Origin: a virus | Direction: 5' to 3' (one strand) | Length of the DNA: 36,982 nt | Virus record (IMG/VR): IMGVR_UViG_3300035015_000016 | Coordinates: 1-36,982 of that record | Shown here: in pieces, positions 1 through 36,982 of the stretch | Layout of the letters: each line of letters starts with the position of its first letter | Numbering within the stretch: position 1 is the stretch's first letter | Position numbers and translations under genes: made by a program | The notes under the pieces: model-generated | What the model saw: only the letters and a program-made list of their open reading frames with translations | Databases searched by the model: none | Told to the model about the DNA's origin: nothing

Positions 1-636
1 ATGGACAACGTGATCTCGGCCTTCAACCTGGAGCAGGCAAGCCGCTTGGCTGGCCTCACAACCGCGACGTTGATCAGCTGGGACAAGGATGACTTCTTCA
101 GGCCTTCTCTCGCCTACGATAACAGAAGGTCGCCTTATTCGCGGATCTATAACTTTGAGGACTTGGTCGCGCTGCGCACCCTCTCGATCCTTCGGGAGCG
201 AGTCTCGATGCAGCACCTCAAGAAGGCCGCTGAAAAGCTGAAAGAGCACGCCGGCAAGCCTTGGACATCACTGGCGCTGTATACTCTCAACAGAGAGGTG
301 CACTTCCGTAATCCTGGCACAGGTCTCATCGAAGGTGCGGTGTCTGGACAGTATGGCGCGACTATCCCGCTTGAAGCAGTCGCGGAAGAGATGCGCCAGA
401 AAGCAAACGAATTGCGTGAGCGCGATCGATCAAAGATCGGGCAGCTTGAGCGCCATCGCTTTGTGATGGGTAATGCTTGGGTATTCGCGGGGACCCGTAT
501 TCCAGTGGCCGATGTGTTGAGCCTTCTAGATGCTGGCTTCAGTCGCGAAGGTGTATTGGACGAGTACCCCGATCTAGTCGATGCCGACATTGAAGCGGCA
601 AAAGCATTGGCGGACAGTTTGACTCGAGCGGCATAG
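1..636 (+). CDS. DUF433-type antitoxin-like protein with N-terminal helix-turn-helix
   Basis: 211 aa. The N-terminal ~75 residues read as a MerR-like helix-turn-helix (EQASRLAGLTTATLISWDK, then the YSRIYNFEDLVALRTL stretch). The C-terminal ~60 residues match the DUF433 pattern (RFVMGNAWVFAGTRIPVADVL, followed by a DADIEAA end). DUF433 proteins are usually paired with a PIN-like DUF5615 protein, which is the next gene, so the likely role is antitoxin and autoregulator of a VapBC-like pair. The family and pairing are known; activity here is inferred. The start codon is the first base of the window, so upstream control sequence is not visible and a longer N-terminus cannot be excluded. Confidence 0.75.
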   Translation: MDNVISAFNLEQASRLAGLTTATLISWDKDDFFRPSLAYDNRRSPYSRIYNFEDLVALRTLSILRERVSMQHLKKAAEKLKEHAGKPWTSLALYTLNREVHFRNPGTGLIEGAVSGQYGATIPLEAVAEEMRQKANELRERDRSKIGQLERHRFVMGNAWVFAGTRIPVADVLSLLDAGFSREGVLDEYPDLVDADIEAAKALADSLTRAA

Positions 637-654
637 TCATTTCTATGTCGCCTG

Positions 655-1035
655 GTGCAGTTTCTGTTGGATCACAATGTGCTGAAAGGAGTGCAGCGCT
701 GCCTTGAGCAGCACGGGCACGACGTGGAGTGGTCTCGGAACGTAGTCGGCCAAGAGGCTGAAGACCCGCTGGTAGCCACGACCGCTATGGAGCTCCAGCG
801 CGTTCTGGTCTCGCATGATCACGATATGCAGCGCATCCAGCGGTTTATTTCGGAGAAGCATCAGGCGCGTTTCCCTCGGCTGTCTCGGGTCATGTTCCAG
901 TGCGAGCAGGCACTGACCGTGGAGCGGCTTCGAACCCACATGGCGCAAATACAGTTCGAGCATGAACAGTCGAGGATCGCCGGGGCGCCGCTGACGGTGA
1001 TAATCCAGAAAACTCGCTTTGTGATCTGCCGGTAG
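655..1035 (+). CDS. DUF5615 PIN-like toxin partner
   Basis: 126 aa starting at GTG 655, 18 bp after the stop of the DUF433 gene. The only nearby ATG (645) is out of frame. It opens with FLLDHNV and has VLVSHDHDM near residue 50, the two acidic motifs of DUF5615 (Mut7-C-like PIN fold, putative RNase), where Asp residues bind metal. The C-terminal ~45 residues are longer and more basic than the compact family core. It is expected to be the toxin or nuclease half of the pair. It ends 3 bp before the convergent integrase gene ends, leaving no room for an attachment site between them. Confidence 0.7.
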   Translation: MQFLLDHNVLKGVQRCLEQHGHDVEWSRNVVGQEAEDPLVATTAMELQRVLVSHDHDMQRIQRFISEKHQARFPRLSRVMFQCEQALTVERLRTHMAQIQFEHEQSRIAGAPLTVIIQKTRFVICR

Positions 1036-1038
1036 ACC

Positions 1039-2169
1039 TCACCCCGCCTCCCGCTTCGCTACGGCTGTGCTGAGCTTGCCCGCAGTCCCGGGCTGCAGTT
1101 TCATCCCGGTTGCCGCCTCGGCTGCGCGCAGGCCTGCGTAAAAGGCTTCGTGCACCTTGGCGGTGGTCCCTTCGGCGTGGGTGTACGTGCGGCGCATCAG
1201 GTTGGTGTCTGACCACCCACCCCATGCGCCGGCAGCCTTCTCGTCGACGCTCTGCCGGACATTCATTTCCTGACCGAAGCCGTGACGGCCGGCGCTGTGG
1301 AACGGGATGAACTCGATCCCGGCCCGCTTGCAGGCGGTCTCCCAGCCCTTCCTCGGCCCGCTGCGGCTGCTCCACCCGAAGAGGCGCAGGTTGTCCTTTT
1401 TGCGTTCCCATCCCCGCGGATAGAGCGGCGGCAGGTTCGCCAGCTCGACCACTAGTTCGGTCGGGATGTCGAGCCAGCGATCGGGCGAGCCCTTCGCGCC
1501 GGGGATGCAGGCCTTGCCGTTCTGCAAATCGAGATGCTGGCCGGGGTGCATCTCGCACGCCTGGCTGATCCGCGCGCCGGTGCAGAACATCAGCAGCGCG
1601 AGCGCGCCATGACGGGCGCTGGCGTGTTCACGGAAAGCCAATAGCCATTCCCAACTGCCAGGCGGATAACGGCGGCGGCCAGAGCGTCCCCGCGCCTTGT
1701 CCTGCGCGACGGCCTCGGCCTTAGAATAACCTTTGATCCGGATAGGTGGGCATTTGCCCAGATCGTGCGCGTTGTTAATCACCGCGCGGATCGGGCTGAT
1801 AACCTGCCGCGTCCATGAAGCGGCGCCGCTGTCGGGGTAGAAGTGCGCACCGAGCTCGCGGACAAAGCGCGGAGTGATCTGGCTGATCAGCATCTCGCCA
1901 ATCTTCTCAACCATTGGGAGCAGGTATCCGGCGGTCTTCGGGTCTGCTTCGTAAAGCAGCACCGCCTCGGAGAAGGTCAGCCCTGCTTCGTCCCCGAGAA
2001 GGTGACGACGGATCCGGCGGGCTTCCTCTTCGCGGATCCAGGCGCGTGCGCCCGCTTCATCAGATGTTCCCGTGCTGCAGCGGTAGTAGTCTGTGATGGG
2101 GATGCCTTGGCACTCGATCCGCCCGCGAACCCACCATGTCGCACCCCGCTGGTAGCATTCGAGTGGCAT
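1039..2169 (-). CDS. int: Tyrosine-type phage integrase
   Basis: 376 aa site-specific recombinase expected to insert and excise the prophage. Catalytic features: Arg in FCTGARISQ (about residue 200), the HSAGRHGFG box II (about 291-299, Arg 295), a Trp/His-region GGWSD, and the Tyr nucleophile in RRTYTH (about 329). The N-terminal CYQRGATWWVRGRI followed by YYRCSTG is typical of phage and island integrases of alphaproteobacteria. The ATG at 2169 is chosen because the protein family begins this way. The 5' end lies inside the reading frame of the upstream excisionase-like gene (193-bp overlap). Its C-terminal end abuts the toxin gene, so attL should lie left of 1039, possibly outside the window. 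Confidence 0.93.
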   Translation of the reverse strand: MPLECYQRGATWWVRGRIECQGIPITDYYRCSTGTSDEAGARAWIREEEARRIRRHLLGDEAGLTFSEAVLLYEADPKTAGYLLPMVEKIGEMLISQITPRFVRELGAHFYPDSGAASWTRQVISPIRAVINNAHDLGKCPPIRIKGYSKAEAVAQDKARGRSGRRRYPPGSWEWLLAFREHASARHGALALLMFCTGARISQACEMHPGQHLDLQNGKACIPGAKGSPDRWLDIPTELVVELANLPPLYPRGWERKKDNLRLFGWSSRSGPRKGWETACKRAGIEFIPFHSAGRHGFGQEMNVRQSVDEKAAGAWGGWSDTNLMRRTYTHAEGTTAKVHEAFYAGLRAAEAATGMKLQPGTAGKLSTAVAKREAG

Positions 2170-2381
2170 TTTGTATTCTCCCCTTCTCTGGCACCAAGGA
2201 TGGTTTCCATCTGCGCGGGCGTGATCAACATAGCGCGGCCAATCTTATGGCGGGCACCGAGGCGGTTGGCCTTCTCGCGCAAGGTTCGCTCCGAGATGAC
2301 GATGCCACGCTGGTTGAGCAGCTCAATCCATTCGGACGGGGAGCGGGCCTCGTCAAGCGTGCGGCAGCCGGTGCTGATCAC
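1977..2381 (-). CDS. Excisionase-like helix-turn-helix protein
   Basis: 134 aa from a GTG at 2381, with a CAGGA-like ribosome site 8 nt upstream. Residues ~10-70 look like a small winged-helix or excisionase domain (SEWIELLNQRGIVISERTLREKANRLG, then an AMLITPAQMETIL strand). The remaining ~65 residues are low-complexity (Ser, Ala, Thr, Arg) and come from reading the first 193 bp of int in another frame. Position immediately before int supports a directionality-factor role. The tail may be real coding overlap, or a by-product of a lost stop codon. The domain call is from pattern only. Confidence 0.6.
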   Translation of the reverse strand: MISTGCRTLDEARSPSEWIELLNQRGIVISERTLREKANRLGARHKIGRAMLITPAQMETILGAREGENTKCHSNATSGVRHGGFAGGSSAKASPSQTTTAAAREHLMKRAHAPGSAKRKPAGSVVTFSGTKQG

Positions 2382-2384
2382 GTC

Positions 2385-2708
2385 TCAATCCTGCCGAAGG
2401 GTGTTGATAGTGGTGATCGCCATGGCGGCGGCGAGTCCGAGCTTGCGGATCGCCTTGTTGAGATCGGCCCCGGCGTTGCGCAGCTCGAGCATTGCATCGA
2501 GGGCGAGGTTGAGGGTTTCCTCGCACAGGCCCTCGGCGCACCGATCTGGCACGACGAAGCGGGTGATCTGCTTTTCGACCAGTGCGGCGCGGGCGGCCAC
2601 CACGCCGCGGAACGCATCGGCATCCTCGGCGAAGACGCGGACGTGCTCGGTATCGAGCGACATCGCAGCGTGGCTGCCAATGCGCAGGGTGGGGAGCGCG
2701 CGGCTCAT
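2385..2708 (-). CDS. Hypothetical early phage protein, 107 aa
   Basis: Not recognised. The start is placed at ATG 2708 because it overlaps the stop of the preceding 52-aa gene in an ATGA arrangement; the longer open frame upstream is shadow sequence. The protein is mostly helical and acidic-amphipathic, with an Ala/Leu-rich middle (LVEKQITRFVVPDRCAEGL, then EETLNLALDAMLELRNA). It lies in the leftward early operon between a Zn-finger miniprotein and the excisionase-like gene, so a role in early phage development or its control is plausible but unproven. Confidence 0.6.
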   Translation of the reverse strand: MSRALPTLRIGSHAAMSLDTEHVRVFAEDADAFRGVVAARAALVEKQITRFVVPDRCAEGLCEETLNLALDAMLELRNAGADLNKAIRKLGLAAAMAITTINTLRQD

Positions 2709-2863
2709 GCCGCGATTTTGCGACGACGATCGCGGGCCAAGGCAGTACAATCGTCGCACACCGGCTTGCCATCGCGGCCTATCAGCCAGCCCGGCGGGGT
2801 GCCGGGCACAGGTGAGGTATGGGTCTGGCCGCAGCCGCACTCGAAAAGGTGGTTGGGGTTCAT
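2705..2863 (-). CDS. Small zinc-finger protein, 52 aa
   Basis: Below the usual ORF size cut-off but well supported: an AAGGAG ribosome site sits 6 nt before ATG 2863, and the stop overlaps the next start as ATGA. Four cysteines in CGCGQ and CDDC form a probable CxC...CxxC zinc ribbon in a 52-aa protein (start MNPNHLFECGCGQTHTSP). The tail is basic (RDRRRKIAA). Such miniproteins are common in phage early regions; the function is unknown. Confidence 0.65.
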   Translation of the reverse strand: MNPNHLFECGCGQTHTSPVPGTPPGWLIGRDGKPVCDDCTALARDRRRKIAA

Positions 2864-2874
2864 TGCTGGCTCCT

Positions 2875-3054
2875 TCAGCTGGTGACATTGAGGACAGTGC
2901 AGACCGCCAGGACGAACCCGGCGGGGAAGATCAGTGCGAAGGCGGCAACCTTCAGCCGATCGCGGGATTCCCGCCGGCGGATCTCCGCAACCTCGCGCTG
3001 CAGCCATTCGGGCAGATCGCGTTCGGTGAGGCTGGATGGATCATGCTTCCACAT
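2875..3054 (-). CDS. Small single-pass membrane protein, 59 aa
   Basis: ATG 3054 has a GGGAG-type ribosome site about 11 nt upstream. The first ~35 residues are charged and helical (ERDLPEWLQREVAEIRRRES); the last ~22 are hydrophobic (VAAFALIFPAGFVLAVCTVL), giving one membrane segment with a cytoplasmic N-terminus. It overlaps the end of the upstream 185-aa gene by 14 bp, consistent with the early operon. No family recognised. Confidence 0.55.
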   Translation of the reverse strand: MWKHDPSSLTERDLPEWLQREVAEIRRRESRDRLKVAAFALIFPAGFVLAVCTVLNVTS

Positions 3055-3598
3055 GGGTCTGGGGCTCCCTCTGCTGGCGCGCCTCGGCGCGGAGTTCGTG
3101 GGTGATGCGGGCGAGGCCAACGGTCCGGCGCCCGGGTTCGCAGTGCCAGCGCAGGGCAATCACCCGTTGCGCCTGGTCTTCAAGCTGCTCTGAAAAGCCG
3201 CTGTGTTCGGCCGCGAAGGCAGCAATGCGAGTGATCGCCTGGTCGAGCGCGTCGCGCCGGTCCTGTTCGCTGGCGGGGCTGGCTGGCTCGCCTTCGCCGT
3301 CGCAGATGAATTCCCAGTCGCGGACCAGATCGGCGAATGCGCGCAGCTCGCGCCCGGCCTCTTCGGGTGCGAGCTGGCCTGCGGCGATGCGCTTGGGGAA
3401 GGATTCCCGGCGCGCGGCCAGCATCGTTTCCGCCATGCGGCGCAGATCGTGGAAGTCGCGCCACGCCGGCGGCGGTTCGGGACAGATGATCGCGGGGCGA
3501 CCGTCTGCAGGCCAACGACGTTCATTCGGGCCGACCGTCTCGTCGACCGAGGGCGCGGACCATCGGCCCACGGGGCGGGATGCGAGTGCGCGGCTCAT
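3041..3598 (-). CDS. Hypothetical early protein, 185 aa
   Basis: Not recognised. ATG 3598 overlaps the stop of the primase-helicase gene (ATGA), so it is translationally coupled to it. The protein is helical and charged, with a WRDFHDLRRMAETMLAARRES segment and EEAGRELRAFADLVRDWEFI in the middle, and no obvious membrane or metal site. The coupling suggests a replication accessory role, but nothing in the sequence proves it. Confidence 0.6.
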   Translation of the reverse strand: MSRALASRPVGRWSAPSVDETVGPNERRWPADGRPAIICPEPPPAWRDFHDLRRMAETMLAARRESFPKRIAAGQLAPEEAGRELRAFADLVRDWEFICDGEGEPASPASEQDRRDALDQAITRIAAFAAEHSGFSEQLEDQAQRVIALRWHCEPGRRTVGLARITHELRAEARQQREPQTHVEA

Positions 3599-6255
3599 GG
3601 CTGGAACTCCTGGTCAACCGGGCGCTGGAAGACCCAGCACCATTGGGGGCTGCCATCAGGCGGATTGACCTTGCGGTAGCCGAGGAACTTGCGGGACTTG
3701 GATCCGCTCATCACCTTTTTCAGCGCATCGAGCGGCGGGGGGATGATGTTGTTGCGCCGGCAGCGGCTTTCGAAGTCGGGCAGGTTGATCGCAATCAGGT
3801 TTTCGGATCGCCTGCTGCGGTTCAAGCTGTTGCCCACGAGGTCGGCATCGTGCTGTTCGCGCGCCAGCAGGTAATCGACCTTCTCCCAGAAGTCGGCCAC
3901 CAGCGGATGATCGCCGCCAGCTGACTGCTGGCGATCGAGCGCCATGCGGTCGACCTCTTGAATGGCTCTTGCCACCCATTCGGACTGACAATTGGGGAAC
4001 AGGTGCGGCAGCGTTTCGAGCGCTGCGGCGAGCTGGCTGTGGCATTTGATCGGACGGGCATTCTTGAGCCCGTCAACCCGCTTGCCCATCGCACGATCGT
4101 GGTACTGGAACCGCTCGAAGAAGTGTTTCAGCCAGGCGGCTTCCTGCCGGACGACATGCACCAGCGTGCCGCTGACCTCTTCCATCGGCCAGCTTTCGAG
4201 CCTGAGAGCTGCCTCGCGGGAGTGTTCGCTCCACAGCGACTTGTCGATCGACATCGACATCAGCCGCTCAAGCACCGCCGGGATCGCGTCGATCCGGTCG
4301 TTCTGCATCAGGTAAATCGAACCGAGGAACGGCGATTCCTCGGTCTCAAACCCACCGGTCTTTTTGCCGACACCGCGCGGGGAGCGGCCATTGTAAAGCA
4401 CCAGCAGCTCGTTGAAGTCGAACTGGCGGTTGTGCGATCCGCGTTCGCTGTCGCGTCCGCCTTCGATCAAGCCGACAGGAAGGTTGCTGACCTTGACCAG
4501 TGAGCGGGCGAGATAGGCGCGGGTGGCCTTGTTCGGATCGAAGCCTTCGTACCCTGCCCGCCCGGTCAGCTTCCATAGGAATTCAACAAGCGTCGACTTG
4601 CCCGATCCCGGCGGGCCTGTGATCTCGAGGAAGCCCAGCGATTTGTGCCTGTCGCGGATCTGCACCGCGAACATCGACATAACGAAGAACGAAAGCGCGA
4701 TCAGGCCGCGCGGCCCAAAGGCGGTCCAGATATCGGGCAGCCAGTCGGCGGCGACCTTGTCAGGGTCGTAGACGATATCGAGCATCCGCTCGGCCCCGCG
4801 CAGCTTCACCGCCCGCGATCCGACGTCGAAGTAATCTTCGGAATTGACCTTCAGGACGCGGCCTTGGTGCACTGCCAGGTCGCCCAGCAGCCAGACGCCG
4901 GGATCCTTAGCGTAGCCCAGTGATGGGATCGGCTCGACCGTCTTGAGGCGACGGGTCTGGCTTTTGATGATCCGGTCGAGCTGCTCGGCCGTGCCGGTCC
5001 ACATCCCAGCGAAGGCCATCAGCCGCTTCTTGAATTCGGCCGAGTTCGCACAGGCAGACGACGAAAAGCGCGCCTTTACCGGGCGGCTTTCATAGGGGAA
5101 ATCGATCCGCAGGAAGTAGTGGGTCTCGTCCGCAATCTCATCGCGCTCGCGGTATAGAAGCCGGAAGGCGCAGTTGCAGATCTCGTGGTAATCGATCTTG
5201 CGGCCGTCATCCTCGTCATGGGTGACCTTGACCCAGAAGATGCGGCTATCGTGCCGCATGTCGAAACTGGTGATCGAGCGCGCGCCCTTGGTCGCCCGAT
5301 CGACGATCAGCTTGGCTTTTTCGTGCGGAGTCTCGGCGATCGTGATCGCGCCGTTGAACATGTATTCTTCGAGCGCCTTAGGACCGAGCGGGCCATCATC
5401 CTTATCGCCGCGCCAACCCATCTGCCGCAGCCACAGATCATTCCAGTCGAGCTTCGAACCTTCACCATCGGGACGCACCTGGGCGGCGGTTGCCTTCCAC
5501 CCTTCGCGCCGGGCGCGGGCAACGAACTTGCGGCTGAAGCTGACCCCGGCGCTGCCGACGTCGAAGGCAAAAACCAGATCAGGCCGGGTGGCGATGCCAT
5601 CGGCCTGCAGCTGGGCTGCCAGATCGGCGAGGAACTTCTCGGGGTAGACGTTGCACGTCATGGCCGACACAGCGGCTAGGCCTGCTTGGGTCAGCGCGGT
5701 GGCATCGAAGATCCCTTCGGTGATCCATACCCGCGGTGCCTTCGCCAATGTGGCGAGCGTGGTGCCATTGGGCATCCAGCATAGCCCGCGCCAGCTGCCG
5801 CCCTTGCGGAAGTGGGCCTTTCGCGCGAACCGGCCGGGCCGATCGATGATCCGTTCCCAATAGGTATCGCCGAGCGGGAAGCGGACGGTGGCAGCGGTCT
5901 CCCCGGTTTCGTAATCGCGGAAGACTTCCTGAGAGAACAACCCGCGCAGCAGCCGCAGATCGAGCCCGCGCTCGTGATCGAGGTAGGCTTCGGCGGTGGC
6001 GTTGGGGTTTTCCGGTGTCGGTGGCTGGCGCTTGGTCCAATCTTCGAACAGGTCGGGCAGCAGATTGCGGACGCTGTCTTCCCACCCGCACCGCTCGGCG
6101 CGCCCGCAACGGACGATCTTCGGTTCGATCGCGGCGCAATAGGCCTCGCGCTTCCCGCACTGGGGGCACGTGCCTTCCTGCAGCCAATCGCCTTTGACTT
6201 TGCGAAACTGGAACTTGGTCTTCAGTTCCTTGATGATGTTGTCCTGCAGGCTCAC
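3595..6255 (-). CDS. Primase-helicase (Zn finger, TOPRIM, P-loop ATPase)
   Basis: 886 aa from GTG 6255, which overlaps the upstream stop as GTGA; the open frame continues to 6291 but that extension lacks coupling. Order of parts: an N-terminal zinc finger (TCPQCGKREAYC, then RCGRAERCGW, within residues ~28-60); a TOPRIM primase core with Glu in WITEGIFDATAL (~173) and Asp in LVFAFDVGSAG (~228); a C-terminal ATPase with Walker A GPPGSGKST (~545-553), then YNGRSPRG and YLMQNDR motifs resembling phage helicase sensors. It should prime and unwind DNA for phage replication. It replaces the gpA nickase module of P2. It ends in ATGA with the next gene. Confidence 0.88.
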   Translation of the reverse strand: MSLQDNIIKELKTKFQFRKVKGDWLQEGTCPQCGKREAYCAAIEPKIVRCGRAERCGWEDSVRNLLPDLFEDWTKRQPPTPENPNATAEAYLDHERGLDLRLLRGLFSQEVFRDYETGETAATVRFPLGDTYWERIIDRPGRFARKAHFRKGGSWRGLCWMPNGTTLATLAKAPRVWITEGIFDATALTQAGLAAVSAMTCNVYPEKFLADLAAQLQADGIATRPDLVFAFDVGSAGVSFSRKFVARARREGWKATAAQVRPDGEGSKLDWNDLWLRQMGWRGDKDDGPLGPKALEEYMFNGAITIAETPHEKAKLIVDRATKGARSITSFDMRHDSRIFWVKVTHDEDDGRKIDYHEICNCAFRLLYRERDEIADETHYFLRIDFPYESRPVKARFSSSACANSAEFKKRLMAFAGMWTGTAEQLDRIIKSQTRRLKTVEPIPSLGYAKDPGVWLLGDLAVHQGRVLKVNSEDYFDVGSRAVKLRGAERMLDIVYDPDKVAADWLPDIWTAFGPRGLIALSFFVMSMFAVQIRDRHKSLGFLEITGPPGSGKSTLVEFLWKLTGRAGYEGFDPNKATRAYLARSLVKVSNLPVGLIEGGRDSERGSHNRQFDFNELLVLYNGRSPRGVGKKTGGFETEESPFLGSIYLMQNDRIDAIPAVLERLMSMSIDKSLWSEHSREAALRLESWPMEEVSGTLVHVVRQEAAWLKHFFERFQYHDRAMGKRVDGLKNARPIKCHSQLAAALETLPHLFPNCQSEWVARAIQEVDRMALDRQQSAGGDHPLVADFWEKVDYLLAREQHDADLVGNSLNRSRRSENLIAINLPDFESRCRRNNIIPPPLDALKKVMSGSKSRKFLGYRKVNPPDGSPQWCWVFQRPVDQEFQP

Positions 6256-6554
6256 TGTGCGGCGAGCTCCCGGACGCTGTCTTCTAGCCACCGGTTCGCG
6301 CGCTGGCGCATGGCGTCGCGCTCGTTGCGCAGACGCTGGATCCTGATGGCGACCCGATCTGCATTTTCCCGCGCCGGCAGCTTGCCGATGACGAAGGCGG
6401 CAGCGATCCGGCGGTTACGGCGCGACCAGCGGCGATGGGTTGTATCGAACGGGAAGCCGGTGACATGCCGATCGCCGACCAAGTCGACGCGGGCGACGCC
6501 GTAGCAATCGCCATCACGGTAGAGGACGCGGTCCCCGGGGCGGATACCGTTCAT
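6252..6554 (-). CDS. Hypothetical early protein, 100 aa
   Basis: Not recognised. Starts at ATG 6554 (overlapping the stop of the 93-aa gene, ATGA) and ends in the GTGA overlap with the primase-helicase. The first ~35 residues resemble a small beta-barrel (RPGDRVLYRDGDCYGVARV), and the rest is a basic helix (QRLRNERDAMRQRANRWLE). Basic residues and position suggest nucleic-acid contact, as inference only. Confidence 0.6.
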   Translation of the reverse strand: MNGIRPGDRVLYRDGDCYGVARVDLVGDRHVTGFPFDTTHRRWSRRNRRIAAAFVIGKLPARENADRVAIRIQRLRNERDAMRQRANRWLEDSVRELAAQ

Positions 6555-6832
6555 GCGGCACCCCCGATCCTGACGAAGTGGAGCGGCTCGCCGTCCGGCG
6601 CTCGGGGCACCGGCACGGGAATCAGCACCTGCAGCTTGCGGTTGCGCGAGTGCGGGGTGCGGCGCAGCTGGCCGTCGATGATCAGATTGCGAACCACGCC
6701 CTCGGTCAGCGCGACGTCGCCATCGAACTGAGCGTCAGCGACATCGGTGGTCGAAGGGCAGCGCCCGTGCTTCAGCTCGTACCCGGTGACGAAGCGCAAG
6801 GCGTCGGCCTTGGCGGTGCCGATACAGGTCAT
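6551..6832 (-). CDS. Hypothetical winged-helix-like protein, 93 aa
   Basis: Start placed at ATG 6832 because it overlaps the stop of the 43-aa gene (ATGA). The pattern ALRFVTGYELKHGRCPSTTD, then VVRNLIIDGQLRRTPHSRNR, is a plausible small winged-helix: the helix pair is followed by a DGQLRRT turn and a basic wing. It may be a DNA-binding early regulator; this is pattern recognition, not a family match. Confidence 0.5.
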   Translation of the reverse strand: MTCIGTAKADALRFVTGYELKHGRCPSTTDVADAQFDGDVALTEGVVRNLIIDGQLRRTPHSRNRKLQVLIPVPVPRAPDGEPLHFVRIGGAA

Positions 6833-6960
6833 CGCGCAGCCGCCTCTATCAGGTGGCCGATCATGGCGCCCGCTAGCACCAGGCCGGGAGCGGCCCACAA
6901 CAGGGCGGACCAATCGGACCGGGGCCGCGCGGGCCGGTAATATCGGATCGGAAAGGTCAA
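6829..6960 (-). CDS. 43-aa single-pass membrane miniprotein, TTG start
   Basis: Too short for usual gene finders. It starts at TTG 6960 with a strong AAGGGGGA ribosome site 4 nt upstream, and its TGA overlaps the ATG at 6832. The sequence begins LTFPIRYYRPARPRSDW, with a basic N-terminus, then a hydrophobic segment (ALLWAAPGLVLAGAMIGHLI) and a short tail. The good ribosome site plus ATGA coupling make it likely real. Function unknown. Confidence 0.55.
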   Translation of the reverse strand: MTFPIRYYRPARPRSDWSALLWAAPGLVLAGAMIGHLIEAAAR

Positions 6961-7024
6961 AGCGTCCCCCTTGCGGCGAGCGCGCCGCATCAAAATTTCA
7001 GGCTTTGCGGTGGTCAGCGCCGCG

Positions 7025-7411
7025 TCAGGCGGCGGCGTCTGTTCGTTCGGTCTCCGGATCCTCGTCAGCCGGTTCGAACATATCGGGCTGGTTGGGATCG
7101 GGAGCGTGTCCGCCGGGCGGTCCGGCAGGGTAGATGTGGCGCACGAAGTGCGGCGGGGCCTGCGGCAGCGAGAGGCCGGGAACCTCGATCGAGCTGGGGC
7201 TGATCGTGTAAACGAAGCTCAGCTGCATCTTGAACGTGTGCCCGCAGGTGGCGTTGAGGCAGATGCACCACAGGTTCTTGACCAGCTCGGTTTCCTGATC
7301 GCTGTCGCGGATCCCGGCATCGTGATTGCAGACCGGGCAGGTGATCGTGCCGCGGCGCATGCGCGTGGTCAGCGCGCCCTTGCGGTGCGACACGGAACTG
7401 TGCGCGTTCAT
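7025..7411 (-). CDS. ogr: Ogr/Delta-type zinc-finger late gene activator
   Basis: 128 aa. It has the family core: CPVC (C25, C28), an Arg-Asp-Ser turn (IRDSDQETELVKN), then CLNATCGHTF (C51, C56) and FVYTISPS. P2 Ogr and P4 Delta bind a dyad near -55 of late promoters and recruit RNA polymerase alpha. Family members are about 70-80 aa, so the C-terminal ~50 Pro-rich acidic residues are an extension. ATG 7411 overlaps the CII-like stop (ATGA), so it is made with early genes, before the late dyads described elsewhere in this annotation are needed. Confidence 0.85.
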   Translation of the reverse strand: MNAHSSVSHRKGALTTRMRRGTITCPVCNHDAGIRDSDQETELVKNLWCICLNATCGHTFKMQLSFVYTISPSSIEVPGLSLPQAPPHFVRHIYPAGPPGGHAPDPNQPDMFEPADEDPETERTDAAA

Positions 7412-7890
7412 CGTGCCGCTCCCGATTGGGCGCGGGCCTGCAGCGCCGCTTCAATCTCCGCGACGATCTCAGACAAGCGGTGCGCGGCGGGAACCCGCTT
7501 GGCTGCCTCGGCCGCCGAAACAACGTGATCGTCCGCCAGATCTTCGGCGATGCCAGCGATCAGGCTAGAAGCCTCGGTCGACAGCCGGGCGATGTACCGG
7601 TTCCACTCCCCTTCCCCGCCCGCCACAGTAGGCAGCGGGACGAGGACGTATCCGGCGCGGCGCGCAAGGTGCCGGGTCATCACCGGGTGATTGGGCTTGC
7701 CGTGGGTGACAGCTTCGAGCGCCTCGATCACGCGGACCGGCATGGAGTCCTTCTCGCTCTTCGAAGTGTAGCGCTGCAGCTGACTGGTGGAGATTCCGGT
7801 TTCCTCGGCGCAGGCTTCCAGCCCGCCGGCGGATTCGATCAGCTCACGCGCCCGCTCGGCTTGGCGCTGTTCGGTGACAGGCAAGGTCAT
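7408..7890 (-). CDS. CII-like phage regulator
   Basis: 160 aa. The N-terminal helix-turn-helix (LIESAGGLEACAEETGISTSQLQRYTSKS) and the following EKDSMPVRVIEALEAVTHG stretch match the phage regulatory CII family found after cro genes in P2-like prophages of alphaproteobacteria. The C-terminal half is helical, probably for oligomerisation. ATG 7890 is preceded by a GGGGGG run about 5 nt upstream. It lies between the Cro-like and Ogr genes; a role in lysis-lysogeny control is inferred from family and place. Confidence 0.7.
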   Translation of the reverse strand: MTLPVTEQRQAERARELIESAGGLEACAEETGISTSQLQRYTSKSEKDSMPVRVIEALEAVTHGKPNHPVMTRHLARRAGYVLVPLPTVAGGEGEWNRYIARLSTEASSLIAGIAEDLADDHVVSAAEAAKRVPAAHRLSEIVAEIEAALQARAQSGAAR

Positions 7891-8026
7891 TGCGCCCCCC
7901 CAACCAAGCAGGGGGAAGCGGAGCAGAAATTGCCCGCTGACAGAACCATGGCGGCAATGGGAAAAGAGGCGGACGCAAAGGGAACTGGACGCACGGGAGT
8001 TTCACCTCGTGCGCCCGCCTCAGTGA

Positions 8027-8060
8027 TACCAGCCTGACACGGGATCAGAGTAGGCTGGTA
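8027..8060. repeat. 9-bp inverted repeat upstream of the CII-like gene
   Basis: TACCAGCCT (8027-8035) and AGGCTGGTA (8052-8060) are perfect inverted copies with a 16-bp spacer, in the non-coding stretch between the Cro-like and CII-like genes. There is no T-tract, so a terminator is less likely than an operator, for example for the CII-like protein or the repressor. Confidence 0.5.
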
Positions 8061-8083
8061 ACGGTGATGATGATGGCTGGACA

Positions 8084-8362
8084 TCACGCACGCATCCGGG
8101 CGTGCTGGTCGACGCCGTAAAGCCGCGCATCGGGCGCAGGCGGATAGTTGCGGGGGTAGATATCGGGGCGAAGGTCGTGGCGAGAGACGCCGGTGACGCG
8201 CTCAACTTCAAGGACGTGCTCGGCGGGAAGGCGCTTTGAAGATTGCAGCCATTTCCAAACCGACGGCTGAGATACACGGCAAATTCTTGCAAGTTCTGAC
8301 TGTGATCCTGCCTTGGATACAGCAGCCGACAAAGCTTCGAAGGGGGTGATCTGGGATGGCAT
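8084..8362 (-). CDS. Cro/YdaS-like helix-turn-helix repressor
   Basis: 92 aa from ATG 8362; a longer frame to 8404 would run into the operator boxes, so the shorter start is used. Helix-turn-helix: ALSAAVSKAGSQSELARICR, then VSQPSVWKWLQSSKRLPAEH, followed by the VERVTGVSRHDLRPDIYP tail characteristic of YdaS/Cro proteins. Divergently transcribed from the CI-like repressor across an 85-bp control region. Expected to favour lytic development by repressing cI. Confidence 0.82.
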   Translation of the reverse strand: MPSQITPFEALSAAVSKAGSQSELARICRVSQPSVWKWLQSSKRLPAEHVLEVERVTGVSRHDLRPDIYPRNYPPAPDARLYGVDQHARMRA

Positions 8363-8369
8363 GGGAGTA

Positions 8370-8425
8370 TCTATAGAAAGGTCTATAGCTATGTCAATAG
8401 ACATTTCTAACTATGAATCTATAGG
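8370..8425. promoter_or_regulatory. Operator array: five TCTATAG-like boxes at 12-bp intervals
   Basis: In the AT-rich divergent cro/cI region, TCTATAG-related octamers begin at 8370 (TCTATAGA, a perfect palindrome), 8382 (TCTATAGC), 8394 (TCAATAGA), 8406 (TCTAACTA) and 8418 (TCTATAGG). Spacing is exactly 12 bp. These are the obvious binding sites for the CI-like and Cro-like proteins and overlap where both promoters must lie. Confidence 0.7.
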
Positions 8426-8447
8426 CGTGGTTATACCGTGCCTTTCC

Positions 8448-9107
8448 ATGGGATTGGGTGAACGCCTTCAAAAACAGCTTGATGCCGAGGGCATGTCGCA
8501 AGCCGAGCTTGCGAGACGAGTTGGTATATCCCAGCCCAGCATCAATCACCTGATCAAGCGAGGATCTGGCGGCTCAGCTCACCTTCACAAGATTGCTCGA
8601 GCTCTAAACACCACACCAGAGTACCTTACCGGCGAGACCGATAACCCGAGGGCTGACTTTGTCCCGGCGCCTTCAACTGACAAGGTCGCTAAAGAACTTG
8701 GCTTGGTGCCGGTTCGCGAGATCGATCTTACACTGGGGCTGGGCGCTACGTTTCTCGATGTCCCGGTGACCGAAACGATCCACCATTTCCCGCGCGAATG
8801 GCTGCGGCTCTACACTAAGTCGCCCCCGGAGCATCTGCTCTTCGCACAGGGCGTTGGCGACTCAATGGAGCCGACGATCCGAGATTTCGACCTGCTGCTT
8901 ATCGACTGCTCTCAGCGCACGCTCAACATGAGCGATAAGATCTGGGCGATTGCCTACGGCGAATGCGGCGCGGTCAAGCGCCTTCGCCCGCTGCCAGACG
9001 GCAGTGTGTCGATATTGTCCGACAATCCGAACGTGCCAGACGCTACCGCCTATGACGGTGAGATGCACCTGCTCGGCCGGGTAGTGGCGGTGGTCAGGAA
9101 GATGTGA
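8448..9107 (+). CDS. CI-like S24 phage repressor
   Basis: 219 aa from ATG 8448; the open frame upstream crosses the operator and is not used. N-terminal XRE helix-turn-helix at residues ~16-36 (MSQAELARRVGISQPSINHL). C-terminal S24/LexA-like domain with Ser139 in GVGDSMEP and Lys177 in GAVKRL, the Ser-Lys dyad of self-cleaving repressors. The linker before the dyad has no Ala-Gly scissile pair; the nearest candidate is GLGAT near residue 99. It should hold the prophage silent and be inactivated by RecA, though cleavage is uncertain. The HsdR-N-like gene follows after 19 bp, probably in one transcript. Confidence 0.9.
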   Translation: MGLGERLQKQLDAEGMSQAELARRVGISQPSINHLIKRGSGGSAHLHKIARALNTTPEYLTGETDNPRADFVPAPSTDKVAKELGLVPVREIDLTLGLGATFLDVPVTETIHHFPREWLRLYTKSPPEHLLFAQGVGDSMEPTIRDFDLLLIDCSQRTLNMSDKIWAIAYGECGAVKRLRPLPDGSVSILSDNPNVPDATAYDGEMHLLGRVVAVVRKM

Positions 9108-9126
9108 CGTTCAACAGGGGGCTGCA

Positions 9127-10176
9127 ATGGAACTTGAGGTACGAATAGAAGCGTTGGCCAAGAAGGTGCGGGATCACCGCGAAATCCTCGCTACTGAAGA
9201 GGCAGCAAAGAACGCTCTCGTGATGCCCTTCCTGCAGGCTCTCGGATACGACATATTCGATCCGGGTGAGGTAGTCCCCGAATTTACCTGCGACGTCGGC
9301 ACCAAGAAGGGTGAGAAGGTCGATTATGCGATCTGCGATGCAGGGAAAGTCCGGATGCTGGTAGAGTGCAAACCAGCCAACGGGGAGCTATCGCTCAAGC
9401 ACGCCTCCCAGCTGTTCCGCTATTTTGCAGTGACGGATGCGCGGGTCGCCCTTTTGACCAACGGCATCACCTTCAAATTCTACTCAGACATTGATCGCCC
9501 TAACACAATGGACGAGCATCCGTTCTTTACTCTGCAACTCGACGATTACCGAAAGGCGGATGTGAAGATCCTCGAGAGCTTCACGAAGGCCTTCTTCGAT
9601 GTCGAAAAGATCGTCGCGGAAGCAGGGAATCTCAAGCTGCAATCTCTGGTCTATAAAGCGCTAGCAGCTGAATTCGATTCCCCTTCCGAAGAGTTTGTCA
9701 AACTCATCGCCGGCCGGGTCTATCAGGGCATGCTCACACAAAAAGTTCGCGAAAACTTCAGGACCCTGATCACCCGTTCGCTCGCCACTTTGATCCGAGA
9801 CCAAGTCAACTCCCGGATCAACAGCGCCCTGATCGCCTCGAATCCTGAAGAGGACGTCGATGTTGCGACTGCCGAGACTTCCGACATCGAAACTACCGAA
9901 GTTGAAATCGAAGGGTTCAACATTGTCCGAGCGATCGCGGCAAGGAAGGTGAGCCCCGAACGAATCGTGATGCGGGACGCGAAATCCTATTGCGCGGTGC
10001 TGCTCGACGACAATAACCGGAAGTCTCTGGTCCGGCTTCACTTCAATAGTGAGAAGGTAAGATACCTAGGGGTCTTCAGCGGCAAGGATGAGACCCGCCA
10101 TCATGTCGATGGCCCCATCGATATCTACAAGTTCGAAAGCGAAATTTTAGCAAGGATAACAGAGCTGGAGGACTAG
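9127..10176 (+). CDS. Solitary HsdR-N-type (PD-(D/E)xK) nuclease-like protein
   Basis: 349 aa with an AGGGGG ribosome site a few nt before the ATG. Residues ~20-130 match the type I restriction HsdR N-terminal nuclease domain: TEEAAKNALVMPFLQALGYD, Asp66 in KVDYAI, and ECK at 80-82 (VECKPAN), the PD-(D/E)xK set. Middle ~130-230 is helical; the C-terminal ~100 residues form an unassigned domain. There is no helicase motor, methylase or specificity subunit nearby, so it is not a complete type I system. Its position just after cI, in the lysogeny-expressed strand, suits a superinfection-exclusion gene. Function inferred. Confidence 0.75.
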   Translation: MELEVRIEALAKKVRDHREILATEEAAKNALVMPFLQALGYDIFDPGEVVPEFTCDVGTKKGEKVDYAICDAGKVRMLVECKPANGELSLKHASQLFRYFAVTDARVALLTNGITFKFYSDIDRPNTMDEHPFFTLQLDDYRKADVKILESFTKAFFDVEKIVAEAGNLKLQSLVYKALAAEFDSPSEEFVKLIAGRVYQGMLTQKVRENFRTLITRSLATLIRDQVNSRINSALIASNPEEDVDVATAETSDIETTEVEIEGFNIVRAIAARKVSPERIVMRDAKSYCAVLLDDNNRKSLVRLHFNSEKVRYLGVFSGKDETRHHVDGPIDIYKFESEILARITELED

Positions 10177-10259
10177 CCGGCGCCTGCGGTTGGTCGTGCC
10201 GCCATGGGTGGCTGGACGATTACAGCAGCCAGCTTCGAAACTCGATTACGGAGAATAGC

Positions 10260-10556
10260 ATGAATGTAACGCGAGGCTACATCAGGCTTTCGATCGCAGT
10301 TGTAGGAACATGGGTTGCAGTCTGGGGGTCTATCGCAGCATTTGCAAACTGGCAGTGGAAAGAATGGTCCGAGGCCTTGTCTAATGAAATCAAAGCTGGC
10401 GGGCCAACTCAGACGATTCAGAGATACTCTGAAACTGCGAACGAGTATCTGGACACAGCTGTATTTGCCACAAAATGCGGCCTGCTCGCGATGCCATTAG
10501 TGCTGCTCTTTGCTCTGGGTTGGTGGGTCTTCTTGGGTTTTTCGACGAAGGATTGA
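10260..10556 (+). CDS. Small two-pass membrane protein, 98 aa
   Basis: Not recognised. An ACGGAGAA ribosome site lies before ATG 10260. Two hydrophobic segments: residues ~8-30 (YIRLSIAVVGTWVAVWGSIA) and ~68-92 (CGLLAMPLVLLFALGWWVFL), separated by ~40 polar residues. Composition is more AT-rich than the phage late genes, a sign of independent acquisition. It sits in the accessory block between the HsdR-N-like gene and gpD; membrane morons in such places often block infection or lysis, but that is inference. Confidence 0.55.
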   Translation: MNVTRGYIRLSIAVVGTWVAVWGSIAAFANWQWKEWSEALSNEIKAGGPTQTIQRYSETANEYLDTAVFATKCGLLAMPLVLLFALGWWVFLGFSTKD

Positions 10557-10670
10557 TGGATATTCGCTACTCCTAGCGCGCGAAATTGAACCTGCTTCCC
10601 CACACGCCGCCAACGCAGAGCCACTTTCAATCTTGTGAGCCGCGTCGCGGCAGTTTTCTGGACAATCTAG

Positions 10671-11207
10671 ATGGACTGGCCGTCACCTGAATTCTGGCAA
10701 ACGATCGGGTCACTTGCGGCGATCCCGGCTGCATTTTTCGCCTATCGAGGATGGAGTCTTCAACGCTCTATTGCTGACCCTTACCCAACCGCAACCTGTG
10801 AACTAAGTGCAGTCGCAGGAGAACCCGATTGGGTTCGGCTTTTCATTGGCATTACCAATCACTCTACGACTGATTGGGTTTGTTCCGCAGCAGTGATCCG
10901 GAAACCTAAAAGATTACTGATTGCAGAGGAGCATACGATGAATCCGGCGCCGGGCCCGACGATTTCGACGCCCCCAACAAGGGTCCCATTCGACCTCAGC
11001 CGCGCAAGCTCAAAAATTTCTTTAGATAAACCAGTGCCGCGGCAAGGGCTTTCCCGCCTTTGGCTGGTGGCCTATTCATCTCGGTCGAACAGATCGCGCA
11101 AAATACGGATTTCGCTCCGCATGCGTTCGATTGAGAGCAAAGAACGATACACTACGATCGACATCGTGAGGACACTTCCTGACAGAACCGCAAACGTCAC
11201 CGACTGA
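10671..11207 (+). CDS. Hypothetical accessory protein, 178 aa
   Basis: Not recognised. The N-terminal ~25 residues (PEFWQTIGSLAAIPAAFFAY) are hydrophobic enough for a single membrane anchor; the rest is polar and beta-rich with several Trp (VRLFIGITNHSTTDWVCSAA) and a basic C-terminus. The ribosome site is weak. It is convergent with gpD and ends 7 bp from it. AT-rich composition like the preceding gene suggests the two arrived together. Confidence 0.45.
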   Translation: MDWPSPEFWQTIGSLAAIPAAFFAYRGWSLQRSIADPYPTATCELSAVAGEPDWVRLFIGITNHSTTDWVCSAAVIRKPKRLLIAEEHTMNPAPGPTISTPPTRVPFDLSRASSKISLDKPVPRQGLSRLWLVAYSSRSNRSRKIRISLRMRSIESKERYTTIDIVRTLPDRTANVTD

Positions 11208-11214
11208 AGCATTG

Positions 11215-12219
11215 TCATTCTCCTAAGCTCACCAGCTTGACCCGACTGCCCATCCCGCCACCGGCGTCAAGCCTGTGCTCGACCTCGTCCACCAGCCACC
11301 GGATCCCGTCGATCTCGGGATCCCAGCCCTGCAGCGTCACCGGCGCGTTGGGTTCGATCGTAGGATCTCCTAGGGCCATCTCGTAATCGAACTCGTATTG
11401 CCCGCGCGCAGCACGGCGCGCTTCAGCGGCGGCGGCGGTGCGTGCCTCGGCCTCGCTGGCGAAGCTGCGCTTAATCCGCCTCGGGTTCGCAGCCCTCCCC
11501 TCTCTGACCGTCTTGCGCCTGGCATCATCCCGATCCTGCCACTGTGCTTCGGCCCCATCATGTTCCTCGCGATCGGCGATCCGGAAGCTCCAGCGGCTGC
11601 CATGGCGGCGGCGCAGCACCAGTGCGCCGAAGGCCTCGCCTCCGGCATTCTCGCTCGCACCCACCCGCAGGAACAGCAGCACCTTATCCTTCACCGTGGC
11701 GATCGCATCGTAGCGTTCGCCAAGATCGCGGAGGAAGGCGGCATCGCTCTTTGCGGTCTGCTCCTTAATGACCACCGGCAGGCTGGCCAGATCCGATTGC
11801 ACCCGGGCAATGTACCCATTGTCTGCCGCGATCTGGCCCAACACTGAGCCGAGGTTGGTGTCTTTCCAGCTGCGATCCCGGCGGCGGCGGAATCCTCCGG
11901 TCAGGTCCGCCGATCGCGCGCTGATCCGCAGGGTATCGGGCGGGCCGGACTTCTCTACCTGGTCGACCAGGAACCGGCCCTTGTCGACCATGCCGACCGT
12001 CACCTCCGGCCCGGCGACCCAGCCCAGCGCCAGCGTGGCATCAACACCGCGCTTGATCGTGGGCAGCATTCCATCGTGGTTTGACAAGGTGATCTCGAGC
12101 TTGTCGGCTTCCTCGCCCAGCTTCTCAGTGAAGCTCAGGCTCATCAGCCGCGGCACCAGCGTGTCGGCGTAATCGATGCCGTCGATCTCCAGCATGAAGC
12201 TAGCGGTGTTGTGCTTCAT
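11215..12219 (-). CDS. D: Phage late control D / tail hub protein
   Basis: 334 aa. The N-terminus (FMLEIDGIDYADTLVPRLMS, then KLEITLSNHDGMLP) and the TLALGWV segment match the gpD family of P2, a baseplate hub protein analogous to gp27. Last gene of the leftward late operon, overlapping the gpU stop by 4 bp (ATGA). P2 gpD is about 387 aa, so this is somewhat short but in family range. Needed for tail assembly. Confidence 0.9.
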   Translation of the reverse strand: MKHNTASFMLEIDGIDYADTLVPRLMSLSFTEKLGEEADKLEITLSNHDGMLPTIKRGVDATLALGWVAGPEVTVGMVDKGRFLVDQVEKSGPPDTLRISARSADLTGGFRRRRDRSWKDTNLGSVLGQIAADNGYIARVQSDLASLPVVIKEQTAKSDAAFLRDLGERYDAIATVKDKVLLFLRVGASENAGGEAFGALVLRRRHGSRWSFRIADREEHDGAEAQWQDRDDARRKTVREGRAANPRRIKRSFASEAEARTAAAAEARRAARGQYEFDYEMALGDPTIEPNAPVTLQGWDPEIDGIRWLVDEVEHRLDAGGGMGSRVKLVSLGE

Positions 12220-12614
12220 CGCGGCTGCTCAGGATCAACTCGCTTCAGGTCCAGCGCGAAGTCGATCACGCGGGGCCGACCGCCGGCGATGATGTGCCGC
12301 CAGCGTTCATCGACATTGAGGATCACGAAGTCGCCCAGCACCTCACCATTGCCGAGGGTCACCGGCCACGCCTCCCCCGATGCGGCCATCTCGCGTAGCC
12401 TCTCGATATCGGAATAGGTGCCCGCAATCTCGGGCACGAGCACGCCGTTGAGGGTGAGCTTCTCCTCACCCGGGCCAAGGAATTGCGCGGCGGCGCGGGC
12501 GCCATATCGTTCGTTCTCGCCCCAGCGCCATCCGGCGCGCCGCTCCAGCTCGTTGTAAGCCAAGCGCGGAATGCCGAACACAAACATGCCGATCGAGAGC
12601 AGCTGCTCATTCAT
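12216..12614 (-). CDS. U: Phage tail protein U
   Basis: 132 aa from ATG 12614. The LLSIGMFVFGIPRLAYNELERR opening and the late DFVILNVDERWRHIIAGGRPR segment are typical of gpU, a tail-completion factor. Upstream in-frame sequence to 12692 belongs to the tape measure gene in another frame and is not used. It overlaps the end of the tape measure gene by 8 bp. Confidence 0.9.
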   Translation of the reverse strand: MNEQLLSIGMFVFGIPRLAYNELERRAGWRWGENERYGARAAAQFLGPGEEKLTLNGVLVPEIAGTYSDIERLREMAASGEAWPVTLGNGEVLGDFVILNVDERWRHIIAGGRPRVIDFALDLKRVDPEQPR

Positions 12615-15600
12615 CGCGGTACGCTCCCAACCGGCTGCTGGTGCTGCGGCGTTCGATGATGTCGGCAACGCGGCGGGCGAGCTGCTCGCCATCCTCGCCA
12701 GGCTGCTGCTGGATCGTGATGTTGAGGGTCATCCCAGCGGCGGGTGCACTGGGACGAAGGGGCACGCGATCCTCTCGTTCGCGGCCCGCGACCGGCGTGG
12801 CGAACTGCGCCTGCGGTTGAAGAGCTTCCTGCCGGGCCTCAAGCTTGGCGACAGATGCCATCTGCGGAATCACCCGCATCAAAGCATCAGGCAGATCCAG
12901 CTGGCGGGCGATATCTAGATCGACCGGTAACCGCATGCGGCCAAGTGCCGGCAAGCGTGGGACAGCGGGCTCCGCGACGTCCGAACCGATTGCTAGATCA
13001 TCGGATCGGGGCAGCTGCGGCAAGGCTGGTGCGGTGATCGCCGACTGGATCCGCAGCGCCTCCATGGTCGGCAGGCGTGGCGCTTGCAGCGCGGTGATCT
13101 CTGCGCCGAACGCGAGATCATCAGGCCGGGGCAGCTGCGGCAAAGCAAGGGAAGCGATCGCCGACTGGATCCGCAGCGTCTCCATGGTCGGCAGGCGTGG
13201 CGCTTGCAGCGCGGTGATCTGTGCGCCGAACGCGAGATCATCAGGCCGGGGCAGCTGCGGCAAAACAGGGGAAGCGATCGCAGATTGGATCCGCAGCGCC
13301 TCCATGGTCGGCAGGCGTGGCGCTTGCGGCGCGGCGATCTCTGTGCCGAACGCCAGATCACCGGGCTGCGCCATAGCGGGCGCTGGCAGCGTCGGCACCG
13401 TCATGGCAGCCGCCACCGCAACCGCCATTCGCCGCGCTGCGCCCACCGCACCCGGAGCGCTGCGATCAAGGCCGATCGCCATCCCCTCTGTCATGAAGCC
13501 GCCCATTTCGGCGAACAGCCGCGAGGGCGATTTGATGCCAAGGAAGGCGCGGATGTTGTCGACCCCGCGCATCACCACCGACTTGAGTGCATTCCACACT
13601 GCACCTGGTGCCGCCTGAATGCCTCGGACCAGCCCATTGATGATCGCCCGACCATAAGACGCCATCTGTCCGCCCAGCCCCTGCAGCCACGCGATCCCTT
13701 CGCCGAAGGCCCCGCGAATCATCTGCCATGCTTGCCCGATCATGGCCGTTCCGGCGGCAAAGGCCGACCGCACCGAAGACCAATGGGTAGTCACCAGCGT
13801 TCCGATCAGGCCCAGCGGCCCGAACAGCGCTGGGAGCAGGTGGAGCTTGCCCTTAATCCATTCCCAGGCGGTGCCCATCCAGCCCATGGCCGTATCAAAC
13901 CCGGCCCGGATCGCATCCCAATTGGTGATCACCGCGTGCGCCGCCAGCCCGATCGGTCCGAACAGGCCGGGGAAGGCCATGAACTTGGCCTTGATCCATT
14001 CCCAGACGCCGCCGAGCCACCCGACAGCCGTGGCGAATGCGGCCTTGATCGTGTCCCAGTGGGTGTAGATCAGGTAAGCGGCCACGCCGATCCCGACCGC
14101 GATGGCTGTGATCCCGAGCACCATAGGGTTGGCCATCATCATGAGCCCGGCTCTCATTACCCCCTTGGCCATGAACAGCGCCGCCGTGCGTAGGAGGGTG
14201 AAGCCTTTGACCGCAGCCGTGCCAAGCCCCGATGTCATCGCGCGCGCTGCCTGGCGAAGGCGAACGAAGGACCGAGCGGCGTTGGGGAAGGCACGCACGA
14301 TGCTGCTGGCGTTCCTCCATTTGGCATAGACTCCCCAGGCGCTGGCCATCGGTCTGAGAATAGTCCCGAAGACGATCTGCAGCCCGCCCAGTGCCACCTT
14401 GGCAGCGCCGGCGCCCGCGACCAGATAAAGCAGTCCGGTGGTGAGTTGCGGATTCGCGGCCGCGAAGTCACCAACTGCGCTGGCCATTCCGGCCGCGATG
14501 GTGAGGAACTGGCTGGCGATCGGCAGTAGCTTGGTACCCAGCACCAGGGCGGTGGTCGAAAGCTGCACCCGGAACGCCTGCCAGGCGACCATGCCATCAT
14601 TCACTTCACGCTGATCGAAGGCGACATCGATCGTCCCGCTCGAGTTCGCGATCTCACCGCGGATCCTGCGGTATTCGTCCATGTTCTGGATCAGGGCGAG
14701 CAGACCCATCTGTGCCTGCTGATCCTCGACGCCCCAGCCCAGCTTTCGCATGTCGCCGCCGGTGGCCTGCTTGGCGATGACCGCGAAGGCCTCCATCGTC
14801 GTCATGCCCTGCGCCTCGAGCTTGCGAAGCGCGGACGGAAGATCGACGCCGAAGTTCTTCTGGAACGCCCGGATCGTGCCCGGCGCATTGATCTTGGCCA
14901 TCAGGTTGGCGATGTTGTTCGCCGCCTCGTCAGCCGATCCGGCGGTGTTCATCGCCACCTGCAATGCCGCGGTGAGATCAGTCACCGCCGGAACGCCGGT
15001 TTGTCCAAGCGCCTGCATCCGCGCGGTCAGCGTCGGGAACCACCGGGCCATGTCCTTGATCTCGAACGCGCCTGCATTGCTGCCAGCAGCCATGATATCG
15101 AAGGCGCGAGCGGTATCGGACAGCGGAACCTTGAGGTTGTTGATATTGGCGTAAGCCGCCGCAGCCGCATCAGCGAGCTCAACTTTGAACGCCGTGCCAA
15201 GCCGTCCGATCGGCTCCGCCAGCTTCACCGCCTGGCGGGGATCCATACCGAAGCCCGCCAGCACGTCGACCGCCGCGCGCATATCTTCGGGCAGCTGATG
15301 CGTGGCACGAGAGGCGGCGAGGATATAACCCTGCATCCGGATCAATTCAGCGTTGGTCAGCCCCGCTTTCTGCTGGAGATCGACCATCCCGCTGGAGAAC
15401 TCCATCGCGCCCTTGGTCGCGAGGATGAAAGGCGCGAGGATGGCAGCGCCTTCAACGGCGTTTTCCTGCCCCGAGGCGACCAATTCCTCCGCCCGCTGGT
15501 GCATCGCCGAGACGGTGTTATCGATCGACATGATCTGGCGCTGTCGTTCGACCGCGCCGTTCGCGCGGCTTACAGCGTCCTCGAGCGCGCGCTCCCGCTC

Positions 15601-15801
15601 GATCAGTTCGGTGACGTTCCCCGTTGCGCCTTCCAGCTCCCTGCGGAGGTCGGCAAGTTCGCGGTCGGCTGCGCGCGCCGCACGGGTGAGACGGGCGAGC
15701 GACTGCCCGCTCCGTTCCCCGAGCCCGACGATTTTCTTCAACGGCCCCGAAAGCTTGTCGACGCCGTTGAGGAGGATGGTCAGGGCAAGCTTGCGATCCA
15801 A
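12607..15801 (-). CDS. T: Tail tape measure protein
   Basis: 1064 aa from TTG 15801, chosen for the AAGGAGG ribosome site 6 nt upstream and the 1-bp gap to the E' stop; the longer frame to 15855 would read through the E' gene. Layout: N-terminal LTILLNGVDKLSGPLKKIVG, coiled coil (~20-80), the TMP core with QQKAGLT and LRKLEAQGMTT (~100-330), hydrophobic segments near ~455-485 and ~555-580, Trp-rich repeats (THWDTIKAAF, then ITNWDAIRAGF, TTHWSSVRSAF), and a Pro-rich C-terminal 40-aa repeat region. Sets tail length. P2 gpT is about 815 aa, so this tail should be longer. Confidence 0.93.
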   Translation of the reverse strand: MDRKLALTILLNGVDKLSGPLKKIVGLGERSGQSLARLTRAARAADRELADLRRELEGATGNVTELIERERALEDAVSRANGAVERQRQIMSIDNTVSAMHQRAEELVASGQENAVEGAAILAPFILATKGAMEFSSGMVDLQQKAGLTNAELIRMQGYILAASRATHQLPEDMRAAVDVLAGFGMDPRQAVKLAEPIGRLGTAFKVELADAAAAAYANINNLKVPLSDTARAFDIMAAGSNAGAFEIKDMARWFPTLTARMQALGQTGVPAVTDLTAALQVAMNTAGSADEAANNIANLMAKINAPGTIRAFQKNFGVDLPSALRKLEAQGMTTMEAFAVIAKQATGGDMRKLGWGVEDQQAQMGLLALIQNMDEYRRIRGEIANSSGTIDVAFDQREVNDGMVAWQAFRVQLSTTALVLGTKLLPIASQFLTIAAGMASAVGDFAAANPQLTTGLLYLVAGAGAAKVALGGLQIVFGTILRPMASAWGVYAKWRNASSIVRAFPNAARSFVRLRQAARAMTSGLGTAAVKGFTLLRTAALFMAKGVMRAGLMMMANPMVLGITAIAVGIGVAAYLIYTHWDTIKAAFATAVGWLGGVWEWIKAKFMAFPGLFGPIGLAAHAVITNWDAIRAGFDTAMGWMGTAWEWIKGKLHLLPALFGPLGLIGTLVTTHWSSVRSAFAAGTAMIGQAWQMIRGAFGEGIAWLQGLGGQMASYGRAIINGLVRGIQAAPGAVWNALKSVVMRGVDNIRAFLGIKSPSRLFAEMGGFMTEGMAIGLDRSAPGAVGAARRMAVAVAAAMTVPTLPAPAMAQPGDLAFGTEIAAPQAPRLPTMEALRIQSAIASPVLPQLPRPDDLAFGAQITALQAPRLPTMETLRIQSAIASLALPQLPRPDDLAFGAEITALQAPRLPTMEALRIQSAITAPALPQLPRSDDLAIGSDVAEPAVPRLPALGRMRLPVDLDIARQLDLPDALMRVIPQMASVAKLEARQEALQPQAQFATPVAGREREDRVPLRPSAPAAGMTLNITIQQQPGEDGEQLARRVADIIERRSTSSRLGAYRDE
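12985..13385 (-). repeat. Tandem 120-bp (40-aa) repeats in the tape measure gene
   Basis: Three-plus near-identical 120-bp units in frame, with matching 20-mers recurring at 13021, 13141 and 13261. Each encodes a block with APRLPTMEALRIQSAI and LPQLPRPDDLAFGAE; divergent half units flank both sides. Such in-frame tandem units can change copy number without a frameshift. Confidence 0.85.
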
Positions 15802-15802
15802 C

Positions 15803-16000
15803 TCAATCCTCCTTCCCGGCGTGCGATGCATTCCAGCGCTTGATCGCCCGCTCACGCCAGCGCAGTAGTTCCTCGAAGCTCAACCGCTCAAGCTGATCGA
15901 GCGGCCAGTGGAACACGAATGCGATGTCGGCGATCAGCTCGTCGACGTCTGATCCTGCCCCATGACCCGAGCGATCATGTCTCGGTCCGCCTTCGACATA
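15803..16000 (-). CDS. E' extension of tail assembly chaperone (made by -1 frameshift)
   Basis: Reading in the -1 frame after the slippery site gives 65 residues with no stop until 15803. The last ~45 (DVDELIADIAFVFHWPLDQL, then EELLRWRERAIKRWN) match the GpE/E' family of P2 tail chaperones. There is no good independent start, so it is expected only as the C-terminal half of a 168-aa E-E' fusion. The stop is directly before the tape measure start, as in P2, where E and E+E' load onto T. Confidence 0.85.
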   Translation of the reverse strand, partial: YVEGGPRHDRSGHGAGSDVDELIADIAFVFHWPLDQLERLSFEELLRWRERAIKRWNASHAGKED

Positions 16001-16308
16001 AAAAAACCGAGCACCACACCGCTGATCACGCCAAAATCTTCGATGCTCAGCTCCTCGACCTCCTGTGCGACCAGCGTTGGCATGCTGATGCGCGGGATCA
16101 GCGCCATCACGGCATTGACATCACCCTGCACCAGCGGCCCCACCTGCAGGCCGCGCATTTCACGCGCGATTGGCTTGCGAAGAGCGATCTGTCTGATGAC
16201 CTGGTCACCGCGGCGGATCGGAGTTTCGAGGGTAATGGTCTCCAGCCCCGGATCTGTGGGGACGGAAGCGGGTACGGGATCTTCGGTAGCAGGCGTCGCG
16301 GTGTTCAT
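15934..16308 (-). CDS. E: Tail assembly chaperone E
   Basis: 124 aa. The ETITLETPIRRGDQVIRQIALR start and VAQEVEELSIEDFGVISGVV region match the phage tail assembly protein E/41/14 family. Near its end the sequence reads GFF-M, where seven T's form the slippery site that produces E+E'. Read in zero frame it ends at 15934; read through the slip it continues to 15803. Located between the tail tube and tape measure genes as in P2. Confidence 0.9.
   Translation of the reverse strand: MNTATPATEDPVPASVPTDPGLETITLETPIRRGDQVIRQIALRKPIAREMRGLQVGPLVQGDVNAVMALIPRISMPTLVAQEVEELSIEDFGVISGVVLGFFMSKADRDMIARVMGQDQTSTS
16000..16006 (-). promoter_or_regulatory. Programmed -1 ribosomal frameshift site (T_TTT_TTT)
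   Basis: Zero-frame codons are GGT TTT TTT ATG, so the heptamer T_TTT_TTT has exactly the X_XXY_YYZ phase for tandem -1 slippage. P2 uses T_TTT_TTG at the same place. After slippage the frame stays open for 65 codons and encodes the E' motif. Confidence 0.88.
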
Positions 16309-16340
16309 GGTTCTATCCTACGCGGTGAAGGTGGGTCTCC

Positions 16341-16372
16341 GCCGGGCAAGGCACCGCGTGAACCTGCCCGGC
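16341..16372. repeat. 8-bp hairpin between tail tube and E genes
   Basis: GCCGGGCA (16341-16348) pairs with TGCCCGGC (16365-16372) across a 16-nt loop, between the FII stop and the E start. It could attenuate transcription or protect the tube mRNA 3' end. No T-tract follows, so a full terminator is unlikely. Confidence 0.45.
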
Positions 16373-16387
16373 GAAGCTGGTGGGGGG

Positions 16388-16972
16388 TTACGCCCCGATG
16401 ATGCCGCCGATACCGTTCAGCGGACTGGAGATGCCGAAGGCGTTCCCGATCCCGCCGATGCCGCCATCGGCACCGATCGCGGCGCGGATCTCGGCATAGC
16501 GATCGATCCCGCCTACGATGTAGGTGCCGGCGACCATGTCGATCTCGTAGAGATCCTGACCGGCAGCGGTCAGCTTGTAATAGCTGCAGACGGTCTTGAT
16601 CTTCTGTTCGGTATCGTCGCCCGGCTTCTGGCTGCCGTGATCGAGCTCCTGATGGCGCCCGCGGATGACAGCTTCGACCGCGGTGACCGAGCCATCCTGG
16701 TCGGACTGGTAAGCACCCATGAAGCGCAGCAGCACGCCATCGTGGCGCACGATTCCCATCTGCCGCATCGAGCGCGCATCATGCCCGCCGATGGTCCATT
16801 CGAACTCAATCGCCTCGAGCCCGTGATCGATCATGATCGGACCCAGCATCCCGCCGCCGCGCCATTCTTCCATGGCCTGGACGATCTTGGGCAGGGTGAC
16901 GGTGGCAATCTCCCCAAGATGGGAGTTGCCTTCGTTGAAGAGGTTCATGTTCTTGAGCTTGCGGGGCAGCAT
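16388..16972 (-). CDS. FII: Major tail tube protein FII
   Basis: 194 aa, slightly longer than P2 FII (172 aa). Starts MLPRKLKNMNLFNEGNSHLG, the family signature, with LPKIVQAMEEWRGGGM and EFEWTIGGHD following. Forms the tube inside the contractile sheath. The C-terminus ends in a Gly/Ile-rich stretch (GGIGGIGNAFGISSPLNGIG) that is not usual and may be a phage-specific tail. Confidence 0.93.
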   Translation of the reverse strand: MLPRKLKNMNLFNEGNSHLGEIATVTLPKIVQAMEEWRGGGMLGPIMIDHGLEAIEFEWTIGGHDARSMRQMGIVRHDGVLLRFMGAYQSDQDGSVTAVEAVIRGRHQELDHGSQKPGDDTEQKIKTVCSYYKLTAAGQDLYEIDMVAGTYIVGGIDRYAEIRAAIGADGGIGGIGNAFGISSPLNGIGGIIGA

Positions 16973-17014
16973 GGCGTGATCCTTCTGTTAGTCCGGTGGC
17001 GGGAGCGGGCCTGA

Positions 17015-18169
17015 TCAGGCGACGCCGTCAGCGAAGTTGGCGTAGTAGCGATCGGTGATGCGCTGATTCAGCGTCAGGCTTTCCAGCGGGGCGACCGGCG
17101 TGAAGTCGTAATCGATCACCAGCTTGCCGGCGGCGAGGTCGGCCGCAGGGTTGAGCGCCGGATCGTACCAGCAGCGCGCGCCGATCAGCGCACCGGCAGA
17201 CACCAGTGTGCGCAGGCGGGCGTTAACAGTCTCAGTGATGTCGCGGATCAGACGCGCGTTGAGCGGCTTGTCGATTGCCCAGAGCAGCCCGGCCGCAATC
17301 TCGTCCTGAATCACCTGCGCCGTGCGAGTTGCGCTTTCGAAGGCGAACAGCGGTTCGTCGCTGGTGGTACGGTTGCCCCAGAAGCGATAGCCATCCTGGC
17401 GGATCATGGTGGTGATGTCGGCGGCGTTGAGCAGCGCGGCATCGTTGGTTTCGGTGTTGATGTCGAAGAAGATGTCCTTCGCCAGACCGGTCACCCCGTC
17501 GACGCCAATGTTCGACAGCGTCTTGAACCAACCGATCTCGTTATCGATCCGGGCGCGCAGGCCCATCGCGCGGGCGACCGTATCGAGCCCGCCAGCGACA
17601 AAGCCCGGCCACAGAAGCATGAGCTCGCGCGCCGAGAACCCTCCACGGTAGAGGACAGCTTCAGCGACATCATCGCCGATCGCCATGGCGTAGGCCATGC
17701 CGCGCAGCTGGCGGGCAATGATCGCTAATTCGGTGGCGACTTCTTCGGTATCCAGCCCCGGCGCACCGATGATACGCGGGCGCACGCCAAGCCGGCCCTG
17801 CGCAGCAAGCAACGCCTTCATGCCCGAATAGCTACCGCCCACACTGTCGCCGATCACCAGATCGTCCTGCGTCGGATCTTCAGCATCGCCGGTGGCAACG
17901 CCTACACGCACCACCACCACGACCGGGCTGGCCTGATCGGCGATCGCCTCAAGAGCGGCCTTCAGCGTGCCGGTGGTGCCAGCATCGCGAATCGCGGAGC
18001 GGATATCGGTCACAAGCACCGGCGTATCGAGCGGGAAGGCTGCATCGAGTGCGGCCGTGAGCGGACCAGCGACAGCGCCAGCGGTGGCGACCAGGCCAAT
18101 GATGCTAGTTGAGATCGCCCGGATCGGGCGGGTGCCATCGGTGACCTCGAGTACCTTGATTCCGTGCAT
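17015..18169 (-). CDS. FI: Tail sheath protein FI
   Basis: 384 aa from ATG 18169, preceded by AAGGAG; the open frame beyond it overlaps gpW and is shadow. HGIKVLEVTDGTRPIRAIST and the ALEAIADQASPVVVVVRV beta segment, then TDRYYANF near the end, fit the P2 FI contractile sheath. P2 FI is 396 aa, so length matches. Co-transcribed with FII directly downstream. Confidence 0.93.
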   Translation of the reverse strand: MHGIKVLEVTDGTRPIRAISTSIIGLVATAGAVAGPLTAALDAAFPLDTPVLVTDIRSAIRDAGTTGTLKAALEAIADQASPVVVVVRVGVATGDAEDPTQDDLVIGDSVGGSYSGMKALLAAQGRLGVRPRIIGAPGLDTEEVATELAIIARQLRGMAYAMAIGDDVAEAVLYRGGFSARELMLLWPGFVAGGLDTVARAMGLRARIDNEIGWFKTLSNIGVDGVTGLAKDIFFDINTETNDAALLNAADITTMIRQDGYRFWGNRTTSDEPLFAFESATRTAQVIQDEIAAGLLWAIDKPLNARLIRDITETVNARLRTLVSAGALIGARCWYDPALNPAADLAAGKLVIDYDFTPVAPLESLTLNQRITDRYYANFADGVA

Positions 18170-18189
18170 GGTGAGCTCCTTCGTAAAAG

Positions 18190-18570
18190 TCAGGCAGGCG
18201 CCGGCGAAACGCCGGCGGTGCGGATCGGGATGGACAGGGTGACGCTGGAATTGGGCGCAGGCAGATCGGTGCGCTCGCCCTCGATCGTGAGCAGCGCGGC
18301 ACCAGCGGACAGCCCATCGGTCAGCTGCAGCCCGAACCGCTTGACGCGCAGGCGCGGTTCCCAGCGGCGGATCGCGAGCGCGCTGGCGGCGAAGATCAGC
18401 AGCCGGGTGGCAGGGTTGAGCGGCTGATCGATCAGCCCGAACAGCAAAGATCCATAATCGCGGCGCATCACGCGGCTGCCGATCGGCGTCGACAGCAGAT
18501 CGCCCAGCGACTGGGCGAGATGGGCATTGCCTTCGATCGGCTTGCCGGTGCGGCGATCCATGCCCCTCAC
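18190..18570 (-). CDS. W: Baseplate wedge protein W (gp25-like)
   Basis: 126 aa. HLAQSLGDLLSTPIGSRVMRRDYGSLLFGL is the gpW/gp25 core. The start is given as GTG 18570 overlapping the gpV stop (GTGA); an in-frame ATG at 18561 is the alternative and would remove three residues. Its product joins tail sheath and baseplate. It is followed after 20 bp by the sheath gene. Confidence 0.9.
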   Translation of the reverse strand: MRGMDRRTGKPIEGNAHLAQSLGDLLSTPIGSRVMRRDYGSLLFGLIDQPLNPATRLLIFAASALAIRRWEPRLRVKRFGLQLTDGLSAGAALLTIEGERTDLPAPNSSVTLSIPIRTAGVSPAPA

Positions 18571-19154
18571 TGCGGCGGCCCGCTGACACCGCCGCCGGTC
18601 TGGACTCCGGTGTGGCGGTGGGTCTTCAGGCTCACCCCGTCGCCGGTCACGTTGCCGTCTGCGATGATCGTGCCGGTGGTGGTGGTGCTGCCATCGATCG
18701 CGACGTTGCCGGTGATGGCCACATCGCCCTCGATCGTGACGCCGCCGGTGGCGACGATCGCCATGGTGGCCCCTCCCGGCAGGGTGATGTCGTAGTGGTT
18801 GGCCTCGGGATCATAGCCGATCTCGGCCCCGTCGCCGAAGCGGACAAACTCGCGCAGAGTGCTGCCCGGTGCCGGGAAGGCGTTGCAGTACAGCGCGCCG
18901 AACGGGATAGCCTGGGCGATATCGCCATCGGGGCAGAACAGCAGCACCTGCTCGCCCACGCTGGGCGGCGACCAGACGATGGTCTCGCCCGCGCGGATCA
19001 CGCCCCATGCGATCTCGGTGGTTGCGACTGGCTGCTCATCGGGATCACCGATCTCGAGCGTGCAGGTGCCAGCGGCCAGATCGACCGACAGCACGCTGCC
19101 CACGCGCAGAAGCTGCGCGACGTCTCCAACGTGATCGGACGGGGGCTTGACCAT
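18567..19154 (-). CDS. V: Baseplate spike protein V
   Basis: 195 aa. VGDVAQLLRVGSVLSVDLAA, the WSPPSVGEQVLLFCPDGDIA segment and a repeated triple-beta-like C-terminal half (VTIEGDVAITGNVAIDG) match P2 gpV, the membrane-piercing spike. The end resembles the HRHTG metal-binding spike tip (KTHRHTGVQTGGG). It is the first gene of a late operon and has no ribosome site before ATG 19154, but a late-box dyad lies 46 nt upstream. Confidence 0.92.
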   Translation of the reverse strand: MVKPPSDHVGDVAQLLRVGSVLSVDLAAGTCTLEIGDPDEQPVATTEIAWGVIRAGETIVWSPPSVGEQVLLFCPDGDIAQAIPFGALYCNAFPAPGSTLREFVRFGDGAEIGYDPEANHYDITLPGGATMAIVATGGVTIEGDVAITGNVAIDGSTTTTGTIIADGNVTGDGVSLKTHRHTGVQTGGGVSGPPQ

Positions 19155-19200
19155 GCAGATATGCGATGGCGATCCCCGCGCAGGAAGCGAGTGCGCGGCT

Positions 19201-19221
19201 CCGTTGGCGGGGCATCAACGG
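19201..19221. promoter_or_regulatory. Candidate Ogr-type late box upstream of V
   Basis: CCGTT-N11-AACGG dyad, 46 nt from ATG 19154, with CATCGCATATC between. It overlaps the last codons of the DUF1353 gene. Same layout as the boxes at 22541 and 29881. Confidence 0.6.
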
Positions 19222-19589
19222 GGTTGGCTTAGGGTCCGCAGGTGCCAGAGTTTAACCGCGAGCAGCACCAGGCAGCGGGTCAGGCGCGGCACGCGCGCCA
19301 CTGCGAGCGCTTCGGCGAACACATCATGGGCGCGGGAATCGTCGCTTTCCAGCAGGAAGTCATGCAGCAGAGCAGGCTTGGCCATCCGCCCGGCGATCGG
19401 GACGAAGGAGCGCGCAAACCATGGGATCGAGGCCAGATCAGTGTTGAACCGGGCGGGCACGGTGATCGTGTCGCCCGAACCGAGGAAGCCGACATCGTAG
19501 CTGAAGGGCAGGTAGAGCTCGAACTCGCCGCGTCCGCCCCGCTCGCTGGCCAGCGCGACCAGTACCAGCGGATCGGTGAAGCTGCTCAC
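19215..19589 (-). CDS. DUF1353 phage protein
   Basis: 124 aa. The FNTDLASIPWFARSF and ALLHDFLLES motifs define DUF1353, a small phage family, often annotated as peptidase-like because of its conserved Asp/His, but without a proven activity. Placed at the end of the J-I-H tail-fibre operon. Its 3' end overlaps the late box of the next operon. Function in tail-fibre processing is possible but unproven. Confidence 0.8.
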   Translation of the reverse strand: MSSFTDPLVLVALASERGGRGEFELYLPFSYDVGFLGSGDTITVPARFNTDLASIPWFARSFVPIAGRMAKPALLHDFLLESDDSRAHDVFAEALAVARVPRLTRCLVLLAVKLWHLRTLSQPR

Positions 19590-19598
19590 GGCGGGACG

Positions 19599-20033
19599 CT
19601 ACCCCGGCCAGCCCGCATCGAGATCAATCGCTTCAAGCGCCTCGCGATCCTCCGCCGCGTGGGCCGCGAGGATATCTCCGGTCAATTCATCTTCACGATT
19701 GAAACAGGCCTGGACATGGCTGGTGACCGCGTTGCCGATCGCCACGATTGTCGCTGCGTTGAGGGTCACGAAAGCGCCCCTGCCCACTTTCCAACGCGCA
19801 GTGAATTCCGGATTGCCGCTCGCTTGGACATAGGCGCTGGTCAACACCGCCTGACTTTCCCGGTCCGTCTTGATCGGCGCGCCGCCAACAATGACCCCGC
19901 CCGTCTCTGCGATCCAGCGTCGGCCCGCTAGGCGATCCAGCATATTGTCGCGCAGCTGATCGAGCGGAACCGGATCGTGCGGGGTCTCGGTGATCTCGCC
20001 GGTGACGGCATCCATTGCGATATCGATATCCAT
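19599..20033 (-). CDS. DUF4376-like tail fibre-associated protein
   Basis: 144 aa from ATG 20033, overlapping the fibre stop as TGATG. RDNMLDRLAGRRWIAETGGV and KTDRESQAVLTSAYVQASGN plus the NAATIVAIGNAVTSHVQACF helix fit DUF4376, a domain usually next to or fused to phage tail fibres. Likely a fibre accessory or chaperone; role inferred from place. Confidence 0.75.
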   Translation of the reverse strand: MDIDIAMDAVTGEITETPHDPVPLDQLRDNMLDRLAGRRWIAETGGVIVGGAPIKTDRESQAVLTSAYVQASGNPEFTARWKVGRGAFVTLNAATIVAIGNAVTSHVQACFNREDELTGDILAAHAAEDREALEAIDLDAGWPG

Positions 20034-21109
20034 CAGTAGATCCCCCAAGCCTTGACCTGCCCAGCATCGAAGTTGCCGGTGTCTCTGCCGATCCGGAAGT
20101 GATTGACGCCCCCAGCAAGTCGCCATGCGCCGACGCCACCCGCTGAACCATCAGCGGATCGGTTGGCGGCCAGAGGCCGGATCGCGAAAGGAAACTGCCC
20201 GGCGTCGCGCCGGAAGTTCGGAAGGAAGATCGATCCGTAAAGCGTTTCGGTGGCGCCGGTCTGGACCAAGGGCGTGTTTGCCGACCAGCTCGATCCGTTA
20301 TCGGAGAAGTTGGCCTGAAGCCATGCGAGCGCGCTCACGCTCACGCCAAGCAGCTCGATGTAGATGTGGTTGAAGTCCGTAGCGAGGAGGTTGTTAATCG
20401 TGATGGTGGTTCCGCTGGTGGTATTGATCGTGCTGCCGATCTGTTGCGGTGCCCGCGCAGCAAAGGCTGCGGCAATCCGTGCCCGGGTCCATGCCGTGTT
20501 CGGAATCGTGGTGTCATCATCCTCGGCGGCAGGAGTCGGCGCACGGGGATCGTCGGTAAAGACCGGGCCAGCCAGAGGCGCTGCGCCAAGGTTGGTCAGT
20601 GCCTCCGCTGGATCCTCAACGTCGGCGAGGTTCGCCGAGATCTGCAGGAACCGGCCATTGCACCACGCCTGAGTTGCGAACACCGCGCTTTCGTCAATCA
20701 GTATCGTCACGTTCTCGGCGGTCGTCACTCGGATCGAGACGCGGATCAGCATCTCCCGTGCAGAGCCCTCGACCGGGTCGGGCTTATAGGTTTCGGGGAA
20801 ATTGCCGTAGGCGAACAGATCGCCCTCGGCATCGAAGATCCCGATCTCGCGCACTGCGAACGGACCCTCGGCAATGCCGATCACGGCCTCGGCAATCATC
20901 ACCTCGGGATCGACCAGGCTGACCGACAGCGCCGACAGCGTATCGCGCCAGACTTCATTAACCAACTCGGTCTCGCTGCCATCGGGCGCGGCGACTGGCG
21001 CGCCGTCGCCGTCGCCTGCCGCCATCTCGGTCAGCGCGACCGGGTCGCCGGCACTGGCGGCAGCGATCTTAGCTGCGCCGATGGCGGTCAGCTTCATGAC
21101 AAAGGACAT
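20033..21109 (-). CDS. H: Tail fibre protein (gpH-like, DUF3751 N-terminus)
   Basis: 358 aa. Residues ~1-150 (KLTAIGAAKIAAASAGDPVA, WRDTLSALSVSLVDPEVMI and AVREIGIFDAEGDLFAYGNF) match the phage tail fibre N-terminal domain of P2 H. A middle linker (ALTNLGAAPLAG, a fibre-repeat signature) leads to a distinct C-terminal ~120 residues that should bind the host. P2 H is 669 aa, so this fibre is short. The start overlaps the gpI stop (TGATG). Confidence 0.88.
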   Translation of the reverse strand: MSFVMKLTAIGAAKIAAASAGDPVALTEMAAGDGDGAPVAAPDGSETELVNEVWRDTLSALSVSLVDPEVMIAEAVIGIAEGPFAVREIGIFDAEGDLFAYGNFPETYKPDPVEGSAREMLIRVSIRVTTAENVTILIDESAVFATQAWCNGRFLQISANLADVEDPAEALTNLGAAPLAGPVFTDDPRAPTPAAEDDDTTIPNTAWTRARIAAAFAARAPQQIGSTINTTSGTTITINNLLATDFNHIYIELLGVSVSALAWLQANFSDNGSSWSANTPLVQTGATETLYGSIFLPNFRRDAGQFPFAIRPLAANRSADGSAGGVGAWRLAGGVNHFRIGRDTGNFDAGQVKAWGIY

Positions 21110-21642
21110 CAGGCAGCCTCCGCTTCGATGGTGATGAAGTCTGTCGCAGTGACCACGGCAGCCGGGAATGCGCTTCCCCGGGCAACAACGGTGGGAAGGA
21201 TCGCCACATGAGTGCGCAGGTTCTTGGACGCCCGCACCACGCGCGCGATCGCATCGACCGAGACGGTCAGGGGTTCATCCTGATCGATGATCGGCGACAC
21301 GATGCAGGTGTAAGGATCGCCCGGCGGATTCTGTTCGAACCACTCCGCGATCCCGATGTTCGATCCCAGCGCCTCGATCGCCAGCTTGAGCGCTCCGGCG
21401 GTGCCCTTCTTCTCGTGCACTTCGCGCGAAGCCGCGATGACCGCACGCTTCTGCGCCTCGGTCCAAGCCGAATCCCACTCATCGACGGATTCCGCCCAGG
21501 CGAGCCAGGGCAGCAGGGCGGCCGGGCAGGTAGCGGGATCATGGAGCGTGCCGAGCGGTACCGGGACATCGCCCACCCGCGCCGTTGCCAGCGACAGCGC
21601 GCGCTCGGCAGGCAGGGCATTGGGCGGCAGCAGATCAGACAT
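21109..21642 (-). CDS. I: Tail/baseplate protein I
   Basis: 177 aa, as in P2 (176 aa). ALSLATARVGDVPVPLGTLH, then LPWLAWAESVDEWDSAWT and the KKGTAGALKLAIEALG stretch are gpI hallmarks. It joins baseplate to fibre. Overlaps the end of J by 8 bp and the start of H by 3 bp, so the three are coupled. Confidence 0.93.
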   Translation of the reverse strand: MSDLLPPNALPAERALSLATARVGDVPVPLGTLHDPATCPAALLPWLAWAESVDEWDSAWTEAQKRAVIAASREVHEKKGTAGALKLAIEALGSNIGIAEWFEQNPPGDPYTCIVSPIIDQDEPLTVSVDAIARVVRASKNLRTHVAILPTVVARGSAFPAAVVTATDFITIEAEAA

Positions 21643-22495
21643 CGGGCGCGCCTGCGACCGTCACGGTGATCGCGTTGGCAAAGAACGCCTCGCCATCCGC
21701 CGCCGCCAGATTGGCGAGCGGCGCAGCCAGCGCCACGCCCTGCACGCCGTCGCGGTGGAGCGCGGCGTAGAGACCGGACAGGGTGACGTCGTATCCGAGG
21801 CGATGCACTGCGGCGGCATAGGCGGTGACCGCCGCCTCGGCCGCGGCGCGCACGATCTCGGCATCAGGGCCGGGATAGATCGTTAGCTCGGCGATGATCG
21901 CATAGGTGGTGACGTCGGCGCTTTGCACGGTCACCTGATCGGTCAGCGGGCGGACGGTATCGGCGGACAGCGCGGCGTCGACAGCAGCGAGCAGCGGCGC
22001 GGCGGCGGTGCCATCCCCGGTGCGCGACAGGACATAGATCACCACTTCGCCAGGCTCGGGGCTGACCGCCTGAATATCTTTGACGTCGGGATCAGCGGAC
22101 AGGCCGTGGAAGATGTAGGCGCCCTCGCTGCCGGCGGTGGTGTAGCCTTCGGGCGAAAGCTGGATCCGCTTGCGGAAGTCGGTGTCGTTTTCCCCTTCGA
22201 GCCGCACCACGCCTTTGTTCGCGCCGATCTGATCGAGGTTGCCGCCGGTGGCAAAGGCCAGCATCAGCCCGCGCGCGGCATCGTTGACCCGGGCGCGCAG
22301 CAGCAGCTCGCGCCACGCGGCAACCTGCAGCACCTTGTAGGCAGGATCGCTTTCGACCAGCGCATCAAACACCGGATCCCGCATCCGCAGATCGGCAAGC
22401 ATCGCGGCAAAGATCACTTCGAAGTCGAGGGTCTCGACAACCTCGGGCGCGGGAAGCTCCGACAGGTCGAGCTGGCTGATCGCGGAGAAGGGCAT
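21635..22495 (-). CDS. J: Baseplate assembly protein J
   Basis: 286 aa (P2 J is 302). FSAISQLDLSELPAPEVVET, LRMRDPVFDALVESDPAYKV and the GANKGVVRLEGENDTDFRKR run match gpJ, the edge of the baseplate. No ribosome site before ATG 22495; a late box is 45 nt upstream. First gene of the J-I-H-DUF4376-DUF1353 operon. Confidence 0.93.
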   Translation of the reverse strand: MPFSAISQLDLSELPAPEVVETLDFEVIFAAMLADLRMRDPVFDALVESDPAYKVLQVAAWRELLLRARVNDAARGLMLAFATGGNLDQIGANKGVVRLEGENDTDFRKRIQLSPEGYTTAGSEGAYIFHGLSADPDVKDIQAVSPEPGEVVIYVLSRTGDGTAAAPLLAAVDAALSADTVRPLTDQVTVQSADVTTYAIIAELTIYPGPDAEIVRAAAEAAVTAYAAAVHRLGYDVTLSGLYAALHRDGVQGVALAAPLANLAAADGEAFFANAITVTVAGAPDV

Positions 22496-22540
22496 GAAGC
22501 GAGCGATGGCATTCGCGCGCGCGATGGCTAGGGGCGGGTT

Positions 22541-22561
22541 CCGTTGAGGGGGCCGCTACGG
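22541..22561. promoter_or_regulatory. Candidate Ogr-type late box upstream of J
   Basis: CCGTT-N11-TACGG dyad (one half-site base off), 45 nt from ATG 22495, with CCATCGC before the start and no ribosome site. Lies between J and the plus-strand accessory gene. Counterpart of the boxes at 19201 and 29881. Confidence 0.55.
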
Positions 22562-22623
22562 AGCGCGCTTGCAGCAGGAATTGGCCTGAGGCAGACTTTC
22601 TGCAGAGGGCGAAGGAGAAGCAG

Positions 22624-23181
22624 GTGGGTTCGATGTTTTCAGACGAGTTGTCGGTAACGATTTTTGCCGCTGTGCTCTCAGCATTTGTCGCATTGGTGGC
22701 CCTTATCCATGCAAAAGAGAACAAGATATCCGAATTTCGGCAAGCTTGGGTCGATGGCCTTCGTAGTGACATTTCAGAAGGGATTTCGGCTGCCGCCACG
22801 CTCACGGTGGTGATGCAGGATCTGGACAAGGATACGCGAGCGCAATTCCTTTCCGAGTGGGCTCGCCTGTTCGAAGTTATGGCGCGGATCGAGCTGCGGC
22901 TAAATCTCAAAAAGGTTCTGCATCAGCGAATGAACGAACACATTCAGAAGACAAAGTCCCTACTTAACAAGCTTCAAGACGATCCTGATGATTACGATCA
23001 AGGCGATTGGTTAACATTACAAACCGACCTGATCAGCGCGTCGCAGGCCCTTCTAAAATTCGAATGGGATCGAGTTAAAAGGGGAGAGATATTTTACCGG
23101 GCCACCCGATGGACGCTTGGTATAGTCGTTGGATTAGGCACTGGAGCAGCTGGCATTGCCGCATATTTGCCATCGCCCTAG
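22624..23181 (+). CDS. Accessory two-pass membrane protein, 185 aa (moron)
   Basis: Start at GTG 22624, with AAGGAG 6 nt upstream. N-terminal membrane segment (SVTIFAAVLSAFVALVALIH), a long charged helical middle with possible coiled coil (WVDGLRSDISEGISAAATL and ARIELRLNLKKVLHQRMNEH), and a C-terminal membrane segment (TLGIVVGLGTGAAGIAAYL). Not recognised. It is on the opposite strand to all nearby late genes, more AT-rich than they are, and meets gpS tail to tail with a 4-bp overlap. P2 has a moron (orf30) beside S too, so this is a known insertion point; function unknown. Confidence 0.65.
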   Translation: MGSMFSDELSVTIFAAVLSAFVALVALIHAKENKISEFRQAWVDGLRSDISEGISAAATLTVVMQDLDKDTRAQFLSEWARLFEVMARIELRLNLKKVLHQRMNEHIQKTKSLLNKLQDDPDDYDQGDWLTLQTDLISASQALLKFEWDRVKRGEIFYRATRWTLGIVVGLGTGAAGIAAYLPSP

Positions 23182-23642
23182 CCCCCAAAGTGCTTGAGCA
23201 CCTCGTCGACCAGCTCATCCCGTTTCTTGCCGAACCCTAGCAGGCGGCGGGCTTCGTACTTGGTGCGGATCACCCTACCCCCCTTCGTCTTCCCAACGAA
23301 GCCTTCGAGCCCGTAGTGGTGGACGGCGGCGGTGGCTTCGACCGAGCCCTTGCCAAAGGCCAGCTCGCCCTGGTCGGCGCTGACCTTCACCTTCAGGCTG
23401 CGGGTCTTGCCGATGTTCCGAAACATTTTTTTGCGGCGTCCCCGGCCTTCTGCATCGCGAGGTTTGCGCGGGGCCATTGCGCCGCCATCGGGATCGACAT
23501 TCGCACCGATCCGCGCGGCGTTGGCGCGGCGTACGGCGCGCATCAGCTTGTCGATCAGCTTGCGGCGCTGGCCGGGCGCGGCAGCTGCGATCAGCTCACC
23601 GAGGAACGGCTCCAGCGCTTCGAGGCCATCGCCGCCGCTCAT
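23178..23642 (-). CDS. S: Phage virion morphogenesis / tail completion protein S
   Basis: 154 aa (P2 S is 150). LEALEPFLGELIAAAAPGQR, then the basic RGRRKKMFRNIGKTRSLKVK and FGKGSVEATAAVHHYGLEGF match gpS. Needed for stable tail-head attachment. ATG 23642 overlaps gpR's stop (ATGA); last gene of the O-to-S operon. Confidence 0.9.
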   Translation of the reverse strand: MSGGDGLEALEPFLGELIAAAAPGQRRKLIDKLMRAVRRANAARIGANVDPDGGAMAPRKPRDAEGRGRRKKMFRNIGKTRSLKVKVSADQGELAFGKGSVEATAAVHHYGLEGFVGKTKGGRVIRTKYEARRLLGFGKKRDELVDEVLKHFGG

Positions 23643-24127
23643 TCTACGATCGTGAACAGATCATCGGGCACTAGCTGGCGTTCGGTGTCGCTGATGCTTA
23701 TCAGCGGTGGGCCTCCAACATCGAATAGCGGCACTTCCGACACTTCGCGCATGTCGAACCCGCCATCTTCCCGGCGCGTAACAAGGACGGGCTGGGTCAA
23801 CGCGAGGTCGAAGCTGACGTCCGCCTTCTGGTTGCTAATCAGATCCGCCTCGAACGGGATCGCCGCCTTCGAGTTTGCGACGGTCAGCAGATCCGGCTGA
23901 TGAATGCGAAGCCAGTCGCACAGCACTGGCCAGATCATCAGCGTGGAACGGGTCCACTCTTCGATCACCACGGTCAGGGTGTATTCGAGCGTGAAGTTGA
24001 GGTTGTCCTCGCTGGCATGGCAGCGGACGTGCCCCTTCTCGATCCAGAGCCGCAGGCGGTTCGGGTTCGTGACCAGTTCGGGGAAGACCGCGGTCAGCGC
24101 CGCGCGCAGGCTGTCGGGCTTTTTCAT
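23639..24127 (-). CDS. R: Tail completion protein R
   Basis: 162 aa from ATG 24127 (the frame to 24181 runs into the spanin gene). KKPDSLRAALTAVFPELVTN, then TLEYTLTVVIEEWTRSTLMI and a LLTVANSKAAIPFEADLIS stretch match gpR. Pairs with S to finish tails. About 40 bp separate it from the spanin gene. Confidence 0.9.
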   Translation of the reverse strand: MKKPDSLRAALTAVFPELVTNPNRLRLWIEKGHVRCHASEDNLNFTLEYTLTVVIEEWTRSTLMIWPVLCDWLRIHQPDLLTVANSKAAIPFEADLISNQKADVSFDLALTQPVLVTRREDGGFDMREVSEVPLFDVGGPPLISISDTERQLVPDDLFTIVE

Positions 24128-24164
24128 CGGGCAAGACACCCAGCGTTCCAAGTTGCAGACACGC

Positions 24165-24794
24165 TTAGTGCTCCACTCCAAATTGCCGTTCGACCCAAGT
24201 GATCAGCGCATCGAGCTGGGTGGCCTGCGCTTCCGCAATCTCGCGGCAGCGGATCTCGGTCAGCGGGTCTCGGGCTGGAAACGGTCGACAATCGGGCGCT
24301 TCATCAGTTCGGGCGGCGGGGTCGCCGGCTTCGGGCAGTTGCATGTGACCGGGCGTACTGGCAGCACCGCTTCCGTCTCCGGCTCGGGCTTCCCGGCGCA
24401 GGCGCTCAGCACGGGCAGTGACGACAGCAATGCGCTGGCGATAATCGGATTCCACTTCACTGGTGATCTCCTCCTGACGGGCGACGACGCGGGCGAGACG
24501 CTCGGCTTCCATGCGCGCCGCTTCTTCCTGCGCATCGCGGTAAGCCTGCTTCGTGGCCTTGTGCTTGGCGACCTCAGCGCGCCAGTTGGCTTCAGCTTCA
24601 GCAAGGTCGATCTCGATGATCTGCACCTCTTGCTTGAAGCCCCGCATGATGCACGCGGGCTTTTCACCGGCGCCGACATCGCTGCACCAGACGCCTTCGA
24701 TGCGAATGGTCTGGATGACCGCGACAGCGAGAAACGCGAGTGCGAGCCCTCCAAAGATCTTGCTGGTCAGCGCCGAGAAGAGGTTGAACGGCAT
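24165..24794 (-). CDS. Rz-like inner-membrane spanin
   Basis: 209 aa from ATG 24794 (TGATG with the lysozyme stop). N-terminal membrane anchor (IFGGLALAFLAVAVIQTIRI), a long coiled coil (EVQIIEIDLAEAEANWRAEV and YRDAQEEAARMEAERLARVV), then a Pro/Asp-rich periplasmic end. With the embedded Rz1-like lipoprotein it should fuse inner and outer membranes in the last lysis step. Longer than lambda Rz (153 aa). Confidence 0.8.
   Translation of the reverse strand: MPFNLFSALTSKIFGGLALAFLAVAVIQTIRIEGVWCSDVGAGEKPACIMRGFKQEVQIIEIDLAEAEANWRAEVAKHKATKQAYRDAQEEAARMEAERLARVVARQEEITSEVESDYRQRIAVVTARAERLRREARAGDGSGAASTPGHMQLPEAGDPAARTDEAPDCRPFPARDPLTEIRCREIAEAQATQLDALITWVERQFGVEH
24260..24460 (-). CDS. Embedded Rz1-like outer-membrane spanin lipoprotein
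   Basis: 66 aa in a different frame wholly inside the Rz-like gene, from GTG 24460 with a strong AGGAGGAG ribosome site about 7 nt upstream. KWNPIIASALLSSLPVLSAC is a lipoprotein signal with lipobox LSAC (Cys at residue 21); the mature part is Pro-rich (PATPPPELMKRP), as in Rz1. Usually missed by gene callers because it overlaps Rz. Confidence 0.8.
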   Translation of the reverse strand: MKWNPIIASALLSSLPVLSACAGKPEPETEAVLPVRPVTCNCPKPATPPPELMKRPIVDRFQPETR

Positions 24795-25399
24795 CACAGG
24801 CCCCTCATGCAAAGAGCCCGCTCGCGCTGGCGGCGCAGGGTCAGGCCACGCACCTCGCGACCGCCTGCCTTGTTCCACATCAGCATCGCATCGCAGCCAC
24901 CGCGCCAGTTGCCGGCGTTGAACCGGCGCGCGACAGTCGATCGGCAGAAGCCCGACGTGCCGATGTTGTACGCCAGAGAGACCGAGGCAACGAGCTGGTT
25001 GTCGCGGCCCTTAAGGCCCGGCACACATTTCAGGACCGGCGCGGCGTGAGCTATCAGCTGGCGCTGCAAGCGGTCGCGGCAGCCCGCATCGGTTTCACGC
25101 ATCCCGGGCCGCACGCCCTTGGTGTCGCCGTCGCAGATCGTCCAGACGCCCACGATGTCGGCGTAGGCGCTGAGATATTGCGGCCCCTTCACATGGTCGA
25201 CCAGCAAGGCGCCATCATCGGTGACGGTCGCCCTGACCGTGCGACCGCTTTCATCGTGCGGAATCATCGTTGCCAGGGCGGCGGCAGCGGCTGCACCGAC
25301 CAGCAGGACAAGCGGGCTTTTCGGCGGCTTAGCCGTCCCTCGCGGCAATGACCCGCCTTCTTCAAGGCGAGAGGTCGGGTGGTAGGGGGGCTTAGCCAT
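24794..25399 (-). CDS. Phage lysozyme (GH24-like endolysin) with signal anchor
   Basis: 201 aa. Residues ~28-46 (SPLVLLVGAAAAAALATM) are a weakly hydrophobic signal-arrest-release type anchor, so export may be Sec-dependent with holin-triggered release. The GH24-like core reads AYADIVGVWTICDGDTKGVR; Asp81 and Thr93 match the active-site positions. The catalytic Glu usually in an HEG motif is not evident (HVKG at 69-72). Further conserved: LKGRDNQLVASVSLAYNIGT and FNAGNWRGGCDAMLMWNKAG. Coupled to the holin gene by an 8-bp overlap. Confidence 0.85.
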   Translation of the reverse strand: MAKPPYHPTSRLEEGGSLPRGTAKPPKSPLVLLVGAAAAAALATMIPHDESGRTVRATVTDDGALLVDHVKGPQYLSAYADIVGVWTICDGDTKGVRPGMRETDAGCRDRLQRQLIAHAAPVLKCVPGLKGRDNQLVASVSLAYNIGTSGFCRSTVARRFNAGNWRGGCDAMLMWNKAGGREVRGLTLRRQRERALCMRGL

Positions 25400-25679
25400 C
25401 GGTCTTCCTCACTTTCGGCTGCACCACCAGACGCGAGATGCTCGACAGCACGAACAGAGCCATGCCAATCCACATCAGCGCCGAGGCGGGGACCACGTGC
25501 GTCACGGCGGGCGGCATCATGTTCCAGACCGCCAGCACGCTGACCGGATCGACTTGCACCCAAGCAAGGATCGCGAGGCCCAGCGCGTTGAAGCGGATGC
25601 TCCACAGCTTCCACCATGCCCGCGCCTCAGGAACGAGACGATCGCGGATCCAGCTGACGAAGGCCGACGCCGGGTTCAT
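25392..25679 (-). CDS. Holin-like protein, 95 aa
   Basis: Two hydrophobic segments, ~30-52 (FNALGLAILAWVQVDPVSVL) and ~64-86 (ASALMWIGMALFVLSSISRL), with a Trp-rich N-terminus (ARAWWKLWSIR) and a basic C-terminus, typical of class II holins. ATG 25679 overlaps the stop of the next membrane gene (ATGA). Function inferred from membrane pattern and position beside the endolysin. Confidence 0.7.
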   Translation of the reverse strand: MNPASAFVSWIRDRLVPEARAWWKLWSIRFNALGLAILAWVQVDPVSVLAVWNMMPPAVTHVVPASALMWIGMALFVLSSISRLVVQPKVRKTDG

Positions 25680-25942
25680 GGCTTGTCCTTTGGCGGCGGA
25701 GGAAGGATCGTCCGCGCGATGCTGTGATCAACGCCCTGATCATCGCCAGCGACGGGCACCTGTCTGCCCAGCAGCTGCTGGACCGTGCGGGTTTCGTAGA
25801 TCCGGATCACCGTCCAGATGATGGTCAGGATCGATGCAACGGCGGGCAGCAGGCTCGCCAGCGAGCCGACAAGGGTTGCGATCGAGAGCAGGTCGCCGGT
25901 GGCTTTCACCCCTTCGGGCAGGTCTTTGAATGGATCGAGCAC
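25676..25942 (-). CDS. Second holin-like protein, 88 aa
   Basis: One or two close membrane segments (LLSIATLVGSLASLLPAVAS, then ILTIIWTVIRIYETRTVQQL), followed by a charged Pro-rich end (PPPPKDKP). The RIYETRTVQ ending recurs in small holin-like phage proteins. Whether this or the neighbouring gene is the holin, and the other an antiholin, cannot be told from sequence. Starts 3 bp after the gpX stop. Confidence 0.65.
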   Translation of the reverse strand: MLDPFKDLPEGVKATGDLLSIATLVGSLASLLPAVASILTIIWTVIRIYETRTVQQLLGRQVPVAGDDQGVDHSIARTILPPPPKDKP

Positions 25943-25945
25943 GCG

Positions 25946-26155
25946 CTACCCCCAGAGCTTCACGGTTTTACGGACGGGCGGTGCGGTGCTGTCGGGGGGA
26001 AGCTGGACGGTGACGCCATCGGGCAGTTCGGGGCCGAGCGCGGCGAGACCGGGGTTGAGGCCGAGCGCGGCTTCGACCAGCCCGCCGGTCCGCCCGCGAT
26101 TGCGCCAGACGATCAGGTCGAGCGGTTCGCCTTCACGGGAGACCACGGCCGCCAT
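25946..26155 (-). CDS. X: Tail protein X
   Basis: 69 aa (P2 X is 67). SREGEPLDLIVWRNRGRTGG and GLVEAALGLNPGLAALGPEL match gpX, a LysM-like small tail protein. Overlaps the gpL stop by one base. Its position between L and the lysis genes is the P2 order. Confidence 0.9.
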   Translation of the reverse strand: MAAVVSREGEPLDLIVWRNRGRTGGLVEAALGLNPGLAALGPELPDGVTVQLPPDSTAPPVRKTVKLWG

Positions 26156-26667
26156 CAGATCAGCTCCGAGGTGGTGCGCGCTTCGCCCTGCATCTGGCGG
26201 ATGGTGCGGGTGGCATCGGCGAGCAGATCATCGGCGACTGCGCGGCGCTGATCGCCGCGCTCGCTGCCTTCGCGCGTGGCGGTGAGATCGGGGTTGCGCT
26301 GCATCAGGCGCGCAGAGGCCATGGCCGTAACTGCCGAGCGGAATTGGACGACAAGCGCCGGGATTGCATCCGGGACGGGCTGGCCTTCGACCAGTACGCC
26401 AATGGCGACCGAGTCCTGCGGCTCGACTGCGGCGAGGCTTTCGAAACCGGCAGCTTGCTGGATCGCGGCCCAACTGGCGAGTTCGCGGGTTACATTGATC
26501 ACCGCCCAGCTGATCGCATCTATCAAGCGCGGATGCGGGACTTCGCCGAAAAGGTTGACCTCTTCGCGCAGCGTGTTGACGTCGATCGCGGGCCACCAAT
26601 CGCCGCTGGCGACAAAGCTGCCCTGGGGCGAGCTTGGCAGCGGAGGGGTGGAGACGACGTCAGTCAT
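26155..26667 (-). CDS. L: Head completion protein L
   Basis: 170 aa (P2 L is 169). GDWWPAIDVNTLREEVNLFG, LIDAISWAVINVTRELASW and the SERGDQRRAVADDLLADATR end match gpL. Stabilises DNA-filled heads. A short AAGTGC/GCACTT hairpin lies at 26695-26714, upstream of the start. Confidence 0.92.
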   Translation of the reverse strand: MTDVVSTPPLPSSPQGSFVASGDWWPAIDVNTLREEVNLFGEVPHPRLIDAISWAVINVTRELASWAAIQQAAGFESLAAVEPQDSVAIGVLVEGQPVPDAIPALVVQFRSAVTAMASARLMQRNPDLTATREGSERGDQRRAVADDLLADATRTIRQMQGEARTTSELI

Positions 26668-26780
26668 GGAAATCAGGGGCCTTCAGCTTTTCTCAAGTGC
26701 CGGTTCCCGCACTTCAGGAATCAATTAGGGGGGGTGGGGATCAGCGTGGCCGGGGATAGGATACCCGGCTCCGCGTCACC

Positions 26781-26800
26781 GCCCCCCCGGCGCCGGGGGC
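26781..26800 (-). terminator. GC-rich hairpin after M
   Basis: GCCCCC and GGGGGC arms around a GGCGCC core, 9 bp after the M stop, form a very stable stem. There is no T-run after it on the transcribed strand, so it is more likely an attenuator or a 3'-end stabiliser than a strict terminator. Confidence 0.4.
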
Positions 26801-26808
26801 GCAGCTCT

Positions 26809-27582
26809 CTATCCAGTTTGACCAGCAGCCTCGGCGAGGCGCTTGGCCTCGCGCTCCAGCTGCTCGATCGTCTTCTTCACGCCGACCTTGGCGTTGAGCT
26901 CGACCGCGCGGCGCAGCTCGGTCAGCGCGGCGTCGACCATGGCGGGCTTGCCGCCCGCCGGCGCGCTGTCGCTGGCCGCATCGAAGGTCTGGGCCCGCTG
27001 GGCCCAGCTTTCGCCGAGCGCGCGGAAGAACTTAGCCCGCACCTGGTCGGGCATGTCATGATCGGTGACGATCGGGCGCACCCGTTCGAGCACATCATGC
27101 GGGACGCTGCCGGTGGCCTTGATCGCTGCATCGGCAATTTCTTCGACCACCATGCAGCCCAGCGTGCGCTTGTGGCGTTCCGGCAGATCCAGATGGTGGG
27201 TGAGGCAGTGATCGGCGATGTCGAGCGCGAAGCCCCAGTCAGCGATGTCGAGCGCCCAGATCAGCGCAGTGACTACGATCTCATCCTGCGGCGCCGCATC
27301 CCCATCTTCCACCTGCAGCGCGCCAGCCACCCAGGGGCGGTACTTGGCGAGCAACGCGGGCTTCTTCTCGATCTTCTTCTCGATTGACTGGATGTTCGAC
27401 AGCGCGCGCAGGTCATCGTGCAGCTGGGCGAGCAGGCCCTGGTATTCGGTTGCGACCGGGCCTTCGTCCGGCATCGGCGCGGCCATCCCGGCCCGCGACC
27501 GCTGGGCCATGTCATCGAGATGCGCGCGGGTGCTGAGACGCGCGAGCTTCTGCTGGCGATGCATGAGAGCGGGGCTGGTCAT
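26809..27582 (-). CDS. M: Terminase small (endonuclease) subunit M
   Basis: 257 aa (P2 M is 247). SPALMHRQQKLARLSTRAHL opening, LLAQLHDDLRALSNIQSIEK and KRTLGCMVVEEIADAAIK match gpM. With P it cuts and packages DNA at cos. A 166-bp non-coding gap separates it from N, in which I see no gene. Confidence 0.92.
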   Translation of the reverse strand: MTSPALMHRQQKLARLSTRAHLDDMAQRSRAGMAAPMPDEGPVATEYQGLLAQLHDDLRALSNIQSIEKKIEKKPALLAKYRPWVAGALQVEDGDAAPQDEIVVTALIWALDIADWGFALDIADHCLTHHLDLPERHKRTLGCMVVEEIADAAIKATGSVPHDVLERVRPIVTDHDMPDQVRAKFFRALGESWAQRAQTFDAASDSAPAGGKPAMVDAALTELRRAVELNAKVGVKKTIEQLEREAKRLAEAAGQTG

Positions 27583-27748
27583 CTGCGGTTCCTTTCTGGC
27601 GAATTCCCCGCTCGATCAGGCGGCGGGGGCCGGGCGCTGTGGCGAGAGATTGGGCATCCCGCCCTTGCTCTGGCTCCTCCCCGGCTATGCTACGGGCTCA
27701 GACGGCGCCGACCCTGATGTCAGCAGCCGCCTTCAACGCCCCTCGGTA

Positions 27749-28867
27749 TTACGGTGCCTCCGGTCGGGCCGGTGCCGCGCCGATCACGATGTTCTCGACC
27801 AGCACCACCAGCTCGTAATCTTCGACCACGAAGGCCTCGTTCACACTTTCGTAGTTGGCGATGCGATCGGCCTCGGGCTCATCCTTCAGCCAGCGGCGGC
27901 GGGTGCCTTCCTGCCAATAGATCGAAAGGTTATCGAGGCGGGTGATGAGCAAGCCGTTGGCGGGGAAGAACGGCACGCGCACCGCCGGCAGACCGCCGAG
28001 CGTCTTGCTCGAACGCAAGATGCGGTCCGTGGCTTCAACTTCGGTCGCGGTGGCGCCGGTGGTCTGGGCGATGTTGAAATACTTGTCATCGACCAGATCG
28101 TGGCCAACGATCACCACCAGCTCGGTATCGCCGCGGTGCCATTCGGGCAGGAGCCGCTTGGCATCGAGCACCAGCGCATCGAGCGAGCTGTAATCGGCGC
28201 CAGCGGTGACCGCGTTGTCGAGGCTGGCATCGTACAGCACGGCGCCCGGTTTGACGTAGATCGCCTTCAGGGCGGCGTTGTTCGCGCCGTCATCCAGCAC
28301 GGTCAGGTTGCCGTCATCGAACACCTGCTCTTCGGCATCGGTGCGGATCTTGTGCAACCAGCCCTCGTTGACGTCCGACAGGTTCGGGTTGGCGCCGCGG
28401 TTGGTGGTGGCAGCCACGCTGGTGCCGTTCCATCCGATCATGATCCGGTCACGGGCCTGCTGCTTCAGGATCGCATCTCGCATCAGCGTCTGGAATTCCG
28501 AACGATGGCGCCATGCGTCGAGCAGCGCGTAGCGCATCGCCCAGTCGTAGTTGGTCTGGCGGCAGAAATATTCGCGCTTGATGTCGCTGCCGGTCGGATC
28601 GGTCGGATTGCGGCGGCCGGCGCCCGAGGTGTCGGTGCGCCCGGCGAGCGTGCGGGTGACGCCGAGGCCGAGCACTTCGCCCGCCTGCTGCGTCACCGGC
28701 ATCATGTTGATCATGCCGAGGAACTCGGACGATTCCTTGATCCGCTCCTCGAGCTTCTGTTCGACCACCGGATCGACGTTGAACTTGGTGGTGGCATCGC
28801 TCACACCGTTCAACTGGGCGATCGTGGCCAGATAGCTGGTGAAGAGCAGGCGGGTCTTGGTCTGCAT
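27749..28867 (-). CDS. N: Major capsid protein N
   Basis: 372 aa (P2 N is 357). The QTKTRLLFTSYLATIAQLNG start, FLGMINMMPVTQQAGEVLGL and FCRQTNYDWAMRYALLDAW are gpN signatures of the HK97-like fold. Assembles with O into procapsids. O lies upstream after a 66-bp gap. Confidence 0.95.
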   Translation of the reverse strand: MQTKTRLLFTSYLATIAQLNGVSDATTKFNVDPVVEQKLEERIKESSEFLGMINMMPVTQQAGEVLGLGVTRTLAGRTDTSGAGRRNPTDPTGSDIKREYFCRQTNYDWAMRYALLDAWRHRSEFQTLMRDAILKQQARDRIMIGWNGTSVAATTNRGANPNLSDVNEGWLHKIRTDAEEQVFDDGNLTVLDDGANNAALKAIYVKPGAVLYDASLDNAVTAGADYSSLDALVLDAKRLLPEWHRGDTELVVIVGHDLVDDKYFNIAQTTGATATEVEATDRILRSSKTLGGLPAVRVPFFPANGLLITRLDNLSIYWQEGTRRRWLKDEPEADRIANYESVNEAFVVEDYELVVLVENIVIGAAPARPEAP

Positions 28868-28933
28868 CGAAGCGGTCCTTCTAGGGAAGCGGGCGCGCGG
28901 TGGTCTGGTGGGGTTAGGTCTGGCTAGCGGTGA

Positions 28934-29788
28934 TCAGCAGTCTGTTAGGGCGATGCCACCGTTCGCACCGGTGGCGGGCGGACGGCGGTTGTGGTTGGGA
29001 TCGGCGGTGGTCTCGATCACGGTTTCGACGCTCTTAAGCTTCACGCCCAGCTGATCGATCTCGGTCCGCATTTCGCCGCGCAGCTCGCTGATCGCGGTGC
29101 TAAAGCTTTCGCCGAGCTGCTCGAACAGCGGCCGCATGGCCGTGAAGTCGAGCGCTGCGGCATCGGCGGACGCCTCGGTCGCCTTGGCCTCCGGCTTGGG
29201 CGTGGCGCCCAGCTTCGCGGCAAAGGCATCGAACATGGTGCCGAGCTTGCTCAGGAAGGTGTCGCCCGCGTTGCCATCGGCGCTTTCGGCAAATTCCAGC
29301 GCGAGCGGGTCGCTGGGCTGGCCATCGGCGCCGCGCGCCAGCACGATCGTGCCGGGCAGGTGGCGCGCGAACTGCAGCCGGTCCGTGGCGATAGATGCAG
29401 GGCTGTCGGTCAGCGCGCAGCCCATCAGGTAGGCGAAGCCCTTGCCGGCGAAATTGGGTTCGATCTCGATGGAGGGATAGACCTTCTGCCCCGCTTCGTT
29501 GAGCTGTTTGGCCTCCTCGGTCACATCGAAGGTGCCGAACAGCGCCTTGCGCTTCTCGGTCTTGCCGTTGAAGTTGACCTCGGTTTCGCCCACCGACAGC
29601 TCGAGCACGTCGCCGAATGCCCGGAACGGTGCCTGACCGCTGATGCCCCGGATATGCTCGATGTTGAGCCGCGCGGCATAGGTCTTCGGATCGTAGCTGC
29701 TCGCCATCTGCTCGAGCATCTGTTCGTCAATGTTGCGACCATCGACCGTTGAACCGGCAGTGGCGAGGAGGAAGGGCTTGGTTTTCAT
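28934..29788 (-). CDS. O: Capsid scaffold and protease O
   Basis: 284 aa from ATG 29788, with GGAGAG 4 nt upstream; the frame to 30130 runs opposite the terminase start and is shadow. P2 gpO is a self-cleaving serine protease scaffold. The expected residues are present: Asp16 (TVDGR), His45 (NIEHIRG), Ser106 (YPSIEIEP), close to P2's Asp19, His48, Ser107. The C-terminal helix region (ELRGEMRTEIDQLGVKLKSV) is the scaffold. Divergent from P with a shared control region. Confidence 0.95.
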   Translation of the reverse strand: MKTKPFLLATAGSTVDGRNIDEQMLEQMASSYDPKTYAARLNIEHIRGISGQAPFRAFGDVLELSVGETEVNFNGKTEKRKALFGTFDVTEEAKQLNEAGQKVYPSIEIEPNFAGKGFAYLMGCALTDSPASIATDRLQFARHLPGTIVLARGADGQPSDPLALEFAESADGNAGDTFLSKLGTMFDAFAAKLGATPKPEAKATEASADAAALDFTAMRPLFEQLGESFSTAISELRGEMRTEIDQLGVKLKSVETVIETTADPNHNRRPPATGANGGIALTDC

Positions 29789-29814
29789 CGGGCTCTCCGG
29801 TCTGATGCGGCGCG

Positions 29815-29836
29815 CTGACATTGCCAGGGCTGTCAG
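29815..29836. promoter_or_regulatory. CTGACA-N10-TGTCAG palindrome before O
   Basis: Perfect 6-bp inverted repeats with a 10-bp spacer, in the O/P divergent region, 26 nt from the O start. It differs from the CCGTT/AACGG late box 45 bp away. It may be a second control site for the O promoter. Confidence 0.4.
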
Positions 29837-29880
29837 ACGGCAATCGCCCCAGATCGAGGCCTTTGGGCAAGGCGCGCGCT

Positions 29881-29901
29881 CCGTTGGCGCGCTGCTAACG
29901 G
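29881..29901. promoter_or_regulatory. Candidate Ogr-type late box between O and P
   Basis: CCGTT-N11-AACGG dyad, 48 nt before ATG 29950 of P, with CATTCGC in between and no ribosome site at P. Being a dyad it may also serve O, 92 nt away on the other side. Shares 11 bp on one arm (CTCCGTTGGCG) and 8 bp on the other (AACGGGGT) with the box at 19201. Confidence 0.65.
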
Positions 29902-29949
29902 GGTAGCGATAGGGCGAAGCCTGCGAGAGCTGTGACATTCGCCGCTGTG

Positions 29950-31785
29950 ATGACCGTCCAGCCCACCATCGATCCCAGCGCCGTGAAGCCAGCGATACCG
30001 TTCGAAGCGCGGCGGGCGGCGCGTTCGCTCTACTGGCGGGGCTGGTCGATTGGCCAGATCGCTGATGAGCTGGGCGTTGCCTATCCAACCATCTCCAGCT
30101 GGAAGAAACGCGGGGCGTGGGACGAGGCACCTAGCCATGTCAAGATGGGCGATGCGCTGGAGGCCCGCTGGGCCACGCTGGTCGACAAGGACGACAAGAC
30201 CGGGAAGGACTTCAAGGAAATCGATCTCCTCGCCCGGCAGGCCGAGCGGCTCGCCCGGATCGAGAAGTTCCGGGGCGGCGGCAACGAGGGCGACCTCAAC
30301 CCCAACGTCGCCAACCGCACTTCGACCGAGGCGAAGGCGAAGCGCGCAAAGGGCAAGAACCTCCTCACCTTCGAGGAAATCGAGAAGTGCCGGGCGCTGT
30401 TCGAAGACAAGCTCTACGGGCACCAGACCAAGTGGTGGGAAGCATCCGCCCAGGTCATCCGCTTCATCCTGAAATCGCGGCAGATCGGGGCCACCTGGTA
30501 CTTCGCCCGCGAGGCGTTCATGCGCGGCATGGACACCGGGAACAACCAGATCTTCCTGTCAGCCTCGAAGAACCAGGCCGAGGTGTTCCGCGATTACATC
30601 ATCGACTTCGTGTTCGAGGCGACCGGCAAGGAGCTCAAGGGCAACCCGCTGGTCATCAATCGCCTTGATGAAGACGGCAACCAGCTGGAGCCGGTCCGGT
30701 TCTACTTCCTCGCCACCAACTTCCGCACCGCCCAGAGCTATCACGGCGACGTCTATCTGGACGAGGCCTTCTGGCTTCCCGGGTTTCAGCAGTTCGAGGC
30801 GGTTGCCTCGGCGATGGCGTCGCAGAAGTTCTACCGGCTCACCTATTTCTCGACGCCGTCGACCGTCACGCACGGTGCCTATGGCAAGTGGAGCGGGGAA
30901 GAATGGAACCGCGGCCGCGCCAAGGGCGAGCGCCAGCACTTCGATACCAGCCACAAGACGCTTAAATCTGGCGCGGTCGGGCCGGACGGGATCTGGCGCC
31001 AGATCGTTACGATCGACGATGCCGAGGAGCTGGGCTTCGATCTGTTCGACCGCCAAGCGCTGCAGCGCCGCTATTCGGTCGAGGAGTTCGGCAACAAGTT
31101 CCTGTGCCTGTTCGTCGACGATACGCAGTCGGCGTTCAACTGGGCGATGCTGCAGCCGGCGATGGTCGATGCCTTCTACAAGTGGAAGGATTACAAGCCC
31201 GCCGAGCTTCGCCCGTTCGGCAACAAGCCGGTCTGGCTGGGATATGATCCGAACGATCAGGGCCGCGATGACGCGCAGCTGATGGTGATCGCACCGCCCG
31301 AAACCCCGCGCGGCAAGTTCCGCCTGCTCGAAAAGGTGCGCCTGTCCGGCGAGGACTATGCCGGGCAGGACCGGGCCATTCGCCGGATCGCCATGCGCTA
31401 CAATGTCACCGACATCGGGATCGAGAACAGCGCCTTCGGATCCGCCGTTTACCAGCTGGTGGTCAGGTGGTTCCCGCTGGCCCGCAAGGTCGATTATTCG
31501 GTCACGGGCAAGGCCCACATGGTGATGAAGGCGCAGAATCTGTTCCGCGCCGGTCGCATCGAGATGCCGATCGAATGGGGCGACGTGCGCGACGCCTTCA
31601 TGATGATCCGGCCCAGCCTGACCGCCAGCGGCAAGCAGCTTACCTATGTCTCCGGACGCAATGCGGATCTCGGCCACGCCGATATCGCCTGGGCGACGAT
31701 GCACGCCCTGATCAACGAGCCACTCGATGCCGGAGAGACCGGTCGCAACCAATCCACCGTGGAGTTCTTCGAATATGACTCATGA
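29950..31785 (+). CDS. P: Terminase large (ATPase) subunit P
   Basis: 611 aa (P2 P is 590). ATG 29950 is preferred over GTG 29932 because only it fits the start-to-box distance of the other late genes. N-terminal helix-turn-helix (IGQIADELGVAYPTISSWKK, ~33-52), packaging-ATPase motif KSRQIGATWYFAREA (~175-190), Walker B VYLDEAF (~268-274), nuclease region with YDPNDQGRDD (~435). Overlaps Q by 11 bp. Confidence 0.95.
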   Translation: MTVQPTIDPSAVKPAIPFEARRAARSLYWRGWSIGQIADELGVAYPTISSWKKRGAWDEAPSHVKMGDALEARWATLVDKDDKTGKDFKEIDLLARQAERLARIEKFRGGGNEGDLNPNVANRTSTEAKAKRAKGKNLLTFEEIEKCRALFEDKLYGHQTKWWEASAQVIRFILKSRQIGATWYFAREAFMRGMDTGNNQIFLSASKNQAEVFRDYIIDFVFEATGKELKGNPLVINRLDEDGNQLEPVRFYFLATNFRTAQSYHGDVYLDEAFWLPGFQQFEAVASAMASQKFYRLTYFSTPSTVTHGAYGKWSGEEWNRGRAKGERQHFDTSHKTLKSGAVGPDGIWRQIVTIDDAEELGFDLFDRQALQRRYSVEEFGNKFLCLFVDDTQSAFNWAMLQPAMVDAFYKWKDYKPAELRPFGNKPVWLGYDPNDQGRDDAQLMVIAPPETPRGKFRLLEKVRLSGEDYAGQDRAIRRIAMRYNVTDIGIENSAFGSAVYQLVVRWFPLARKVDYSVTGKAHMVMKAQNLFRAGRIEMPIEWGDVRDAFMMIRPSLTASGKQLTYVSGRNADLGHADIAWATMHALINEPLDAGETGRNQSTVEFFEYDS

Positions 31786-32815
31786 AGCCCAGCAGCTCAC
31801 CACGGCTCCGGCCGGGATCGAGGCCTTCACCTTCGGCGATGATGTCAGCGTCGTCGACGGGCGCAGCCTGTGGGAATACTTCGACGGCGCGTGGATCAAT
31901 GCCGACTGGTACGAGCCGCCGGTGCCCTTCGTTGGTCTCGCCAAGTGCTACCGGATGAGCCCGCACCACCAGAGTGCGATCAAGCTCAAGGTCAACCTGC
32001 TCAAGAAGCACTTCGTGCCCTCGCGCTGGATGGACGCGGCGACCCATGAACGCGCCGCGCTCGACTTCCTGCAGATGGGCAATCTGTTCCTCGAGATGAT
32101 CCCCAACATCGCGCGAAAGCCGATGGCGTATCGCGTCAGCCCGGCGCTCCACACCCGGGTTGGGACCAAGGAAGGATACTTCTACTGGGTCAAACCCGAC
32201 ACGGTGGGCTTGGGCAGCATCGCCAGCGGGCACGAGTTCGCGCCCGGCTCGATAGTACACCTGCGCGAGCCTGATGTTGGCCAGGAGATCTATGGCCTGC
32301 CGGAATGGCTGGCAGCCCTCAACTCCGGGTTGCTCAACGAGGCGGCGACGCTGTTCCGCCGCCGCTATTACAAGAACGGGGCGCACGCTGGGTTCATCTT
32401 CTACCTGTCCGAGCCGAGCATGAGCGATGACGACGTCAAGAAGATCCGCGATCAGCTGCGCGGAGCAAAGGGCGTGGGCAACTTCAAGAACCTGTTCCTT
32501 CATGCCCCCAACGGCAAGAAGGACGGGGTGCAAATCATGCACCTGAGCGAGGTGGCCGCGAAGGACGAGTTCCTCAACATCAAGAACGTGACCCGCGACG
32601 ATCTGCTGGTCGCCCACCGCACGCCGCCGCAGGTGCTTGGGATCATCCCGCAAAACAACGGCGGCTTTGGCGACGTGCGCACCGCGATGGACGTGTTCTT
32701 CAGCAACGAGATCATGCCGCTGATGGACGTGATGCGCCAGGTGAACGACATCACCGGCCTGCCGGTGGTGCAGTACCGCGACTATCAGCCGATGATGACC
32801 GGCCCCGCGGCCTGA
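31775..32815 (+). CDS. Q: Portal vertex protein Q
   Basis: 346 aa (P2 Q is 344). FTFGDDVSVVDGRSLWEYFD, CYRMSPHHQSAIKLKVNLLK and LAALNSGLLNEAATLFRRRY are gpQ family signatures; the end reads MDVMRQVNDITGLPVVQYRD. Starts inside the P stop region, so is coupled to P. Forms the DNA-entry ring. Confidence 0.95.
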   Translation: MTHEAQQLTTAPAGIEAFTFGDDVSVVDGRSLWEYFDGAWINADWYEPPVPFVGLAKCYRMSPHHQSAIKLKVNLLKKHFVPSRWMDAATHERAALDFLQMGNLFLEMIPNIARKPMAYRVSPALHTRVGTKEGYFYWVKPDTVGLGSIASGHEFAPGSIVHLREPDVGQEIYGLPEWLAALNSGLLNEAATLFRRRYYKNGAHAGFIFYLSEPSMSDDDVKKIRDQLRGAKGVGNFKNLFLHAPNGKKDGVQIMHLSEVAAKDEFLNIKNVTRDDLLVAHRTPPQVLGIIPQNNGGFGDVRTAMDVFFSNEIMPLMDVMRQVNDITGLPVVQYRDYQPMMTGPAA

Positions 32816-32821
32816 CATTCA

Positions 32822-32840
32822 CCTCGCCGAAAAGGCGGGG
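32822..32840 (+). terminator. Hairpin after portal gene Q
   Basis: CCTCGCC and GGCGGGG pair with a GAAAA loop, 6 nt after the Q stop. No T-run follows. A further palindrome, CTGCCGA-C-TCGGCAG, lies at 32921-32935 in the same 144-bp gap before the methylase gene. Confidence 0.5.
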
Positions 32841-32959
32841 GAACCGGGCGCGCCAACGCCCGAATTCCGACGAATTGCACTCGTCCTGTCCCAACCGGTC
32901 CCGCCTTGGGATCAGCCCGCCTGCCGACTCGGCAGCGGAACAGATATGGAACAAATGCG

Positions 32960-33781
32960 ATGGAGTCGAATCCCTATTACCCGCACGAGCCGGTTGACCC
33001 GGTCCGCCCTGCCGCTGCGTACATCGGGGGCAAGCGAGCGCTCGCAAAGCGCCTGGTCGCGATGATCGATGCCGTGCCGCACGATGCCTATTGCGAGGGC
33101 TTTGTCGGCATGGGCGGCGTGTTCTTCCGCCGATCGGCTAGGCCCAAGAGCGAGACGATCAACGACTGGTCACAGGATGTGGCCACCTTCTTCCGGGTGC
33201 TGCAGCATCATTACGTCGCCTTCCTCGACATGCTCCGCTTCCAGATCACTAGCCGGGCCAACTTCGAGCTGCTGGTGCGGCAGGATCCGGGCACGCTCAC
33301 CGACTTGCAGCGATCGGCTCGCTTCCTCTACCTGCAGCGGCTGAGCTTTGGCGGGAAGGTCGATGGGCGCGGGTACGGCGTCGACTATGCAGCGCCCGCG
33401 CGCTTCGACGTTACAAAGCTGGGTCCATTGCTCGAGGCGATCCATGAACGACTTGCCCGGGTAAAGATCGAGCGCCTGCCCTGGAGCGACTTCATCGCCC
33501 GCTATGACCGGCCTGGCACGCTGTTCTACCTCGATCCGCCCTACTACGGCTGCGAAGGCGACTATGGCCGGGAGCTGTTTGATCGCGACCAGTTCGCGCT
33601 GATGGCTGAGCAGCTGGCGGGCCTGAAGGGCCGCTTCATCCTCTCGATCAATGATCATCCCGAGGTGCGCCGGATCTTCGCGGGCTTTGCATTTCACGAA
33701 GAGGCGGTGCGCTACACCGTGGGCGGGATGCACAAGAGCCGCGATTTCGGCGAGCTGATCATCAGTGGCGGGGCAGATTGA
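32960..33781 (+). CDS. D12-class DNA adenine N6-methylase
   Basis: 273 aa. SAM-binding motif AAAYIGGKRALAKR (~18-30) and AFVG-like EGFVGMGGVFF, then catalytic YLDPPYYGCEGDY (~190). These define Dam/D12 methylases, which methylate adenine, often in GATC. Target specificity cannot be read from sequence. Placed right after Q in the direction of the P-Q operon; may protect phage DNA from host restriction. No paired endonuclease seen. Confidence 0.9.
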   Translation: MESNPYYPHEPVDPVRPAAAYIGGKRALAKRLVAMIDAVPHDAYCEGFVGMGGVFFRRSARPKSETINDWSQDVATFFRVLQHHYVAFLDMLRFQITSRANFELLVRQDPGTLTDLQRSARFLYLQRLSFGGKVDGRGYGVDYAAPARFDVTKLGPLLEAIHERLARVKIERLPWSDFIARYDRPGTLFYLDPPYYGCEGDYGRELFDRDQFALMAEQLAGLKGRFILSINDHPEVRRIFAGFAFHEEAVRYTVGGMHKSRDFGELIISGGAD

Positions 33782-33932
33782 ACCGGCGGCCGTCACGCCC
33801 GGCCACAGGCTACTTGCGCTGACGGCCTTGGCCATACGTCCGAAACGACAGAAGCAGGAACTCCCTGGTGCGTGCCATCAGCGGCGCTGCGGATAAATCC
33901 AGACATCCTGTCCGGCAATGGGCATTGCGTTC

Positions 33933-33947
33933 GTTCCGCTCTTGTTC
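33933..33947 (+). promoter_or_regulatory. Alphaproteobacterial SOS (LexA) box
   Basis: GTTC-CGCTCTT-GTTC is an exact match to the GTTC-N7-GTTC LexA consensus of alphaproteobacteria. It is 11 nt before ATG 33959 of the Zn-ribbon gene, and a third GTTC directly precedes it. The distance means LexA would cover the start site of a short-leader or leaderless transcript. Confidence 0.6.
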
Positions 33948-33958
33948 TCATTACGCGC

Positions 33959-34174
33959 ATGAGCTCGAAGCGCCTTGATTCGTTGTCCGCCTATTGCCGT
34001 GAGGGGTTGCGGCTGCGCGTTCAGTGCAGCTGCGGGCACACCGTGCTGCTCGACCCCGCCGCACTGCTCAAGCGATCGCAGCAGAAGGGCGGCAGCCACC
34101 TCGTGGCGAAGATCGTGCCGCGCATGAAGTGCAGCACCTGCGGCGCCCGCCCGGTCGATTACGGGCCAGCATGA
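33959..34174 (+). CDS. Small zinc-ribbon protein behind an SOS box
   Basis: 71 aa. RVQCSCGHTVLLDPAALLKR and MKCSTCGARPVDYGP give a CxC...CxxC zinc ribbon, a kind common in alphaproteobacterial small proteins of unknown role. No ribosome site, but the start is 11 nt past the LexA box. The short frame from 33872 is not used, because it would cross that box. Position suggests induction with DNA damage, possibly with prophage induction. Confidence 0.6.
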   Translation: MSSKRLDSLSAYCREGLRLRVQCSCGHTVLLDPAALLKRSQQKGGSHLVAKIVPRMKCSTCGARPVDYGPA

Positions 34175-34210
34175 TCTCAAAATAAAGCCCAGTAACAAAA
34201 CCGATCTGGA

Positions 34211-35896
34211 TCAAGCTGGCATTCCCTTGCGACTAGGATCGCCAATCCAATCTCGAGCAGTTTCAATGAAACTCCAGACGTCACCCTTGTCCGGACGAAC
34301 ATAATTTTTGGCGGAAGGGTCGGCCCCCATTGCCTCAAACATGCGTAAAAGCCAGTCTTGTTTAGATGGCTTTGGCGACACCAAATCGGAGAGCCAACTC
34401 TCGAGTTCCCCTACAGGTACGAATAATACGCCGAATTCCGCAAATTCGTTGAGGACTGCTCTTGCCGCCACTGCTTCCTTTGAGCCGAGAGTTATCAATC
34501 CTTGTTGCTTCAAGGCCTTCTTTTCGACCGCTTTCATCTGACTACTCAATGCTGCACGGTTCTCCTGCAGTCTATGGAGTGCTGCCCCATCTAGATCGAC
34601 CAACGGCCAGATCTTCCAGAAATCTTTGTGCATCATGACATCGAGATCGAAGATTGCGAGGGCCGGAACTCCGATCCGACGAAGTGGCTCAACCACCCGA
34701 GGGATGGTTTGCCAGTTCTGAGCATTCATGAACAAGCAGTCCTCGAGTCCTCTTGAATCAGCGATGAGCCTACTATTCACCTCTTCGTAGAAAGCGCGGT
34801 CGGTATCTGATTCACAGACAACTGCGCCGCGGTGGAAAAGCGCTCGAAGAGAGTGCGCCGATCTGAGCAGAGGATCGTGCATTAGCCGGGTGAGCTCCTC
34901 AGGCTCCAGCGAGCGGGCAGAGCCAACCCCACTTTCGTAGGACAGCCTTACGATTCGAAGATCCGGCGTTGCATGCATGCATCCGAGAAGCAGCTCCGAG
35001 CTGTGCGTAGCAATTACGAGAGACGCCTGCCGGCTTCGGGCGGTCTCTGCGAGTGCGCGTCCTACCCGCCTAGCAAGTGTAGGATGCAAAAAGGCCTCAG
35101 GCTCGTCGACTAAGATGATGCGATCAGGGAGGCTCAACACCGCTGAAATAAGACCGACCGAGGTTTGTACGCCGTCCCCGAGAGACTGGATATCATTGGC
35201 TTCAAACATAAACTGTGATGTTTCTGGGCCCATGCACTTTTCGTCGATATGGTCTTCTGGATCTTCGTCGCTAAGACGAATCCTCAACGTCTGCATTCCG
35301 GTTGCGTCAATTACGAAGTGCTTCCCGAAGGCCTCTTTGGTGAAGTTGCGGATTAGCTTTCGCTCTTCATCCGCGACAAAAAGGTACCACAATAGATTTT
35401 CGGCAAGTTCTTTGATGTCACCCGACGGCTTCGGATCAACCAACTCGAAACGAGTTCGCCCATCTAAACGTCTCGTGAAGAATGCGACGAATTGTGTATG
35501 GATCGATCGATGATCTTGATGTTCTATCCAGCTTTCGAAGTCTCGCTCACGAATCTGAGTTTGTTGCTCGCGATCACTTCCACTGATGCGAGGGCGTTTG
35601 CACCTGATGTATTCCGCATCAGCGGGATCATCTAGACGCGTTTTCGAACGAAAAACTTCCATCATTTCGATGATGGTCGTGGAATTGTTCGGTATCTGTA
35701 CGTTGACTGCCTCTAAGACCGTTGAAGGCGGTTGTAGCGAACAGCAGAATTCCTCAATCTCACGAAGGGTTTGGCTCTTGCCGGCATTGTTCGGCCCGAC
35801 AAGAACCGTGACGTGAGGGCAATCAACTTGGAGTGGGGGCTGATCAGGTTTACTTCCAACTCTAAATCGAAGCCTTCGCAGCCCAAGCTCATTCAT
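34211..35896 (-). CDS. OLD-like ATPase fused to TOPRIM nuclease-like domain
   Basis: 561 aa from ATG 35896. ABC-type ATPase: Walker A GPNNAGKS (~31-38), signature-like SLGDGVQTSVGL (~250), Walker B RIILVDEPEAFLHP (~270-283), H-loop VIATHSSELL (~305). C-terminal TOPRIM: Glu in VVCESDTDRAFYEEV (~380), DxD in ALAIFDLDVMM (~430). That order is the OLD family (P2 Old, GajA); fused PARIS AriA-AriB is another option. AT-rich compared with the phage core. It sits beyond Q at the right edge, where P2 also carries old and tin. No helicase partner is adjacent. Confidence 0.8.
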   Translation of the reverse strand: MNELGLRRLRFRVGSKPDQPPLQVDCPHVTVLVGPNNAGKSQTLREIEEFCCSLQPPSTVLEAVNVQIPNNSTTIIEMMEVFRSKTRLDDPADAEYIRCKRPRISGSDREQQTQIRERDFESWIEHQDHRSIHTQFVAFFTRRLDGRTRFELVDPKPSGDIKELAENLLWYLFVADEERKLIRNFTKEAFGKHFVIDATGMQTLRIRLSDEDPEDHIDEKCMGPETSQFMFEANDIQSLGDGVQTSVGLISAVLSLPDRIILVDEPEAFLHPTLARRVGRALAETARSRQASLVIATHSSELLLGCMHATPDLRIVRLSYESGVGSARSLEPEELTRLMHDPLLRSAHSLRALFHRGAVVCESDTDRAFYEEVNSRLIADSRGLEDCLFMNAQNWQTIPRVVEPLRRIGVPALAIFDLDVMMHKDFWKIWPLVDLDGAALHRLQENRAALSSQMKAVEKKALKQQGLITLGSKEAVAARAVLNEFAEFGVLFVPVGELESWLSDLVSPKPSKQDWLLRMFEAMGADPSAKNYVRPDKGDVWSFIETARDWIGDPSRKGMPA

Positions 35897-36130
35897 AGCT
35901 CCCTCCCTTGTACTGTCTCGGTATGCCTGCTGCCGGCTTACACGCCAAGGCAGTTCGTATTGGCAGAGCAGATCTGCTTCGTCCGTGAGATGCTGGTGAC
36001 CAGAATTCTGCAAATTCAGGCTTGGACCTCAGCATGAATTCTCCCAAGGCGCCGCGCTTGCCCCCACGCCTCGCCCTCATGCTTTCTGCCCGCTTTTTAT
36101 GCAGTCGGGGGACTGCCGGTGCAATCTGAC

Positions 36131-36419
36131 AGAGGGGGGTATGTGCGGGAAACACGGTACATTTGGAATATTGGCTGAAACTGTCACGCAAAGCACTGAA
36201 TTTGCTAGACGAAAATATACCGTCAGCAATGGAATATGATGGAATATTTTAGAGCCTTCAACGGTACATCATTGAAAACATTGAAGTTACAAAAGTGAAA
36301 ATGTTCCATTGGACCAACGGTATAATGTTCCATCGATATTCCAAAAATATACCGTTCTAAATAATTGAATTTGTGAGAATGTTCCAAATGTACCGTGTTT
36401 CCCGCACATACCCCCCTCT
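36131..36419. repeat. 289-bp AT-rich element with perfect 38-bp terminal inverted repeats
   Basis: Arms at 36131-36168 and 36382-36419 are exact reverse complements (outer ends AGAGGGGGGTATGTGCGGGA and its complement). Inside are four more TACCGT/ACGGTA copies: 36218 with 36261 (6 bp) and 36316-36324 with 36348-36356 (9 bp) can each form inner hairpins, so the strand can fold into a three-way, cloverleaf-like shape. TGGAATAT/GTTCCA motifs recur around them. No transposase and no convincing ORF. No target-site duplication is visible at the ends. The GC-poor body contrasts with the host sequence. Best description: MITE-like repeat or structured RNA/ssDNA element. The rest of the 35897-36670 gap shows no gene. 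Confidence 0.7.
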
Positions 36420-36547
36420 TCAAAACGGCTGACGGGAAAGTGCCATTTTTCGCCGATCACTCGGATCGCCGGTACCAGGGCTCGGAAGGAAATGGAGTTA
36501 TGCAGTCTGATGCGCACGGGGGCATCGGGACCCACTTACTCCAAAGG

Positions 36548-36565
36548 TGGAGCGGGTGAAGGGAA
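36548..36565 (-). other. tRNA-Gly 3'-end-like fragment (possible attachment site remnant)
   Basis: On the minus strand these 18 bases read TTCCCTTCACCCGCTCCA, which is how alphaproteobacterial tRNA-Gly genes end (T-arm 3' side, acceptor strand CACCCGC, discriminator, CCA). The rest of a tRNA is absent. Integrases that target tRNA-Gly leave such pieces at the far end of islands. Tied by recollection of tRNA-Gly sequences, not a search. It also lies in the loop of a 10-bp hairpin (36539-36548 with 36569-36578). Confidence 0.4.
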
Positions 36566-36670
36566 CCGACCTTTAGAGTGAGTGGCTTTGGCGTCTTGCT
36601 CGTTATCGCAGCTGCTAGTGGCGGCTTTCGGGAAATGGGCGAGCCAAGCTCAATGTCGGAAGCTGGGTGG

Positions 36671-36982
36671 TTAGCGGCCGTCCCGCCGATATGGCCTCAA
36701 GCGGCCCAGTCGCCGGGCAAGCCGATGCGGCATCCTTATCTCGAACAGGCGGAGTTCGTATTTCGCATCGCTATTGCCGCCTCGGGCGGCGCAATACAGC
36801 CATCGTCGGTAACCGGCGAGATCTCCGATATTGTAGTAGGACATCGCCATATTCTGCGCCGCGTTATCCTCGCCCAAACGATATGCGCGATAAGTCAGGC
36901 CGAGGGGGGTGGCTCTATTCCAGATGCGACCGAGCTCCTTCATAGAACCAGTCTGGGCGTTCCGATTGGCAAGATCCAACAT
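36671..36982 (-). CDS. Sel1-like repeat protein (possibly 5'-incomplete)
   Basis: 103 aa reading to the window edge, where its first codon ATG coincides with the last bases, so it may be complete or truncated. Sel1-like repeats: LTYRAYRLGEDNAAQNMAMS, YYNIGDLAGYRRWLYCAARG, then GNSDAKYELRLFE. Such repeats mediate protein contacts, often in signalling or secretion. Host or island gene rather than phage core. Confidence 0.55.
   Translation of the reverse strand: MLDLANRNAQTGSMKELGRIWNRATPLGLTYRAYRLGEDNAAQNMAMSYYNIGDLAGYRRWLYCAARGGNSDAKYELRLFEIRMPHRLARRLGRLRPYRRDGR

Follow-up and report, generated by a model that had tools for sequence, protein, structure and literature searches.

The stretch of viral DNA analysed here (36,982 bases; the window) is a P2-like prophage that carries a gene for an Ogr/Delta-like zinc-finger protein (7025..7411, minus strand), which is probably its late activator. 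The protein matches PF04606 with 46.9 bits against a cut-off of 26.3 and contains a C-X2-C-X22-C-X4-C pattern; no related structure was retrieved when its sequence was searched against the Protein Data Bank. A CII-like protein (7408-7890) adjoins ogr, and a YdaS/Cro-type protein is encoded nearby (8084-8404). The late genes of interest, all identified by PHROG matches, encode the baseplate assembly protein V (18567..19154, minus strand), the baseplate protein J (21635..22495, minus strand), the large terminase subunit P (29947..31785, plus strand), for which an in-frame GTG at 29947 is found besides the ATG at 29950, and the capsid scaffold/protease O (28934..29788, minus strand). The F genes (sheath, tube and tape measure) come directly after V, and the late units P, O, J-I-H and V-FI-FII-T-U-D are all headed by three copies of a dyad-symmetric box. 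An earlier sequence-only reading had counted three of the four P2-type late units as covered, with O sharing the box at 29881; the sharing stands, whereas the count has to be corrected, given the position of the F genes behind V.

The pattern CCGTT-N11-W-ACGG occurs at exactly three sites of the window, before V, J and P/O, as compared with a mean of 0.09 matches in dinucleotide shuffles, none of the 100 shuffles reaching the five strand-counted matches observed. The predicted operator of the V-FI-FII-T-U-D unit lies at 19201..19221 (CCGTTGATGCCCCGCCAACGG on the minus strand), with its centre 57 nt from the V ATG, that of the J-I-H unit at 22541..22561 (CCGTAGCGGCCCCCTCAACGG on the minus strand), with its centre 56 nt from the J ATG, and the one predicted to be common to the divergent P (plus strand) and O (minus strand) genes at 29881..29901 (CCGTTGGCGCGCTGCTAACGG), with its centre 56 nt from the P GTG, 59 nt from the P ATG and 103 nt from the O ATG. 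The coordinates given by the sequence-only reading were exact, and the gaps that it reported between the boxes and the ATG codons of V (19154), J (22495) and P (29950) were measured again as 46, 45 and 48 nt. It had also described both half-sites and the 11-bp spacer as common to the three boxes, which is true of the pattern, but the J box (CCGTA...AACGG) is one arm base off a perfect dyad. The site is best written as CGT-N13-ACG within an odd dyad of 21 bp; the proposal of a P2-like site of diverged sequence is thus upheld as to divergence and not as to geometry, the spacing being N13 rather than N12.

A further box-like match at 6499-6519 (CCGTGATGGCGATTGCTACGG) was set aside as due to chance, being within a coding frame upstream of the primase and one arm base off. 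A plus-strand open reading frame (19242-19931), considered as an accessory gene served by the V box, was rejected as spurious: it has no family match and is antisense to annotated genes of the related prophage Mae-JY29. Bidirectional use of the J and V boxes by opposite-strand accessory genes was also considered, and no common far-side distance was found. The boxes are located between units, at spots where accessory genes come and go, and each close relative has a different sequence upstream of the J box.

Comparison with related prophages, in which absence of the box would have spoken against a regulatory role, showed the same V, J and P/O boxes in Mae-JY29, the same V and J boxes in a second relative (L004; the J spacer is altered in both of these) and the same P/O box in a third (L140). 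In a fourth, G1, with 92% identity in J, the three places are occupied by TGT-N13-ACA within conserved flanking DNA (CTGTT...TACAG before V and CTGTA...TACAG before J). About 40 more distant related prophages have promoters with a common dyad conserved in position, the sequence of which is specific for each phage: CCGT in the window phage, CTGT in G1, and TTGTAG, CGGTAA, TTTGGA or TCGTT in others, TTGTAG occurring in boxes of the form TTGTAG-N9-CTACAA. The spacing also varies, from N13 in the window phage to N14 in G5 and others. A shared, phage-specific dyad with a score of at least 5.5 out of 6 was found at J, V and O/P in 19 of 27 prophages, versus 1 of 162 resampled sets and 0 of 81 internal-gene controls; for about one-third of the prophages the dyad scan gave no clear shared triple. 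The boxes stay with their transcription units where gene order differs, and one genome (G273) contains two P2-like prophages with different operators. In each prophage lineage, the dyad has changed in concert at all late promoters, with the operator-to-start geometry being kept.

That geometry is tight for three of the four genes. With operator sites chosen by eye among the scan output, the distance from the dyad centre to the start codon in the relatives is 57.0±1.3 nt for J, 56.6±0.8 nt for V, 58.0±1.2 nt for P and 107±11 nt for O, and the start codon falls 55-61 nt from the centre in 29/32 cases for J, 25/25 for V and 31/32 for P; in a later set, treated automatically, the rule holds in 17 of 18. 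J, V and P are fixed at 56-59 nt, while for O, which has a Shine-Dalgarno sequence, the distance drifts between 87 and 128 nt. Pairing with the Shine-Dalgarno complement is weak at J, V and P and strong at O and at internal genes across the relatives (p=3e-11), and the lack of a ribosome site before V, J and P, already pointed out from the sequence, extends from the window phage to its kin. The CATCGC/CATTCGC stretch said to recur after the boxes does so at 32, 32 and 34 nt, at the position of a -10 element: CATCGC at 19163..19168 for V (minus strand; -14 to -9 from the ATG), CATCGC at 22503..22508 for J (minus strand) and CATTCGC at 29936..29942 for P (plus strand). Across 85 promoters, A/T content rises at -13 to -7 before the start codon, with a CAT/GAT peak at -13/-12. 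J, V and P are, in short, devoid of Shine-Dalgarno sequences and have promoter elements placed as for transcription starting at the start codon.

In P2 (NC_001895) transcription of the V operon is annotated as starting at the first base of V, at a distance of 57 nt from the activator site, and one such site is common to O and P, with starts 55-56 nt away. Like P2 with its promoters PP, PO, PV and PF, the window phage encodes an Ogr-family protein and has a common site between the divergent O and P genes. The centre of the P2 site is approximately 55-57 bp from the transcription start; in the window phage the corresponding distance, measured to the start codons of J, V and P as the predicted transcription starts, is 56-59 nt. 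The half-site is TGT in P2 and CGT here, and N12 is replaced by N13, so that the strict P2 late-promoter consensus TGT-N12-ACA (PMC3931495) is not matched and the box is to be considered a variant. The unit layout differs as well, J heading its own unit and F being joined to V. The V message begins at the V start codon in P2 and is predicted to do so in the window phage; P, predicted to be leaderless or nearly so in the latter, has a 22-nt leader in P2, showing that a leaderless P is not universal. The layout of the window phage is found instead in Stenotrophomonas phage Smp131, with a common P/O site, separate J and V units and F genes behind V. Matches to TGT-N12-ACA were proposed there as putative late promoters PP', PO', PJ' and PV' (PMC3931495); of these, PJ' and PV' as published overlap the initial codons of J and V, and the 56-nt rule is better satisfied by a dyad-like TTGTAGCGGATACATCTACGC at 14861. 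The blind dyad scan did not recover the known sites of P2 and Smp131 because their dyads are imperfect, and the two phages were compared by hand. The Delta protein of satellite P4, which promotes late gene expression of both P2 and P4 (PMC8628076), belongs to the same zinc-finger family as the Ogr of the window phage but is satellite-encoded.

From these data, the three boxes of this P2-like (Peduoviridae-type) prophage are likely to be Ogr-type late operators, from which J, V and P are transcribed without a leader and O with one. The Ogr/Delta protein (7025-7411), probably in dimeric form, would occupy the 21-bp dyad some 56 bp ahead of the transcription start and bring the host RNA polymerase to promoters that offer only a weak -10 element. 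The V, J and P messages would start at the start codon or no more than 3 nt from it (at 19154 for V and 22495 for J) and so be leaderless, and transcription of O, on the opposite side of the common box, would produce a leader of approximately 47 nt with its Shine-Dalgarno sequence (GGAG). Leaderless late mRNAs, as the sequence-only reading had suggested, are proposed for V, J and P because of the locked 56-59 nt geometry, the absent Shine-Dalgarno sequences, the placement of the -10 step and the recorded start of P2 V, the one case in which the start is directly annotated; O is excepted. That Ogr is the protein that binds and activates is suggested by the P2 precedent and by co-variation, the distance between Ogr fingers tracking that between operators, although modestly (rho 0.34, p=0.0025); operator distance also correlates with that of P (0.29) and M (0.26). 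Between the window phage and G1, with their CCGT and CTGT boxes, just three finger positions of Ogr are changed (T24A, D36T and E42Q). A single-residue code, by which D36 of Ogr would read C and T36 would read T at half-site position 2, had emerged from a first set (T36 paired with TGT in 12/12) and was dropped when later loci contradicted it (D with TGT in L118, T with TGG in L202 and G with CGT in L188).

The modest correlation, together with the DNA-binding proteins of CII-like and YdaS/Cro type that adjoin ogr, leaves some room for the boxes being operators of one of these or of a host factor, for example to silence late genes in the lysogen. This is unlikely, since a scan of the window found no box in the early control region, the site of phage repressor action, and since the CII-like protein is 93% identical between the window phage and G1, yet all boxes have changed, while the YdaS-type proteins of the window phage and Mae-JY29 share only 79% identity, yet the boxes of these two phages are the same. 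A different sequence in each prophage is not expected of a host factor, and the P2 late promoters are activated by Ogr from the same place.

Ogr sites could also serve late mRNAs with ordinary leaders, as those of the P2 P and F messages, the fixed distance to the start codon having some other cause. The contrast between the locked J, V and P distances and the drifting one of O, the A/T step, the missing Shine-Dalgarno sequences and the leaderless annotation of P2 V make this equally improbable; furthermore, a transcription start 20-30 nt upstream would bring the dyad centre to approximately -30, presumably inside the polymerase footprint. Location between units at sites of accessory gene exchange, and the variable sequence upstream of the J box, would suit a role as terminators for the genes upstream, or as recombination linkers where modules meet, but arms of 5-7 bp around a loop of 9-11 nt without a U run would make a poor terminator, the P/O box lies between divergent genes with nothing to terminate, and a constant distance to the downstream start codon is expected of neither, so that we consider this explanation very improbable.

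With Ogr-type late operators as the preferred reading, the mechanism and the leaderless V appear to follow the precedent of P2, and what is new is the recognition sequence, the N13 spacing and the concerted turnover of the operators. We lean slightly towards a broader proposal, by which P2-like prophages, above all those of Sphingomonadales, repeatedly re-invent operator and Ogr specificity in concert, giving mutually insulated late regulons (possibly against co-resident P2-like prophages or operator-borrowing satellites), with the rigid 56-59 nt geometry accompanying leaderless J, V and P. A textbook circuit, known chiefly from P2 and close relatives that share a single fixed consensus, is thereby extended to a large set of prophages with many operator sequences, and the approximately 30 natural activator-operator pairs provide material for understanding DNA recognition by a single small zinc finger. 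For P2-like phages, the distance rule allows late operators to be predicted, and helps start-codon assignments to be corrected, with nothing but the sequence; it also opens the leaderless translation of phage structural genes to direct testing.

The window, an IMG/VR virus record of 36,982 bases, carries a P2-like gene set: an integrase, regulators of the YdaS/Cro and CII-like types, an Ogr/Delta zinc finger, a primase and late genes, the latter comprising P, Q, O, N, M, L, holin, endolysin, R, S, J, I, H, V, FI, FII, T, U and D. The 21-bp dyads that the sequence-only reading placed before V (19201-19221), J (22541-22561) and the divergent P/O pair (29881-29901) are exact in the sequence, and its gaps of 46, 45 and 48 nt to the start codons of V, J and P, as well as the CATCGC/CATTCGC stretches recurring after the boxes, were recovered. 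Within the window, the pattern CCGTT-N11-W-ACGG occurs only at these three places, where shuffled sequence gives 0.09 matches. As the F genes lie behind V, every late unit is covered by one of the three boxes. Behind the J box and opposite J, positions 22624-23181 (+) encode a 185-residue protein with probable membrane segments at its N- and C-termini. The same place holds other genes in phage Mae-JY29 and none in the close relative G1, in which 8 nt separate the end of S from the box; judging from these contents, it is an accessory-gene slot.

In Mae-JY29 (L018, PP438421; J and Ogr both 98% identical to the window), the same box precedes J, V and P/O with unchanged gaps, and it recurs before J and V in locus L004 and at O/P in L140. 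At J, these relatives keep both arms of the box but differ in its spacer, and their DNA upstream of it is unrelated owing to different neighbouring genes. Mae-JY29, a near twin of the window prophage, was deposited as a Microcystis phage with Microcystis aeruginosa as the host; relatives of the window prophage lie in Sphingomonadales, and Mae-JY29 may in truth infect a bacterium present in the Microcystis culture. In G1 (L003 and its contig; V, J and O 93, 92 and 81% identical), all three boxes contain TGT-N13-ACA, as CTGT(T/A)...TACAG, with O/P reading ATGTT...TACAG, and little has changed between box and start codon at V, at J and towards O. Thus, the same half-site base differs from the window at all three sites, as would be expected for sites read by one protein. 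The G1 boxes also link the CGT-N13-ACG of the window to the P2 Ogr half-site TGT...ACA, the N13 spacing being one base longer than the published N12 of P2. Another CGT-type operator, TCGTT-N11-AACGA, precedes V in L187 (1766-1786) and L188 (9911-9931), where V is 57-61% identical; the Ogr of L188 has IEGS where that of the window has IRDS.

For more distant relatives, P was used as the query against 398 genomes from the order to which a Novosphingobium MAG belongs, with matches in 39; 34 prophage stretches were collected. The divergent P/O layout is found in nearly all of them and the order S / J I ... V FI in most. A blind scan for a dyad common to the J, V and O/P regions returned a phage-specific shared dyad in most prophages, among others TTGTAG-N9-CTACAA, TTGTCAG-N7-CTGACAA, TTGTAGGT-N5-ACCTACAA, CGGTAA-N9-TTACCG, TTTGGA-N10-TCCAAA and TTGTAGAA-N5-TTCTACAA. 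The shared-dyad score was at least 5.5/6 in 19/27 genomes, compared with 1/162 Markov-resampled controls and 0/81 upstream regions of internal genes. Contig C3 of genome G273 contains two P2-like prophages with different late operators (L047, GGTA-N11-TACC type; L061, TTTGGA-N10-TCCAAA type).

Measured from the dyad centre, a start codon is found at 55-61 nt in 29/32 J, 25/25 V and 31/32 P cases; the sites behind these counts were picked by eye from the scan output, and the chance of an in-frame start codon within a 7-nt window is estimated at about 1 in 10. Mean distances are 57.0, 56.6 and 58.0 nt, respectively (s.d. near 1), and are kept despite variation in the arms, the spacers and the stretch between dyad and gene; the O start codon is found at 107±11 nt. 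When the whole procedure was run without manual choices on later-fetched IMG/VR loci, the score was reached by 6 of the 13 loci in which all three regions were present (two of the six being near-identical), and 17/18 starts fell at 55-61 nt, the exception being a probably spurious J site. Outside Sphingomonadales, the rule holds for V and P in Pseudomonas phage Dobby, Aeromonas phage LPM4, L097, L098 and Pseudohongiella G8, and for V in P2 and Smp131. In LPM4 (L102; NC_070919 4500-20000), an identical 21-bp dyad, GTGTATCCGCCGTAGATACAC, is present at P/O, at V and upstream of the F operon, that is, at all classical P2 late units.

The boxes go with transcription units rather than with individual genes. 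In G8, V precedes J as in P2 and J has no box; in G5 and L051, V and J are divergent, with a single box between them and start codons approximately 56 nt to either side. For Smp131, the same unit layout as in the window was proposed, with putative promoters PJ' and PV' on the first codons of J and V (PMC3931495). A better-placed V site than the published PV' is found at 14861 (L031, NC_023588; the regions concerned in the PV'/PJ' observation are 14861-14946 and 10963-10981). In a frame other than that of the annotated CDS, a V-like N-terminus begins at the ATG at 14927, 56 nt from TTGTAGCGGATACATCTACGC, which makes a frameshift or misannotation likely.

The lack of a Shine-Dalgarno sequence noted at J, V and P extends across relatives: anti-Shine-Dalgarno pairing is weak ahead of these genes, in contrast to O and the majority of internal genes, where it is strong (p=3e-11). 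The A/T content rises from approximately 0.2 to 0.4-0.6 at -13 to -7 relative to the J, V and P start codons, with a CAT/GAT peak at -13/-12, which is where a -10 hexamer would be expected for transcription beginning with the start codon. Immediately ahead of the start codon, the base is C for 24/29 J and 24/25 V cases. The P2 record places the V-operon transcription start at 10308, which is the base where the V CDS begins and lies 57 nt from the centre of the dyad; it also gives a single activator site for O and P, whose starts are 55-56 nt away on opposite sides. Thus, a leaderless V is already present in P2, and the survey adds the prediction that, in this group, J (when heading a unit) and P behave likewise.

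With regard to the binder, the box was not found in the early region of the window, which speaks against immunity repressors, while the P2 precedent and the match to PF04606 (Pfam) point to the Ogr-like protein encoded at 7025-7411 (-) as the candidate. Among 29 prophages, Ogr finger distance correlates with operator distance (rho 0.34, p=0.0025), above the values for J, P, N, O, M and S distances (0.03-0.29), and the correlation survives partialling out any of these. The fingers of the window and G1 differ only by T24A, D36T and E42Q. A one-residue specificity code, suggested by the first set, failed on later loci.

The initial observation is therefore confirmed and its interpretation supported: the boxes are best read as late operators of the Ogr type whose recognition sequence has diverged, and they most likely drive leaderless messages of J, V and P. 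This kind of system is already known from P2. What appears to be new is the operator sequence, its N13 spacing and the way operators have turned over repeatedly and in concert across many prophages; no report of such turnover was found in a literature search that covered only a minority of subscription papers. Given the different operators of the two G273 prophages and the action of P4 Delta on P2 late genes (PMC8628076), our guess is that operator differences may insulate a prophage against co-resident prophages or satellites.

Follow-up and report, generated by a model that had tools for sequence, protein, structure and literature searches.

The AT-rich element at positions 36131–36419 of a P2-like phage genome is very probably a replication origin or a cis-required replication region, with the primase-helicase of the same phage as its initiator. 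It is best read as an iteron origin of the PICI/SaPI and P4 ori/crr kind that resides in a P2-like phage without gpA. Rolling-circle replication started by gpA is the textbook mode of P2 and its relatives. A large branch of P2-like phages from alpha- and gammaproteobacteria apparently uses a primase-helicase and an iteron origin instead. Several lines of evidence for the origin were obtained directly, namely the anatomy of the element, its conservation at fixed spacing, its linkage to the initiator gene, the co-diversification of the boxes with a winged helix, and the predicted structure of the protein. Throughout, "the window" refers to the whole stretch of DNA that was analysed, the virus record IMGVR_UViG_3300035015_000016 of 36,982 bases.

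The phage and the surroundings of the element

The window is a P2-like phage, with a gene set that includes a gpO-type scaffold protease, a large terminase (gpP-like and Terminase_6 domains), and an Ogr-type activator. The window lacks P2 gpA (PF05840), as do 57/58 records tested. The element and its landmarks are as follows.

36131–36419, unstranded: proposed replication origin, an AT-rich iteron array with 42-bp inverted arms (fixed-length homologues in about 40 phages)
36131–36172, plus strand: left arm, a G-rich outer spacer and boxes 1 and 2 (family-wide outer-arm complementarity above the shuffled level)
36378–36419, minus strand: right arm, boxes 12 and 13 and a C-rich outer spacer (one coordinated two-sided change relative to phage Mae-JY29)
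36057–36075, minus strand: cos, P2-type, 19-nt cohesive-end sequence GGCGAGGCGTGGGGGCAAG (the same 19 nt tandemly duplicated in Mae-JY29)
36535–36565, minus strand: probable attachment-site core (identical to the sequence at the end of a tRNA-Gly(ccc) gene, L026)

The 19-nt core GGCGAGGCGTGGGGGCAAG resembles the cohesive end of P2, GGCGAGGCGGGGAAAGCAC (quoted in PMC3931495). In the assembly of Mae-JY29 (L003:19908–19945, PP438421.1) this 19-nt sequence occurs twice in tandem, as expected if both cohesive ends were kept, and the assembly is probably a circularised one that retained both. The region 36049–36108, to the left of the element, is found again in other related phages. The element is the right-hand neighbour of cos and starts 55 bp from it; cos is a landmark adjoining the proposed origin and no part of it. 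Judged from its sequence, 36535–36565 is the probable attachment-site core, and the homology between the window and Mae-JY29 stops nearby, at about 36526.

Microcystis phage Mae-JY29 (L003) carries a full-length copy of the element that is 96.9% identical, and covers 88% of the right-hand 25 kb of the window at 92% identity. Its host label is Microcystis aeruginosa; all of the close relatives found are Sphingomonadales prophages, and the true host may therefore be a Sphingomonad living in the Microcystis culture. The integrases of the two phages differ in class, tyrosine in the window (1039–2169, minus strand) and large serine in Mae-JY29 (L003:20699–22264, minus strand), which is a recent exchange of the integration module. 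The interval between the portal gene and cos is the position of defence genes in P2-like phages. In the window it holds an OLD-like ATPase/TOPRIM nuclease (34211–36013, minus strand) and a D12-class adenine methyltransferase (32906–33781, plus strand), and in Mae-JY29 it contains no OLD-sized gene. The alignment with Mae-JY29 also brings out a repeat of about 120 bp at 13069–13366 of the window, inside a long ORF (12607–15855, minus strand) that is possibly the tape-measure gene.

Anatomy of the element

The perfect 38-bp inverted ends that a sequence-only reading had pointed out were confirmed, and they form the outer portion of longer arms of 42 nt each that are complementary at 41/42 positions (98%). 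The inverted-repeat score of the element is 40, whereas 60 random 330-bp segments of the same record average 9 and do not exceed 16. The predicted folds of both strands are much more stable than those of dinucleotide shuffles (z of -12.7 and -11.6), as is expected of any long inverted repeat. That reading had also described an AT-rich body in GC-rich DNA with no ORF; the interior has 35% G+C and the flanks 55%, and the absence of an ORF was borne out. A scan of positions 35500–36982 against Rfam returned zero families at the gathering threshold. A sub-threshold match to bicoid_3 is put down to the long stem.

Thirteen nine-base boxes make up the array. Boxes on the minus strand are given as the complement.

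36154–36162, plus strand: box 1, ACGGTACAT
36163–36171, plus strand: box 2, TTGGAATAT
36215–36223, minus strand: box 3, complement ACGGTATAT
36229–36237, plus strand: box 4, ATGGAATAT
36239–36247, plus strand: box 5, ATGGAATAT
36261–36269, plus strand: box 6, ACGGTACAT
36301–36309, minus strand: box 7, complement ATGGAACAT
36317–36325, plus strand: box 8, ACGGTATAA
36325–36333, minus strand: box 9, complement ATGGAACAT
36336–36344, minus strand: box 10, complement TTGGAATAT
36347–36355, minus strand: box 11, complement ACGGTATAT
36379–36387, minus strand: box 12, complement TTGGAACAT
36388–36396, minus strand: box 13, complement ACGGTACAT

Every element of the family (about 40 homologues) has 13 nine-base boxes at fixed positions and in the orientation ++-+++-+-----. 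The frame of the box is partly constant, N-Y-V-Y-W-A-Y-M-T, and its first half is variable. In the window the boxes are of two sub-types, ACGGTAYAW and WTGGAAYAT. The reuse of one hexamer and the recurrent GTTCCA-type motif noticed earlier are both real (ACGGTA and TACCGT occur three times each, TGGAAYAT and its complement seven times); hexamer and octamer represent two variants of a single nine-base box. Such a compact array of many short copies is what characterizes an iteron origin.

The letters of the boxes are uniform within a phage and different between phages, other phages having CCTAACAT, CCCTACAT, CCTCACAT, CGCAACAT, and so on. Within an element the variable letters agree at 0.73, versus 0.44 when elements are shuffled (0/500). 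The agreement is 0.734 for boxes in the same orientation, which are unable to pair, and 0.730 for boxes in opposite orientation. In the element of locus L020, boxes 1 and 2 have exchanged identities relative to 13 and 12, and as a result the terminal pairing fails. Uniformity regardless of orientation, together with the exchange in L020, is thus better explained by a single reader acting in trans than by base-pairing.

The outer arms behave differently from the boxes. At outer-arm positions that lie outside the boxes, complementarity exceeds that of shuffled partners (0.75 v 0.61 and 0.52 v 0.43; 0/1000), which is more than iterons alone explain, and the only change that separates the arms of the window from those of Mae-JY29 is coordinated between the two sides. 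For these two reasons, the arms may hold a hairpin or a two-fold protein site.

A family of fixed-length elements

With the terminase as bait, 8 loci were retrieved from viruses and 75 from genomes. In many of these loci elements of the same plan but with quite different letters come after cos, and their orientation relative to the terminase is identical in all terminase-fetched loci. The 21 elements delimited by hand measure 285–291 bp, those of Asticcacaulis 301 and 305 bp, and their alignment is nearly gapless; the loops are as constant in length as the stems. A profile search recovered 34 loci, and 40 after iteration and the addition of loci, with one element per phage. Since the letters differ in every phage, scans of viral and GTDB contigs for the exact pattern of the window arms gave zero matches, and homologues could be reached only via their phage context. 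BLAST against plasmids returned nothing relevant. With homologues in about 40 phages, the idea of an isolated relic with only one copy anywhere is refuted.

Some phages have cos without the element, among them L008 and L005 (terminase 97% identical). In these two the post-cos region is a different one (L005:11887–12700 and L008:14940–16000), with a minus-strand frame that looks helix-turn-helix-like by eye. gpA was sought in the element-free phages as an alternative replication gene and was not found. One Sphingomonas genome, G068, contains two near-identical elements, in prophages L143 (C44) and L144 (C41). In L143 just 12 kb separates the element from the primase gene, and the orientation of the two relative to each other is reversed, so that this prophage appears to have been rearranged.

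Linkage to the primase-helicase gene

The proposed initiator is encoded at the other end of the window map.

3595–6291, minus strand: predicted initiator, an 898-aa protein with a DnaG-type (Toprim) primase, a helicase, and a C-terminal winged helix, phrog_1139
3622–3819, minus strand: winged-helix coding region (residues 825–890), the predicted iteron reader (AlphaFold model and specificity regression)

The 898-aa protein has a Toprim domain and an ATPase core and belongs to phrog_1139, 'DNA primase'. Genome loci entered the linkage count when the contig extended 28 kb or more from the terminase in one direction and 4.5 kb or more in the other. Element and primase occur together on one contig in 19 of them, the element only in 1 (L029), the primase only in 1 (L077), and neither in 29 (Fisher p = 1.3e-11). 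The 'primase only' locus, L077, comes from a gammaproteobacterium and carries at 14259–14570 a diverged array that follows the same plan and is bordered by inverted repeats. In L029, which has the element without a phrog_1139 gene, loss of the gene is plausible because the early region holds transposase-bearing ORFs. In a forward test that started from unseen prophage primases, the element was found 12–35 kb away in 5/5 testable cases (L137, L140, L143, L144, and L145), which are only partly independent since L143 and L144 are close relatives in the same genome; a sixth case, G006, hit a contig edge and is not among the five. The distance between element and initiator gene in Sphingomonad phages is ~30 kb on the prophage map. 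Linkage of this kind could in principle reflect another gene of the same replication module.

Bacillus phage vB_BpuM-ZY1 (OR820920.1), listed from Bacillus pumilus, encodes a primase with 38% identity to that of the window. Primases like this one were otherwise seen only in proteobacterial phages, and the Bacillus host label may be wrong.

Analogous arrays are present in primase-bearing phages of Pseudomonas, Stenotrophomonas, and Escherichia. Named phages with a phrog_1139-type primase were located by protein search. A phage-specific box array with the same grammar forms the densest cluster of repeats in the genomes of Dobby, phi3, ESSI2_ev239, and UFJF_PfPro; in Smp131 the array shares first place in density with G+C-rich coding repeats. 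As a control, the repeat detector recovers the annotated crr of P4. The arrays of the named phages have inverted-repeat borders spanning 279–359 bp that score well above background, except in PfPro, whose arms score merely at the background maximum. Among four further gammaproteobacterial genomes with full-length primases a clear array was found in G297 only; none was detected in G235 and G334, and G283 is on a 17-kb contig that is too short to judge. L077 and G297 escaped the crude repeat-count detector but were both picked up by an inverted-repeat scan. The array is 171 bp from cos in Smp131 and 163 bp in Dobby; it is placed elsewhere in phi3, directly 3' of the primase gene, and in G297, 1.2 kb 3' of that gene. 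The position beside cos is therefore probably a matter of genome organisation and not of function.

The winged helix as predicted reader of the boxes

A first Mantel test on whole alignments gave general co-variation (r 0.54) with weak peaks, which was resolved by a box-specific regression. In this regression the differences in box letters were regressed on the distances of five regions of the primase in 22 non-redundant pairs on one contig. Residues 825–890, the winged helix, alone explain the box difference (beta 0.54, permutation p = 0.002); coefficients are negative for the primase, middle, and helicase regions and 0.11, not significant, for the helical region. When five contig-split pairs are added, the winged-helix beta is 0.53 (0/2000 permutations). 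The permutations ignore phylogeny, and the other regions of the same primase, which share that phylogeny, serve as the control. In statistical terms, linkage and winged-helix tracking together identify an initiator from the same replicon with matched specificity, as an iteron origin has.

An AlphaFold model of residues 690–898 (mean pLDDT 90.5) ends in the order beta-alpha-alpha-beta-beta, from which residues 825–890 are predicted to form a winged helix. The full-length model (mean pLDDT 86) matches SCCmec Cch (5dgk, E 1e-14) and SaPIBov1 Rep (8tch, E 6e-12), and further PriRep1 and the catalytic domains of DnaG primases (E about 1e-6). The C-terminal part alone has Cch and SaPI Rep again as top matches, with weak scores, and the best structural match of the winged helix alone has an E of 0.05; given these middling scores, the structural claim rests on the full-length model. 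In SaPI Rep and Cch2 it is the C-terminal domain that recognises iteron origins (PMC7581432). The C-terminal domain of the primase is also matched by phrog_20645, a family of ~156 aa without known function that was noted at the C-terminal ends of L092 and L123. Proteins of phrog_20645 may read boxes of this kind on their own.

Alternative explanations

Linkage alone cannot separate the genes of one module, and the element could then be an operator or centromere array for another DNA-binding protein, such as a repressor or a partition protein, that travels with the primase. This is unlikely, because, within the primase, the winged helix is the sole region tracked by the box difference, and because the same plan recurs in phages from other genera whose early gene sets differ. 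We consider it decidedly unlikely that the functional product is a structured RNA, a cloverleaf with kissing loops in which the boxes are stems. Such an RNA would agree with the very stable fold predicted for both strands, with the two-sided change between the window and Mae-JY29, and with the complementarity of the outer arms. It does not account for same-orientation boxes that agree as well as pairing ones, nor for separate hairpins that carry the same letters without need; moreover, the box swap in L020 breaks the terminal pairing, loop lengths are as fixed as stem lengths, and no Rfam family exceeds the threshold. Structured RNA, one of the functions proposed from the sequence, is thus disfavoured as the main one.

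The sequence-only reading had also named a replication or packaging signal. The replication half of this suggestion is strongly supported by primase linkage and box specificity. For the packaging half, a cosB-like signal for the terminase, there is only a very slight probability: the element adjoins cos in the window, in Smp131 and Dobby, and in the Sphingomonad phages with cos located, but the element is missing from L005, whose terminase is 97% identical and whose cos is the same, L008 likewise has cos without it, the arrays of phi3 and G297 are beside the primase gene instead, and the box letters differ between phages with 76–79% identical terminases. Arm-type sites of an integrase or excisionase are extremely improbable. 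A tRNA or an attachment core does lie within a few hundred bp of the element in L007, L026, L028, and the window; yet elements that are 97% identical accompany a tyrosine integrase in the window and a serine integrase in Mae-JY29, which also tells against the recombinase substrate envisaged earlier. The chance that the inverted ends and the lack of an ORF are those of a MITE or another non-autonomous mobile element with perfect terminal repeats is close to nil. The element is single-copy in each phage and at one location, its flanks show no target duplication, and a copy-number check with the L017 element in 25 host genomes gave matches only inside prophage elements that were already known, none of them dispersed. 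The earlier description of the element as beyond a simple MITE was therefore right.

Proposed mechanism and its implications

For a replication origin served by the primase-helicase, the reading preferred here, the steps are drawn from the array, its conservation, the linkage, the co-diversification, the predicted structure, and the named relatives. From these we infer that the primase-helicase binds the iterons, unwinds the DNA, and initiates replication. The C-terminal winged helix of the protein would dock on the 13 nine-base iterons, and oligomers would form on the inverted outer pairs (boxes 1–2 and 12–13) and on the inner array. The AT-rich middle would melt under the assembled oligomers. 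Loading of the helicase would follow, probably in the form of two oppositely directed rings, and strand synthesis would be started by the fused primase domain. Two rings placed by the inverted outer pairs, with forks moving both ways, are plausible given the symmetry of these pairs, and are the least certain part of the model. The GC skew of five complete phages gave no clear origin signal.

A further proposal is made tentatively, as a possibility that we would not yet favour: more than 35 initiator–iteron pairs could constitute a natural library in which each phage replicates only its own origin, and the arms could act as a cruciform or a two-fold loading platform. The winged helix would read the variable letters in the constant frame of the box, and it is this letter-specific reading that would limit each phage to its own origin. 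If true, co-resident P2-like phages would be incompatible at the level of replication, the protein–DNA code would be readable, and arms of this type would be a feature not described for PICI or P4 origins. The about 35 natural pairs of reader domain and boxes make the specificity code directly testable. If confirmed, they could yield orthogonal minimal replicons for Sphingomonads.

Comparison with known origins

A literature search, with most subscription papers outside its reach, found no description of these P2-like phage origins. The arrangement of PICI iterons around an AT-rich region was called unique among known bacterial replicons in a 2018 study (PMC6092414); a similar arrangement is now seen in complete phages. 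PICI and SaPI origins have two sets of element-specific iterons around the AT-rich region (PMC6092414). The element likewise has inverted box pairs at both ends of an interior with 35% G+C, but boxes also lie inside the AT-rich part. Its initiator is predicted by the model to share with Rep/Cch-type proteins (SaPIBov1 Rep, PriRep1) the helicase fold and the C-terminal DNA-binding domain. The differences are that the origins of the window type are in complete P2-like phages and not in satellites, that the outer iterons are within long inverted arms, and that the primase of the initiator is DnaG-type and fused. Also, the PICI origin is located just 3' of rep, whereas the element of the window is beside cos and ~30 kb from the initiator gene; the PICI adjacency is nonetheless approached by phi3 (directly 3') and G297 (1.2 kb 3').

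P4 ori/crr resembles the element in its size of about 300 bp, in its 8-bp type 1 repeats with 9 bp spacing and in both orientations, and in its iteron GGTGAACA, which has the same A-rich core. P4 also has a fused primase-helicase, and the match of P4 alpha to phrog_1139 covers the primase domain (E 8e-23), whereas the helicase halves show no sequence-level match. In contrast to the single array with inverted ends, crr consists of two 120-bp direct repeats without inverted ends, and P4 has two annotated cis regions (ori and crr) where just one was found in the window. SCCmec Cch provides the closest solved structure (5dgk, E 1e-14), and the C-terminal domain of Cch2 binds the repeats of the putative Cch2 origin (PMC7581432). 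That origin differs in having three 5-nt iterons beside the gene, and its primase is a separate, unrelated protein pair.

The element shares the working principle of PICI/SaPI and P4 origins and departs from each in one defining feature, as it is without the adjacency to the initiator gene of the former and without the two direct 120-bp repeats of the latter. PICI-type origins and these phage origins may share ancestry.
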